From Antedon mediterranea (Eukaryota; Echinodermata; Crinoidea; Comatulida; Antedonidae), in NCBI RefSeq assembly GCF_964355755.1, contig NC_092671.1, forward strand, positions 36,225,304 to 36,289,303: DNA of 64,000 bases. The letters run 5' to 3'. The translations under genes and the position numbers were made by a program. The stretch's first letter is position 1; every line of letters begins with the position of its first letter. The notes beneath the pieces are model-generated. The model ran no database searches and was not told the origin of the DNA. It was given only the letters and a program-made list of their open reading frames with translations. Below are positions 1 through 64,000 of the stretch, one piece after another.

Positions 1-155
1 CAATTTTTTGCTTTAAATTACATTTTTTTCAGGTAAATGCATTTTGTTTTGATCCAATTTTTGGTGAAAGTGGATATTAAATTATTATTATGCGACATTA
101 AAAACCATATTCAACAAAATGTAAACATTATTTTTCAGGTGGACAGTACATCTTT
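1..155. mobile_element. MITE family A, truncated copy (right half)
   Basis: Begins inside the element at the window edge and ends with the family terminus GGACAGTACATCTT, followed by TA. The text matches the right half of the full copy at 63206-63619. The RBM28 stop codon overlaps this end. Confidence 0.8.
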
Positions 156-3100
156 AAAACAACTTATTTGTATCAAAAACACACACCTTAACTTTTTTCT
201 TCTTTTTCTGTTTCTCCTCCCCATTTGTTGGTTTCTGGAGCTTTGCAGCGGATAGTTGGTTCCCTTTCTTTGTTTTTTCTTGTTTCCCCCTATCTCGCCA
301 TCTTTCTTTCGGTCCAAAATGTTTTGGAAGTCCTTGCTTCTTTGCTTGAAGTTTTCTTTCCACAAATGTTGAATCGTTTAGGTTGCCTGTGACAGACTTA
401 TTTGGTTTAGACTTTTTAGAAGGTTTTTGTTCTACTTCATAATTTTTACTCTCATCATATTTCCTTTTCTCAATGGTTATTTTCTAAGAAAAATAAAAAA
501 TGACTTGTTCATTATATAAAGTGATTTATATTTTCTTAAGAATGGGGTGGTGTATAATTATTTAAATTTCGGTCAGATGTTTTGCCCTACTCCGACATAA
601 TTTGTACTTTATACCAAGTACATTAAAAAACCTGCGAAAAATATGCAAGTACAGTAATTCTAGGGTTGGACTCGAACCTCACTAGCCTGGAGTTCATACC
701 TCTAGACTACCGAGCTTGCGCTGATAGCTAGAGGTTAGATTTGAGCCCAAGTAAGCAGCGGGTACTGCACCAACAGGATTGTAATTTTAATTTTGATATT
801 AACAGAAAGACAGAACATTCTTAGTGTAAAAAAGACATTATTTTGAAAAACATTCTCAATTTTTAAAAATTGTTTCCAGATTTTTATAAATAACAGTTAA
901 ACCAATTATTATTTTTATATTTTACAAATTATTGTCATGTGTATTTTGAAATAACAACATTTATTCTAATCATATTTTTGGAAGAGAACATTAGGTGATA
1001 CTAACAGTGTTTTAATAAGCTAAATTAGCCAGACTTTATAGAGTGTTGCTATAATATTATCTGTATAACTCATAATGGATTCACAGTCAGAGATTTACAG
1101 CACTACTGGATAAGACATCCAACACAAAATAATATGTTGAAACAGTTGGCATAACAGCTGTTTAGATTTGACATATCGTTATAAAGGTCAAAGTTCAAAT
1201 TATTTGGTTACATCATTAACGCATATATCAATATGATTTTTTTTTCAAAACAGGTTTAATATATGGTCAATTATCTGGATAAAAAAAGTCATCATTCGGC
1301 TGGTCAAACAATGTCCATTTTTTTTTTGGCAAAACAGGTTTAATATATGGTCAATTATCTGGATTAAAAAAAATACATCATTGGGCTGGTCAAACAATGT
1401 CCATTTTTTTTTCCAAAACAGGTTTAATATTATCTGGATAAAAAAGACATCATTCGGCTGGTCAAACAATGTCCAGTTTAGAATTTTAGACCTTAAACCT
1501 TTTGTATACTGGATAGTTTTCAGTTTTACCCGACTTTGGGAGAGATAATGTCTATTTTTACATTTACCTAGAAGAAATTTCGGAAAATTATTTTAAAATC
1601 CATTATTAGAGTATTATTCTACTGCAGTTTACTAAACTTTGTTTACTCTTAAACTCAATTATTTAGCAAGCTGGTTTGAGTAATCATACCCATTGTTTAC
1701 TGCAGTTCCTGCCTTGTAAACCTGTACATTGAAATAAACTAAAATAATGAATTACTGCAGTAAAAAAGTATAGTTACTGCAGTAGGATAATTTTGACACG
1801 ATCCCTTTAATCCTAACATACTGTAAAGGTCATAATTGCAGCATGTTTCTGTAAATATTTTAATTATGCACAGAAATTATCCACAAGAAATCTTCTTTAC
1901 ACAATGTAAAATCATAATGTTGTTTTTTAGTTACCTTGGATTTTTGCCGTCTTTTTTCCTTCAATTCAAGAGCAGTTCTGTTTTCTAATGAAAATCCAAC
2001 GATTGGACGCTATGAAAGAATTCAAAAATATATTTTAAAATATATTATATATTAACATAATTATACAGTATTCGACTCTCACAATAATGTAAATAGGTTG
2101 GGTAATCATCAGGATTAGTCCTAAACAGGAAGATGAGCACCCCTGCCCACCGATGAGTTTCGGGATCCCTTTGACTTCGAGGGAGAGTACCCGTCAGGGT
2201 CCCTACTTAGGATCACAGGTCTCGGGTTTTTATTTATTTTTTTAATGAATCAGTGTTCCATGACCTTCTCATCAAAATTAATGTCTCTCATTGTTGTGCT
2301 ATGTAAATATAATGTCAATGACGTCGAAACGTCCCCAATAATGGGGATAGCTATGCAAACAAGTAACAAGTAATACAAGACAATTAGAAACTGTTCCCAA
2401 TAATGGGGATAGCTATGCAAACAACAAGTATACATACAAGACAAAGAAACTGTCCCCACAGCCAGACTGTCTTTTATAACATTAAAAATGCATTCTAATG
2501 GAATTTCTGAAAGAACCAGACAATTACCAATATTGGGAGAGTTGACTGTAAATAATAAATATAATTATAATATACAAATTGTTATTGAAAATCATTATTA
2601 TTCATGTTGTACAAATAATAGTAATAATAACAATAGTAATAATATTTGTTCTTATTGCACAATGCTTCTAACGCTGAACATTATTACCCAAGTTATTTAT
2701 TTATTTATTTATTTTATTTTTATTTTATTCATTTCGGCAATAAACATGAAATAATAATTACAAAACATAGAAATATATATATATATATGAAGTACAAGAC
2801 ACAAAGCCGGGGAGAGACAAAAGCATTAAACAAAACGCTTATTCATTTCGGCAATAAACATGAAATAATTAATAATTAGAAAACATAGAAATATATATAT
2901 ATATATATGAAGTACAAGACACAAAGCCGAGGAGAGACAAAAGCATTTAAAACAAAACGCTTATTCATTTCGGCAATAAACATGAAATAATTAATAATTA
3001 GAAAACATAGAAATATATATATATATGAAGTACAAGACACAAAGCCGAGGAGAGACAAAAGCATTTAAAACAAAACGCTGTCACCGGTAAGGTGTGTCTC

Positions 3101-6100
3101 TCTCTATTGGATCAAACATGTATGGAAACATACTGTACTCCCATAATAATGCAGCTAGTAATCAGCGCAAAGTTGTGTCTTGATCTAACCGGGTACCCAT
3201 TTATACACCTGGGTGGAGAGAGGCAAAGATAAAGTAAAGTATCTTGCCTAAGGATACAAGCAATGCGGGAGAGTATTTAGTATATTATTTGGTTATTAGC
3301 ATTGAAAACAAACAAGAAAACAATAGCCTATAATGACTCTGCTTTTTTGACTAACATTCAGGACGTCAATTATTATGAAATATATATATTATTTCCTGAA
3401 ATCTATTCTTTAATTGTATACACAGCTTAGGCTCTTGTGAGCTACAAAACAAACACACACTCAATACAATTTTTTTAAATGGATAGACATTTTAGAAACA
3501 TACACGTAGAAGAGCATACTACACTTTTTGTCTAAAAAATTGGTAAATATTGTTATGTTTACATTATGAATACAGTAAACAGTTACAAAGACATTCATGT
3601 TTAGACAATGTCTAGACTAACATTCAAGGGATCGATATGTCAATGACAAATCCAAAATCATTTTATCTTTTGAACAACTGGAATTATTATACTATCATTT
3701 TTATTTTTATTTCTTTTATTCAATTCACAACGAACAGAGATAAAATCAAAGAATACAACAAACATTATTCAACTTTTACAATGTTATATCTAAAAATGTA
3801 TAAACTATTAAAAATATGTCAATTCATTCAAGGAACAAACCAACCATGTTTCCCTTTAATTTTTATTACAAAAGCGTTTTAGTATTTGTCAATTTGAAGT
3901 AGGTGTAATCACTTGTTATATTCACAACATTCGATGTCAAGTCAGGTCTATAATTTTAGAACATAATTACAGTAGTAATAAATTAAATATGTTTCCCCTT
4001 ATTTTGATTGGAATCACAAATAAATGGTAAAATCATAATTTTTAATTTTTAGCATTTGAAATTTGGAAATAACCACTTTCTCAATAGGCTAATTTTTACT
4101 ATTTAACATATATTTATTTGAGTTTGCTTCATATAGTATTTATTGTGTCTTTCGTTGGTCTTGATGAAATAAATAAAATTTTAAAAATTTAAAACGCTAG
4201 AATTGTGTATGATTTTAAAACACATTAATACAGATTTATAAATTATACTCTAAATACTCCTCTTATTTCATAATGTCATATAAATGTAGTGGAGCTGTAG
4301 CTTGGTGGTAACGTGCTTGCATTCCAATCCCAAGGTCTGGGGTTCAATCCTGACCTAGTGCCAGGGTTGTATGGAGCGACTCTTTCAACTCCACTCCCTA
4401 AGCCTCAAATGAGACTTGTTTATAAGCACGATATATCATAAAATAGTTTATAATTAAACTGTAATTGGCAAGTTAATCGCGTATGAAATAAATATAAATA
4501 AAATAAATAAATGCTAAAAATAAAATTATCATTTCCAGAATTTTTGTTTGTTTAAGAAGTATATACTGCAAGTTTGTACTCGCTGTTAGATGCGTACGAA
4601 ATAAATAATATAAATAAATGCTAAAATGATAATTTTAAGAATTTTTCTGTTGAAAAGTACTTTTATACAGTATTTATATCAACATTTATGACACACCACA
4701 GCAATATAATTTTTAATTATTATATTGTAAATTTTGTACGCGACAATACATCATTAATTGTGACATTCAATTAGAATTACCATAATGCACAAATGAATAA
4801 TCGCCAGATTGTGGTACTAAGCACTCAATAAATTAAAATTCACTTTTGATGGAATTTTTAACAGACTAATTAGGGTATAAATTGTCATTCAGGTACTCCC
4901 ACACACTCTACCGGTACCTATTTTAGTCTTAATAAATTAAGTTGTTTTCAGATTGAATTTCTAACCATCGAGTTACAATGATAAATGTTTTTGAAATGCA
5001 ATATGTTCAAATAAAAGCTGTTTACACGGTGACCTTGTCTATGGCAGAAAGATTAGAAAAGGATTTCAATCAATTTAATTTCAATAGGTATAGAAAAAAA
5101 TATATAAATCAGCTGTTAAATTGCTAAAAATAAAAAGTAACAATGAAATATAGTTGCAATCCTATCCAAGGTTATAAAAATAAATGTTATTCATCATATT
5201 GTATGCAGGCTATTGTTATATAATGACATAGACATTTGAATTGAATTGGTATAAAGAGTATATTCCATGCAAACAGTTTTCAATGCATAGTTTCACATAT
5301 TGAATTTGTTTTATTGCATACTGCCATATTTTATGACACAGTTTTAAAAATGAACAATGATTTTAACATGATTTGAGTTGTGTGTCGTATTTGTTATATT
5401 TTAAATTGCATTAGGATCTTAAGCTCTGTCCACACTATCAAACTATGAAATGTGATATGCCCATATATAGATATGATGATGTCATATCACTACCATATTT
5501 GGGTATATTGCTACCATATTTGTGCACATAACACTTTTTTTGTCAAACTTGTTTGATAGTGTAGATTATTTTATGATATGCAGTTCTGCTATTTTTTATA
5601 TATGTAAATATTATTTTAGACCGCTAAGCTATTTTGGTGATGTTGTGATTTATATTGGGCAGAAGTGAGCAGGGTTACCCAAGAAAAGATTATTTTTAGC
5701 ACTTATTCTATTATTTTCCCTATATTAACATTTACTTACTAATAGCGTTTTTAAAAAAGAGACTACTATACATTTTGTATAATACCAAAATTTGCATTAC
5801 AAAAGAATATTGATTTTTATAGTAGTTTTATTAGTATCATTAACGATTTTGTTTTTTTTTAATTCAAAGAATCTTGTTTACTAGATTGTCTCCATAAAAA
5901 AAATGGATTGTTAATATAGTTATTTAGTTGGTGGATGTTTGTGCACACAATTTAATTAGTTCATGGCTTTTGGGCTTAGTGGTTTACTATATTATTAATT
6001 TATTATAAAAAAATTCAGTATGACTTGTCTTGGCTGCCAAGCTTCTGTTGAATGATTCTTGTATTCTTATATTAACTTGTATTAGGGCCTAACTCAAAAC

Positions 6101-9100
6101 CTTATAAAGCTTTGTTCCCACTAGGTTTTGCCTAACTCAAAACCTTATAAAGCTTGGTTCCCACTAGGTTTTGCCTAACTCAAAACCTTATAAAGCTTTG
6201 TTCCCACTAGGTTTTGCCTAACTCAAAACCTTATAAAGCTTTGTTCCCACTAGGTTTTGCCTAACTCAAAAGCTTATAAAGCTTTGTTCCCACTAGGTTT
6301 TGCCTAACTCAAAACCTTATAAAGCTTTGTTCCCACTAGAGTTTGCCTAACTCAAAACCTTATAAAGCTTTGTTCCCACTAGAGTTTGCCTAACTCAAAA
6401 CCTTATAAAGCTTTGTTCCCACTAGGTTTTGCCTAACTCAAAACCTTATAAAGCTTTGTTCCCACTAGAGTTTGCCTAACTCAAAACCTTATAAAGCTTT
6501 GTTCCCACTAGGTTTTGCCTAACTCAAAACCTTATAAAGCTTTGTTCCCACTAGAGTTTGCCTAACTCAAAACCTTATAAAGCTTTGTTCCCACTAGAGT
6601 TTGCCTAACTCAAAACCTTATAAAGCTTTGTTCCCACTAGGTTTTGTCTAACTCAAAACCTTATAAAGCTTTGTTCCCACTAGGTTTTGCCTAACTCAAA
6701 ACCTTCTATATAAAGGCTTGTTCCCACCATGGAGGAAATATCCTACTAGGTAATGCCTAACTCAAAACCTTCTAATAAATAATAATAATAATAATTTTAT
6801 TGTTTCTCTTTTAAAACAGAGGCACAATTCTCAAGAGATGTGCAACAACAAAAAAATAAATATGGACTTATCTTACTACACAATCATATACAAACATAAA
6901 TTATTACATTAAAAAGTATATAAACATTAGGTTATAAAAATTCATTCAATACATTTGAGCGAAAAGTAAAAGATTGTGTTATGGACGGATATTATAAATT
7001 TTGTTGCGTTCTTTCCATGCAGTTGTTAAAAATAATTTACAATATTTGTCAATGATGTTACTTGCTAATACATAGTTAATATTGTTTATACATTGGATTT
7101 GATATTCTTCATGAATTTCTAGGTTGTTAAAAAAAAGGTGATATTTAAGTTCAGGTGAGCTTGACGTGAATAAGTCCCATATTTTATGCAAATCATTGTT
7201 GCATAGATCTTCTTTAAGTTGTTTAACTATTGAGTTTCTAATATTAACTAATCTAGTACAATTGATTGAATACAAAATGATAAACTGTTTCTTTTTCACC
7301 ACAATTACGTAACAAACATGATCCTAAATGTTGTGGTGACCAAGCTTCCTTTCTTCCTTCGAGTGGTAATGAGTTAGAACGAGCTTTGAATTTTAGACTT
7401 GATGCATGGTAGCTACGTTTTTCCAATAAGTATTTTTCCATTTTAGGTTCATTTTTATATCTTAAGTAATTTGTTAAGGATGATTTAGTTTGAGCCTTGT
7501 TAAACCATGTTATGTTATCTTCTATAATATTTTTTCTTTAAAACCATTAAGCCACTTATTACAATAATCAATATTGAAAAACATTTGCAAATCAAATTTG
7601 TTTAAAATGGATTCAATCTTTTGGAGCCATTTCCAACTGAGTCTATCTTTAAGAACAAAGAGAGCTCTAAATAGTAATCTTTGCCAGCGATGTTCTTCCA
7701 TATTTTTTAGCCAACTGTATAGATTCAACTGATTGCCAGCCAAGTTCATCATATAGAGCTTCCTTTGCAACATATCTGGGTGCCTTTAATAGATATCTGG
7801 CCATTTGGTATTGTAAATTTTCAATTTTTTCTATAGAGTTCTTTTTATCACATAACCATATACTGCTTGCATAATTTATGGTTGGTATACCAATTGATTT
7901 CCAAAGAATATCACCATAGTATATTCTATTGAAGTCTTCCTGCCCATTTATTATAGATTTTATATATGATATTATTCTATTCCCCTTTTTAACTACTTCA
8001 TCAATATGGTAGGTATCTTTTATCTTCCTCGATACAAACATCCCCAAATATTTATAATTATTAGTTTCGTTAATAAAGTTATTACCAATTGGCCATTTTC
8101 TATATTCATTAAGGCGTTTTCCAGCTACAATAACATTAGATTTATTAAAATTAAACACCATTCTCCATTTTGTTGCAAATTCATTTGCTGCATCCAAAAG
8201 TAATTCTAAATCTTGCTCACTGTCTCCAATCAGAATTATATCATCAGCCCAGAATAGACTGCCAATATTTATGTCAAAAATATTAATTCCTAATTCTCTT
8301 TCTTTAATTATCTTATTAAGTTCATTTATATAAATAGTGAATAGAATTGGAGACAGTGGACAACCTTGTTTGACCCCTTCATCAATACTAAAAACATCAG
8401 TTTCTAAATCTCCAAATGAAACTTTACCTTTTACATCTTTATACAAGTTCTTTATAATATTTAATATTTGACCTTTGATTCCTATATTTGCAACTGCGTA
8501 AAATAAACCTTCTCTCCAAACGGTGTCGAATGCCTTACTGAAATCCATGAAGGCGAGATAAGTTTTCTTGCCTTCAGCTTGTCGACAAGCAATAATACTC
8601 TTCAGTATAAGGCTTGTTCCTACTACTGTAGATAATGTCTAACCCAAACTTTCTATAGGCTTGTTCCCACTAGGTAATGCCTAACTTAAAACCTTGTTCC
8701 CACTAGGTAATGCCTAACTCAAAACTTTCCATAAAGGTTTGTTCCCACAAGGTAATGTCTAACTCAAAACCTTCCATGTAAAGGCTTGTTCCCACTAGGT
8801 TATGTCTAACTTAAAACCTTGTTCCCACTAGGTAATGCCTAACTCAAAACTTTCCATAAAGGCTTGTTCCCACAAGGTAATGTCTAACTCAAAACCTTCC
8901 ATGTAAAGGCTTGTTCCCACTAGGTTATGTCTAACTCAAACTTTCCATATAAAGGCTTGTTCTCACTAGGTAATGCCTAACTCAAAACCTTCCATATACA
9001 GGCTTGTTCCCACTAGGTTATGCCTAAATTAAACCTTTCATATAAAGGCTTGTTCCCACTAGGTTATGCCTAAATCAAACCTTTCATATAAAGGCTTGCT

Positions 9101-12100
9101 CGCACTAGGTAATGCCTAACTCAAAATCCTTCTATATAAAGGCTTGTTCCCACTAGGTAATGTCTAACTCAAAACCTTCAATATACAGGCTTGTTCCCAC
9201 TAGGTTATATCTAACTCAAACCTTCAATATACAGGCTTGTTCCCAATAGGGATTGTATGTATGCAACGTATATATTGGTCATAAGTAATGTTAAAATCGT
9301 TTTTCAAATTAATTATGTTAAAATTGGAAGCAATCGCAGTGGACTTTATAAGAAAATGGATAGTCAAAAATTTAACTGATGAAACTATATAAATATTTAA
9401 AATGTTGGAAATTTGCTAACTGGATAAAAGATTAATTCCAAGTCCTGAATAATCATAATATTGTAATGTATTGAAAAATAAAGTAAGAAGAATATAACAT
9501 ACATTGTGTTGACGATAATGATGACGGATATTTACAGTACAGTATGTTAAAAACCATACAAAATTGGCTATATTTAGATCTTTAATGGATGGAAATATAC
9601 ACATAGCTTCAAAACAATAATTTAGCCGTAACGAGACAGACAGCAACATCCTTTGTAATATTTTTTTCCCACAAAGCTCAACATTCTCATTTCCTACATC
9701 TTATCCCCAAGGTCAAAGGGCACGAACAACACATTAAACGAAGTGCAGAACATTAATTTCTAATGTGATTTTGTGCATTACCCTACAAATGTCATTTCTT
9801 TCAAGTGCTTATAACGGACAACGAAATAGCAAATTTACATTTATAAGAATTGTATTAATAATTTAAACTATCTTGTTAAAATATTATAATCTAGGAACTA
9901 TAAATTTAAATCTGTAATTTATTAAGTTTTTCATACCAATTATTTATGGATTTTGTTATTTGTTTGTTATTATTTCTTTATACTGTACTGGGTAGTCAAA
10001 GTTTGTTCTCCCAGAGGGCTCAGTGTATGATGAGTACTAGGCTAGTACACAGGGGTAAGCCCCTACTCGTCTCCAAAGATGTACTAGGTGCACATGAGCT
10101 AGATTTGTACACTGGACCTATGGTTTATAGAAGACTCGTTCTACCACCAGAACCATGCAGCGAGTGAGCTTAGAACCTTGTCGATGTTATGGCTACATAA
10201 TTACGGTTCCACTGTCTTAACCGCTCGGCCAGTCACTCACTCTTATCCACTCGGCCACTATTCAAATTTTCTACTCCCCAGTCACAATTTAAAAAAAAAC
10301 ACTTTAGTACAAACATCCGGCCCATTACATTCCCAAGCTCTGTCTACACTATCAAATTGTATGTGACAACAAAATTTGATGTGCCCATATACAGTATATA
10401 CATGATGTCATATCACTACTATATTTGGGCATATTATCACTACCACATTTGGGCACATCACACTTTTTTGGTCAAACTAGTTTGATAGTGTGAACAAAGC
10501 TCTGTCTACACTATCAAATGGTATGTGACAACAAAATTTGATGTGCCCATATACAGTATACATGATGTCATATCACTACTATATTTGGGCATATTATCAC
10601 TACCATATTTGGGCACATCACACTTTTTTGGTCAAACTAGTTTGATAGTGTGAACAAAGCTCTGTCTACACTATCAAATTGTATGTGACAACAAAATTTG
10701 ATGTGCCCATATACAGTATATACATGATGTCATATCACTACTATATTTGGGCATATTATCACTACCATATTTGGGAACATCACACTTTTTTGGTCAAACT
10801 AGTTTGATAGTGTGAACAAAGCTCTGTCTACACTATCAAATTGTATGCGACAACAAAATTTGATGTGCCCATAAACAGTATACATGATGTCATATCACTA
10901 CTATATTTGGGCATATTATCACTACCATATTTGGGCACATCACACTTTTTTGGTCAAACTAGTTTGATAGTGTGAACAGAGCTTTAGATTACGCATCATT
11001 TGGATCTTAAAGTGAGAATAACTGTGTCTTACCTTTTTTGGGCCAAATACTTCTTGGTTATTATTTAAATGGTTCAATAATTTTAGGGCATTTTCATGGT
11101 TATTTACACCAACAAATCCATAACCTAAAGATTTGCAAACGCCAGAAGAATTCTTTCGAGCTAAATCTCTCATTATCCTAGCCTGAAAAAAATAATAACA
11201 TCATGTAAAATATAATTATATTATATAGTGTTTTTAGCAAAGTTGTGTCTTTCTGTCTGTACCCATTTTATACACCTGGGTGGAGAGAGGTAATGCAAGT
11301 AAAGCAGTGAGAGTTGGGTTCAAACTCAAGATCTCACGATCAGCAATCAAACACACTGCGACACATGCCCAAGTTACTAAATGACAGAAACGGCAATAAG
11401 GGTAAGAAAGATATAATAAGCTGTAAAAAGTGGAGTTTTTTATACAGGTTTTAATTCAGTTTCAATCAACAGTTTTTTCAACCATATATTTGAACCTGCT
11501 CATTCAACTTTGATGTTTGAAAGCTTGTACCGATTTTATATGTAAATCTCTCACAATTCAGTTTTATTTTATATATACTGCAAAGAGAATTATTGAATAA
11601 AAGCAGAATGAATGAATATTTGAAAAATTGACTTTAACATTAACATTTCAATTTCTATAGCGCCTTTACAAGGATCAAATTGCTTTACAAAGACCGATCA
11701 TCTCTTACAATTGATACAGCAATAATAGTAATAGTTGTAAAGTCATTAGAATAATTGTTTTTTTTTTTAAACATATTTTAAAAAAAACATATCGGGTATA
11801 GATGTATCACCTGTATCCTTTTACATATGGTCCTGTTTTTAGAAAATAAAAGGTTAACGAAGAATTAAACGAAGGAGACTAAAATGGTATGGACACATAA
11901 TTAGATTACCAGATGATACCCCAATCAAACAAACAATGAACGAAACTAAAAGGAAAGTAAAACGACCCGTAGGGAGACCAAGAAATAACTGGATGAACCA
12001 ATTTAAGAAAGACTTACAAGGACATGTAGACACTAACAAAATAACAAACCATCCTGCCATACAACAGACAAAAATGGAAACAAATTGTGGAAAGCGTAAT

Positions 12101-15100
12101 GTCGGAAGACGGAAAACGTTAAGAAGAAGAAGAGTAACAACATTTTATAAAAACTCTTTAAAACTTGCTAAAACAGTAAAAAAGCAACAACAAAAAATAT
12201 ATGTGCAAATTATAATAATATGTATATATATATATATAAATCCAAAGGCAAATTACTGAAAATGACAATGCTGTGGGTATCAGTGGCTGCAGAGCTTTCG
12301 GGCAACACAAGCCCTTCATCAGTGCAAGTAAAGGAATTTGGATAATGTCATTGTATAAGAACTGGCAAGTGCTGCCTGGGTGGACAGGAATAAAAGAAAT
12401 ACAACAAAGGCAGCCAGGGTGGAGTCTGAATAAGAGTAGAAAACAAAGAAGGTAGCTTGGTAGAGATATAAACAATTTTGGAATGAAACTAATAAACAGC
12501 TTAAATGTTGGTTAATATTGAAACTTAAATTTAGGTAGTCAATGGAAAAATTTTACCAATCTGGGAGTATGTTCCTAATGTTAAGTCCGAAAGGTTTTGT
12601 GGTTTTAAGTTGTAATTCCCAGTGGTTTTCTTTGTATTTGCGAGTTTTGTCACTCCATTTGACATCTTGGTCTATTGCAATAACTCAGAAATTTGCAATC
12701 GAGTGACCAGGTTGATCAAGCTTGAATGTTTTGATAGCTGATCTGTGTTGTGTCATTCTCATACAGAAAGTGATTTTTGTTTCTCCGACGTACTGTTTGC
12801 GATGTATTCCTTCGTGTAATTTCTATTCCGGAGATGTCCGGTTAGTTCTACGGTACGATTCTGAAAATCTAAATCTGAAGAACAGATACGTCTGATACGT
12901 AATGCTTGACTGTACGGTATGTTTTTAGTACAGTGTCGGGGATGACAACTGCTAGGGGGAGGGGGGGCAGGTACATATTTTTATCCGTGGGTTTACGGAA
13001 TAGGTCAGTATATATATAATACAATAGATACAAACCTCAGTAACAGTATTTTTATGTTTTCCAATTGCTTTAACACAGATATCTCTTAGTTGTTTTTGAT
13101 CAACAGACACGGGTAAGTTGTGAATAGCCAACCGCGTCGGTGACACAAATACGTTTAGATTCTTTAACTTTGTACGTTTAATTTGTTCTAAGTTCGTTCT
13201 TTTCTTTATTTCGGATTCAGAGAGGCCTTCTGCCGATTTTGTTCCCGGACGGATCACTGTAATGAAATTTAGATTGGTGTTCAGTTTAAAAAAAGTGGTC
13301 TGAGATGTTGATTACAATAATATTTTTTTTAAATATGTCTGTCAATGATTTTGGTCAAAATTAACTGTTTCTTTTTAGAAGTGAAATAATTATTTGTGTT
13401 GTTGTGTGTTTTTTTTCTACAGAGGTGAATAACTTTATTAAAACTGCAAAATGGCCTATTCAGAATCCCAAAAATTTTTTATTAATTTAATTAATTTTAT
13501 GTTTTTGGGGGACAATACATCTTTGACAAATAAAATATTCACACAATACAATTAAGATGTAATATAATTCACTAAAGTCAGTAATATTATTTAAGGCCAA
13601 AATATTGCATTGTCAACAAGATACTTGAACAATAATACATACAGTCAAAATGTGGTAGTTTTTTAGGAATACGAATTAGTTTTTCTTTTGTTTTTTACAA
13701 GCACCTTGAGTACTTTGGTGGAATGTTCCCTTAACAAATCTTATTATTATTATATTAAGGTATGACTAAACTTACTTCCTTCACGGAGTAAATAAAGATT
13801 ACGTTTATCTTTATTTTTTACTTTTTCTTTATCTTTTTCTTGAGTTCTTAGTTTGGTTGCTTCTTCTCGGCTTAGTGCCAAATTTAATTGGAGTCTTCGG
13901 TTTTTGAAAACAATTCCAGTTTCCTGAAAATATAAATAATATTGATTAATATAACATTCTACAATATTGATTATTATATTATATTGATTAATTTTAATTA
14001 ATTTTGAAGTTTTTCTGCCAAACGTTTCACTAATTAATCGTAAAAAAAAGAAGAAAAACTCCAAATAACCGTAAAGTGAAAACTGAATGTACGCTTCACT
14101 TCGTTAGAGCACCGACAGGTGACGATATAAAAGAAAGATTGCTTGATAATGAATGATTAACTATAAACAATGTATATCTATATATTACAGATTCCCTTTC
14201 TCAAACACCTGTGTCCAACAAATCATTATTTTCCTTTCGGCTAAAATGATTAAATTGATTAATGATAAAAGATTTCTTTTTACAGGAAAAAAAAACAATG
14301 TAGTTAAACATCAAAGGTTCAGATTAAGTTTCATGTTTTACTAGAAATTGCAGATTATCTGAGAAGATATTTTTAAACTGAAAAAAACCCCATTAATTTG
14401 TGCTGTCATAAACCGATTATAAATGCGCTATAACAATGTTATTTTTATGCACAGATCTTGTCCCAACCAATCAGCATTAGTTAATAAATGTGAGAATGTT
14501 GTATATTGTAAATATCCTGAGGATTTGATACTAAACGTCTCAGACGTTAAATATGCAGATTAAGGATCAAGTGAAGCAGGTTGGTCAACAACAGTTCAAG
14601 GGTCAAAATTCAACCAAAAACCCATTGGCTGGCTGGCATGGCAGCCAATTTGACTATTTTTTGCCTTATATTACAGTTTTTTAGGTAAATACATTTTTTT
14701 TAAACTGGATAACTATTAGGTAAAATTAAAATGGCATATTCAACCAAAAATGAGAATAAGAATTTTTTTTTTCCGGGGGAGAATACATCTTTCAAAATTG
14801 ATTAGATTTATATTGATTGATGGTTGGTCTATCATTTCAGTTATCTGCAAAGTTAATAGTTAATAGTGATTATCCATCGTTTTAAATAAAATAGAAACTT
14901 TCCAACATGGTTTTCTTAGGAAAGTGTTCCTTAACAGGGCTGTCTCTTGAATAGGGCTTCTGATTTTTATTTTTGTATAATTTGGTTCGCATATAACATT
15001 TTATTTAAGGTTATATTTTATTTTTTTTTATTTTTTGGCTACACTTGGCTAGCAATAATACTATATTATTATATATATATCAATTATCATATACTTCCAT

Positions 15101-18100
15101 TTAATTTATTAATTGAAAATGAAATTATTTAAATGTAAATATAGTCGTCCTTATGTTTAACTGAGAAAATTCTAATTCATTGAATCCTCTATGGATACAT
15201 AATAGCCAACAATACAGTAAATCGTTTTGGAACTAGTGTGTAATTCAGTGTTATACATATATCGAGCGCGAGTTTTTAGTAGTAGGTAATTTTGTGTGTG
15301 TTCTATAGTGTTCTTATAGTTCTTGTATTTATATGAATTGTCATTTTATGATTAAAATAAAGATTATTTGAAAGTTGAAAGATACAGTGCTATACCACTC
15401 TTTTTTTAATATAGTGTACCAAGTTTTTTAAAGTGTGATGTGCCCAAATATGGTAGTGATATGCCCAAATATGGTAGTGATATGACATCATCATGTCCAT
15501 ATATGGGCACATCGCATTTTTTTTGTCATATAAAGTTTGATAGTGTAGACAGAGCTTAACAATGTGTACTATATGTACACGGGACCAACAGCTTTAGGTC
15601 CCATTTGAAGGATGTGTATTATAAGTAGTAAGGTAGAGACATACCGTTTCTGAAGTAGCAATGCATTCCTCAGCAAGATCTTGCGATTCAAATTTAACAA
15701 ATGCTGATCCTGGTAAAAAAATATCAATTAATCAATAAAAAACAAAGAAATAAGTATATAAAATAAAATTATAAAATAAAGATCTCTTTCTATACACAAA
15801 TCAATAAACAATGTTGAGCAGACCTAGGCCCATTTATGATTATTAAAACTTATTAGTTAAGAAAAACAAATCTTCGTTCTTATTGTAGAGCCCTTTATTT
15901 TAACGATCACGAAAATAAAATGTGTGCTAAAATCGCGGAATTCCAAATGATGTTGTTTACAGTCGATCAGCCTAGGTTTTATTAGCTAGGCCTAGGTAGG
16001 CTAATTAATATGGAAAAAATGAATATAAAATAGTTACACGAAGAACTTCTAATTGTGTATTCTTTGAAACATTTGTAATCCCCGATTATTTATATTGTTT
16101 GTTCAGGTGTAAATAGTTGGAATTGTAAAATTGCAAAAATTTAGGGCCACGAACATTTTGGCCTTTACAGTATATGAAATCTGTTGTTTTTTGGAGTTCG
16201 TAATTTTGTAATATTATATTTTTTGTTTTGAGGAGCTTATTCATTATACAAGCTATGGTTTTGTTTAGGCTCCTCCACTTTGTTTAAGTTATTAGTAAAG
16301 TGTAAATGAAATTATCTATAGAAATAGTGGCATATTGGTAGTATAATGTGAAAGTGAATTCAGTTTTATTCGTAAGAAAAAATAAGCAGTTACCTCGAAG
16401 TCGCTCTGTGCTAGGGTCGATGACAAGCCTACAATATGTTACTTCTCCGTATTCCTCAAACAACTCTGTTAAATCGTCTGCTGTGATATCAAATGGAATG
16501 TTCCTGAAAGATAACAAATTTTACAATTTAAAAAAACCATCATTTAATTTAAAATGAAACTTCGGATTGGATTTACATTTTTAACCAGACCGATATGCAA
16601 GTGCTCTTGAGTACAAAAGTCAAGTTTGGGGCGTTGGGGTACTTCAATAATAATGTGATTTTTTTTTTATGCCATGGTTGTGCAATGTCAATTAGTTTTA
16701 CATTCATCTGAATGATAGATAAAACTAAGGCAGGACGGTTTAAAGCACCTTGATTGGTCTTAACATTGATCAAGGGCTTCTCTCGTCCAGTACCCACCTT
16801 CAACAGAGGAAAGGCATGGGCCAATACGTCTGAGGCAGATACTAGATACAGGGGTTGCCATAAGAGTCAGCAGTGCCGATTTCAAATGGGACATACAGCA
16901 GTCATTATTCCCAAATGTTCTCTCATCCAAGCTCTAACCAGGCCCAACGTTGCTCAACTTCGGTGATCTGACGAGGACCGGTGTTTCCACATGGTAAGCT
17001 GTATATTAAAGTGAATAATTACCTAACAAATACAGTTTTACCGGCTGAAACATCGCTAATTCTCTTAAAACTTGATTTATTATCTGGTTTTTTAACTGTT
17101 GGTTGTGTTTTTCCTTCACCATTAGCTTCATCGCCATCAATCTCTTCTTCATCTTTATCTTCATCAATCTCTTCTTCATCGCCATCAATCTCTTCTTCAT
17201 CTTCATCAATCTCTTCTTCATCTTCATCAATCTCTTCTTCATCTTCATCACTATCGATCTCTTCCTCCTCAGTATCATCTTCCTCCACTTCAGATGTTTC
17301 ATCAAATTTCTCACTTCCCTCTGAATCCTCCTCATCTGTTATCTTTTCACCTTCATCATCTGACTCATCTATTACAAAAGAACAAATGTTTGCCAAATAT
17401 AAAACAAACAGATAAAGTGTGATGTGCCCAAATATGGTAGTGATATGCCCAAATATGGTAGTGATATGACATCATCATGTCCATATATGGGCACATCACA
17501 TTTTTTTTAAAAGAAAGTTTGATAGAGCTTAATATTCTTTGCTCTAAAACATTCTACACCTAAAAGGCAACGAAATACCAAACAGGTGCGAAAAACCAAT
17601 TTTAGTTGAAGCTAACTCAGACAGCGTCGTACGTCGAGGCCTGTCAAAGCGAGAAAATGAAAGATTCTCAACTCAAGATGACTCGTCTCGTCAGGAATCA
17701 ACTCAGACAGCACTGACAAGTCAAGAAGTTTCAATCCGTCCGAGTTGGCCAACTACAGTCCTATTATTTTCCATACCAATACCATATTATGTTTATAATT
17801 TTTCAACAAGTACTATGTTCGTTAAAAAGGTTTAAAATCTCTTGTTAACATTCGGCACACAGAGCTTGTTTGCACCAAATAATCTAAAGCTCTGCTTACA
17901 CTACCAAAGTAGTTTGACAAAAAAAAGTGTGATGTGCCCAAATATGGTAGTGATATGCCAAAATATGGTAGTGATATGACATCATCATGTCCATATATGG
18001 GCACAACACATTTTTTTTTTTAAAGAAAGTTTGATAGAGCTTCACATTTTTTGCTCTTAAACATTCTACACCTTTACCATCAATATTTTCGGTGCTCTCA

Positions 18101-21100
18101 GCTTTATTTTTACCCGTGATTGCATCATACTTCAGTTTTGGTAAAGACCAATCAACTGCAACTTTTCGTCCTGTAAAACAAGCAGACAAATAGTTTAATT
18201 ATTTAATATTAAAGATGTATTGTCCCCCAAAAACATGAAAAATAAAAGTTAATCAAATCACACTTTGAATAGATTATTTGTAGTTTTAATAAAGTTAATC
18301 ACATCCGTAGAAAAAAAAATTAATGTTAAATTCAACCAAAAAGCCATTGGCTGGCAGTAAATTTGAACGAATCACAGGTACGTGTCGCTTGTCTGCCTAT
18401 GCCTAGCGTAACATCAAAGCGAGCTAGGACTATGTATCAGAATTGACCTGGCATTTTATGTAATTTAATTTTCGTAAATTACTTTCCATAAATCTATAAT
18501 TATATTATAATCATTATTATAATCATTCCTGATTCAATGCAAAATGGATCAAAAACTATATTCATTTTGTAGTTACGAATATGACTGGTGATATTTGTCA
18601 ACACGAATATGATTGGGGATCAACTCAAAATGTTCACAAATATGTGACTTATCCATTTTTGTATTTGTAGCATTGCGAAACCTCCCTAATCAATACACTG
18701 ATGCAAGATGCTGTCTAAAAACTTTCATTCTGTTAGGCTTTGGGGGAGAGAAGGCAAGCATTACCCAACAAGCCACAAATCTTCACTTACCTAATATTTC
18801 CTTAGCATTCATGTCTTTTACAGCTTTTTTAGCAGAATTTAACTTAACAAACTGAACAAAACCAAAGCCAAATATCTTTCCATTATCATTCCCTTTTCTT
18901 GGAATGGAAACTTCAGAAATTTCGCCAAACTTCTCAAATGCTTTCAGAAGGTCGTTCTCCCGACACTAAAAGAGAGAAAACAAATAACAATGTGAAAAAA
19001 AATGATTGAAGACTTTAAATTGATATATGACTCAAACATAAGAAATTATTTTTATTTTATTTTATGTCTTTATGCAATGTGGCCAAGGATTACCAATAGT
19101 AAATTAATCACTGTGCTATCAGCTATGGTAATCCCACTGATACAGGGGCTATTTTGTGAACCAGTTCACCGGGTATCCCCCTACACTTCTCGAATATTTA
19201 ACTGGGTTCTTTAAAGTGCACACAGGTTATAACTGTGTACACTAGACCTACGGTTTATAGTCTTTATTCGAGAAGACTTGTTCCAACACCAGAACTAGGA
19301 GCGAGTCGGCCTCGTAGAGAGTGAGTGGCCAAGCGGTTAAGACAGTGAAACCTTGCCATAATAACATCAGCAAGGGTTCAAGCCTTACTTGCTCCATAGT
19401 TTTGGTGGTAGAATGAGTCTTCTCGGATAAGGACTAGTAAACCGTAAGTCCAGCATACACATGTTGCTCATGTGCACTTTAAAGAACATAGACATCTTTC
19501 GAGACGAGTAGGGGGTTACCACAGTGTACTAGAATACACACAGCCCCTGTCCCACACAGACACTTATAACTCATCTTATTAAGAGATGATTTGTCAGCAT
19601 ACGCTGTTTAGGGTCAACCCTCTATAAATAAGGTAACATTTTAAAAAATCATCAAATTACCTTAAATGACAGATTCCTGACAATAAGACGAGCTTTCTTC
19701 AGCGTTGTTTGCGAAACTGTTGCATTGTGGGAAGATAGCAAAATCACATCTAAATTCCTATCATTTATTTTTACTTTCTTCAACAATGTTTGAGCCGTTT
19801 TAGCATCTGTGGGTGACTCGTAGCGAACATATGAAACATTTTTCTCTTCTTCACTTACAGGGAATTTTACCTCTTCAACATTATTGGTTTTACTGCAAAA
19901 TCATCACACAAAATTATAAGTAACTAGCAAAGACACAATGTAGTTAAAACCTTCCCAGTAAAATTCATTTTTATATCTCTCTCCCACCGAAAATTATTAT
20001 TTTTTTTTTTTTATATATTTAGGCAAATTGCCAAGGATAACAATAAGCGAATTCATTCACTATCCTTCTTAAAGGTGGCAATCCGTTAACAAGCCAAACA
20101 TAAACAAAGACATATAACAAGTATTTGGGAGTGGAGTTGTAATTTGTCATTAGAACAAATCTGACATATATGACAGGACTTGAACCCTTGGATTGATAGC
20201 CAAGCATCATAACGACTAAAAATGAAAAAGGTGGTATTATGGTGCGAAACAAACCTTATGATCTCATTAACATCTTCTTTTGTGGTGTCTTTCAATAGGT
20301 TTTTGATGACTAATGTTCTATGAGTTGTAACATTTGATGCAAAAGCTTTTGAAACTTTCTCTTTGGTAACCTTCTTACCTAAAAAAAAATGTTTTGAAAG
20401 AATGTTTTGTTACAAAGAAATAAGAATAATTATTTTTAGCATTTCTTGATTATTCTAGGCTATATCTCAGGGGAGGATGTAAAAATTGATCAAGAATTGA
20501 ACCTACAAAAACACTTGACCCTTAGCCGCAAAACCACACCACTAAAAGCCAGCCAGCCATGAGGCTATAAAAAAGCGCATGAATGAGCGATTTTCAATTG
20601 CCTCGATTCTGCCGGAATCCTAACCACTTTGTTTAATTTACTATTTGTAATTATATATTAGCGGTCCCTACCCACTTTGTTTATTTTACTATTTGTAATT
20701 ATATATTAAGCGTGGTTCCCACTAGCGACGCAACAACGTAACGCAACGCAAGTGAATTGACCAATCACAAGCGATGGCTTATTCGCTTGTGATTGCTAAC
20801 CGTCTATAACTTCGCTTGTCATTGGTCAACACGCTTATGTTGCGTTTACGTCCTTGCGTTACGTTCTAGTGGGAACCAAGCTTTAGCGGTCCCTACCCAC
20901 TTTGTTTATTTTACTATTTGTAATTATATATTAGCGGTCCCTACCCACTTTTTACAGAAGCCACAAAACATTTATCAACAAACAAATCTTACTTTCAATA
21001 TCACTTGTTTCTTCATCCTCACTTTCATCATTCCTTTCTATCTCTTTTCTTTTTTTTGGCTTATCTTTTACATTTTTTCGATCAGCAAATTTGACCACCA

Positions 21101-22218
21101 GTTTTCTACCATTAATGGACTTGTGAGCATGAGTAGCCTTTTCAGCATCTTCCCTGAAAACAAACAAATAAAACAAATTTGATTCAACTATTTATTGTAC
21201 AGTAGTAGTGCCTATTTTTACAGTAGTACAAAACAATCATTTTCATTGGATGGCCTTTTTTTTAAATAATATATTTCTTATATGAGTTTGTAATATGGAA
21301 TGGAAAGTTTAGACTCAACTTTTATTTTCTTTAAATCTTTCTCACTACTTCTTTTTGCTTCAATTGTACTCATCTGGATTATGACAATCATGTACAGCCA
21401 CCGAAGAAGATATGTGTTATACTGTAAACTACCTTTTATTTATTTATTTTTTTTTTTACTTACTGCTAAGCTTCCCTATTTTGGTCTCTGCTTAAAATAA
21501 AGTCTGTTTTTATACTTATTTTGACCACCATCCACATTTATACTTAAATAATTAACTAGTATAAAGAAATATATCATATTATATTTGTGGAAAATCAATC
21601 AATAAACAAACAAACAATACCTGGAGGCAAATGTAACATATCCAAATCCACGACATTTATCTTTAACTCCTGAAAAAATAATGATAAATTACTTTTTATA
21701 GCCTAGCAAATCATAGAAACATGCCTCTAATCTAGGCCTAGCCTAGTAGCTAGCTAGCTAGGCCCTACTATATGATGTGTATATTAGGCTAGGTGGTAGG
21801 CACATGTGGACCAGTGTTGTACAATTTTGGAACAATCGGCAGCCAGACACAGTTTAGGCCTAGTAGCAAGTGTAGGCCTACACTACACAGTAGTACTGTA
21901 GTTGGTTTATACCTGCATGCATGCCGGCGGACAAGCTTCCTGTCGCTCGGCTCAGCCAGCATGGTTATACTGTATAAATAAAGAACATACAAAACAGCCT
22001 ACTAGCCTAGGCCCTAGCCTACTAGACGCATCCATTGATTTGGCCTAATAAATTGTAACCTTATTGATTGGATATTACAAACCTTTATCTCTAACAACAA
22101 AGCATCGTTTAAGAGGACCGATATCACTAAATATTTCTTCGAATTTATCGTCAGTAGTAAAGAAAGGTAAATTTCTCACAAACAATGTGTTCTGTGAGTG
22201 TTCACTGCGTGCGGCCAT
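154..22218 (-). CDS. RBM28: RBM28, nucleolar RNA-binding protein (15 exons, complete)
   Basis: RBM28/Nop4-type protein, known to act in the nucleolus in 60S ribosome assembly and with spliceosomal snRNPs. Exons in coding order: 22218-22083, 21669-21621, 21153-20993, 20378-20255, 19892-19661, 18965-18791, 18170-18072, 17368-17023, 16503-16394, 15709-15645, 13923-13776, 13256-13036, 11182-11033, 2009-1935, 483-154. All junctions are GT-AG and phase-compatible; the sum is 2421 nt, 806 residues (the human protein is about 760). RRM1 is at residues ~11-90 (RNP2 LFVRNL, RNP1 CRGFGYVTF), a degenerate RRM-like domain at ~130-210, an RRM at ~222-305 (LIVRNL, IFGFGFVQF), an acidic Glu/Asp stretch at ~326-410, an RRM at ~432-515 (VFVRNI, LRGSAFVKF), and the last RRM at ~575-690 (RLAIHNL, SLGYGFVGV). 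The tail is Lys-rich. The block NLYLLREGMIRPGTKSAEG matches the family signature before the last RRM. Exon 7 could alternatively end at 18078. The stop codon lies in a MITE end. Confidence 0.95.
663..735 (-). repeat. tRNA-like sequence (SINE head or tRNA pseudogene)
   Basis: The minus strand shows an A-box-like CTCGGTAGTCTAGAGG and a B box GGTTCGAGTCC 33 bp apart. Acceptor ends do not pair well, so it is not a functional tRNA. Confidence 0.45.
1240..1480. repeat. Tandem repeat, three units of about 80-100 bp
   Basis: Each unit has AACAGGTTTAATAT, ATTATCTGGAT, a short A run, CATCATTCGGCTGG and CAAACAATGTCCA. It lies in the last RBM28 intron's downstream part. Confidence 0.8.
2080..2240. other. 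Unclassified GC-richer segment ending in a T run
   Basis: A compositionally distinct stretch (GGGTAATCATCAGG ... GTCTCGGG, then T-rich) inside an RBM28 intron. It looks like a dispersed repeat, but I could not place it in a family. Confidence 0.3.
2330..2460. repeat. Two-unit tandem repeat, about 62 bp
   Basis: CCCAATAATGGGGATAGC followed by TATGCAAACAA and an ACAAGACA-type segment occurs twice in direct order. Confidence 0.7.
2727..3079. repeat. Three-unit tandem repeat of 114-122 bp with an internal AT microsatellite
   Basis: Units start at about 2727, 2841 and 2963 with ATTCATTTCGGCAATAAA. Each holds a TATATATA run of different length and ends AACAAAACGCT. Confidence 0.85.
3100..3275 (-). 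mobile_element. SINE family 2 fragment
   Basis: Shares CAGCTAGTAATCAGCGCAA, ACACCTGGGTGGAGAGAGG and the TATCTTGCCTAAGGATACA segment with the copies near 11228 and 57008-57545. Confidence 0.6.
3280..4285. other. RBM28 intron, no feature recognised
   Basis: AT-rich intronic DNA. A short open frame at 3637-3882 has no recognisable protein and low-complexity content. Nothing else supported. Confidence 0.5.
4288..4440 (+). mobile_element. SINE family 3, tRNA-derived
   Basis: A box TAGCTTGGTGGTAACG and B box GGGGTTCAATCC 35 bp apart, followed by an unrelated body. A similar head lies on the minus strand at 60590-60665. Confidence 0.6.
5427..5572. mobile_element. MITE family B copy
   Basis: Starts TAAGCTCTGTCCACACTAT and ends GTTTGATAGTGTAGA. 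The interior holds the family's repeated ATATTTGGGTATAT motif. The right terminus is degraded. Confidence 0.8.
6080..6775. repeat. Minisatellite, about 16 units of 41-42 bp
   Basis: The unit is roughly CCTTATAAAGCTTTG, then TTCCCACTAGGTTTTGCC, then TAACTCAAAA. Units alternate between CTAGGTTTTGCC and CTAGAGTTTGCC. The right end is more diverged. The array continues past the retrotransposon at 8608-9255. Confidence 0.95.
6776..8607 (-). mobile_element. Non-LTR retrotransposon (LINE), 5'-truncated and frameshifted
   Basis: Minus-strand reverse transcriptase relic. The RT frame runs from ~8604 to 7667 with FMDFSKAFDTVWR, GVKQGCPLSPILF, LFWADDIILIG and YKYLGMFVS. The coding then jumps frames near 7690 (frame to 7522), again near 7440 and again near 7300, ending YNIRP at 6979. 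A CLLRNCGEKETVYHF stretch is the usual C-terminal Cys/His motif. The 3' end is an AAT repeat next to 6776. The N-terminal half, including any endonuclease, is missing. The element sits inside the minisatellite and is inactive. Confidence 0.9.
8608..9255. repeat. Minisatellite continued, diverged units of about 47 bp
   Basis: About 13 units with AAAGGCTTGTTCCCACTAG, a TAATGCC or TTATGCC segment, and TAACTCAAAACCTT. They are clearly related to the array left of the LINE but more variable. Confidence 0.9.
9256..9985. other. RBM28 intron, no feature recognised
   Basis: AT-rich sequence; short open frames on both strands show no recognisable protein. Confidence 0.5.
9990..10256 (-). mobile_element. 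SINE family 1, tRNA-derived
   Basis: On the minus strand the tRNA-like head reads GTGGCCGAGTGGATAAGAG / GGCCGAGCGGTTAAGAC, followed by the family body with GGTTCTGGTGGTAGAACG and a GACGAGTAGGGG segment. Matches the better copy at 63643-63900. Confidence 0.75.
10335..10985. mobile_element. MITE family B, four copies in perfect tandem
   Basis: Units begin at 10335, 10497, 10657 and 10819 (160-162 bp apart). Each starts AAGCTCTGTCTACACTAT and ends AGTTTGATAGTGTGAACA, and the ends are shared between neighbours. Identity between units is very high. Confidence 0.95.
11228..11375 (-). mobile_element. SINE family 2, tRNA-derived
   Basis: On the minus strand: TGTCGCAGTGTGTTTGATTG head, GATCTTGAGTTTGAACCC B-box region, then CCTCTCTCCACCCAGG and an ACAACTTTGC body, matching the copy at 57008. 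Confidence 0.7.
11640..11705. repeat. Short dispersed-repeat fragment
   Basis: Contains TTTCTATAGCGCCTTTACA and TTGCTTTACAAAGACC, a motif common at the ends of invertebrate dispersed repeats. Family not determined. Confidence 0.3.
11855..12060 (+). mobile_element. C-terminal tail of a retrotransposon RT protein, relic
   Basis: The plus strand codes RRRLKWYGHIIRLPDD followed by a GRPRNNWMNQFKKDL segment, the R-x-WxGH...GRPxxxW tail typical of many LINE-type polyproteins. Only the tail is present. Confidence 0.6.
12270..12830 (-). mobile_element. Penelope-like retroelement relic with GIY-YIG endonuclease
   Basis: The minus strand from ~12810 to 12552 reads RKQYVGETKITFCMRM, then HRSAIKTFKLDQPGHS, a stop codon, then VIAIDQDVKW, RKYKENHWELQLKTTKP and GLNIRNILPDW. 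This is the GIY-YIG endonuclease end of Penelope-like elements. A following segment (plus-strand GCAGAGCTTTCGGGC and CCCTTCATCAGTGCAAG) fits their 3' non-coding region. The reverse transcriptase part is missing. Confidence 0.75.
13325..13524. mobile_element. MITE family A, right half
   Basis: Ends GGGGGACAATACATCTT and carries AAAATGGCCTATTCA inside, as in the full copies. Confidence 0.75.
14575..14792. mobile_element. MITE family A, right half
   Basis: Carries CCATTGGCTGGC, GGCAGCCAATTTGACTAT and ends GGGGGAGAATACATCTT. Confidence 0.75.
15425..15560. mobile_element. MITE family B, left end missing
   Basis: AAAGTGTGATGTGCCC, two ATATGCCCAAATATGGTAG motifs, and terminus GATAGTGTAGACAGAGCTT. 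Confidence 0.85.
17413..17531. mobile_element. MITE family B, degraded copy
   Basis: Two ATATGCCCAAATATGGTAG-type motifs, CATGTCCATATATGGGC, and a shortened right end GTTTGATAGAGCTT. Confidence 0.8.
17887..18043. mobile_element. MITE family B, degraded right end
   Basis: Starts AAAGCTCTGCTTACACTAC and ends GTTTGATAGAGCTT. The same internal deletion of the right end as in the copy at 17413 suggests a shared subfamily. Confidence 0.85.
18210..18370. mobile_element. MITE family A, left half
   Basis: Starts TAAAGATGTATTGTCCCC and breaks off after CCATTGGCTGGCAG. Confidence 0.8.
19080..19322 (-). mobile_element. SINE family 1, minus copy of an inverted pair
   Basis: Body sequence CTTTAAAGTGCACACAGG, GACCTACGGTTTATAG, CACCAGAACTAGGAGCG, ending at GAGAGTGAGTGG where the plus-strand copy begins. 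Confidence 0.8.
19318..19590 (+). mobile_element. SINE family 1, plus copy of an inverted pair
   Basis: tRNA-like head GTGAGTGGCCAAGCGGTTAA with B box GGGTTCAAGCC, then GGTGGTAGAATGAGTC, CATGTGCACTTTAAAGAAC and the GAGACGAGTAGGGGG tail. Confidence 0.85.
20147..20225 (-). repeat. tRNA-like fragment
   Basis: Minus strand: TAGTCGTTATGATGCTTGG and B box GGGTTCAAGTCC. No paired acceptor stem; probably a SINE head. Confidence 0.4.
20620..20960. repeat. 48 bp tandem repeat interrupted by a MITE
   Basis: Four units of CTACCCACTTTGTTTATTT plus ACTATTTGTAATTATATA and AGCGGTCC. MITE C at 20706-20886 splits the array. Confidence 0.8.
20706..20886. mobile_element. MITE family C, full copy
   Basis: Ends AGCGTGGTTCCCACTAG and CTAGTGGGAACCAAGCT, flanked by TTA on both sides. 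The interior is partly palindromic (CAATCACAAGCGATGG against CGCTTGTGATTG). Confidence 0.9.
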
Positions 22219-22659
22219 TTTTTATTGTATGCAAGTGGACAAAGAGGGCGCTTTATATATATTGATACAAATTACTGTTATTTTAAAATTGAATAGAAAA
22301 AATATTTTCCTTGATTTGTTTTATTATTCCATACCTAATTCTGAATTATAATATATACGTATACAATTATATAATTTCTGTACATAAACTTTGCTGAATA
22401 AATATGAAATAAGGAAGAATCATATCGTCAGACCTGACTCAAGAAATGATTTATAGACAGAGCCATTTAATGTTAAATAAAGTTAACGCACTGCCCTCTA
22501 TCTCAAGTACTTTTAATCAGATTGCTATTACCGGAAATGCTACCCCCCACCCCCCCCCCCCGTTCCTTCGATCTTTCAAACCTATACCTTTCAGCAATTT
22601 ATTATGATCGAGCACATTTTTTTTTATATATTTTGCTTATACTCAACCCCGCTTGACCA

Positions 22660-22885
22660 CTCACTCTCTACAAGGCCGACTCGCTCCTAGTTCTGGTGGT
22701 GGAACGAGTCTTCTCGGATAAGACTATAAACCGTAGGTCCAGTTTACATAGTTATAACCTGTGTGCACTTTAAAGAACCCAGCATTATTCAAGAAGCGTA
22801 GGGAAATACCACGGTAAACTGGTTCACAAAATAGTCCTTGTATCAGGGGGATTACCACCTATCTGATAGGACAGTGATTAATTTA
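22660..22885 (+). mobile_element. SINE family 1, variant with rearranged 5' end
   Basis: Starts CCACTCACTCTCTACAAGG, GACTCGCTCCTAGTTCTGG, then the normal body. The 5' part equals the junction of the inverted SINE pair at 19300. Confidence 0.8.
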
Positions 22886-24155
22886 CTATTTAAATATAGT
22901 ATAACGAACGTTGTTGTGATTCTCAAAAAAACACTCACAACTTTTCCCCGTTTTGGAAAATAAACCTAAACATATTTGAAATGTCGCCCTCATCTGAATC
23001 TCCTTGTTTATCCTTAGCCTAGCAATAAGTTCAAGGACCAAGAGAAACAAATTGTTTACAATGTTATTTATTTATATACTGGGTAACCTTTTCAATCAAA
23101 GAGGGAGGGGGCCCAGTTGCTGTGTGTACAAGTACACCGGGGTAACCCCCTACTCATCTCAAACTAGATTCTTTAAAGTGCACACAAGCTAGATGTGTAC
23201 ACTGGACCTACGGTTTATAGTCCTTATCCGAAAAGACTTGTTCTACCACCAGAACCATGTAGCGATGAGGCTCGAAACCCTTCCCGATGTTAGCTACGTA
23301 TCACGGTTATTCCACTGTCTAACCGCTCAAAATACAATTACAGTAAGCTTAACCCAGATAAGTTAAACCATTACTTTTCTTATGCTTAAAATTGAATTTA
23401 AAAGAACCAATCAGAAAAAATAAACTTTATTCTATGACTATACAGTAAATTTTCTTCAGGGCCAAGATTTATTACGATCCCTGGTACGCCTAGATTTATT
23501 TTGTATTAGATTATTTTGGGACGATCAATATAATTGTCCGCCCCCACTTTTTTCATCTGTTATATTAATCATTATAATATTACAAATTTAAGTAACAATA
23601 GACACTTTCAAGGCAGCAGTCGAGGCCCTCGCCGCCTCGTCTGAATTTCAATTTTCACCACCCACCCCAATTCCTCAGCACAGATCGTCATATTTTATAT
23701 TAATAATTGTATTTAAAGCATCTATGTATGACTCGTCTGTTTTTGACCTCTCGCACGGCCTTGCTTTCACTTGACTCTCAAACTTCCCCTGCGTGATGAT
23801 ACGCGCGCCAGGAGCCTAGCCTATACGCTAGGTCTCATATTCTACCTCTGTCATTGGAAAATTAGCCGTACGACACTCATCAAATATAATCATTAATCAA
23901 ACAAAAAAATCTAGATTTATTTAAATGCAAAGTCGAAAGAATGTTTTAAATCAATCTCACATTAAATTAAATGTAGGCCTAGCCCTATAGCTACAAATTA
24001 AAATTAATATAAATCTTATTAAATTATATTTTGAGATCAATAGGCCCTAACAGTACCAAGGTTGTTGGGTTTTTAGCCTAAAGGGAAACATAGTCATCTC
24101 TGAGTCATTTATATTGGGCAAATTGCCCATACTTGTGATAGTACAGGAAAACTAT
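22886..24155. other. Intergenic DNA between RBM28 and lectin 1, including one SINE
   Basis: Apart from the SINE at 23070-23335 and several AGGCCTAG-like motifs, no gene or repeat was recognised. Confidence 0.5.
23070..23335 (-). mobile_element. SINE family 1
   Basis: Body with ACCCCCTACTCATCTC, CTTTAAAGTGCACACAAGC, GACCTACGGTTTATAG and CACCAGAACCATG, and a worn tRNA-like head to GTCTAACCGCTC. Confidence 0.8.
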
Positions 24156-24159
24156 GAAA

Positions 24160-25615
24160 TATGGTTGAAAAAATTGCAACAGAATTTATTTTTACCACAG
24201 TGCATTTCTATAAGGTCCCTATATAAATATACTAAAAGTCTTGAATAAGCTAGGTAAGGGAAATAGGGATTTTTTAAAACAAAATGGCCAACAATGAAAG
24301 TGAAAATGTCTAAAAAAGGACAAAATAACATAAATGATAGATATAATTACCACTTTATAACGTTTTTGCATTTTTGCTTTATAAATTTATTTACAGTTTC
24401 TAAGATCTCGTGTTATAAATTAGAAAATGGCCACAAAAAACATATCTTTAAGTATCTAGATATCCCTACGTTATAATATAGAAAATTCAGTCCTATGCTT
24501 AATGCATAGGTCTTCGGTGTCTAATAAATCAGTACTGTCTTAACAATATACTTCAACATTGGTAACGCCAGCGAGGAGGGCTATAGGAAGGGGGATCATA
24601 TGGGGAACGGTAAAGGGTCCGTCTGCCCCCTTTCCAATGGGAGGATCAGCCATGTTGGGAGAAAAATATGAATTTCCTAATGAACATAAAAAAAGAACTG
24701 CAGGAGAAAGTTTTTACTTCATGATGCATGTGTATGACGGGAAGCACTGTAAATGTATTATATAGGTGTAACGTATTTCGTTTGTGCTTTTTATACATGG
24801 AATAATCCAGAGGGATGTGATACTACATCCCACCTATCCGGTACAGAAAAAGGTGTGCTTACACCAAACGTCCAAAAAATGAAATTTGCATTGGTATAGC
24901 TATATACTGTATGGAGGGAACTAAGGATAATTTGGATAACCTAACGTTATTCTGTGAGAAATTAGTCCTCAAAAAGCCAAACGGCACCTGAAATAAAATC
25001 GATTCCCCCAACAACAAATGTTGCAAAATGTCATTGATTGCGTGTCTATTACCAGGTACAGCAGTGAAGGAAAATACTCTTTAAATGGCGTGATGTCTCC
25101 ATTTTGTGAAGAATGCCATGGCATCAGCACATGCCAAATCCCTATCTATAGACGGGGTATGATAACATGATAATGAACGAATTAATAGATTGCAAAATTG
25201 TAGTTTATTGTTTGTGACAGTGTAAATCTAAGTTTTATTAGACACTGTAGTTCTATGAATTAAATGCATATGACTATGCTGTCTATTATAACGTGGTTTG
25301 ATACTTAGATGTTTGTTTTTGCTGCCATTTTCTAAATAATTGCACTTAAATTAAAATGTATATTGCAGTTGAAATGTTTGAAACTAAAGAAACATAAAAA
25401 GCACTGTAAAAACTGCTATCAAGTGGTAATTAGATCTAATTTTTAGGCTTATTTGTTCGTCCTTGTTTACACATTTTCGCCATTGGCGGCCCATTTTGTT
25501 TAAAATCTTATTTCCCTTACCTGGATTTTTCTAGACTTTTAGTATGTTCATATATGGACCTTATCGAAATGCATTGTGTGGTGAAAACAATTCTGTTGCA
25601 ATTTGTTCAACCTTT
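24160..25615. mobile_element. Putative 1.45 kb foldback-type element with 155 bp inverted repeats
   Basis: Segment 24163-24321 and the reverse complement of 25459-25612 match closely: shared blocks are GGTTGAA, AATTGCAACAGAATT, AAGGTCC, ATACTAAAAGTCT, AGGTAAGGGAAATA, AAAACAAAATGG and GAAAATGT. The 1.1 kb between them has only a short open frame (24559-24765) with no recognised product. No transposase seen. Confidence 0.65.
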
Positions 25616-25694
25616 TATTTCTGAGCATATTATCTTTCTTGTACTATGAGTGAAAAATGACAAAATAAGCATAGACAAAATTCACGAAATGGAA

Positions 25695-25747
25695 GGGCAT
25701 TTTCTTATTTTGCGTAGGTTGCGTTGGTAGTGGGAACCACGCTTTAG
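25695..25747. mobile_element. MITE family C, right end only
   Basis: GGAAGGGCATTTTCTTA, GCGTAGGTTGCGTTGG and terminus TAGTGGGAACCACGCTTTA. Confidence 0.75.
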
Positions 25748-25879
25748 AGATTTATAGTGACATTTTATTTTATTTGACCTTCTGTCACGTGCAAAAATTC
25801 ACTTTTTTTATATTGCTCTTCTGTTGTGAAGTATTGTCATCTTCCATTTCCACCTTACTTCGTCAGCATCGAAGACCTT

Positions 25880-26190
25880 GACCTTTGTTATAATCGTTTA
25901 TAATCATCATCATCGTTATAATAATTGTTATCTTCTTCATCATATTATCAAGTCATCGTTAACATAATGACCTTCCTAGTCGTCATTATCATAACCATCA
26001 TCATCATCATTACCCACCTCAAAACCGTACTAGCATCATCGTCTTTATCATAACCATCATCATTATCATAATCATCATCATTATCACCTCAAAACCGTCA
26101 TAAGAATAATCATCTTTGTCATAATCATCATCATCATTATCATCTTCATAATATGATCGTCGTCGTCATTATGATTATTATCATTAGAAC
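25880..26190. repeat. Imperfect ATC trinucleotide-rich region
   Basis: Many ATCATCATC and ATCATAATC runs with interruptions, 3' of lectin 1. Confidence 0.8.
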
Positions 26191-26400
26191 ACAAATAAAC
26201 AGACTGTGTACAAAGAAATACTATTTTGTGTTTACACATTTTATTCTGATACAAAAATGCATATGGAAAATTACCGATATTTCTTAAAATTGTTCGTAAT
26301 TTAAAGCAAAGTGTTGTTCAATTGCCTCATAATAATTACGGTATCGTCTCTACCACTTTGGTACATCTCGTTCCGGGCTAGTTCTCTGGTGCTTGTCATA

Positions 26401-26465
26401 TCCGGTAGTGGTAGTGGTGGTTGTGGTGGTAGTGGTGGTTGTGGTAGTGGTGGTAGTAGCCACCA
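26401..26465. repeat. GTN-rich (minus strand ACN) repeat
   Basis: GTGGTGGTTGTGGTAGT-type triplets; on the minus strand one frame codes 18 consecutive threonines. Confidence 0.85.
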
Positions 26466-26602
26466 TACTTAGTTCTATTGTTTCTTTTTTTGTTATTAAT
26501 TTAAAAGTTCGTGTTATCCTGAAAATCATGGTGTCCTCTCCTATCGATTTATTCGGAGCTGTGCTATTTAAAAGTCTCTGTTCCGAGATGATTTTAGTAG
26601 GC

Positions 26603-27124
26603 CTATACCGTATTTGCTCCTTGATCATAATATCCAAAATCTTGTTGTTCTCCTGAAGGAACCATACACACGAATGGCCGTTCAAGCTCACACATAGCGT
26701 CATTCCACAATGGCATTCCTCGTCTTAAGAAGAAGGCAACACAATTTTCTATCTCACCAGATGATTGTTGACCGTTATCAGGTTGTTCTTGAGCCCAGTT
26801 TACGTATTGGAAAAGGGTTCCATCTCCCCATCTAAAAACTTCTTCGGTGTGGATGTCATTTCCGCTTGTCCAAACTGCGTAGTTTTGCGGCGAGATTGTT
26901 CCCATTAATTTCTTCAAGAAAATTTCGTCTAGTCTGCTTTTGAGAGAAATAAGCGACGCTGGCTCTCCTTGGCAGTTCATGAATCTCGAGCAAGCCATTT
27001 TTGCTTCGATCCATGGTAAAGCTTCTACAAAAATACGATAGCAGTTTGAATTATATTGTGTAAATAATGCCGGGCAACGGGCCGTTGCCACCACAAAAAG
27101 ACACGATAAAATAAGAAACCTCAT
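26603..27124 (-). CDS. Secreted C-type lectin-domain protein 1 (single exon, QPD/WND type)
   Basis: Intronless small secreted lectin of about 173 residues. The reading frame is open from 27148, but the methionine at 27124 is preferred because it directly begins a hydrophobic signal peptide (MRFLILSCLFVVATA) followed by the first domain cysteine (CPALF). The C-type lectin fold follows: NCYRIF, a CSRFMNCQGEPASL segment, WGDGTLFQYVNW, then QPDNG, ENCV, WND and the closing cysteine pair ending FVCMVPSG. QPD plus WND are the calcium and sugar ligands of galactose-type C-type lectins, so this copy may truly bind carbohydrate. It is the only one of the four lectins here with both motifs. The other three have a phase-1 intron before the last domain segment; this one does not. 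A poly-threonine-coding repeat lies just downstream (26401-26465). An AATAAA-type signal on the minus strand is at 26240-26245. Confidence 0.85.
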   Translation of the reverse strand: MRFLILSCLFVVATARCPALFTQYNSNCYRIFVEALPWIEAKMACSRFMNCQGEPASLISLKSRLDEIFLKKLMGTISPQNYAVWTSGNDIHTEEVFRWGDGTLFQYVNWAQEQPDNGQQSSGEIENCVAFFLRRGMPLWNDAMCELERPFVCMVPSGEQQDFGYYDQGANTV

Positions 27125-27149
27125 GTCGCAGCTTTCTAGTTTCAGCAAC

Positions 27150-28150
27150 TACTAAACAAAGCTTCTACAATGTTAGCAAACTATCGAGTGATGAAACCTC
27201 GATTCTTGAAAACGCGGAAGTGTAGCGCCCTCGCAAGTTGACAAGTTAAAAGTCGCCAACCAGTGACGTAATTCATGTCCTCGACCAATTAGATTGTTTG
27301 TGTGATTAAATATGCAAGGAAGCAAAACTTACGACAAATCTCAAAAGTCAGTTGTATATTTTCGTTTTCAAACACAATACAAATCTAAAAATAGGCAAGT
27401 GAATCGATTTTACCAGCTACAAAAGTTCCCAGCAATTGGGACACTGTCGGGAAATCGGTCGCCTGGCAGGAAATCTTACCTTCACTACAGATTAACGATT
27501 GTCTCAACAAAGTAATGGAGCAACCACCTGTTGTAAACGTTTGACCTGTACGTATTCATTTGTTTGATGACAGTTTAAAAACAAGGACAAAGAATGAAAC
27601 AATGTATTGTTTTAATAGTATAAATTTACATTTAGGCCTATACGTTTGATCAAATAAGAAAATCGCCATTGAGTTTATAATCAGATGAACTCAAATTGTG
27701 ATTAACACGCTAAGTAAACTCTAAGTCCAAGCAAACATTTTGTTTACCGACCTAAGTATGTTTGTAATTGTTCTAATGGCATTCGTACATATTTCCAATC
27801 ATTTTTCTTGTACACAGACAAATAACATTGATATAAACACTAGATTTCACTGACAACAGCAACATATAAAAATGCAAATTTCTTGCATATTATTTTTTTC
27901 GGAGAAACAGTAAATTTTGTATAAATAGTTCATCTAAAGGTAAAGGCTCTGAAATATATAAATACCTATTCCGCGACAAACGATTATAAATGACCTTACG
28001 TTATATTATTGGGGTCAAGTAGATATGAGAATTAGTGGGTAATTTTAAGAGGTATTAAAAAGTTGGATGTTACGATTATGTTAAGGAAACCCATTGAAAT
28101 GAATACAGCTTTACTCTCACAGGTGAAAAGTTTAAACGCGAACAATAGTT
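27150..28150. other. Intergenic DNA, nothing recognised
   Basis: Upstream flank of lectin 1 and AT-rich sequence. No motif clear enough to call. Confidence 0.5.
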
Positions 28151-28152
28151 TT

Positions 28153-28520
28153 CCTATTAAGGGGACACTTTTAACACTACGACCAATCCCTATTCAGTGG
28201 ACACTCCTATTAAGGGGACACTTTTAACACTACGACCAATCCCTATTCAGTGGACACTCCTATTAAAGGGACACTTTTACCACTACGACCAATCCCTATT
28301 CAGTGGACACTCCTATTAAGGGGACACTTTTAACAATACGACCAATCCCTATTCAGTGGACACTCCTATTAAGGGGACACTTTTAACACTACAACCAATC
28401 CCTATTCAGGGGACACTCCTATTAAGGGGACACTTTTAACACTACGACCAATCCCTATTCAGGGGACACTCCTATTAAGGGGACACTCTTAACACTACGA
28501 CCAATCTTTATTCAGTGGAA
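28153..28520. repeat. 53 bp tandem repeat, seven units, built on a MITE D core
   Basis: The unit is CTATTAAGGGGACACTTTT, then AACACTACGACCAATCC, then CTATTCAGTGGACACTC. It is nearly identical across units. Confidence 0.95.
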
Positions 28521-29149
28521 ACATCGTTCAAGGGGACACTTCGTTGAGTCCAGTAATTTTGGATCTACTGGAGTACGGTACTGTACTGTTTGGAATGATG
28601 TTTGAGTGTGTGTTATTCATCTAATCTGTCATTTTTGTTTAGCATCCATTTTTTTTGTTATTCCTAAATACGTTTTAGTTTGTTGTGTATGTTTTTTTTT
28701 ATCTTGCAAACTCATCATGGCCTGGCCTTGATCAGAGCTTTGATTTCTGTCCATGGCTGTACACGACCGATACACGACTGACAACTTTCAATTATGTATT
28801 CCAAAAATATTTAAAAACAATTGAAATACTACTTTACTATCTAAAAATAGATGAGCACCTGCACATTCGTATGGTTATTTTAGACGTGTATACCATGGGT
28901 ATAATATGTTCGTCTTTTTAAAATAGTTCAACTTACTTTAAAGACGCTATGGACGAACATTGCGTAAACGAAGGTTTTTACTGTGTAAATATATCCTAAT
29001 AATTAGCTTTTTTACTCCAAATAAGGTCTTTTAGCTTTACTCCAAATAAGGTCGTTTTAACGGTATACAAATATGACAATAGGCCTAATATTGTTATTGG
29101 CCAGACTTGACCTTAGCAATAAAATTAACTAAAGTGACAGAAATGAGTA

Positions 29150-29345
29150 TTCACTTCTGTAACAAAAAAATAATATTTATTCACATATAAAAAGAGAAAA
29201 GAAACTCAAAAACCATTGTCTGACAGACAATTTAAGTATTTGTTGCTTTACATTACATTTTTTCCAGGTAAAATAACTATTATGTGACAATAAAATGATG
29301 ACACATTCAAAAACATTTGAAATAAAAAATATTTTTCAATAAGCG
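29150..29345. mobile_element. MITE family A, worn relic
   Basis: AACCATTGTCTGACAGACAA, TTTTCCAGGTAAAATAAC and TATGTGACAATAAAATG match the A interior; both termini are lost. Confidence 0.55.
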
Positions 29346-32300
29346 AGCAGCGTTTTTTGTAAGAAATATTTCTTGTTTAATATCGTCTATCACAATATCA
29401 AATCGAAACACTAAATCGAAAGAGTGGTTTCAAATTACATAGGCATTATAATTATGATTTGTTTATAAGAATATTGACATGGATTTAGACGTGAACGTTG
29501 AAATTCAAAGTTTGAAGTATACTCGTGTTTTGATCGGATATATGACTAAGAGGATACACAGTCAAATGAAACTAAAAAAAAAAAGAATCTATGCGCATTC
29601 ATCATCATCCCTATAGATCTAATTTAAAGTTCTGTTCATATAGGCCTGTATAGTAAAACACACCATATTTGGGCATGTTATTTTCATATCCGTGTCTTTT
29701 TAATTTTTCTATTTTTTCTATTTATACACACAATTGTAAATTGATGTGTAGGCCTTATAGGCCCATCGAGTGGTGAGTAATAGAGGAAACGCTACTCATC
29801 TTGACTGGGGAAGGAAACATCTGAAATATGACTGACCTCTTTAATAACTTAATTAAACGGAGGATTTCGCGTGGGTATTTTTGTTTTTGAACTTGCATCT
29901 GCTTTGCAGAAGATATAAGTTTTTGAAAATCATCATCAACGGTTTATTTTTAGAAATCACAAAACAGAAAAGAATCATTCAATTTTGAAAACGTTATTAT
30001 AATATCGACAAAATAATTTATGATTATAAATAAAAGTGGCATTAACAAAATGTTGAGCGTATTCGATTGGAAAACTTTGAGTATAGGCCTAGTTGTTTTT
30101 CTTTTGTTAATTAGCGCAAACATTACTTTTCTGTTGAGCACAGAGGTTTCCCAATCGAATACTCAAATTGGCAACTTTAGAGCACTTTTGTAAATACTTT
30201 ATTTTTCACTCTCATAACATAATAACATAATATAGAAATAAATATGACCAAAAAAACGTTAAATGCATTATCACTGATAATAACAACATTTTACTAAATG
30301 ATTGTTAATCTACGTTGAAACACTCGTGAACAAAATACTGCGAATTCTAATTTTTTGTTTTAATCACATATTTTGGTGTTTTTCTTTCTTTTTTTCAGAA
30401 ATAAATGTAACCGGCCTATACACTTTGTCTTCAATTCGGATCTGTCTATTTCAACATCATCAGAGAAATCGACATAAATTTATACGAATTGATATGAAAT
30501 ATGTTCATTGGTAACATGAGAAAATAGATTTTTATACAATTATAATGCGTTACAATGTGTTATAATGCGTTAAAATGTGTTATAATGCGTTACAATTGTG
30601 TACAATTTTTTTTGCAAGTTCCGACTACTGTATAAGATGCTAACATTTCATCTCCTTCAGATTGAACTGTACTTATTTTAACTCGATTTAATTATGTTAG
30701 CATAATCACACATTTTATTCCTTGCTTTCATTATGATATTCAATCATACTTACCAAAAATTGGTGTGAAAGAAAGGAAACAGTACACACATTTTTTAAAC
30801 AATTTTTTTCTCTTTTTTTACAATTTTAAATTTCACCATTTTTAATTCTTTTTTTCATATAACATTGAAAGCAAGTAAATAAAATGTGTGATTATGAATT
30901 ATGAGATGAAATGTTTATGAAAATGATTATGCTATCAAAATAGACATAATGGAAATTGATAACATAATTTTTATTTATTCAATTTCTGCCATATACATAA
31001 CAAAGAAGACAAAACAATTATAAAAGGAGGCACGGAAGTGATTCATACATTCGTCTTACGAGTTTTAATGTATAGGCCAATTATTCCATATCATACATTT
31101 TAGTCATTGCCTGTTCCTATGTAACTTTCTCCCTCGGGTTTTCCTCTCTGCACAAGTCACAAATGCAAATATGTTTATGAATTCATAATGTTATTTTGAA
31201 TAGTTATATCTTATATTGTTTGAAGTTTTGAACGGCGAAATCAAACGTTGATATAAATTTGCGGTACACCGCGTATATTAGTTCTGAAAAAAGTTTCGAT
31301 ATATATGTTTTGATCGTCCTCAACATATTGATCGAAACGTCAAAAAAACTCAACAAACGTATATCATCAATATTTTTATCTTGTTATCATCTAATTGGAT
31401 TTTAATTAAACATCTTTCCAAATAATTCAGTGAAAATAACTTTTTTTACTACGGTATTAACTTAATTGACATTTTGAATTAATACAAAATTGTTTCATAA
31501 ATTTGTATAAAGTAACATATTTATTAATAATAAAACATATTTTGATTTTATTGATATTAGTATGTTATTTCAATTTAAACAACATTTATTAACGTCCAAA
31601 AGACAAAAAGTAACAAAAAACAACAATGGCAGGAGATAATAAAGAAAAATAAAAAGCTAGCTTGTCTTGACAAGTTAGTGAAACAGTGTGGTGATGGTGA
31701 GATTCCGTTTTCGGACTTTTTTTTCTGTTGCCTTAGGCTATTTCGTGGTTTATTTTACATCAACATTTCCATGTGCTCACACTTAGAGACTATTTGTATT
31801 TTGCGCTATATAAATTTAAAACCATGAAAATGGATGAAGGCAGATTGCGTTAATGCAGCTAGAATTATTTGTTTATTATACCATGATTATACTATGATTG
31901 TACATTTTTTACATGGTTTTGAAATTAATAAAATTAGTTCTAAGCACTGTTTGATAAAGTGTTTCTTTTTGTTTTATATACACATTTAATCATAACATCA
32001 GTATACAATCCTAAATTCGCAATTAATTAACCATTTTTTTAAAGCCGGAATGTTTTTATAAAATGTGCTTTGTATATTATTTACTAATGAATTGTCCTTG
32101 GTACTATCTCGAGAACTAGAACTAAGTTCACGTGAAAACGAACATCATACAATGCCTATCGAAACAAAACTTGCAAAGTTTAATAGGACGTGAATAATAA
32201 ATTGGAGGTTAAAATGTTTAAAGCTGTTAAAATGACAGTGGAAGAAAAAGATGAAAAATAGAGAGACACGTCAATTTGAAGGTTATTATAAAAAATATTC

Positions 32301-32515
32301 TATAAGGCAATCATAATGTTTTTTTGTCCCAGTTTTCAGGACAGGGTTAATTTAGCTAGTTCAACAATGTTAGAACAACAGGAAGGACATTGATATAGAA
32401 GTTGACCACGAATGAAAGCAATAACAACCAAATCATATTGTTCCAAATTTGGGCATGTGCAGTTATCGGCAATACATCTTTCTTCATACATCTTTAAAGC
32501 TCACATTTTTGTTTA
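29346..32515. other. Intergenic DNA with one dispersed repeat, otherwise nothing recognised
   Basis: AT-rich. Contains the repeat copy at 30458-30605. Short open frames on either strand lack any recognisable protein. Confidence 0.5.
30458..30605 (+). repeat. Dispersed 150 bp repeat, copy 1
   Basis: CATCAGAGAAATCGACATAA, ATACGAATTGATATGAAAT, GGTAACATGAGAAAATAG and TTATAATGCGTTACAATG runs. Nearly identical to 34829-34975. Confidence 0.9.
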
Positions 32516-32539
32516 ATTCGATAACTCATACAGTATTTC

Positions 32540-32715
32540 AATTATCAGTACAATCCCTCATTTTGGACACTTTTTTTTCAGAACACACCTCTTATTAAGG
32601 CGACACTTTCCCGTAAAACGAACGAGGGGAAACCCCTATCTATGGAAACACCGCTATAAGGGGACGCTTGGGTACCACCAAAAGTGTCCCCATAATTGGT
32701 TCTATACTTTGCATT
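32540..32715. mobile_element. MITE family D copy
   Basis: ACACCTCTTATTAAGGCGAC, TATAAGGGGACGCTTGGG and AAAGTGTCCCCATAATTGG give an imperfect inverted-repeat element. Confidence 0.6.
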
Positions 32716-32756
32716 TAATATAGCCACGCCATTTAAGCAACGTATGTTAATATAAT

Positions 32757-33133
32757 TAAAGATATATTGTCCCCCTAAAAAATATAATTTTTTTTTTGTT
32801 GAATATGCCATTTTAATGTCACATAATAGTTATTAACTTTGACCAAAAACTAGATGGGAAAAAAGTTTCTCTGAAAAAAATTGGAATTTAAAAAAAGTAG
32901 CAGCAGGTATATTTTTCTTTCATTTTTTCAGGGAAATTATTGTCTGTCGGATAATGGTTTTTGGTTAAAATTAACAGTTTCTTTTGTCTTTTTATAAGTG
33001 AGATAATTATTTTTGTTGATTTTTTTTGCTACAGAAATGAATAACTTTATTAAAACTGAAAAATGGCCTATTCAAAGTCTGATTTTATTAATTTTTATTT
33101 TTTAGGGTTCTTTGCGGGGACAATACATCTTTA
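32757..33133. mobile_element. MITE family A, full copy
   Basis: TA then AAGATATATTGTCCCCC at the left, GGGGACAATACATCTT then TA at the right. Confidence 0.9.
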
Positions 33134-33615
33134 AAGCGTTTATAATCCATTTAAGAAATCAATGTCAATGCCTTTAAAAACAGGCCTCACTGACCGGCCG
33201 GCGACCGGCCCTACTTGTCCTTGTATCAAAATAGATGGCGTTTCCGTTGGTTTTAACAAGATGTACTATAAGCGGTATCTTTGTGATAATCGCTAGTAAT
33301 TATCACTGACCTGGATAAACGGAAAGACCATACTTTATTTAAACTTCTATCAAACAAAAGAGAAGAGGTAGAAAAAAAATACATCCTGCAACGTGTAATA
33401 GACAGAAGTGGAGTTGACAGCCTATCGTAGTTTCTCAGAGATAGGTTCAGTTACAAAACACAAAAACAAAACAAAAATTGCATATATAAATATATGATAA
33501 ATCATGAATGATTCCACCGAACTTTCGAGTTAAAATAACGATAGTTATCTATTGGGATGCAGGAGTGATATTGTTTTGAACATCAACATGCAGTGTCCGT
33601 ACAGTCCGTAAGCGT

Positions 33616-33963
33616 TAAAGATGTATTGTCCCCCTGAAAAAATCATTCTTAAGACATTTTTTTTTTAATAATATGCCATTTTAATGTCACATAAAATGTA
33701 TCCACTTTGACCAAAAATGGGATCGAAAAAATGTATTTTTTACCTAAAAACCTGTAATTTAAAGCAAAAAAAGGTCAAATTGGCTGCCAGCCAATGAGTT
33801 TTTGGTTGAATTTAACCATTTATTTTGTCATTTTATAGGTGAAAACTTTAATTGGTTTTTTTACCGAAGTGATTAGCTTAATTAAATCTACAAAATAATC
33901 TCATCAAAGTATGATTTTAGTAATCTTCAATTTTTCATATTTTCGGGGGACAATACATCTTTA
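33616..33963. mobile_element. MITE family A, full copy
   Basis: TA plus AAGATGTATTGTCCCCC at the left and GGGGGACAATACATCTT plus TA at the right: a clean TA target duplication. Interior has CCAATGAGTTTTTGG. Confidence 0.95.
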
Positions 33964-34614
33964 TGTATATTTTATTTATTAAACTTTATCGCTGCACATA
34001 ACATAAAGGCAGCGAAATGAAAAGAATGAACAGGTGACAAGCACCTCTATCCCAACTTAAAATACACATATTAACAAATAGAATATATAAAGGCACAATG
34101 TAAATATAAAAATAGCTAAAATAAATTACTTACTTTTAAATACAATACCGAATACAATTTCATTCATTTATTTCATTTACTCCACATTTATTTAGTCATC
34201 AATTACAGTACATCATAATTACAGTACAACTGAAAACAGGGATCCTGCATAAAAAAGCTGTAGCTTCGTTTTTGTTGTAGGACCCTTTTACATAAGAACA
34301 AGTATATAGAACTTAAATAAAACAAAGGTGTTGTTAATCAGCATATAGTGATAAAAAGTATTTTTTGACCTGTTTTTTTATACATTTATTTTGTTTCTTT
34401 AAAATAACCGGTTTATTACCGCCATTACAAGTGAATTCTTTCCACGATTTTGGTCCATATATGTGTATAAACTGTTGACTGCAAGTTAGTCTTGTGAAGG
34501 GAATTTCGAATTCAGTTTCTGTTCTGAGGTTATGAGTAGGCCTAATACTGTCACAGTAATTAAAAATTTGAGAAATAAAATAAATAAAATACGGTATGAC
34601 GTTAAAACTTACAC

Positions 34615-34690
34615 TTTTATATATGAATATGATGTATGTATATATGAATATGATGTATGTATATATGAATATGATGTAAATATATATGTG
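34615..34690. repeat. 21 bp tandem repeat, three units
   Basis: ATATATGAATATGATGTATG repeated three times. Confidence 0.85.
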
Positions 34691-34828
34691 TACAGTCAAT
34701 AGCCACCATATGTGATCTAGTATCACAAGGACCAGTACCAGTAGGCTTACTAGTATCATTTGTTTAAATTTAATCATTTTTATGGAGAGGAGTACTCTTT
34801 TCATCATTATAATATTATCATTTTCATT

Positions 34829-34975
34829 ATCATCAGAGAAATCGACATAAATTTATACGAATTGATATAAAATATTTTCATTGGTAACATGAGAAAATAG
34901 ATGTTTATACAATTATAATGCGTTACAATGTGTTATAATGCGTTACAATGTGTTATAATGCGTTACAATGTGTGT
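34829..34975 (+). repeat. Dispersed 150 bp repeat, copy 2
   Basis: Same text as 30458-30605, with three TTATAATGCGTTACAATGTG units at the end. Confidence 0.9.
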
Positions 34976-34979
34976 GTTT

Positions 34980-36135
34980 TTTTTCGTCACCGGTATGTGA
35001 TTCATTGATGTACACGGATTCACGCTCAGCAATTTCCTTTTACTAATCTTTATAATGTTTTTTTTTTTTCATTTGATAAACGTTTTAGATTTAGATTTTT
35101 CAATTTGATTTATTATTTTAAACTGGAATTTAAAAAAACATTGTTGTTTTATTTTATTGGTGTCAGTCGACTGATTAATTGCGATCAAACACTTCTTACT
35201 AATTGATTAGCAAATCGATCAATTCTTGATTGAATACACAAATATTGATTAATCGATTGATCGATTAATTATAATCGATTAATTACAATCGATATAAATA
35301 TAGAAATAATAATAATACACATTTTTGTTAAATAAGTTCATTTGGATCTGATAATATAATGTGATAAAAACGTCAAGTTCTCTGGAAATGTAAGTACCGA
35401 TATCATCTTACAAACTTGACATTATAATTGGATCATATAAAAGTACTTTTTATCACATAATACACATTTTTCATAACCCATACATTATCTATTCATCACC
35501 ATTAAGGCCCGTTTACACTAGAACGATAACGATCGGCAATAAATAGATAAACATACATTTTGCTTGCATAAAACAAAAGAAATTAGAACAGTTTTTGTTC
35601 TACAACTATAGGATAATCATTTATGCTGTCTTTTATAAAAAAAAATCGTTTTATTGTCACGATATCATATTGCTCTTACCGATCATGACGTCATTTGATT
35701 GGAAATGTGAAATATCATTTTCATCAAACGCAGCATAGATGGTTATTTTATAGTTCTAGAATGAAAACTTTTTAAATTTTTTTTTTTGTTTCCGGTATGA
35801 AAAATGCATATTTATCGTCGATCGTCATCGCCCTTGTGTAAATGGGCATTTAGTCTTCATTTACTGTTTCCATAATCGTTTGTCATAGTTCACATAATTA
35901 TTACCCGTAATGCATTTCTGTAGTCGTATAAGGTCCAATTCATTAACTCATATATCGTATAATTTCATGCAACAATACCAACTTAATAAAAGAACTACAT
36001 TACTTTTGTCTGTGTTTTTTTTTTTATTATTAACAGTCACTTAACAAACGTTCATTTTATAAACTTTTTAAAAATAAAACATTAGATCTGAATTCAAATG
36101 ACCCGTTGCTTACAGTCCTCAAAAAGAGTCTTGGA
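34980..36135. other. Intergenic DNA, nothing recognised
   Basis: Includes an AATCGATTAATT-rich patch at 35190-35295; no gene seen. Confidence 0.5.
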
Positions 36136-36321
36136 ATTTTATTCTTTTTAGGCTCTTGTTAAATTAGCCCCAATTCTACCCTTTCTATCCATGTTAGTTA
36201 TCTTCGGATGGGTTTGTCGCAAATGATCATCACGTGATGCTTTTTGTTTTGTTTGAGGGCGTTGGTCACTGAGTGTTGTTGCGTTATTGGTGTTGATTTC
36301 TGGAGTTGTGTTCTATCTGTT

Positions 36322-36987
36322 CTAAAAGAGGGGTTGTAGTTCATCGCCAGCCGGCATTTCACAAACAAATCGCAGCTCACGATCACATGGCACCTCCCTC
36401 CACGTATGACCGAATTCGTTGGGAAATGTCCTTGCGCACGCTTCTACATTCGAGACAAAAAAGATAATTCAAAATATTAAATATCATGTATTATAAATAA
36501 ATAAAAATATTATAAATAAATAATAATTATATAATACATCACGGTACTGTTTTACAAGCAAGTTTCATTATAAAAGTATGAAATAAACATTATAAATATA
36601 TTTACCGCCTGGTTGGTTGTTTGCCCAATTTGTATAGCCGGGCCTATTTGACTGAGAATCAATTATATTCCCGGATTCCCACATCCAGAGATCTTGGTTT
36701 TGTGGGTCTTGCGTAAGGCCAAGCCATATTGGAAAAGTCGGTGGTTCCATCACATAGTCACTCAGTAGAAGATGCATGTAGTTGTCTTTCTGAAGACTTT
36801 CGATGCTTAGAAGTCTAGCAAGTTCGCCGTCGCACGAACCGTATCTTGAACAATACTCAGAAGCGGCTAACTTTGTTAAAGGCTTGTTGACATATTTGTA
36901 GCATTGTCCCCTGAATTGTACCCAAAAGGGAGGGCACCCAGCCGAAGCTGCCACGACAAGGCTGAACAATACAAGTATAGCTTTCAT
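36322..36987 (-). CDS. Secreted C-type lectin-domain protein 2 (two exons)
   Basis: Exon 1 is 36987-36606 and exon 2 is 36443-36322, joined by a phase-1 GT-AG intron; the protein is 167 residues. A signal peptide (MKAILVLFSLVVAASAG) is followed by CPPFWVQF and CYKYV, the CSRYGSCDGELARL segment shared with the other lectins here, IWLGL, WMWESG and YTNWANNQPGG. Exon 2 supplies EACARTF, TWREVPC and the closing LRFVCEMPAG. The sugar-site positions read QPG and WRE instead of QPD/EPN and WND, so normal calcium-dependent sugar binding is doubtful. The CxYGSCDGE insertion and the CY(K/R)Y motif recall echinoderm skeletal-matrix (spicule matrix) lectins; that link is inference from pattern memory. 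The gene stands alone between non-coding stretches, on the same strand as its three relatives. Confidence 0.85.
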
Positions 36988-37988
36988 GATGAGTTAGTAA
37001 AGACCCACCGACTAAAAATTTCGCTTCGTGATACAGCTTGTTATACCAAGACTGGCGATCAAGCCATCATAATGCCAAAAACTTAGTTTTCTTCATTCAA
37101 CTGTATGTGACGTCAGCGGAAGAGTGACCTCTGATTGTACCGTATCTCAGGCACTCGTTGACTCATACTTCAACTAAAGTTTTCAAGGATAGCGTACTGA
37201 GAAGTTTCAAACTTATTTTTCCGAATTATAATATTTTCACATAGTGTCTGTATTTGAAAGTTTATGAAGTCAAGGCCTTTGTATCTGTTCATGCCATTAG
37301 AGGCCCCATTTAACCTCACACTTTGTTAATACTTTAAAGTATCTGTTTTCCGTTGTTTCTAGCAAATAATATTTCCCAAAAGCAGTATAATCTACATTAT
37401 TATATTTTAAAAACACTATATTCAATGTCGTTACTGTTTGTAAATAATATGTCTTAAATTATATAACACACTATTGCCAAATGCTAGACAAACATATACT
37501 ACAGATTGAACGAAACAAAACACAATTTTGCACCACCCACTATGTAAAGTTGATGGATCTGTTGATATTTTTTTTTATTCACTTGCTTGTTTCCGTCACA
37601 AGGTTTTGTCTAATGTCAGTAATATCTAAATGTTGTCGTGTTATCTGTTGATTTTTGCTTGTATATATTATATTATATTTTATGACTTTCAACTCTGTTA
37701 ATGGTGACGTTTGGTCTAAAAAAATAATAATAATAAAATTTCATTTTTTTTAAAAATTATAAATCATATTGTGCTTATAAATATATTTCAATTTCAGTGC
37801 ATTTTAGGGCCTATAAGTATTAAATCTGCTAAGCATTTCAATATCAACCATTACTTTACAACGGAAATGTCTGTTTCTTTGTTTTAAATAATAATAAGTT
37901 TCATAGTTAACAATTTCTCATCATTACTTTTACCATCCTGAGTTACAACTCTGGACATTGGGATTGGAAGACAAGAGTGTTTGTAAAT

Positions 37989-38205
37989 TAAAGATGTATT
38001 GTACCCCAATACTGAATAGGCCATTTTGCAGTTTCAAAAAAGTTATTCACTTATGTAGAAAAGAAAATTTAAAAAGTTATTATTTCATTTGTAAAAAGAC
38101 AAAAGAAACTTAATTGTAACCAAAAATGATTGATGACAGACAATAGATATTTTTTGCTTTAGGCCTAAATTACATTTTTTTCAGATAAATCATTCATGGT
38201 GACCT
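37989..38205. mobile_element. MITE family A, left half
   Basis: TA plus AAGATGTATTGTACCCC, AATAGGCCATTTTGCAG and TTTTCAGATAAAT; the right end is missing. Confidence 0.8.
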
Positions 38206-38703
38206 CTCTGTGACCGACTTGTGAAATTAGTCTAAAAACACATTTTTCGCACACAAATTACGTCTTAACAAAACCAAACGGGATTTACAAGATAATATAA
38301 TAGAAAATAAAAATAAATAAAAACTTAAAACCAAATTATTAAATTATCTCAATATTTATTTTTTTTAATAATTTTGATATTGAAAATGTGTGTAATTGGT
38401 CGCTTTCTTGTAGATGCTTTAATTGTAAAACGTAATTATTTCTTTATTTATTTATTTCTGTGCTCTGTATGTTCTGGGTTGACCAACTAGCATAGGTGTT
38501 TAGCACCTGTTTGGTCTTTCCTTGCCCCATTTTGTAATTGTTTTGTCTTCTTTGTATTGTATATGGCAGAAAATTGAATAAATAAATAAATATATAATTC
38601 GGGGTTTGGTCATGTGGTTTAGGAGGAGATATGGTAACACATTTTGGGCTATAGTGCTATTATGATTATTATGAAAAACAACTGCCTATATATAAAACAC
38701 TTT

Positions 38704-38848
38704 AAAGCTCTGTCTACACTATCAAACTAATTTGAAAGTGTGATGTGCCTAAATATGGTAGTGATATGCTCAGATATGGTAGTGGTATATAAATGGGCAC
38801 ATCAAATTTTTGGTCACATAAAGTTTGATAGTGTGGACAGAGCTTAAA
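38704..38848. mobile_element. MITE family B, full copy
   Basis: TAAAGCTCTGTCTACACTAT at left, GATAGTGTGGACAGAGCTTA at right. Confidence 0.92.
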
Positions 38849-39230
38849 GAAAAAGAATATCATTGTTGTCATGTTTACTTCGTTTTGCTGTAGGTCTTAT
38901 AAAGTGAGATAAAATAAGCCTTTTTTAAACAGAGGGCAAGGTAGCTGAATACAATTTAAAACGGTAAATTCATGATTTTGTGAAAATTCGTGTTTACTAA
39001 AAGATTAGCTTGTTTTACAAACAAGGTGTTTGCTTGTACTAACCTTGTGAAATTTCTCAACTGTTGACCATAGGGCTACAATGTGTTTGATGTATAGATT
39101 AAGATTATATTTTAAATTATGCATGTTTGTCTAACACCTTGATGATAATCAATCTTCTCTCGAACATTAACCTATCCCAGCAAGGTGTTTTTGTTTTTTC
39201 GGCTACTCACTCCATTCTCCTATGTCATCA

Positions 39231-39442
39231 TAAGCGTGGTTCCCACTAGAACGCAACGCAGCGACGTATCGACGCAAAGTACTGTATTGCGTAATCACAA
39301 GTGGAAACCGACGACGCAATAGTGCTGCAAACATTGTAGGTTTGATTTCACGAAGGCGGGGGCAAACACAATGATTGGAATGGCATATTCTTACGTTGCG
39401 TAGATTGCGTTACGCTGCGTCGCTAGTGGAAACCACGCTTTA
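39231..39442. mobile_element. MITE family C, full copy
   Basis: TAAGCGTGGTTCCCACTAG at left and CTAGTGGAAACCACGCTTTA at right. The interior has GGCGGGGGCAAACACAATG. Confidence 0.9.
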
Positions 39443-40102
39443 ATGAACGACCGTGTGTAATCTCAGCAGGGTCTAGACTTAAAGCTCAGGTACAGGCATG
39501 AATTTTAAATGTAATATCTGGTTAATTGTACATAAATAAAAAATTTGTAACACAAATCAAGACGAAAAAACATGAATTTCCCTTAATATGGTCAAATACA
39601 AAATTTGGCAAAATACTGCCATAAAAATCAGGAAGACTTTTTTTCAGTAGTTAAGTAGTTTAACCTAATGTAATAACATGTCTGGTCACTCCCTAGAAGG
39701 TGAAAAAAGATGGTGGATATACGGTGGATAATTGTTGCTATAGCATGAAAATAAAAATCTAAAGTAGAATAAAAATACCAGAAATGTAAAATTCAAGTTA
39801 TATTACCTATATTTATTCATATGATAACATTTTTTACCACACCGTTTAGTTTTCATAGCTTTTTAAAATGTCTCTCTATTTACAGAATTTGTGTACAAAA
39901 GAATAGAGATTTTACTGTGTAATTTGAACTATCCCCCCACTGATAAGAAAGTGCTTATTTTCAACAAGCTCGTGTAAACACAAATAAAATCCCAAAAATT
40001 ATGAAATATAGGGGAAATTATAGATCGATAATTATTGGAATGTATGATCAATAGAAATTTGTTGCCCGCACCTGGCCTTTAAGTTAGCTTCTGCTGTTAC
40101 AT

Positions 40103-40587
40103 AGATCCTTGCGTTACGTTCTAGTGGGAACCAAGCTTTACATTGCGTCGCTAGTGGATACCAAGCTTAATGCGTGGTTCCCACTAGCGACGCAACGTAA
40201 CGCAATCTACGCAACGTAAGAAAATGCCCTTCCGATAATTGTGTTTGCCCCCGCCTGCGTGAAATCAAACATGCGATTTTTGCAGAACTATTGCGTCGTC
40301 GGTTCCCACTTGTGATTACGCAATACAGCACCTTGCGTCGATACGTCGCTGCGTTACGTTGCGTTGCGTTCTAGTGGGAACCACGCTTAAAACTTGGTTC
40401 CCACTAGAACGTAACGCAAGGACGTAAACGCAACGCAAGCGTTTTAACCAATGACAAGCGAAGTTATAGACAGTTAGCAATCGCAAGCGAATAAGCCATC
40501 GCTTGTGATTGGTCAATTTACTTGCGTTGCGTTACGTCCTTGTGTTGCGTCGCTAGTGGGAACCCCGCTTTAGGGGAACCACGCTTT
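40103..40587. mobile_element. MITE family C cluster (fragments and two near-complete copies)
   Basis: Two right-end fragments (to 40170) are followed by a copy at 40171-40390 and one at 40391-40587. Ends are CGTGGTTCCCACTAG and CTAGTGGGAACC(A/C)CGCTT, abutting one another. Confidence 0.85.
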
Positions 40588-40751
40588 ATTTATCTATAAT
40601 TGTATAGACGTTTGGTGGATCCAGGTACGTTATAGTTTATAATATATTAACAAGGCCATATACATGGCTGCAGTCGCGTGCTCAAGTTAGTGTTTACTGA
40701 CCAACCGACCGACCGACATAGTGAACTGTAATGACAATATATGAGTTGGGT

Positions 40752-40985
40752 GTTAAGCGTGGTTCCCACTAGCGACGCAACACAAGGACGTAACACAACG
40801 CAAGTGAATTGACTAATCACAAGTGATGGCTTATTCGCTTGTGATTGCTAACTGTCTATAACTTCGCTTGTCATTGGTTAAAACGCTTGCGTTGCGTGTA
40901 CGTCCTTGCGTTACGTTCTAGTGGGAACCAAGCTTTACGTTGCCTTACGTCCTTGCGTTACGTTCTAGTGGGAACCAAGCTTTAG
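40752..40985. mobile_element. MITE family C copy with duplicated right end
   Basis: TTAAGCGTGGTTCCCACTAG at left; the terminus CTAGTGGGAACCAAGCTTTA occurs twice at right, 50 bp apart. Confidence 0.88.
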
Positions 40986-41157
40986 ATTACGATATGTTTA
41001 CAAGTGTCTTTCAGTCAAGATTTTTTCCAAAAGAGGATAGATTCAATTTATTTCATGTTCATACTGTCTTCATTTGAATGATCCGAATATAGCACATCAT
41101 TTCATCAACAAGTAACAAAACATTTGATTATAATTATTTCCATTTAAATGTATGATT

Positions 41158-41158
41158 T

Positions 41159-41189
<31 letters not shown>

Positions 41190-41190
41190 T
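41158..41190. repeat. AAT microsatellite
   Basis: About ten AAT triplets. Confidence 0.9.
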
Positions 41191-41424
41191 ATATTTATAC
41201 AGGATAAAACAATCAGATAACAGTGTATCTGTTTTACATTGTGGTCCTGTCTTAATCAAAATATACAAAAGAGAAACTTAATTAAATATAATACAGTCAT
41301 GTTTATGAAAAGAAATGAGATTTGTATCTAGCCTTAAAGGACGTAATTGTTGGTGCCGATTTAATATTAATTGGTAAACTGTTCCATATTTTTGCGCCTG
41401 CAACTTTAAAGGACGAATTCATTT

Positions 41425-41482
41425 TACTAAGGGTGTGTAACTAAGGGTGTGTAACTAAGGGTGTGTAACTAAGGGTGTGTTT
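41425..41482. repeat. 14 bp tandem repeat, four units
   Basis: CTAAGGGTGTGTAA repeated. Confidence 0.9.
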
Positions 41483-41864
41483 ACTAATAGTATTACCAGA
41501 GTACCATTGTCTCAATCTATGTTTATTAATATAATGTTCATTATGGTAATGTAATCGTTGTATGTTGTACTACACTTTGCTATACGTACTTATTATTTGT
41601 AATTTCGTAATGATCAATCTTGTACTTGAAATTTGTGACGTCATAGTCTTGAACGCGTCTAACTGCAAATGACCGGAGAACCGTTTTCGTCTTTAACTCT
41701 TAAACAATCATCATCATCATCACATTATTAATATCAAAAACAAAAAAATTAAATGAAATAAACAACCATTGTATTTTCGAATTTTCTTTTTATTCAAAAA
41801 TTCTATTCTATAACATTTAACGATTACAAAACATTAGCACCGTTGAAAACCTGAGCCTATAATT

Positions 41865-41960
41865 TCGCGTTACTTTGTTGACGCATTGTTGCGTTACTGT
41901 GTTGACGCATTGTTGCGTTACTGTGTTGACGCATTGTTGCGTTACTGTATTGACGTATTG
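41865..41960. repeat. 24 bp tandem repeat downstream of lectin 3
   Basis: About four GTTGACGCATTGTTGCGTTA units. The matching array downstream of lectin 4 (44270-44335) has fewer units. Confidence 0.9.
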
Positions 41961-42177
41961 ACTCGAAAGGGGAACGAATGAGTTTTTTGTCTCATTTTCT
42001 TTTCCTCTCCTTCTTTTTGTTACTATCCTTTTCTGGAGAAGTGCATCAAGTGCGCCAGTAAATAATCAGTACAAATTGTTGTGACCAATGGGTTTATTAG
42101 TTACTAATCTAAAAATTAATTTACAATCGTGAGGATTTTCTGTTGTTCTTTCGTCCAGTGACGGCGTTGCCGGGTGT

Positions 42178-43340
42178 CTACTGTATGGCAACTGGACGTC
42201 GGCGTGGTCCTACTGGTCGTCGATCTCCACTTGGCATTTCACACAAAATACCGGCGCGTATGTTGCAAGCGGTTGGCTTCCAGATTAAACCTACTGTATT
42301 TTGTAGCGCGGTATAAACACATTGTCCTAAAGAACGAAAACAATTTGTGTTATATAACATAGGTTATAATAAATAGGTTTTTAAAATCGCCGTTGCTAAA
42401 GATACGGTACCGTATCCATGCTTTTAAAAACTAAAGATACGGTAATTATAGAGGGCGCTTCCGTTTGCTAAAAGTACGGTAAAATTGCATTCCTAAAACT
42501 CGTACCTAAATATAAAACTCCTTCCTAAATATTAAACTCCTTCCTAAATATTAAAAACCTAACCCTCTAAATAATCTCTCTTAAATTAAAAACTAAAAAA
42601 AAAAAAAAAAAAAAAGACGTCAAGAAGAGTATCGAACCCCCAAACCCCTTAAGCCAAAGCCTCATCACATGCCCACTAGGCTACACAGCTGGCTTGCAAA
42701 AACCAATGCAATAACCTATTTGATTAACATCCACATTACATAGCGCCCTCTATAATTACCGTACCTTTAGTTTTTAAAAGTATGGATACGGTACCGTATC
42801 TTTAGACATAACGTTTTAAAATACTTTGACTTTTATTTACATTCACTACTAATGTCTTTGAATTTATATTCATCACTTACCGGTACCAATTGAGGGCAGG
42901 ACTGTTGAAGATACTCCAAAATTAGTATATGGTGGTACGGGTGGTACGGGTGTTACTCCTGCTCCGGGCTGTTGTCCGGCGTTTCCGATCTTTGTTCCGT
43001 CACCCCACATCCACCAAGCATTGTTTGCGCCAGTGGTGGGGTCCCTGACCTGTTGAAGTCTCAGGTTAAGCCAGAATGATGGTGGTTGCCGTTGTTGTTC
43101 TGATACAAACATGTTCATGTATTTTTGAAGGAGAATCGTTTCTCGGTGAGATTCGATCTGAACGACTTGAGCCATCTCGCCATCACAGTTACCATAGTCC
43201 ATACAAAAATTGATAGCTTGATCAATGGTGGCTGGTGTCCTAAAATATCTATAACATGATCTTCCTCCTGATGTCCATAGTGGTGGGCAGGTTGCCGCCG
43301 CAACAGCGATCAGAGCGAAAAGCGTTACAAACGACTTCAT
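42178..43340 (-). CDS. Secreted C-type lectin-domain protein 3 (two exons; tandem duplicate)
   Basis: Exon 1 is 43340-42881 and exon 2 is 42326-42178, phase-1 GT-AG intron, 203 residues. Signal peptide MKSFVTLFALIAVAAA, then CPPLWTSGGRSCYRYF, a CMDYGNCDGEMAQVVQIES segment, FWLNLRLQQV, WWMWGDG, and a Gly/Pro-rich stretch (PVPPVPPY) inserted where the sugar loop would be. Exon 2 carries GQCVYTAL, TACNIRAGILCEMPSG and a basic Arg/Pro tail. No QPD/EPN or WND motif is seen, so a structural or protein-binding role is more likely than classical sugar binding. It is a close tandem copy of the gene at 44499-45372, with near-identical signal peptide, promoter and 3' flank. Its intron holds a 426 bp MITE absent from the paralog. 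A minus-strand AATAAA is at 42093-42098. Confidence 0.88.
42388..42813. mobile_element. MITE type E, 426 bp, in the lectin 3 intron
   Basis: Inverted repeats of about 72 bp (shared blocks CTAAAGATACGGTACCGTAT, CTTTTAAAAACTAAAG, GGTAATTATAGAGGGCGCT) flanked by a 9 bp direct repeat TTTTAAAAT (42379-42387, 42814-42822). The lectin 4 intron has the empty site. Confidence 0.9.
42615..42705 (-). repeat. tRNA-like segment inside MITE E
   Basis: Minus strand: A-box-like TGTAGCCTAGTGGGC, B box GGGGGTTCGATAC, then a long T run like a Pol III stop. No full cloverleaf. Confidence 0.5.
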
Positions 43341-43410
43341 GATGGAAATTGAAAGGAGTTGTCAAAACTTTAGTGCTAACAACCAACCGAATGAACCAAC
43401 TTTTTCGTTC

Positions 43411-43420
43411 GTTCTTAAAT
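43411..43420 (-). promoter_or_regulatory. TATA-like box upstream of lectin 3
   Basis: On the minus strand the sequence is ATTTAAGAAC, about 70 bp before the ATG at 43340. The same ten bases occur at 45460-45469 before lectin 4, and both are followed by a conserved TTAGCACTAAAGT segment. Core-promoter function is inferred from position and conservation. Confidence 0.45.
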
Positions 43421-44475
43421 GATGAACAAGTACAGTCGGAAAGCCGAGTTGGTGACGCATCACTGATTTCATTCATTGTGAGGGCGCGCTTTTATTAGTA
43501 CAATTTAAAAATGGTATAATTTTGCATATTGTGTAATCACTAAACGTATTTCAATAGTTAAACTACAAGTTTAAATAATGTTTTTTTTTTTAGCTTAATG
43601 TTTTTTGTCTTTTGTTCTCTACCTTTTGTTTTCCATTCTTTCTCTTTATAGTCGAGCGCATAGAGACATCGTTTATTTGCGCTATATATATATATATATC
43701 TACCTATTATATATTATTATTATTAAATTATGTCACCCGGCACACATTAGATATAAAGGAAACGATCTCACCATATACGGTCATATCCTCGTCTACTAAT
43801 GTTTATTAAACAGCTATAAAAAAGACGTATTTATGGAAAATTCCCGCGCGAAACATTGACGCTTTTGTGGAGAGGTCGTTTAAAATGAATGACGTCATGA
43901 AGAGTCCGCAATAACGGTCAAAATCCGCAACGCGGCTCTGCGACTGTCTCAATCTATGCTTATTAATGCAATGTTCATTATGGTAATGTAATTATTGAGA
44001 ACCATGTATGTTGTACTACACTCTGCCACACATACTTATTATTTGTAACCCGTGATTTCGTAATGATCAATCTTGTACTTGAAATATGTGACGTCATAAT
44101 CATCATCATCATCATCATCATCATCACATTATCATTATCAAAAACAAGAAAATAAAGTGAAAAACAACCATTGTACTTTCGAATTTTTTATTCAAAAATT
44201 CTATAATTGATTTAGAAAACATTTAACAACGATTACAAAACATTAGCACCGTTGAAAACCCGAGCCTAGTGTTGACGCATTCTTGCGTTACTGTGTTGAC
44301 GCATTCTTGCGTTACTGTGTTGACGTACTGACTCGAAAGGGGAACGAATGAGTTTTTTGTCTCATTTGATTTTTCTCTCCTTTTTTTTGTTACTATCCTT
44401 TTCTGGAGAAGTGCATCAATTTGGAATTTTTTCTTACTTCATTTCGAAGTGCAAGTTGGTGTTGTGTCCAAGGGG

Positions 44476-44481
44476 TTTATT
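44476..44481 (-). other. Polyadenylation signal of lectin 4
   Basis: AATAAA on the minus strand, 18 bp past the stop codon. The equivalent signal for lectin 3 is at 42093-42098, in a matching GGTTTATTAG context on the plus strand. Confidence 0.55.
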
Positions 44482-44498
44482 AGTTATTATTCTAGAAA

Positions 44499-45372
44499 TT
44501 AAACAACTCCAGGACGTCGTGGTGGTGGTCCTACTGGTCCTACTGGTCGAGCTCCACTTGGCATTTCACAGATAAACGCCTGGATGTTTTGCTTGGCGGC
44601 ACAGGTGGTTGGGCTCCAGATATAATTGCCTAATTGGTTGTTTTGTGTGTGTATAACACATGATCCTAAAAAACAAAAACATATTGTTACATTACACAGG
44701 TTGTAATATATTGGTTTTTAAAATACTTTAATGGTCTTTGACATTTATTTACATTCATCACTATGTCTTTGAATTAACATTCATCACTTACCACCACCAC
44801 CTGAGGGCAGGATTTGTGTTCTGAAATTACTATATGGTGGTACTGTATTCCTGTTCCGGACTGTTGTCCGGCGTTTTTTTTAATACTTTAATGTCTTTTA
44901 ATTTTATTCATTACTTACCGGGATTCGCTTGGGGTAGGCGTGGTGTTGCAAAATTACTATATGGCGTTACTAGTGGTGCGGGTGTTATTCCGAATCCGGG
45001 AAGTTGTCCTTGCTGTCCGAGCTGTTTTCCGTCACCCCATACCCACCAATTAGCGCTTGAGCCAGTGTTGGGGTTCATGACCGGTTGAAGTCTCAGGTTA
45101 ATCCAGAATGATGGCAATTGCCGTTGTCCTTCTGCTGCAAACATGCTTAGGTATTTTTGAAGGAAAATCGATTCTTGGAGAGATTCGATCTGAACGATTC
45201 GAGCCATATCGCCATTACAGTTACCATGATCCATACAAACACCGGAAGCGTCATCAAAGGAGGCTACTCCCCTAAAATATCTATAACATGATCTTCCTCC
45301 TGATGTCCATAGTGGTGGGCAGTTTGCCGCCGCAACAGCGATCAGAGCGAAAAGCGTTACAAACGACTTCAT
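44499..45372 (-). CDS. Secreted C-type lectin-domain protein 4 (two exons; tandem duplicate)
   Basis: Exon 1 is 45372-44919 and exon 2 is 44665-44499, phase-1 GT-AG intron, 206 residues. It starts with the same signal peptide as the neighbour at 42178-43340 and keeps CPPLWTSGGRSCYRYF, then CMDHGNCNGDMARIVQIES, FWINLRLQPV, WWVWGDG and a Gly/Pro-rich loop. Exon 2 gives GSCVIHTQ, TTCAAKQNIQAFICEMPSG and a tail of Gly-Pro-Val and Pro-Arg repeats. As in its twin, QPD/EPN and WND are missing. The tail differs from the twin in length and repeat count, which suggests that C-terminus changes quickly. The intron contains a broken copy of an exon-1 3' end (44790-44873). A minus-strand AATAAA at 44476-44481 lies 18 bp after the stop. 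Confidence 0.88.
44790..44873 (-). pseudogene. Relic of a lectin exon-1 3' end inside the lectin 4 intron
   Basis: This stretch reads like the end of exon 1 of lectin 3 (the part coding the Gly/Pro loop, ending at a GTAAGTGATGA donor) but is shortened and has no usable acceptor. It lies downstream of the functional exon 1 of lectin 4. It shows that the locus has undergone internal duplication beyond the simple two-gene copy. Confidence 0.65.
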
Positions 45373-45459
45373 GATGGAAATTGAAACGAGTTGTCAAACA
45401 GAAGACTTTAGTGCTAACAAACAACCAACCAACTGAATCAACTTTTTAGTCCGCAAATG

Positions 45460-45469
45460 TTCTTAAATG
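45460..45469 (-). promoter_or_regulatory. TATA-like box upstream of lectin 4
   Basis: ATTTAAGAAC on the minus strand about 88 bp before the ATG at 45372; identical to the element before lectin 3 and in the same context. Confidence 0.45.
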
Positions 45470-45479
45470 AAGTAAGTAG

Positions 45480-46485
45480 GTGGAGCTACGGCAAAACGTG
45501 TTACTTCCCATGTCACTGCGAATACACAAGCGCGCGAAGTACGCAGAGGCCTTGATCCAATAAGAACAAGCGATTTAAAGTGATTCATTCTAGGTAAGTG
45601 ACGTGTAAACAGTTTCTGCGGATGTTTAAAGTATCGATCATAGGAAATAGCTAATCATATCTTTTTAGAAAGTGAATAATAAGACCAAAGCTTGAGTTTT
45701 TCAATAATTTCAACAAAGATGGAGTATTATTACTATACATTTGGGACACCCCTATTCAAGGGGACACTAAGGTCGAAGGTGTCCCTATAATAATATGTTT
45801 TACTGTATTGTTTTATATCTATTAAATTGGTTTCTATATGAAACATGAACAACAGGTTGGAGTATGATTATAATTGGTAGTATACTATCGTTTTATTTAT
45901 TTGTTGACATAATATAATTGTTTATGTTTTTCTTCCCGGCGCACACGTGTACAAAATGCAAAATAACTAAAAAATATAACAACATTATGGTAAATGGGAA
46001 GACATACGTTATCAGGGAAAGAATTAGAATGTCAATATGGATAGTCTTGTGTGACTTTCTGTCATTGTTATCCTTTAAACTTTTTCGGAATTTTTTTCGT
46101 TTTTAATTATTAAATTAATGTCTACTTAAATAATCATTTACTAAGAGTAGTATCAGTTTAACATATTCTATGTATAAATATACATAACAATTAATGATAA
46201 AGGGGAAAATATCTACATATCCAGGAAAGAAATGTTTTCTCAATGTTGTAGAGAAAAAAAAATAGACCGCAAAAAACAGGTACCAAAAAATCTTAACTTA
46301 TATGAAGAATAATCAGTCAAATGTCTTTCTATAGGTGGCGGTAGTCATTAATAGTTTTCCGAGTTCAATATCAGAACTTTTGTTGTTTTAACAATTTAAC
46401 GATTTAACAAGCACGAATGTGCAATACTCGGGGTACAGCGAAAGAAGCTGTATACAGACGTATACAGTTAGAAAGTAAAGAAAAT
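45480..46485. other. Intergenic DNA upstream of lectin 4
   Basis: Contains a MITE D fragment at 45745-45800 (ACACCCCTATTCAAGGGGAC, AAGGTGTCCCTATAAT); otherwise nothing recognised. Confidence 0.5.
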
Positions 46486-46557
46486 AGGTTTCGCCAGGGC
46501 TCGAACCGGGACCTTCTGCGTGTTAAGCAGACTTGACAACCACTACACTACGAAACC
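46486..46557 (-). tRNA. tRNA-Val(AAC), possibly degenerate
   Basis: The minus strand reads as a cloverleaf: acceptor arms GGTTTCG and CGAAACC pair perfectly; A box GTGTAGTGG; anticodon loop TTAACAC (AAC, valine) in a TCTGC/GCAGA stem; B box GGTTCGAGCCC. A run of T's (TATTTTC) follows as a Pol III stop. The T stem has one mismatch and the D stem is weak, and the whole is one base shorter than usual, so it may be a pseudogene. Confidence 0.65.
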
Positions 46558-46769
46558 TCTTACATTAAAAATGTGGGTTACAGAAAGTTTTTTAATCCAT
46601 TTAAATTACAAATAAATGGTAATAAGCACAAAGCAAAATAAACATGTGTAAAAGTGATAATTACCGATTACACAAAATAAGTATTTTAAAAAATAATAAA
46701 AATAAGATATACTCTGTATAATTATCATATTGCGTATACAGTACTTTTCACCATAAATTAAAAAAAAAA

Positions 46770-46841
46770 GGTTTCGTCCGGGCTCGAACCAGGTACCTTC
46801 TGCGTGTTAAGCAAACGTGATAACCACTACGCCAAGAATCC
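46770..46841 (-). tRNA. tRNA-Val(AAC)-like, probably a pseudogene
   Basis: Minus-strand sequence with TAGTGGTTATCACG D arm, TTAACAC anticodon loop (AAC, valine), B box GGTTCGAGCCC and a long T run directly downstream. The acceptor stem (GGATTCT with CGAAACC) has two mismatches. It lies about 210 bp upstream (minus-strand sense) of the similar tRNA at 46486-46557, so the pair probably arose by local duplication. Confidence 0.5.
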
Positions 46842-46844
46842 GCA

Positions 46845-48055
46845 TATAACCATATAACTACATAACGCTGTGGTGTGTGTCACACATTGTGGCTTCTTAA
46901 TTAAACAAATTAATTAACAAAAAATTAAAAATCCGGCTCTATAGCTTTGAGGAAATGTCCCTGTAGTATGTTCATGCCAAATCCCAGCTCAATACTATAA
47001 CGAATAAGGGAGGAGTAGTACTTTAAAAATCGCACTTTTTACTCAATAGTGTCCAGACGGAGGAAGCGAAGGAGAAAATGAGTAAGTACTAGACTCGGGT
47101 ACCCCCCGAGTAAAAATCGTTTCTACAGGTGGCGCTAGTCAATAAGAATGCTTAGATGAGGACCGTAGACTCAAATATTAATATCAAATCCTAATTATTT
47201 TTGACAAAAAAAAAGTGGGGGAGGGAAGACGATACAAACACGAAAACGATAAAAAGATTACCAAAAAAGGGGAGAAATAGACCAAAAATGATGACAAAAA
47301 ATATTAATATAATTAATATAACAATATGTATCTACAGTATATATCAATTTACGTAAGGGCAAAATCCGGTAAATCGCGCGTTACTTCTAGAATGTTTACT
47401 CGGTGGTATATAAAAATGGTTCGTACTTTCGGTGCTGATTTTAACCAATTCCAATATCTCAGTCTCTCTCAGTATAATTATTTGGTTTAACACAAGTAGG
47501 TAAATTTATTGGTCCTTAGGGGATAAACTTAACACCTTTAGATATAGAATTGCAATTTTGATAATACTGTAAATACGTATTACACATTTAAATGTCCATG
47601 ATTATTTTTTCGCACCAATGTGAACTTTTGCGAGGTGACGCTTGAGATTGGTCAACTCATGTTCGTGATTGCGTCGGCGTCTAAAAGTGGGCACCAATAT
47701 TTAGAGAGGGGAGAGATGGGGGAGGGGTGATTAGGGGGGGGGGAGGAGCAGGTAAATATAATTGCTGCACAACACATCGTTTAATTCTATTCATTAAGCC
47801 ACAAATTACTTCTAACCAATAATTCGCATTATAGTGTCTTTACACTGGCAGTGAGCGTGACCATGGATTCTATTTACAGAAGATAACGATACACCATACT
47901 GTGTCTGATTGATTGTTTCGTTCGTGCATAGTATTGTAAAGAGCCGTGGACGTGATGACCTTGTGTCTCTCAGTCTACTCTTAAATGTCGATCATAATAC
48001 AGAAAACAATAGACATAATAATAACGGGGTTATATATTGACTGATAATGTACTGT
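46845..48055. other. Intergenic DNA, nothing recognised
   Basis: Includes a G-rich stretch at 47699-47750 (GGGGAGAGATGGGGGAGGGG) that could fold as a quadruplex. No gene seen. Confidence 0.5.
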
Positions 48056-48059
48056 ATCT

Positions 48060-48333
48060 AATAGATATTGTCCTCCAAAAACATGAAAAATGAAGATTAA
48101 TTAAATCAGACTTTGAATAGGTAGTATTTTGTAGGTTGATAAATTAATTTCTTTCGTTTAAAAAAACAAAATGTTTTCACTTTTATAAAATAAAAACATA
48201 AATTTAACCAAAAACCCACTGGCTTTGTTTTTCCATCCAATTTTTGGTCAAAGTGAATAACTATTATGTGACATTAAAATGGCATATTAAAAAAAATTAA
48301 GAATTATTTTTTCAGGTAGACAATACATCTTTA
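48060..48333. mobile_element. MITE family A, nearly full copy
   Basis: Left AGATATTGTCCTCCAAAAAC, right GTAGACAATACATCTT plus TA. Confidence 0.85.
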
Positions 48334-48384
48334 AAGCTAACTCTAGTGACACCGGACCAAAACATACCATCGTAAAATGCTAGT

Positions 48385-48533
48385 GGTCTAATGATAGTGT
48401 GATGTTCCCAAATATGGCAGTGATATGCCCAAATATGGTAGTGATATGCCCAAACATGGTAGTGATATGACATCATCATGTCCATATATAGCCACATTTT
48501 TTGTCACAACAGTTTTATAGTGTAGACAGAGCT
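48385..48533. mobile_element. MITE family B, left end worn
   Basis: Three ATGCCCAAATATGG-type motifs and right end ATAGTGTAGACAGAGCTTA. Confidence 0.85.
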
Positions 48534-48953
48534 TATACACACCTGGTATGTTGAATAAAAACACAAAATGCTAGAATAGGAAAGACTAGAATAAGGAGGA
48601 GTTCAGAAAACATTCGACGTCCGACAAAACAATTTAACGACATTTAATATCAACAACGTTAATAATTAATTGTTGGTTCATCAGTTCAAGTCTTAATTTA
48701 TTCCATCTATGCATAATAATAATAATCATTGCATTATCACCATGCGAGGTATATACATCGTCCAATGGAAAGAATATAAAAAAGTCGTTGGCCAGTAACA
48801 AATACGGGAATTCGCGAAGAACAATAGGCCTACAAGTTCCCATAATAGAAGAACTGCGGGTGTTAAATACACCATTGAATCAAACTAGTTGTCTTTATTA
48901 CGCACTCCATTATAATACAAGACACGATACCATTTAGTATCATTAAGACTCGA

Positions 48954-51145
48954 TTGAATTCATTCAGAGTCGACATGAACAGGACACAGAAACGACGAAA
49001 TTCGTTAGCGATTCCAGTACCGTCGTCGCCACGTGAATTCGGAGTCGGCGGTAAGAACGGAACACAGGAACGACGAAATTCGTTAACGATTCCAGTAACG
49101 TCGCCACGTGAAATCAGAGTCGGTGGTAAGAACGGAACACAGAAACGACGGAATTCGTTAGCGATTCCAGTAACGTCGCCACGTGAAATCGGAGTCGGTG
49201 GTAAGAACGGAACACAGAAACGACGGAATTCGTTAGCGATTCCAGTAACGTCGCCACGTGAAATCGGAGTCGGTGGTAAGAACGGAACACAGGAACTACG
49301 AAATTCGTTAACGATTCCAGTACCGTCGTCACGCGAATTCGGAGTCGGCGGTAAGAACGGAACACAGAAACGACGAAATTCGTTAGCGATCCCAGTAACG
49401 TCGCCACGTCCTTCTTCTATAGAAGCTCGTAGAAAATCAGCGGACAGTGGTTTGTTGCCCAGGCCTACATCTAGCTCTGACGATCAACCTGTACTTCAAG
49501 TTCCGAACAGCTTCAACAGCAGGCGGAGGTCTTCCATATCGCATAACATCGAGAGGTTAACAAATGCTAGAGATGCAAGGACCGCTGCCATTGAAAATCT
49601 CGTGGTTACAAATAAAAAAAAACAAGATAAAGCAATGGAAAAAAAATACACCCAGAAGGTAAGAAATTTGGTTGTGAAATTCAAATTGAAAAATAATATA
49701 TCATCTTTTCAAGGTTATATAGATATTCATGAACAATATTATTTATTTTTATACCTACTGTGTAGGCCTATAATATCTCACGTCTACCGTTTGAAATGTA
49801 ACTAGATTTGAACTCGTCACTTTGACGAGTTAGTTATCCGCACAACAAACGCCACGTGCACGTCATACATTAGAAAATGCGCAGAGCCTGTAAATTAAAT
49901 TTATATGATATATAGAGACAGTTTCTTGTTCGCAAATGTTTGGTATTGTCCATTTGTATAATACATGTGAAATCACATCCGTATTTATACTGGGAAGGTT
50001 TTAAACTATACTTTTAAAATAAATTCAAAAATTAAAGTACAGGCCATCTGGCAGTGGCGTAACGGCTAGAGCGTTCACTGGCTAAACCCAGGGGGCCCAT
50101 AAGCAGCGGACCAGGGAAAAAACAGGCATATCCCAAAAAAGGCTAAAAACGCCCAGCATTGGAGTACCACTTAGGGTTCCTAAACCAGGGGCCTCATGTC
50201 TCTTCGTAACGCAACTGCTTTCTGGGGCGCGTGTCTTTGCGAGTCAATACAATTAAAGAATGCAGGGCCAAATGTACGTCACATGCGGCGGGAACGATTA
50301 CTTAATATGATTTCTACTACTAGGCCTACTACTTATAATAATTACTAAAATGGAAGGTATAAAAATAATAACTAAGATTCCTTTTTGTAACAGCCATACA
50401 AATTATAAGCGAAGTTACAGAACGTCTCGAAACCTGGTTGTTACAAAAGAAATATTTGTTATACCTATTGTATAACCAAATGACATTTGTCCAACATATA
50501 AATATAATGTACATTTATTTACAATAGACATCCGACGAAAAATTGAAGAGTGACGATACAAGATTGAAAACACCTAAAAGCAACTGGAAGAAAGCAGATC
50601 CAATAGGCCTACAACAACCAGACATGAAGAAAAAAACAATAGAACAATCATCGGGAAAAACAGTAAAAAACCAAAGTATAAACTCACAACGAAGACGTTC
50701 AGTGGTAACAGGACTTATTGATGTTTCCGGGGAGCCTATAAACCTCGCGGCTTTAATGGAAAAACAAAAATTACCTAATGATGAACAAGCAAATAACTCG
50801 AACAGCAAAATAGAAGCAGGTACCGACGTACATGGTACACGAAAACCGAATTCAAAAAAGAATTCTATTCGTACGATGGAACAAATCGTTAACGACGTGG
50901 AAGAAGAGTTAAAGGAACGGATAGATAAACGGAAAGCGGCAGAGGCTCGTTATAATACAAGGCTATACGACTCGACGTCCCGGAATCAGTTTTATCTCCC
51001 GCCTCAACTACATCAACGTAACCAAACGCGCAGAGGGTCCATTCAACTTAAAAAGTTTCTAGAAAGTGTTAACGATGAAAGACGTACAATTGAAATTATT
51101 GAAATGAACGAAATTAGATTAAAAAATGCAAAAGAAGGACTATGA
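48954..51145 (+). CDS. Unknown basic protein with six R-R-N-S repeats (two exons)
   Basis: Exon 1 is 48954-49658 and exon 2 is 50528-51145, joined in phase 0 (AAG/GTAAGA donor, TTTACAATAG acceptor); 440 residues. I do not recognise the family. Residues ~7-155 are six near-identical repeats of 25 residues with core QKRRNSLAIPVTSPRE, encoded by 75 bp units that are almost identical in DNA, so they were copied or homogenised recently. Further basic-Ser motifs follow outside the repeats: ARRKSA, SRRRSSIS, QRRRSVV and TRRGSIQL. R-R-x-S followed by a hydrophobic residue is the classic PKA-type phosphorylation consensus, so this may be a multi-site phospho-target. The second half is charged and probably helical (VEEELKERIDKRKAAEARY). 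No signal peptide or membrane segment is visible. An AATAAA signal lies at 51209-51214. The start is the first ATG of the open frame; MNRTQKRRNS at 48975 is an alternative. Confidence 0.8.
48975..49415 (+). repeat. Coding 75 bp tandem repeat, six units
   Basis: GGTAAGAACGGAACACAG starts each unit; units differ by a few bases. Codes the R-R-N-S repeats. Confidence 0.95.
49850..50500 (+). other. Intron of the R-R-N-S repeat gene
   Basis: Holds an unclassified GC-richer segment at 50040-50270 starting CATCTGGCAGTGGCGTAACG, which looks like a dispersed repeat. Confidence 0.4.
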
Positions 51146-51208
51146 ATAGAATAATGCACCCGTCCGTCTAATGGACGGACACCATCTTATAATGATTGTA
51201 AGTTCGGG

Positions 51209-51214
51209 AATAAA
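51209..51214 (+). other. Polyadenylation signal of the R-R-N-S repeat gene
   Basis: AATAAA 64 bp after the stop codon at 51145, on the coding strand. Confidence 0.5.
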
Positions 51215-51559
51215 AAAAGATCTACAGTTATATAGTATAGTACAATGCAGTATACACACATCTGGGTGTATAGTGGCGAGAGGTACATTATACAGTATTG
51301 ATATTAGAAGCAAGATAAAGTGAATAAGTTAATAATATTCTTCTTTATATTTAATTAACCTAATAATAATAATGAAAAACAATATAATAAATGAATAGAA
51401 TAGTTCTATTACGTAATATCAGCGAAGAGTGCAATTTTACTCTTCCCTTGTAATAATTATAAAATACAATTGTAAAACAGACGTATACGCTTCGGGTTTA
51501 TTTATTTAAGTTATAGATCCAGGTTTTTGAAAACAAAAAACACTCTTTTTTGTCTTTGT

Positions 51560-51779
51560 AAAGCTCTGTCTACACTATCACTACTCCCGTGTCATACTTA
51601 TATGGTTTTTTTTTGTTATGTAGAAAGATAATAATAAAATCAAACTTGACAAAATAAAGTGTGATATGCTCAAATATGGTAGGTGATATGCCCAAATATG
51701 GTAGTAATATGACATCATCATGTATGGGCACATCACATTTTTTTGTCACATAAAGTTTGATAGTGTAGACAGAGCTTAA
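51560..51779. mobile_element. MITE family B copy with insertion
   Basis: TAAAGCTCTGTCTACACTAT at left and GATAGTGTAGACAGAGCTTA at right, with about 60 extra bases in the left part. Confidence 0.9.
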
Positions 51780-51789
51780 CACTACAAAG

Positions 51790-53070
51790 AATTTTGTTTT
51801 GACAGCAATATCAATTTAGAAAGATACCAGCATATATAAACTGGCTAAACATGGCAAAAAGTATACAGTAACATTATAAAGAGTTTATTATATCCTTGAG
51901 GACAGGTATGTATAGAATTTGGCACAAACGAATTTCTAAAACGTTGCACTGTCAAACAAATCCAGAATTGAATATACAGTTATTAGCAGTTCAGTGTTAT
52001 GCTTAGAAACGATACCAAATCTGTGAGTTAAAAATAAAAGTATCCATTAAAAAATCTTGTAGCAATTTAGTTGCTAATTAAACTAAATTTTTAGTTCAGA
52101 AGCATAGTTTTGTTTTGTATTTTATGTTATGAAATAGGCCTAATAGCAGTAAGGTAGTTTGGTATTATTATAGCTTTTTGATATTGGCGAAACTATTCCC
52201 TCCCTGTATCCTAAAACCTAATTCGATTCGAAAACATTAATAATAAGATATACAGAACATTTCTTCTATTTCTAAATACGGAAATCAGCTGTGGTTAAAG
52301 AGAAATGATGAGGAAATAGAGAAAATATAAGCCGACTTTCTTATATCTATGGATAAGGATTACTCAACCGGCCGACTGGTGGCGCTAATTCCTCTAGCGA
52401 TTCGATCATTTTGTTGCTGAGTAACAACACATGATAAACAATAACAATACCGAGAAACACAACCACCACAATTAATACTAAAATAGTACAACTCTGCTAT
52501 ATATATGATAATGAAAGGTTAGTATCATAAACGTACCCACTATCTACAGTCTAATAGATCCTACATGAGTTCATTATAACATAATAAGGTGCTAATGATC
52601 TGAAATGAAGTCCTTGTCTGCCACATCCCTACTAGCCTATAGGCCTAGCCTACTTACTAGTAGGCCTAGGCTAGGCCTACCAGCTAGCTAGGCTAGGCTG
52701 CTACTACTAGCCTGAGTCTAGGCCCTATCCTATCATAATATTAATAGTTAGGCCTAGGCTACATTCACCACTAGGCCTAGATTAGATTAGGTAGGCAAGC
52801 AATAGTGCAGGGTATACTTTTCGCTAGTTCCAGGCATGCCTAGTAAGCTAGGCCTATTAATGCCAATGGGAAAGTTACAAGAAGTGTCCCCTTGTTGATT
52901 ATTTTAAACAATAATAGGCCTAGCTAGGCCATTCTCTAGATTAGATGGTGGTAATATAATATTAAAATTACCCAACAAGAAGCAAGTTACAGTACTCGTT
53001 CATTTGGCGTAGATCTAATTAAATCTAATCTATCAATTTCAAAAAAGGGAATTTAATTGAAACAAAATTT
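51790..53070. other. Intergenic or 5' region of LRRD1
   Basis: Contains an AGGCCTAG/CTAGGCCT-rich patch at 52630-52930. An untranslated first exon of LRRD1 is likely here but cannot be placed. Confidence 0.45.
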
Positions 53071-53083
53071 TATTTTCTAGACA

Positions 53084-56081
53084 ATGAATTACGAAAATGA
53101 CATAAACATGTGCGATTTAGAAGCTTCCACAGAACTACAATTAATCTCTGATGACCTAGTGGAAGTTAAGCAAAACGACAGTAGCAACCAAACTGACCAT
53201 AAGTATGACCACATTTCAGATGAAGTGTTTATCAACGGTCAAGGCAAATACTGCTTAGATCTAAGTGAAAGCGGGTTAGAGCAATTACCTGATCAAGTAT
53301 GCTCAATTGACTACCTACAGTGCTTGCTACTTACAAATAATAATTTGGAAGAGTTATCTTCTAAGGCATCATCCATCACTGATCTGGAGATACTAGTATT
53401 ACAGTTCAACAGCCTATTTCATGTCCCTAAAGTCATTTTCAATTTACAGATTCTACAAATTCTAGATCTCAGCTCAAATGAAATTGTGAAACTTCCAGCA
53501 GAAATTTCACAATTAAAAGGTTTAAAGCAATTATTTGTAAATGATAATCGTCTGGAAGAAATTCCTGAAGAGTTGTGTTCCTTAGTTGATCTAACCGCTT
53601 TCTGCGCAAACCAAAACCAGCTTAAATCGCTGCCATCAGCGATCTCACGTTTGCGTAACCTACGTGTGCTTGCTTTGAACAATAACCGCCTTCAAAGATT
53701 ACCTAAGGAGGTATGTCTACTCGACCAGCTCGTGAAGTTGACCGTGTCTGGCAATTCTCTTCAAACTTTACCAGCTGACATTGAATTTTTTTTCAATCTA
53801 ATTGAGTTACATTTGGATAGTAACTGCTTAGAATATTTGCCAATACAGATGTACTGGTTACCTGAATTACAAGAGCTTAACCTTTCAAACAATTGTCTGA
53901 GAGAACTTTCAACTGAAATCAACCAACTGGACAAATTAAGAATCTTAAAACTGAATAACAACAAACTTAGAACATTACCTACGAGTCTCTGCCAACTATC
54001 TGAACTTAATGTTTTGGGTTTGAATGGTAATCAACTTGAACGTTTACCTAAAGGTATTCATCATCTACATAAACTGCAAGAGCTTTACTTGGACAACAAC
54101 AGCTTCAAATCTCTACCGGATGAGTTGTCTTTGCTGTCTAATCTTAGAGTAATTGATGTTAATGGAAATAAGCTTGACAGTATACCTGTTGAGTTCTCAA
54201 ATCTTAAGTACACTCAACAATTATCAATGTGTTCTAACATATTTAAATCTCTGCCGCTTGCTGCGTGTTCCATGCGGAAGATGGAAGTGCTAGCATTAGA
54301 TAACAATGTGCTGACCAGCATGATACCAGAAATCTCAGAGATGGAATCCTTACACACTGTCACCCTGTCCTCAAACAGTTTCAAAGACTTTCCTTTTGAG
54401 CTGACACACATACGATCTCTAACAACTATCAATTTAAGTGACAATCTTCTTTCCAACTTGCCATCCCAGATTCGACACCTGAGTAACTTAAAACATTTAG
54501 ACTTGACCAAAAACCAATTTACAACTATGCCTGAAGAAATTTGTAAACTGGAAAAGCTAGAAAAGCTGGCGATGGCCGAAAACAGCATCACAAAACTTCC
54601 TGAAGACATCAGCACGATGACGTCATTAACAACTCTGGACCTATCAAACAACAACTTCAAAACCTTTCCAATAGAGGTGTGTGGCTTACCAGCCATAGAG
54701 GTGTTGATCTACAAACAGGCTTTAGGATGCAAAAGCACATTTATACCAGATAACATCAAAGACCTTGGATTACTTAAAGAACTATATGTGGATGATAATG
54801 TTCTAGAAACATTACCAAAAACAATTTCAAAGTTGCAGAATTTGATAATCCTCTCTTGCCGAAACAATAACATTTCTAGACTCCCCAACTCGTTTGCTGA
54901 ACTTCAATCTTTACGTTGCTTGGACTTGGAAAATAATCAACTGAGTGATCTCCCAAGAGGTTTTGATAAGTTGACCAACTTACACCAGTTAAAGCTTGAG
55001 TTGAACCCATTAACTCATCCACCATCGCAAATATGTGATGGAGGTGCAATGCAACCTATTTCAAGGTTTTTAATGGCTGCTGCAGCCCATCAAGGTACTA
55101 ACATAAGCATATATATAATTTAATTTCATATTCTGTAAAAACATAATTGAAATTCTTCTATAATGACCAAGTATAATCCCATGCTTGTTCAAGTATAATC
55201 CCACCTCCTGATTTAGGCTAAATTCAGACACAAGACTTTGGTAAATCCATTGTTTAATCCAAGTATAATCCCATGCTTGTTCAAGTAAAATCCCACCACC
55301 TGATTTAGGCTAAATTCAGACAAGACTTTGGTAAATCCATTGTTTAATCCAAGTATAATCCCATGCTTGATCAAGTATAATCTCACCACCTGATTTAGGC
55401 TAAATTCAGACAAGACTTTGGTAAATCCATTGTTTAATCCAAGTATAATCCCATGCTTGTTCAAGTAAAATCCCACCACCTGATTTAGGCTAAATTCAGA
55501 CAAGACTTTGGTAAATGCATTGTTTAATCCAAGTACTGTATAATCCCACCTCCTGATTTTTGCACAAGGCCTTCTAAGACTCTGACATTCATTCAATTTA
55601 ATTTATTTCCACATACACCACCCACATATGGAAGATGCATATCAAATATAAGATCTGTGCTACGCATTAATAATAATAATAATGTAGCATGGCACCATGA
55701 CTAAAGTGATGTGTTTTATGTTGTTTTACAAACTACCAAACCCTCTGTAAATAGTCTTAATTATTAAAAATCACTTTTTATTATGCAGATGCGCTGTTGA
55801 AGAAGATGTTTGAGTGCGTTTCGTACAACATGCGCGAGCGTGAAGCGAAGGAACTGATGCGTGTCTTTCGTTTCAGTAAGGACGTTACTGAATCAATTGA
55901 GAAAGAGTACAAAGAAGACACGCGTAGTATGGTGCTCCACGTACTCAAAAGGTGGCGTAAATCGCGACAGAAAAATGCAAATGCATCCGAGTTAATACGA
56001 TATATCGGTCTAATAATGATGCCCGTCTTGGCAAAAAAACTGTGTTCTATTAATTTGTATGCGCAATCACACAAACTATAA
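53084..56081 (+). CDS. LRRD1: LRRD1, leucine-rich repeats and death domain protein
   Basis: Exon 1 is 53084-55094 and exon 2 is 55789-56081, joined in phase 1 (CATCAAG/GTACT donor, TTATGCAG acceptor); 767 residues against about 860 in the human protein. Residues ~60-650 are some two dozen tandem leucine-rich repeats of about 23 residues (pattern LxxLxLxxNxLxxLPxxI), the short regular type typical of this family. Exon 2 codes a death-fold domain: ALLKKMFECVSYNMRERE, a conserved KEDTRSMVLHVLKRWRKS core, then a helical tail ending AKKL. The LRR plus C-terminal death domain order is that of LRRD1. Its cellular role is poorly known; protein-protein scaffolding is expected. An acceptor (TATTTTCTAG) just 4 bp before the ATG suggests an untranslated first exon upstream. 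The intron between the coding exons is mostly a 90 bp tandem array. Confidence 0.9.
55150..55560. repeat. 90 bp tandem array in the LRRD1 intron
   Basis: Units end TGTTTAATCC at 55260, 55350, 55440 and 55530. Each has CAAGTATAATCCCATGCTTG and TTTAGGCTAAATTCAGACA. Confidence 0.95.
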
Positions 56082-56760
56082 GCAAATTCAGTAACTACAT
56101 AATATAAATCATATCTGCTGCAGTAATGAAATTGCTGCAGCAGATGAAGCAGATATTACAGGGCTAATAGGGCTAAATATACCCCAGTGCTAGGTGTCCA
56201 ACAAGCCAAGACAATATTTAGTACTGAAGCTTAGATTTTATCGAGTTATTATATGAAGAATCATGGAAACACTCATAAAACAAACCATTACTTTGTATAA
56301 AATCTAGTATTTAATATTCTCGAAAAAAATGATTGATCATTGCTTTATTTCCATTTCAAATTTAGTAAGTTTCATTTGAATCTAAACAAGCATTTAGACG
56401 ATCTGTAGTTGCTATACTTTCTGTATAACAATCATAGCGCACGAAAGACAGCAGCCTGACGAAAGCGTTTATATATATCTTTTGAAAACTGCATTAATAC
56501 ACTGTATGAATACTAAAGTGGAATAGTATTAAACAAACTACAATTAATAGTGTTAGTTATTGTTCTATCCAGTAATTTTTATTTTGTCTGAAATTAATAT
56601 ATAAAAAACTACTAGGAGCGTTACCTGCACTGGTATCACAGCTCCTATTGTGGTTGTGCATAGCATATAGCCTTGTGGTCCAAGTAAAACATTTTACAGT
56701 TTTTGGTGTATGAGAAATGCTGCAGGCCGTTTGTAATTATTATCCTCAATGTTGTAGTAA

Positions 56761-59700
56761 TCACATGAGATGTTCAAGAAGTGTGTCACGCTCACAAACT
56801 AGGAACTGCTTCAAGAGAAACTCAACATTCTCTTCACATCGTTTTACTTGATTTTCCAATGCAATTCGAAAGTCCTCTTTGCCACCTTTCACAACACCTC
56901 TTGTAACTACTTTTTGCCTAAATGATAATGTAAAGGAATAACCTTACTTCAGGATTCGCTTCATAGATTAACTTTCATGACTATAACCAAATGCATTATA
57001 AATACTGTGAGGGCGTGTGGCGCAGCGTGTTGGATATTGGATTGCTGATCGTAAGATCGTGGTTTGAATCCAACTCTCACCAAAATTCTTGTATCCTTAG
57101 GTAAGACACTTTACTTACATTTGCCTCTCTCCACCCTAAGCTAAGCTAATGCTAACGGCCGTGGTGCCCATCTCCATTTCTTTAGCGTTTGGGCCAGACT
57201 CCACTATGTGTGTATGTTTGTGGGGGTACGCCACTCCTCCCGCACAAACGAGTCTGATTTACCTTCCCAGTACTTTTTACATACCGGTACCCATTTCTAT
57301 CACCTGGGTGGGGAGGAACAATGTGGATAAAGAATCTTGCTCAAGGACTCAACACTGCAGTGACTGAGCCGGGGCTTGAACCGACAACCTCTTGATTGCA
57401 AGTCCAATGATCTAACCACTGCGCCACAGGTGTATAAAATGGGTTAGATCTAGACACAACTTTGCGCTGATTACTAGCTGCATTATGGGAGTATTTTTTC
57501 AGTGTTTGAAATGACCAGCGCATTGATAGTTTGGTTTGCGCTATATAAGAATGAACTATTATTATAAATAGAATTGAGTACACATTATACTACAGTATAG
57601 TATACACATCTTTTAAACATTTTAATAAATTTATTTCACAAAACAAAAATCCAAAAGTTAACCTTTGTGCTGGAGGTAAAAGGTCAATCTCAATTTGACC
57701 TGCTTCTTCTGTTGCCAGGAATGCAAACTCTTCAAGAATATCAATGTCTGATATCAAGTCAAGGAATTGTAGCTCATATCCAGAACATTTAAAGTGGGTG
57801 GAACTTCAATCCATGTGTGCAGAATGAAAATGGGCTGGCTTTTGTAATTCAAGTGTAAAGAGCACTCCCACCCATAAATAAGGCCAATTTACACATACAA
57901 GGGGTAACGGTAATCTGAAAATGTGTAGCTTGTCCCCTGTAGAATATATGTATATCTATCCTGAGCAGAAACACCCGTCCGCTCCACATTGTGTGTAAAT
58001 GGTCATAAAGAATAACATAGATTCTATATTTTTATTACCGTTACCACTCGTCTGTATAAATTGACCTTTAATGGCATTTAAGCGGTATATGATCAATATA
58101 TTATATTGCAGCAATTGCTCTTCTTGTTTTGCCAGCACATACCATTGCATGTCAATATCCACACAACAACATTATTGTATTGTATTTATAAATTGTAGAA
58201 TCCCTATAGAGGCACCTGGCATTACTAAAAAAAGTGTCCCCATAATAAAAGTGTTCCCTGAATGGGGTTGGCCATATCCCACTTGCTCATTCCCAGTCGC
58301 TCTATCCCTGTAGGACAAGTTCTAAGTACTGTATATAAATTGTAAAGGATACTGATTATAAACTTAAAAAATAAGCTGTAGGTGAATGTTCCTTGTTTGC
58401 GAATTTTTTTAATTGCATCAGAAAACAGTGACTCTTCCTTCGGCCAATTATATTGCATCAACACTATCATGTGACCCAGTGCTTTGTCATCTTTTGTACT
58501 GTGATGGTGAAATGACTTTTTCTAGATAAAATAAAACTTTGTATGAGTAGGGAAAAGTAAATAGTCTATACATTTTCAAAAATATAATTATTTATGTATA
58601 CTTTTAATTTGATCTGAGATTTTTAATAAAGTTATTATTTTATTTTTATTTATTCAATTTTCAGGCACACAAAAAATATGACAACAAGACAGCGGTGCAG
58701 CACCCTGAGGATTGCCATGCGTGCAAAGCACTATCAAGATGGCTCTCCATGTACTGCACTTGAACATATAAGTAAACAATAAAATTACAAAGAGATAAAA
58801 ATTTAAAAATTGCGAGGCATCAAATTGAACAATCATTAAAATTGAATCTAAAAATATATAAATATACTGTAAATATTATGTACAGATAAAAATGATTGTT
58901 TAAAGATAACAAGTTTAAAGTTGCCTGACATAAGACCGGAGAGCTTATTATTAAGATATAAAAAAAAAATTAATAAAAATAAAAAATTAATTTGGAAAAA
59001 CTCCTGACTACAACACAGTACATACAGTAAAAGTAAAAGCGCTACATTTTATTATTAACATGCAACACTAACAAAATATGTTCGCAGGAAAAATTAAATA
59101 AAGATGTATAAAGAAGTATATATCTTAAACTCATTATAAAGTAAGATATATAAAACATATTCCAAGCAAAACACACTGTTTATTGTCAGTGTATTTTATT
59201 TATGATGTCAATTATACTTAATTACATACTTCAAGTTTTGAATTACAAATTTGAATATAATTAAATTTATACTTCATCATATTAGTTAAGATTAAGTTTT
59301 TAAGAAAAGGGAGGATATTTTATATTCCTCCTCTTCGTTTATATCCTCTCTACCCGAACAAGATAGTGACTTTTATTGATTTTAATGACTGTTTATAGTC
59401 TTTTATTACCATGTTTTATCTATATACTTTAATTAATGTAAATGAAAGCAAATGTGGTTTTATATTGAAATCAATCATCTTATTGTGTAAATATGCATGT
59501 ATTTTAACTACTTTTAACACTGTAAGATTCTTAATAATATACATTCGGAAGGAAAGAATGCATACAAACATTTAATTGTCACAAATGTACATATATATAT
59601 ATATATATATATGCATATTAAACAGATAATTTTTTTGGGGGGGGGGGGGGGTCATTGTGAGAGTTTAACTTCAAATTTTGATCCCTAAAATGGTCTTATA

Positions 59701-62700
59701 TAAATTGCTGATTATTGTTTATTGTTATAATATTGTTTGTAAATGAAAAAAATTACCATTTTAAAATAAAAGTTTATTGAACTTGAACTTGAATTATATA
59801 AAAGTGGGACAAACCCATACAAAACAAAAAAAAGATGTTTTGAGAATTACACTAACCTTGTAGCATTGAAGTAATAAATTAATGCAGTAAGGTAGTAGTT
59901 CCCTGCCAGTAACTGGTAGGAGTAACAGCATCCGCGTGTACTTGCTTGTGTGAGACGGCTTCTCCGGTTGAACTGCCTTGGACACAGAAGTCTCAGAAGA
60001 TGGCATCAGGCTTACTGCATCTAATGTCATCTCACATGCACTCTAGTTTAGATTTAAAAAAAAAGAAATACTGATTGAGAAAAATAAAAGAGAATTTTGA
60101 AGATTAAATTAAATCAATTGTTGTCACATTTTTTAAAACAAATATTAATAACAGCGAATTCTTACATATAATTTAAAAATTACGATGAATATATAGAGAA
60201 AAGAAATAATGTTACAATTTTAATGGGTTTTTTTTTTTATATGCCTTTCTGTATGTTTAAATTTTATGTGTAGTTTTGCTGTGAATTTGTCTATATGCAA
60301 AATGTATGATAAGTAATCTTTACAATTTTAATGGGGTTTTTTCTATATGCCATAATGCCTTTCTGTATGTTTAAATTGTATGTGTAATTTTGCTGTGAAT
60401 TTGTCAATTTGTGATCAATCTTTCAATGTTTCAATCTATGTACTACAATATTTTCAAATTTTTGTCTGCTTTTTGTAAATTTGTTATACCTGAATAAATA
60501 AATAAAAATAAATAAATAAAAATAAATAAGTAAACAATATGTTTTGGAAGTCTAGTGAAGAAATTATAATATTATCGTACAGAGACAAAGAAGGAATTTG
60601 TACCCAGGATCATGAAATTGGTAAGCAAGCATACCAAGCTACATTGACACGAATGTGTTAGCTCTGTTTAGGGTGCTGGAAACTAGAAGGTTCCAATTGT
60701 AACAACTTACCGAAAACTGAGCCAATCTGAAATGACAAGCAGCCATTTGGAGCAGGATTTTGAGTTTGTCCTAAAAAAATGTTGGATAAGAAAAATTTTA
60801 AAATGATTACAAATAATAACAGACTTTGCCATGCAGACAATTAGCATATTCAAATGAGTAATCTTTGTGCTCAACAGAAAGTATTGTTTTCTTTGAATGG
60901 CAAATGATTAACTAATATAACACACACTTGTTTTTTGAGTAATGTTCAAATATTCTTAACTAATACTCAATGAAAAAACTGAACGGAAAATCACTCTGAA
61001 ATCCAAAAGAAATTCTTTGAGTTGGTAGTACAGTATTGCATTTTGAAAAATCTCTGTCCACACTATCAAACTTTTTGTGATAACCAAATTTGATGTGCCC
61101 ATAGACATGATGATGTCATATCACTACCATATTTAGGCATATCACACCATATTTGGACACATGATACTTTTTTTGTCAATCTAGTTTGATAGTGTAGACA
61201 GAGCTTTAAAAAGAAAACATCTTTTGCTTTATAGTGTTGAAAACCTTTTTAACAAATTCCAAATACTGATCATATTGTAATTTTACTGCAAATTTGTTTT
61301 GCATTATGCGTAAAATTGCACGCAATGTTCACGCAAATCTGTTTACCTTGGCAACTTCTGCAAGTGGCATACTTGACATCTGTTTGTGTTTCTCTTGTAA
61401 CATTCTTAGGGCTTGAGAAAAATCTCCCTGCAATAAAACATACCAATTGGGTTTGAGGAAGCAGAATCACAACAGAATATATTACTTGTAAAAAGACCAA
61501 AAGAGCTTTACCTTAAAAATCATCATGTCAGTCTGAAAGGATGTTAACCACTGCCATGTGTCGGCCTTCCAACGATGCAACAGCCAGTTCAAATCTGAAA
61601 TCAATGATAATTAAAATAGATGATAATAATTATCAGTAAAGTGGTAAAGCAAGTACTTATTCACAGGATGAATGACTAAAGCTCTGTCCACACTATCAAA
61701 CTTTATGCGACAAAAACAAAATGTGATGTGCCCATATATGGGCATGACGATGTCATATCATTACCATATTAAGGCATATCACTACCATATTTGGGCATAT
61801 CACTACCATATTTGGGCACATCATACTTTTTTGTCAAACTAGTTTGATAGTGTAGACAGAGCTTTATACTCGTTTCTGCCTTCAATGGAAACTGGACCCC
61901 CAACGGAAATAAACCGTAAGGTTTTATTGGGTCATCCTGAGCTTTGTTTTTTACTTTTAAGTTTATATTACAATCTTCCATTATTGTATTGTTATTTATG
62001 TGCTCGAATAAAATTGAATTGAATTGAGACATGTCAACATTACAATTTAAAGCTCACCTTTGAGATGCCTCTATTCAGGTTACACCTCTATTAAGGGGAC
62101 ACTTTGCTGGGCCTCCTTAATAGAGGATTTACTGTATAACTATCATTCACTGTACTTTCAAAGATGATTGTTTAAATGTCTTCCTGTTAAACTGCACTTT
62201 TTAATTACTTTTATATAAAAAAAAATGGTGTTGTGTATAGGTAACTCCAAATACTTGGGACACAATCAAAGAGCATGTTAATAGACAATACTCAACTATA
62301 GAAATATTACATAACACAAAAATATATGTAGCAGCATTGGCCGTCAACGTTACAGGCACGACACCACGATAGCTAACTCCGACTAACCTTTTTCGAAATA
62401 TTCATTTGCGTATAACAGTTTCCAGCAATCAATGCCAGTCTCAAAGTTTTCAATCAGTTCTGGAGTGATGCCATATGATTTGTTAACCTTTAGATTGGCT
62501 GGAATACTGGACAGGCCTGGATCGTCTGAACTATCCGAGTCCAACTGTGAATAAAATAGTTATAATCTATCAACTTCTATAGAGGGACACCTTTATAGGG
62601 GTTTGGTTGTAGTGTTAAGGGTCTTTCACACCTGTTCCGGAACAGTACCGGCCCGGCACCGGCAAATCAAATAAAACGTCAATGTTTCCTTTTCATGACA

Positions 62701-63140
62701 CTCCACACAGGTATGCGCTAATCAATATTCGTGTGAAATCGAGATATTGACATTCAATTTGATTTGCCGGCGCAGTATCAGATATCTTTATTCATACCTC
62801 GTGGGACAATTTACAAAAGAAGGAGATGCATTATTATCTTACAATAAAACGTACAAATTACAACATCATGGTTCCATGACATAAGAGGTGTGAAATACCC
62901 TTTAATATTGTCCTTTGGTTCATGGAAAATGTGTCAAAGAAGGGGTTACTCATGAGGAATTCTGTAACAGCCATTTCAATTTATACCTGTAGATTTATAA
63001 GCATAACTGATTTGTACTCACAGGTATATCATTCTCATCCAGTCTAAGTTTCTTGTGTTTATGTTTATGCTTCTTAGATTTTAATTTAGCATTCAAGTCT
63101 TCCAGAAGTAGAAGAGACGTTGAATGGCCTATGTTAGTAC
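56761..63140 (-). CDS. INTS10: INTS10, Integrator complex subunit 10 (3' nine exons, partial)
   Basis: Integrator subunit 10, part of the nuclear complex that cleaves nascent snRNA and attenuates RNA polymerase II transcripts. Exons in coding order: 63140-63022, 62544-62388, 61594-61512, 61427-61347, 60770-60711, 60042-59857, 58521-~58330, 57772-57663, 56917-56761 (stop TGA). All but one junction are clear GT-AG with matching phase. Diagnostic blocks are KHKHKHKKLRL, WKADTWQWLTSFQTDMMI, LLQMAACHFRLAQFS, ALGHMIVLMQYNWPKEE, DIDILEEFAFL and TRGVVKGGKEDFRIALENQ, matching the C-terminal half of the family in order. The 3' end of the exon at 58521 is uncertain: a phase-compatible donor at 58330 adds about 15 residues not expected in the family. 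The N-terminal exons lie beyond position 64000. A minus-strand AATAAA is at 56578-56583. It is convergent with LRRD1, with 680 bp between the two stops. Confidence 0.92.
57008..57135 (+). mobile_element. SINE family 2, tRNA-derived
   Basis: A box GTGTGGCGCAGCGTGTTGG, B box GTGGTTTGAATCC, then CTTTACTTACATTTGCC and CTCTCTCCACC. Lies in an INTS10 intron. Confidence 0.75.
57270..57550 (-). mobile_element. tRNA-derived SINE related to family 2
   Basis: Minus-strand head CTGTGGCGCAGTGGTTAG with B box GTCGGTTCAAGCC at 57350-57430, flanked by body text shared with the copy at 3100 (GCGCTGATTACTAGCTGC). Confidence 0.65.
58195..58265. mobile_element. MITE family D fragment
   Basis: AATCCCTATAGAGGCACC and AAAGTGTCCCCATAATAAA. 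Confidence 0.5.
59580..59655. repeat. AT microsatellite and poly-G tract
   Basis: A TATATATA run followed closely by about 16 consecutive G's. Confidence 0.85.
60590..60665 (-). mobile_element. SINE family 3 head
   Basis: Minus strand: TGTAGCTTGGTATGCTTGC and GGGTACAAATTCC, like 4288-4440. Confidence 0.5.
61052..61208. mobile_element. MITE family B copy
   Basis: TCTCTGTCCACACTATCAAA at left and GATAGTGTAGACAGAGCTTT at right. Confidence 0.9.
61678..61866. mobile_element. MITE family B, full copy
   Basis: TAAAGCTCTGTCCACACTAT and GATAGTGTAGACAGAGCTTT plus A; three internal ATATTTGGGCATATCAC motifs. Confidence 0.93.
62065..62140. mobile_element. MITE family D, short palindromic copy
   Basis: CCTCTATTAAGGGGACACTT against CCTTAATAGAGGATTTACTG. 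Confidence 0.65.
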
Positions 63141-63205
63141 CTGTACAAAAAGACATTAAAATAAACAATAGCTATATTGTTGGAGTGGTCAAATCATGTG
63201 CCTGT

Positions 63206-63619
63206 TAAAGATGTATTGTTTCCCCCAAAAACATAAAAAATGAAGATTAATTAAATCAGAGTTTGAATAGGTTATTTTGTAGTTTTAATCAAGTGAATTA
63301 TTTCCGTAGAAAAAAAAACGGAAAAAATAATGTTTTCACTTATAAAATAACATGAATGAATGGTTAAATTCAATCAAAAATCCATTGGCTGGCAGCCAAT
63401 TTGACCATTTTGTGCTTTAAATTTCAGTTTTTTTCAGGTAAATACATTTTTTTTCGATCCAATTTTTGGTCAAAGTCAAACTATTATGACTATTATAACT
63501 ATTATTATATTATATATATTATTATTATAACTATTATAACTATTATGTGACATTAAAATGGCATATTCAACAACAAAAATTGAAAAAAAGTATTTTTCAG
63601 GGGGACAATACATCTTTAA
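63206..63619. mobile_element. MITE family A, full copy
   Basis: TA plus AAGATGTATTGTTTCCC at left, GGGGGACAATACATCTT plus TA at right. Interior contains an (ATT)-rich expansion near 63490-63540. Confidence 0.95.
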
Positions 63620-63642
63620 TGGGTGCATATCAAGCAAACAAT

Positions 63643-63900
63643 GTGAGTGGCCGAGTGGTTAAGACATTGGAACCGTAATTACATCAGCAAGGGTTCGAGT
63701 CTCACTCACTCCATGGTTCTGGTGGTAGAACGAGTCTTCTCGGATAAGGACTATAATCGGTAGGTCCAGTGTACACATCTGTCTCATGTGCACTTTAAAG
63801 AACCTAGTACATCGTTCGAGACGAGTAGTGGGTTACCCCAGTGTACACACACAGTCACTGTCACAATCTTATCATATATATACACTGGGTCCTTTCGAAG
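63643..63900 (+). mobile_element. SINE family 1, best-preserved copy
   Basis: tRNA-like head GTGAGTGGCCGAGTGGTTAA with B box GGGTTCGAGTCTC (serine/leucine tRNA type), then GGTTCTGGTGGTAGAACGAG, CATGTGCACTTTAAAGAAC and CGAGACGAGTAGTGGG. Confidence 0.9.
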
Positions 63901-64000
63901 AACAGTCTTTGACTGAAGATGCTACCCAGTATAAAGAATAGATAACAAATAAAAGCGAGTTTAACCACTATGAAAGTGTTACCAACAAAATGCCTCCATA

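Follow-up and report, generated by a model that had tools for sequence, protein, structure and literature searches.

A two-exon gene of the crinoid Antedon mediterranea with a tandem R-R-N-S array encodes a basic protein enriched in candidate PKA-type sites

A 75-bp tandem array in the genome of the crinoid Antedon mediterranea spells out the same R-R-N-S site over and over, which raises the question of whether it belongs to a protein-coding gene and whether its sites have meaning. PKA prefers R-R-x-S followed by a hydrophobic residue, as in kemptide; the R-R-x-S motif itself is short and common to several kinases. The locus was analyzed in a window of 64,000 nucleotides, the whole stretch of DNA under analysis, and the positions given below are counted from its first letter.

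The array belongs to a plus-strand gene with two exons. Exon 1 (48975..49658), recognized by its open frame, a consensus donor, and a helix in the structure prediction, comprises the ATG, the six-unit array, RRKS and RRRSS sites, and the predicted helix (residues 183-226). Exon 2 (50528..51145), recognized by open frame, codon score, and structure prediction, consists of 205 codons plus TGA at 51145; it carries the sites RRRSV, KKNSI, and RRGSI and predicted helices at exon-2 residues 117-147 and 168-204. The GT-AG intron between them (49659..50527, plus strand) contains stop codons in all frames and scores low on codon usage. Its donor (AAG/GTAAGA at 49658/49659) matches eight of the nine consensus bases, and with the acceptor (...ACAATAG/ACA at 50527/50528) it joins the exons in phase 0. 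An AATAAA polyadenylation signal was read from the sequence at 51209..51214 on the same strand. The first-pass annotation had started a protein of 440 residues at 48954, which is a TTG lying 21 bases upstream of the first in-frame ATG (48975); the spliced product is 433 residues long. It has a mass of 48.4 kDa, a pI of 10.7, and no cysteine, and its 86 basic versus 46 acidic residues give a net charge of +40.

A run of 205 stop-free codons, as in exon 2, has a chance of about 6e-7 per start in the local non-coding background. The corresponding figure for the 228 stop-free codons of exon 1, about 1e-7 per start, is optimistic because the array is richer in G+C than that background. Codon scores rest on a training set of 29 kinase exons from this genome together with the exon of the LRRD1 orthologue described below. 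Read in the plus frame, exon 2 reached a per-codon score of 0.095, which falls among those of the kinase exons (0.05-0.24) and exceeds every one of 3000 non-coding samples (maximum 0.043). The 83 non-repeat codons between the array and the donor gave no clear coding signal by codon usage. Both exons are thus coding by open frame and exon 2 additionally by codon usage; judged on its sequence, the gene is real.

Tandem Repeats Finder (TRF) and unit alignment placed the array at 48977..49409 (plus strand; period 75, 5.7 copies, 91% matches). Each of the six N-terminal units encodes 25 residues in 75 bp, except unit 1, which has one extra codon (78 bp), and five units contain R-R-N-S. The six tandem units had been described as each carrying KRRNSLAIPV; only units 1, 3, 4, and 6 contain the exact motif. 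In unit 2 the sequence is ERRNSLTIPV, with the R-R-x-S site retained, and in unit 5 it is ELRNSLTIPV, with the site lost. Units 3 and 4 are identical at 75 of 75 bases, which makes it plausible that repeat number varies between individuals or species. A variant (P-S-S...R-E-F and GGC) occurs in units 1 and 5 and in no other unit; the array is therefore a mosaic that fits unequal exchange or conversion. Variable sites among the units, counted by hand over units 1-6 with the divergent end of unit 6 excluded, comprised about seven amino-acid-changing and four silent ones, near the neutral expectation. The array thus gives no sign that purifying selection has acted on its motif, and by itself it cannot show that the sites matter. 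This N-terminal third of the protein is most likely young.

The rest of the chain was more informative. The whole protein has ten R-R-x-S matches in nine separate places, in agreement with the earlier count of at least nine PKA-type sites. Four more sites had been reported outside the repeats; these are indeed four places (152, 183/184, 283, and 396), holding five overlapping matches. Given the composition of the non-repeat part (289 residues), 0.24 matches would be expected there instead of the five observed, and a count of five or more never arose in 20,000 composition-preserving shuffles. For RR.S[LIVMFS], nine matches were found versus 0.14 expected in the whole protein and four versus 0.07 in the non-repeat part. 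Exon 2 alone contains two R-R-x-S (0.11 expected, P = 0.004) and three [RK][RK]xS-hydrophobic sites (0.14 expected, P = 0.0003). Tandem copying of a 75-base unit accounts for part of the high motif number, and the excess outside the array shows that duplication is not its only source. This non-array enrichment is the best evidence that the motif has meaning and that both exons belong to one protein.

The enrichment of R-R-x-S-hydrophobic beyond composition is what a multi-site PKA-type substrate would present. The sites mostly have a hydrophobic residue at +1, and the residue after R-R-x-S is L, I, V, or S in nine of the ten matches. The Akt/S6K pattern R-x-R-x-x-S had no match in the protein, so the sites fit PKA better than Akt/S6K; PxIxIT, RVxF, and classical NLS patterns were likewise unmatched. 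All five repeat sites as well as RRKS, RRRSS, RRSSI, and RRRSV match the canonical 14-3-3 pattern. The RRNSL sites stand at residues 7, 33, 58, 83, and 133, with spacings of 25 or 26 residues and one gap of 50, so that at the level of sequence pattern canonical motifs are paired far enough apart for a 14-3-3 dimer. The EB1-binding pattern [ST]-x-[IL]-P was not matched (the units read SLAIP, one residue out), nor was the RII-binding amphipathic pattern used for A-kinase anchoring proteins.

AlphaFold2 was run without relatives on two models, one for each exon. Overall confidence was low (pLDDT 55 and 65, pTM 0.31 and 0.22), and the strands drawn in the array, with pLDDT near 50, are unreliable. 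Three long helices were nevertheless predicted at a local pLDDT of mostly 80 to 96, and RRRSSI, KKNSI, and RRGSI lie at or directly ahead of a predicted helix start. Internal homology of the three segments made of R-R-x-S-I plus helix was not significant (P = 0.15 to 0.93). Charge-hydropathy analysis predicted disorder for exon 1 and exon 2. The protein had been called probably disordered; because of the three helices predicted with high local confidence, this description is best limited to the array and the linkers, and the chain as a whole is probably not disordered.

We propose with moderate confidence that the gene encodes a basic cytoplasmic target of a PKA-type kinase, a multi-site phospho-switch possibly read by 14-3-3. 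The tandem array would multiply a kemptide-like site, R-R-N-S-L, in the N-terminal third, and more candidate R-R-x-S-hydrophobic sites are spread over the remaining residues, some of them located at the start of a predicted helix or shortly ahead of it. A basophilic kinase, most likely PKA and otherwise PKG, Aurora, or CaMK, would phosphorylate several of them, and the strong positive charge would drop stepwise; with about ten sites phosphorylated, the net charge of +40 would fall substantially. Phosphorylation would also create paired docking sites for 14-3-3 at a spacing of about 25 residues, fit for a 14-3-3 dimer. A multi-site basophilic-kinase target appears a reasonable reading because the repeat and non-repeat parts each show enrichment of the motif on their own.

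The closest working model, by analogy, is the R region of CFTR, an unstructured stretch with many PKA sites, nine phosphorylated sites that bind 14-3-3, and stepwise regulation (PMC10341646), a mode of action that the crinoid protein with its candidate sites would share. The R region belongs to a larger channel protein as one of its segments, with sites that are not tandem repeats of a single unit, whereas the crinoid protein is free-standing and takes half of its sites from a homogeneous array; we claim no sequence relation. The first-pass annotation had suggested a graded phosphorylation target or a kinase sink. The CFTR analogy makes a graded response plausible, and the idea of a kinase sink found no support. 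A bolder extension, which we rate as a long shot, is a crinoid-specific phospho-counter: copies of a PKA/14-3-3 (possibly phosphatase-docking) unit would set the valency of the charge switch, so that individuals or species with different repeat numbers would differ in the threshold of the cAMP response. Provided that the sites are in use and copy number is variable, the locus would offer a natural series for testing phosphosite number against signalling threshold, in a little-studied deuterostome group.

Profile and sequence searches gave no relatives. The best matches were 11.8 bits in Pfam (cut-off 21.5), 8.7 in NCBIfam (cut-off 50), and E = 0.015 in PHROGs; the PDB, axonemal chains included, gave no match at E <= 10, and IMG/VR viral contigs and GTDB prokaryotic genomes contained no relatives. 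The claim that the protein has no known relative therefore holds for these six collections, which are without eukaryotic proteomes. A literature search turned up no papers on RRNSL repeats or on a multi-PKA repeat protein from an echinoderm. The source genome (354 Mb, 18 contigs) has no paralogue or second copy, and the gene is single-copy there. Orthologues are likely in other crinoids, and the gene is probably restricted to crinoids or echinoderms. It encodes an uncharacterised orphan protein with what looks like a known style of regulation.

The main rival to the phospho-switch is neutral minisatellite growth, since the divergence between units shows no selection on the motif. A fast-evolving orphan protein would then have had a minisatellite expanded in frame by chance, its R-R-N-S sites being unused passengers. 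We consider this a tentative but real possibility: units 3 and 4 are identical, the ratio of changing to silent sites is about 7:4, unit 5 has dispensed with the site, and the window holds many more minisatellites without coding sense. It sits poorly, however, with the enrichment of R-R-x-S outside the array and with the finding that units differ in length by a whole codon only.

A second explanation, which we regard as unlikely, would make the product an axonemal or cytoskeletal protein of sperm or cilia that flagellar PKA would phosphorylate upon activation of motility. The neighbouring gene on the downstream side, likewise on the plus strand, is an LRRD1 orthologue (53081-55123), apparently one long open exon, with E = 9.5e-99 to PDB 9ijj_4X; the sperm axoneme chains 9ijj_4X and 9fqr_Xo were both matched at E about 1e-98. 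In mammals LRRD1 is a sperm-specific component of radial spoke 3 (PMC11779644), and it has been placed in the central apparatus too (PMC12297659). This adjacency points no more than weakly to sperm: gene neighbours in animals as a rule lack a functional link, and on the other side lies a cluster of secreted C-type-lectin-like genes (26603-27148, 36568-36993, 42873-43361, and 44911-45393, all on the minus strand). The reading as stated also invokes a basic array with coiled-coil-like helices, and three helices are predicted, but no axonemal chain in the PDB matched the protein. It is compatible with the phospho-switch, to which it would add a place of action.

Rather improbable is a nuclear or nucleic-acid-binding protein released from its ligand by phosphorylation. 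In sea-urchin sperm histones H1 and H2B, tandem SPKK phosphosites control charge. The likeness lies in an echinoderm basic protein with a tandemly repeated, here putative, phosphosite, and the pI of 10.7 with 86 basic versus 46 acidic residues would suit such a role. The histone repeats, however, are proline-directed tetra- or pentapeptides, not R-R-x-S; the crinoid protein lacks SPKK and SPRK (its units read SPRE), shows no classical NLS when scanned with a simple pattern, and contains no histone domain by profile search.

The repeat unit could also be taken as a PKA site joined to L-x-I-P, resembling the LxVP docking motif of a calcineurin-regulated substrate. The phosphopeptide of the PKA regulatory subunit RII is a calcineurin substrate, and there too R-R-x-S adjoins an LxVP-like docking sequence, in the reverse order to that of the crinoid protein. 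The loose pattern L.[LIVAPM]P gave seven matches (six in the units, and LQVP at 174) versus 0.46 expected; the single one outside the array was not significant (P = 0.23), and no PxIxIT is present. As the refined polar-hydrophobic-LxVP definition (PMC5156906) was not matched either, we hold this reading to be distinctly improbable.

That the array codes on the opposite strand, or not at all, has very little probability. Exon 1 alone is undecided on strand because the array scores high on both (plus 0.225, minus 0.186) and a 206-codon frame runs open across it on the minus strand as well. Exon 2 speaks for the plus strand alone, its minus frames scoring from -0.211 to -0.100 against 0.095, and clean splice sites join two exons in which the same motif is enriched.

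A neuropeptide precursor cleaved at KR pairs between repeated peptides is extremely unlikely and was disfavoured: KR precedes NSLAIPV in four units but is missing in units 2 and 5, no amidation glycine stands ahead of the basic pair, the ORF has no signal peptide, no compatible upstream signal-peptide exon for the acceptor at 48967 was found under the donor and length limits used, and SLAIP is absent from the main text of a crinoid neuropeptide survey (PMC9793003). As given there, the crinoid L-type SALMFamide ends in GLRFHKGAPF-NH2 (PMC9793003). A degenerate L-type SALMFamide pattern had one match in the Antedon genome (reversed control, none), in the context ...RGLRFHKGAPFGKR..., with the expected amidation glycine and cleavage pair, in keeping with a crinoid genome.

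Several other elements were recorded in and around the window. A dispersed repeat within the intron (50040..50240, plus strand), tRNA-derived and SINE-like by eye, was detected by DNA search at no fewer than 40 genomic places, most copies having 71-79% identity. A MITE-like element with AAGCTCTGTCTACACTATC ends and internal GTGATATGCCCAAATATGGTA copies flanks the gene, one on each side (48340-48545 and 51550-51780), and recurs at 10335-10983, 15435, 17419, 17929, 38740, and 61754. Kinase matches occur on contigs C1 to C11 of the genome, and a protein-kinase exon, NEK-like by eye, lies beyond the window end; just past the window (L033, about 2300-3200), a tandem array open in several frames (GTTSVPGTTSVP...) precedes a NEK-like kinase gene. 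A 5S rRNA-like sequence (16890-17006, minus strand), possibly a 5S-derived element, lies beside the end of a repetitive, highly acidic ORF (17019-17471, minus strand). Two neighbouring tRNA-Val(AAC) genes were predicted (46485-46558 and 46769-46841, minus strand), only one of them above the Rfam cut-off, and an open frame at 7667-8638 (minus strand) is reverse transcriptase-like, by eye a LINE fragment. Homogeneous minisatellites outside recognized genes are located at 6087-6705 (43 bp x 14), 28152-28541 (53 bp x 7), and 55167-55535 (90 bp x 4).
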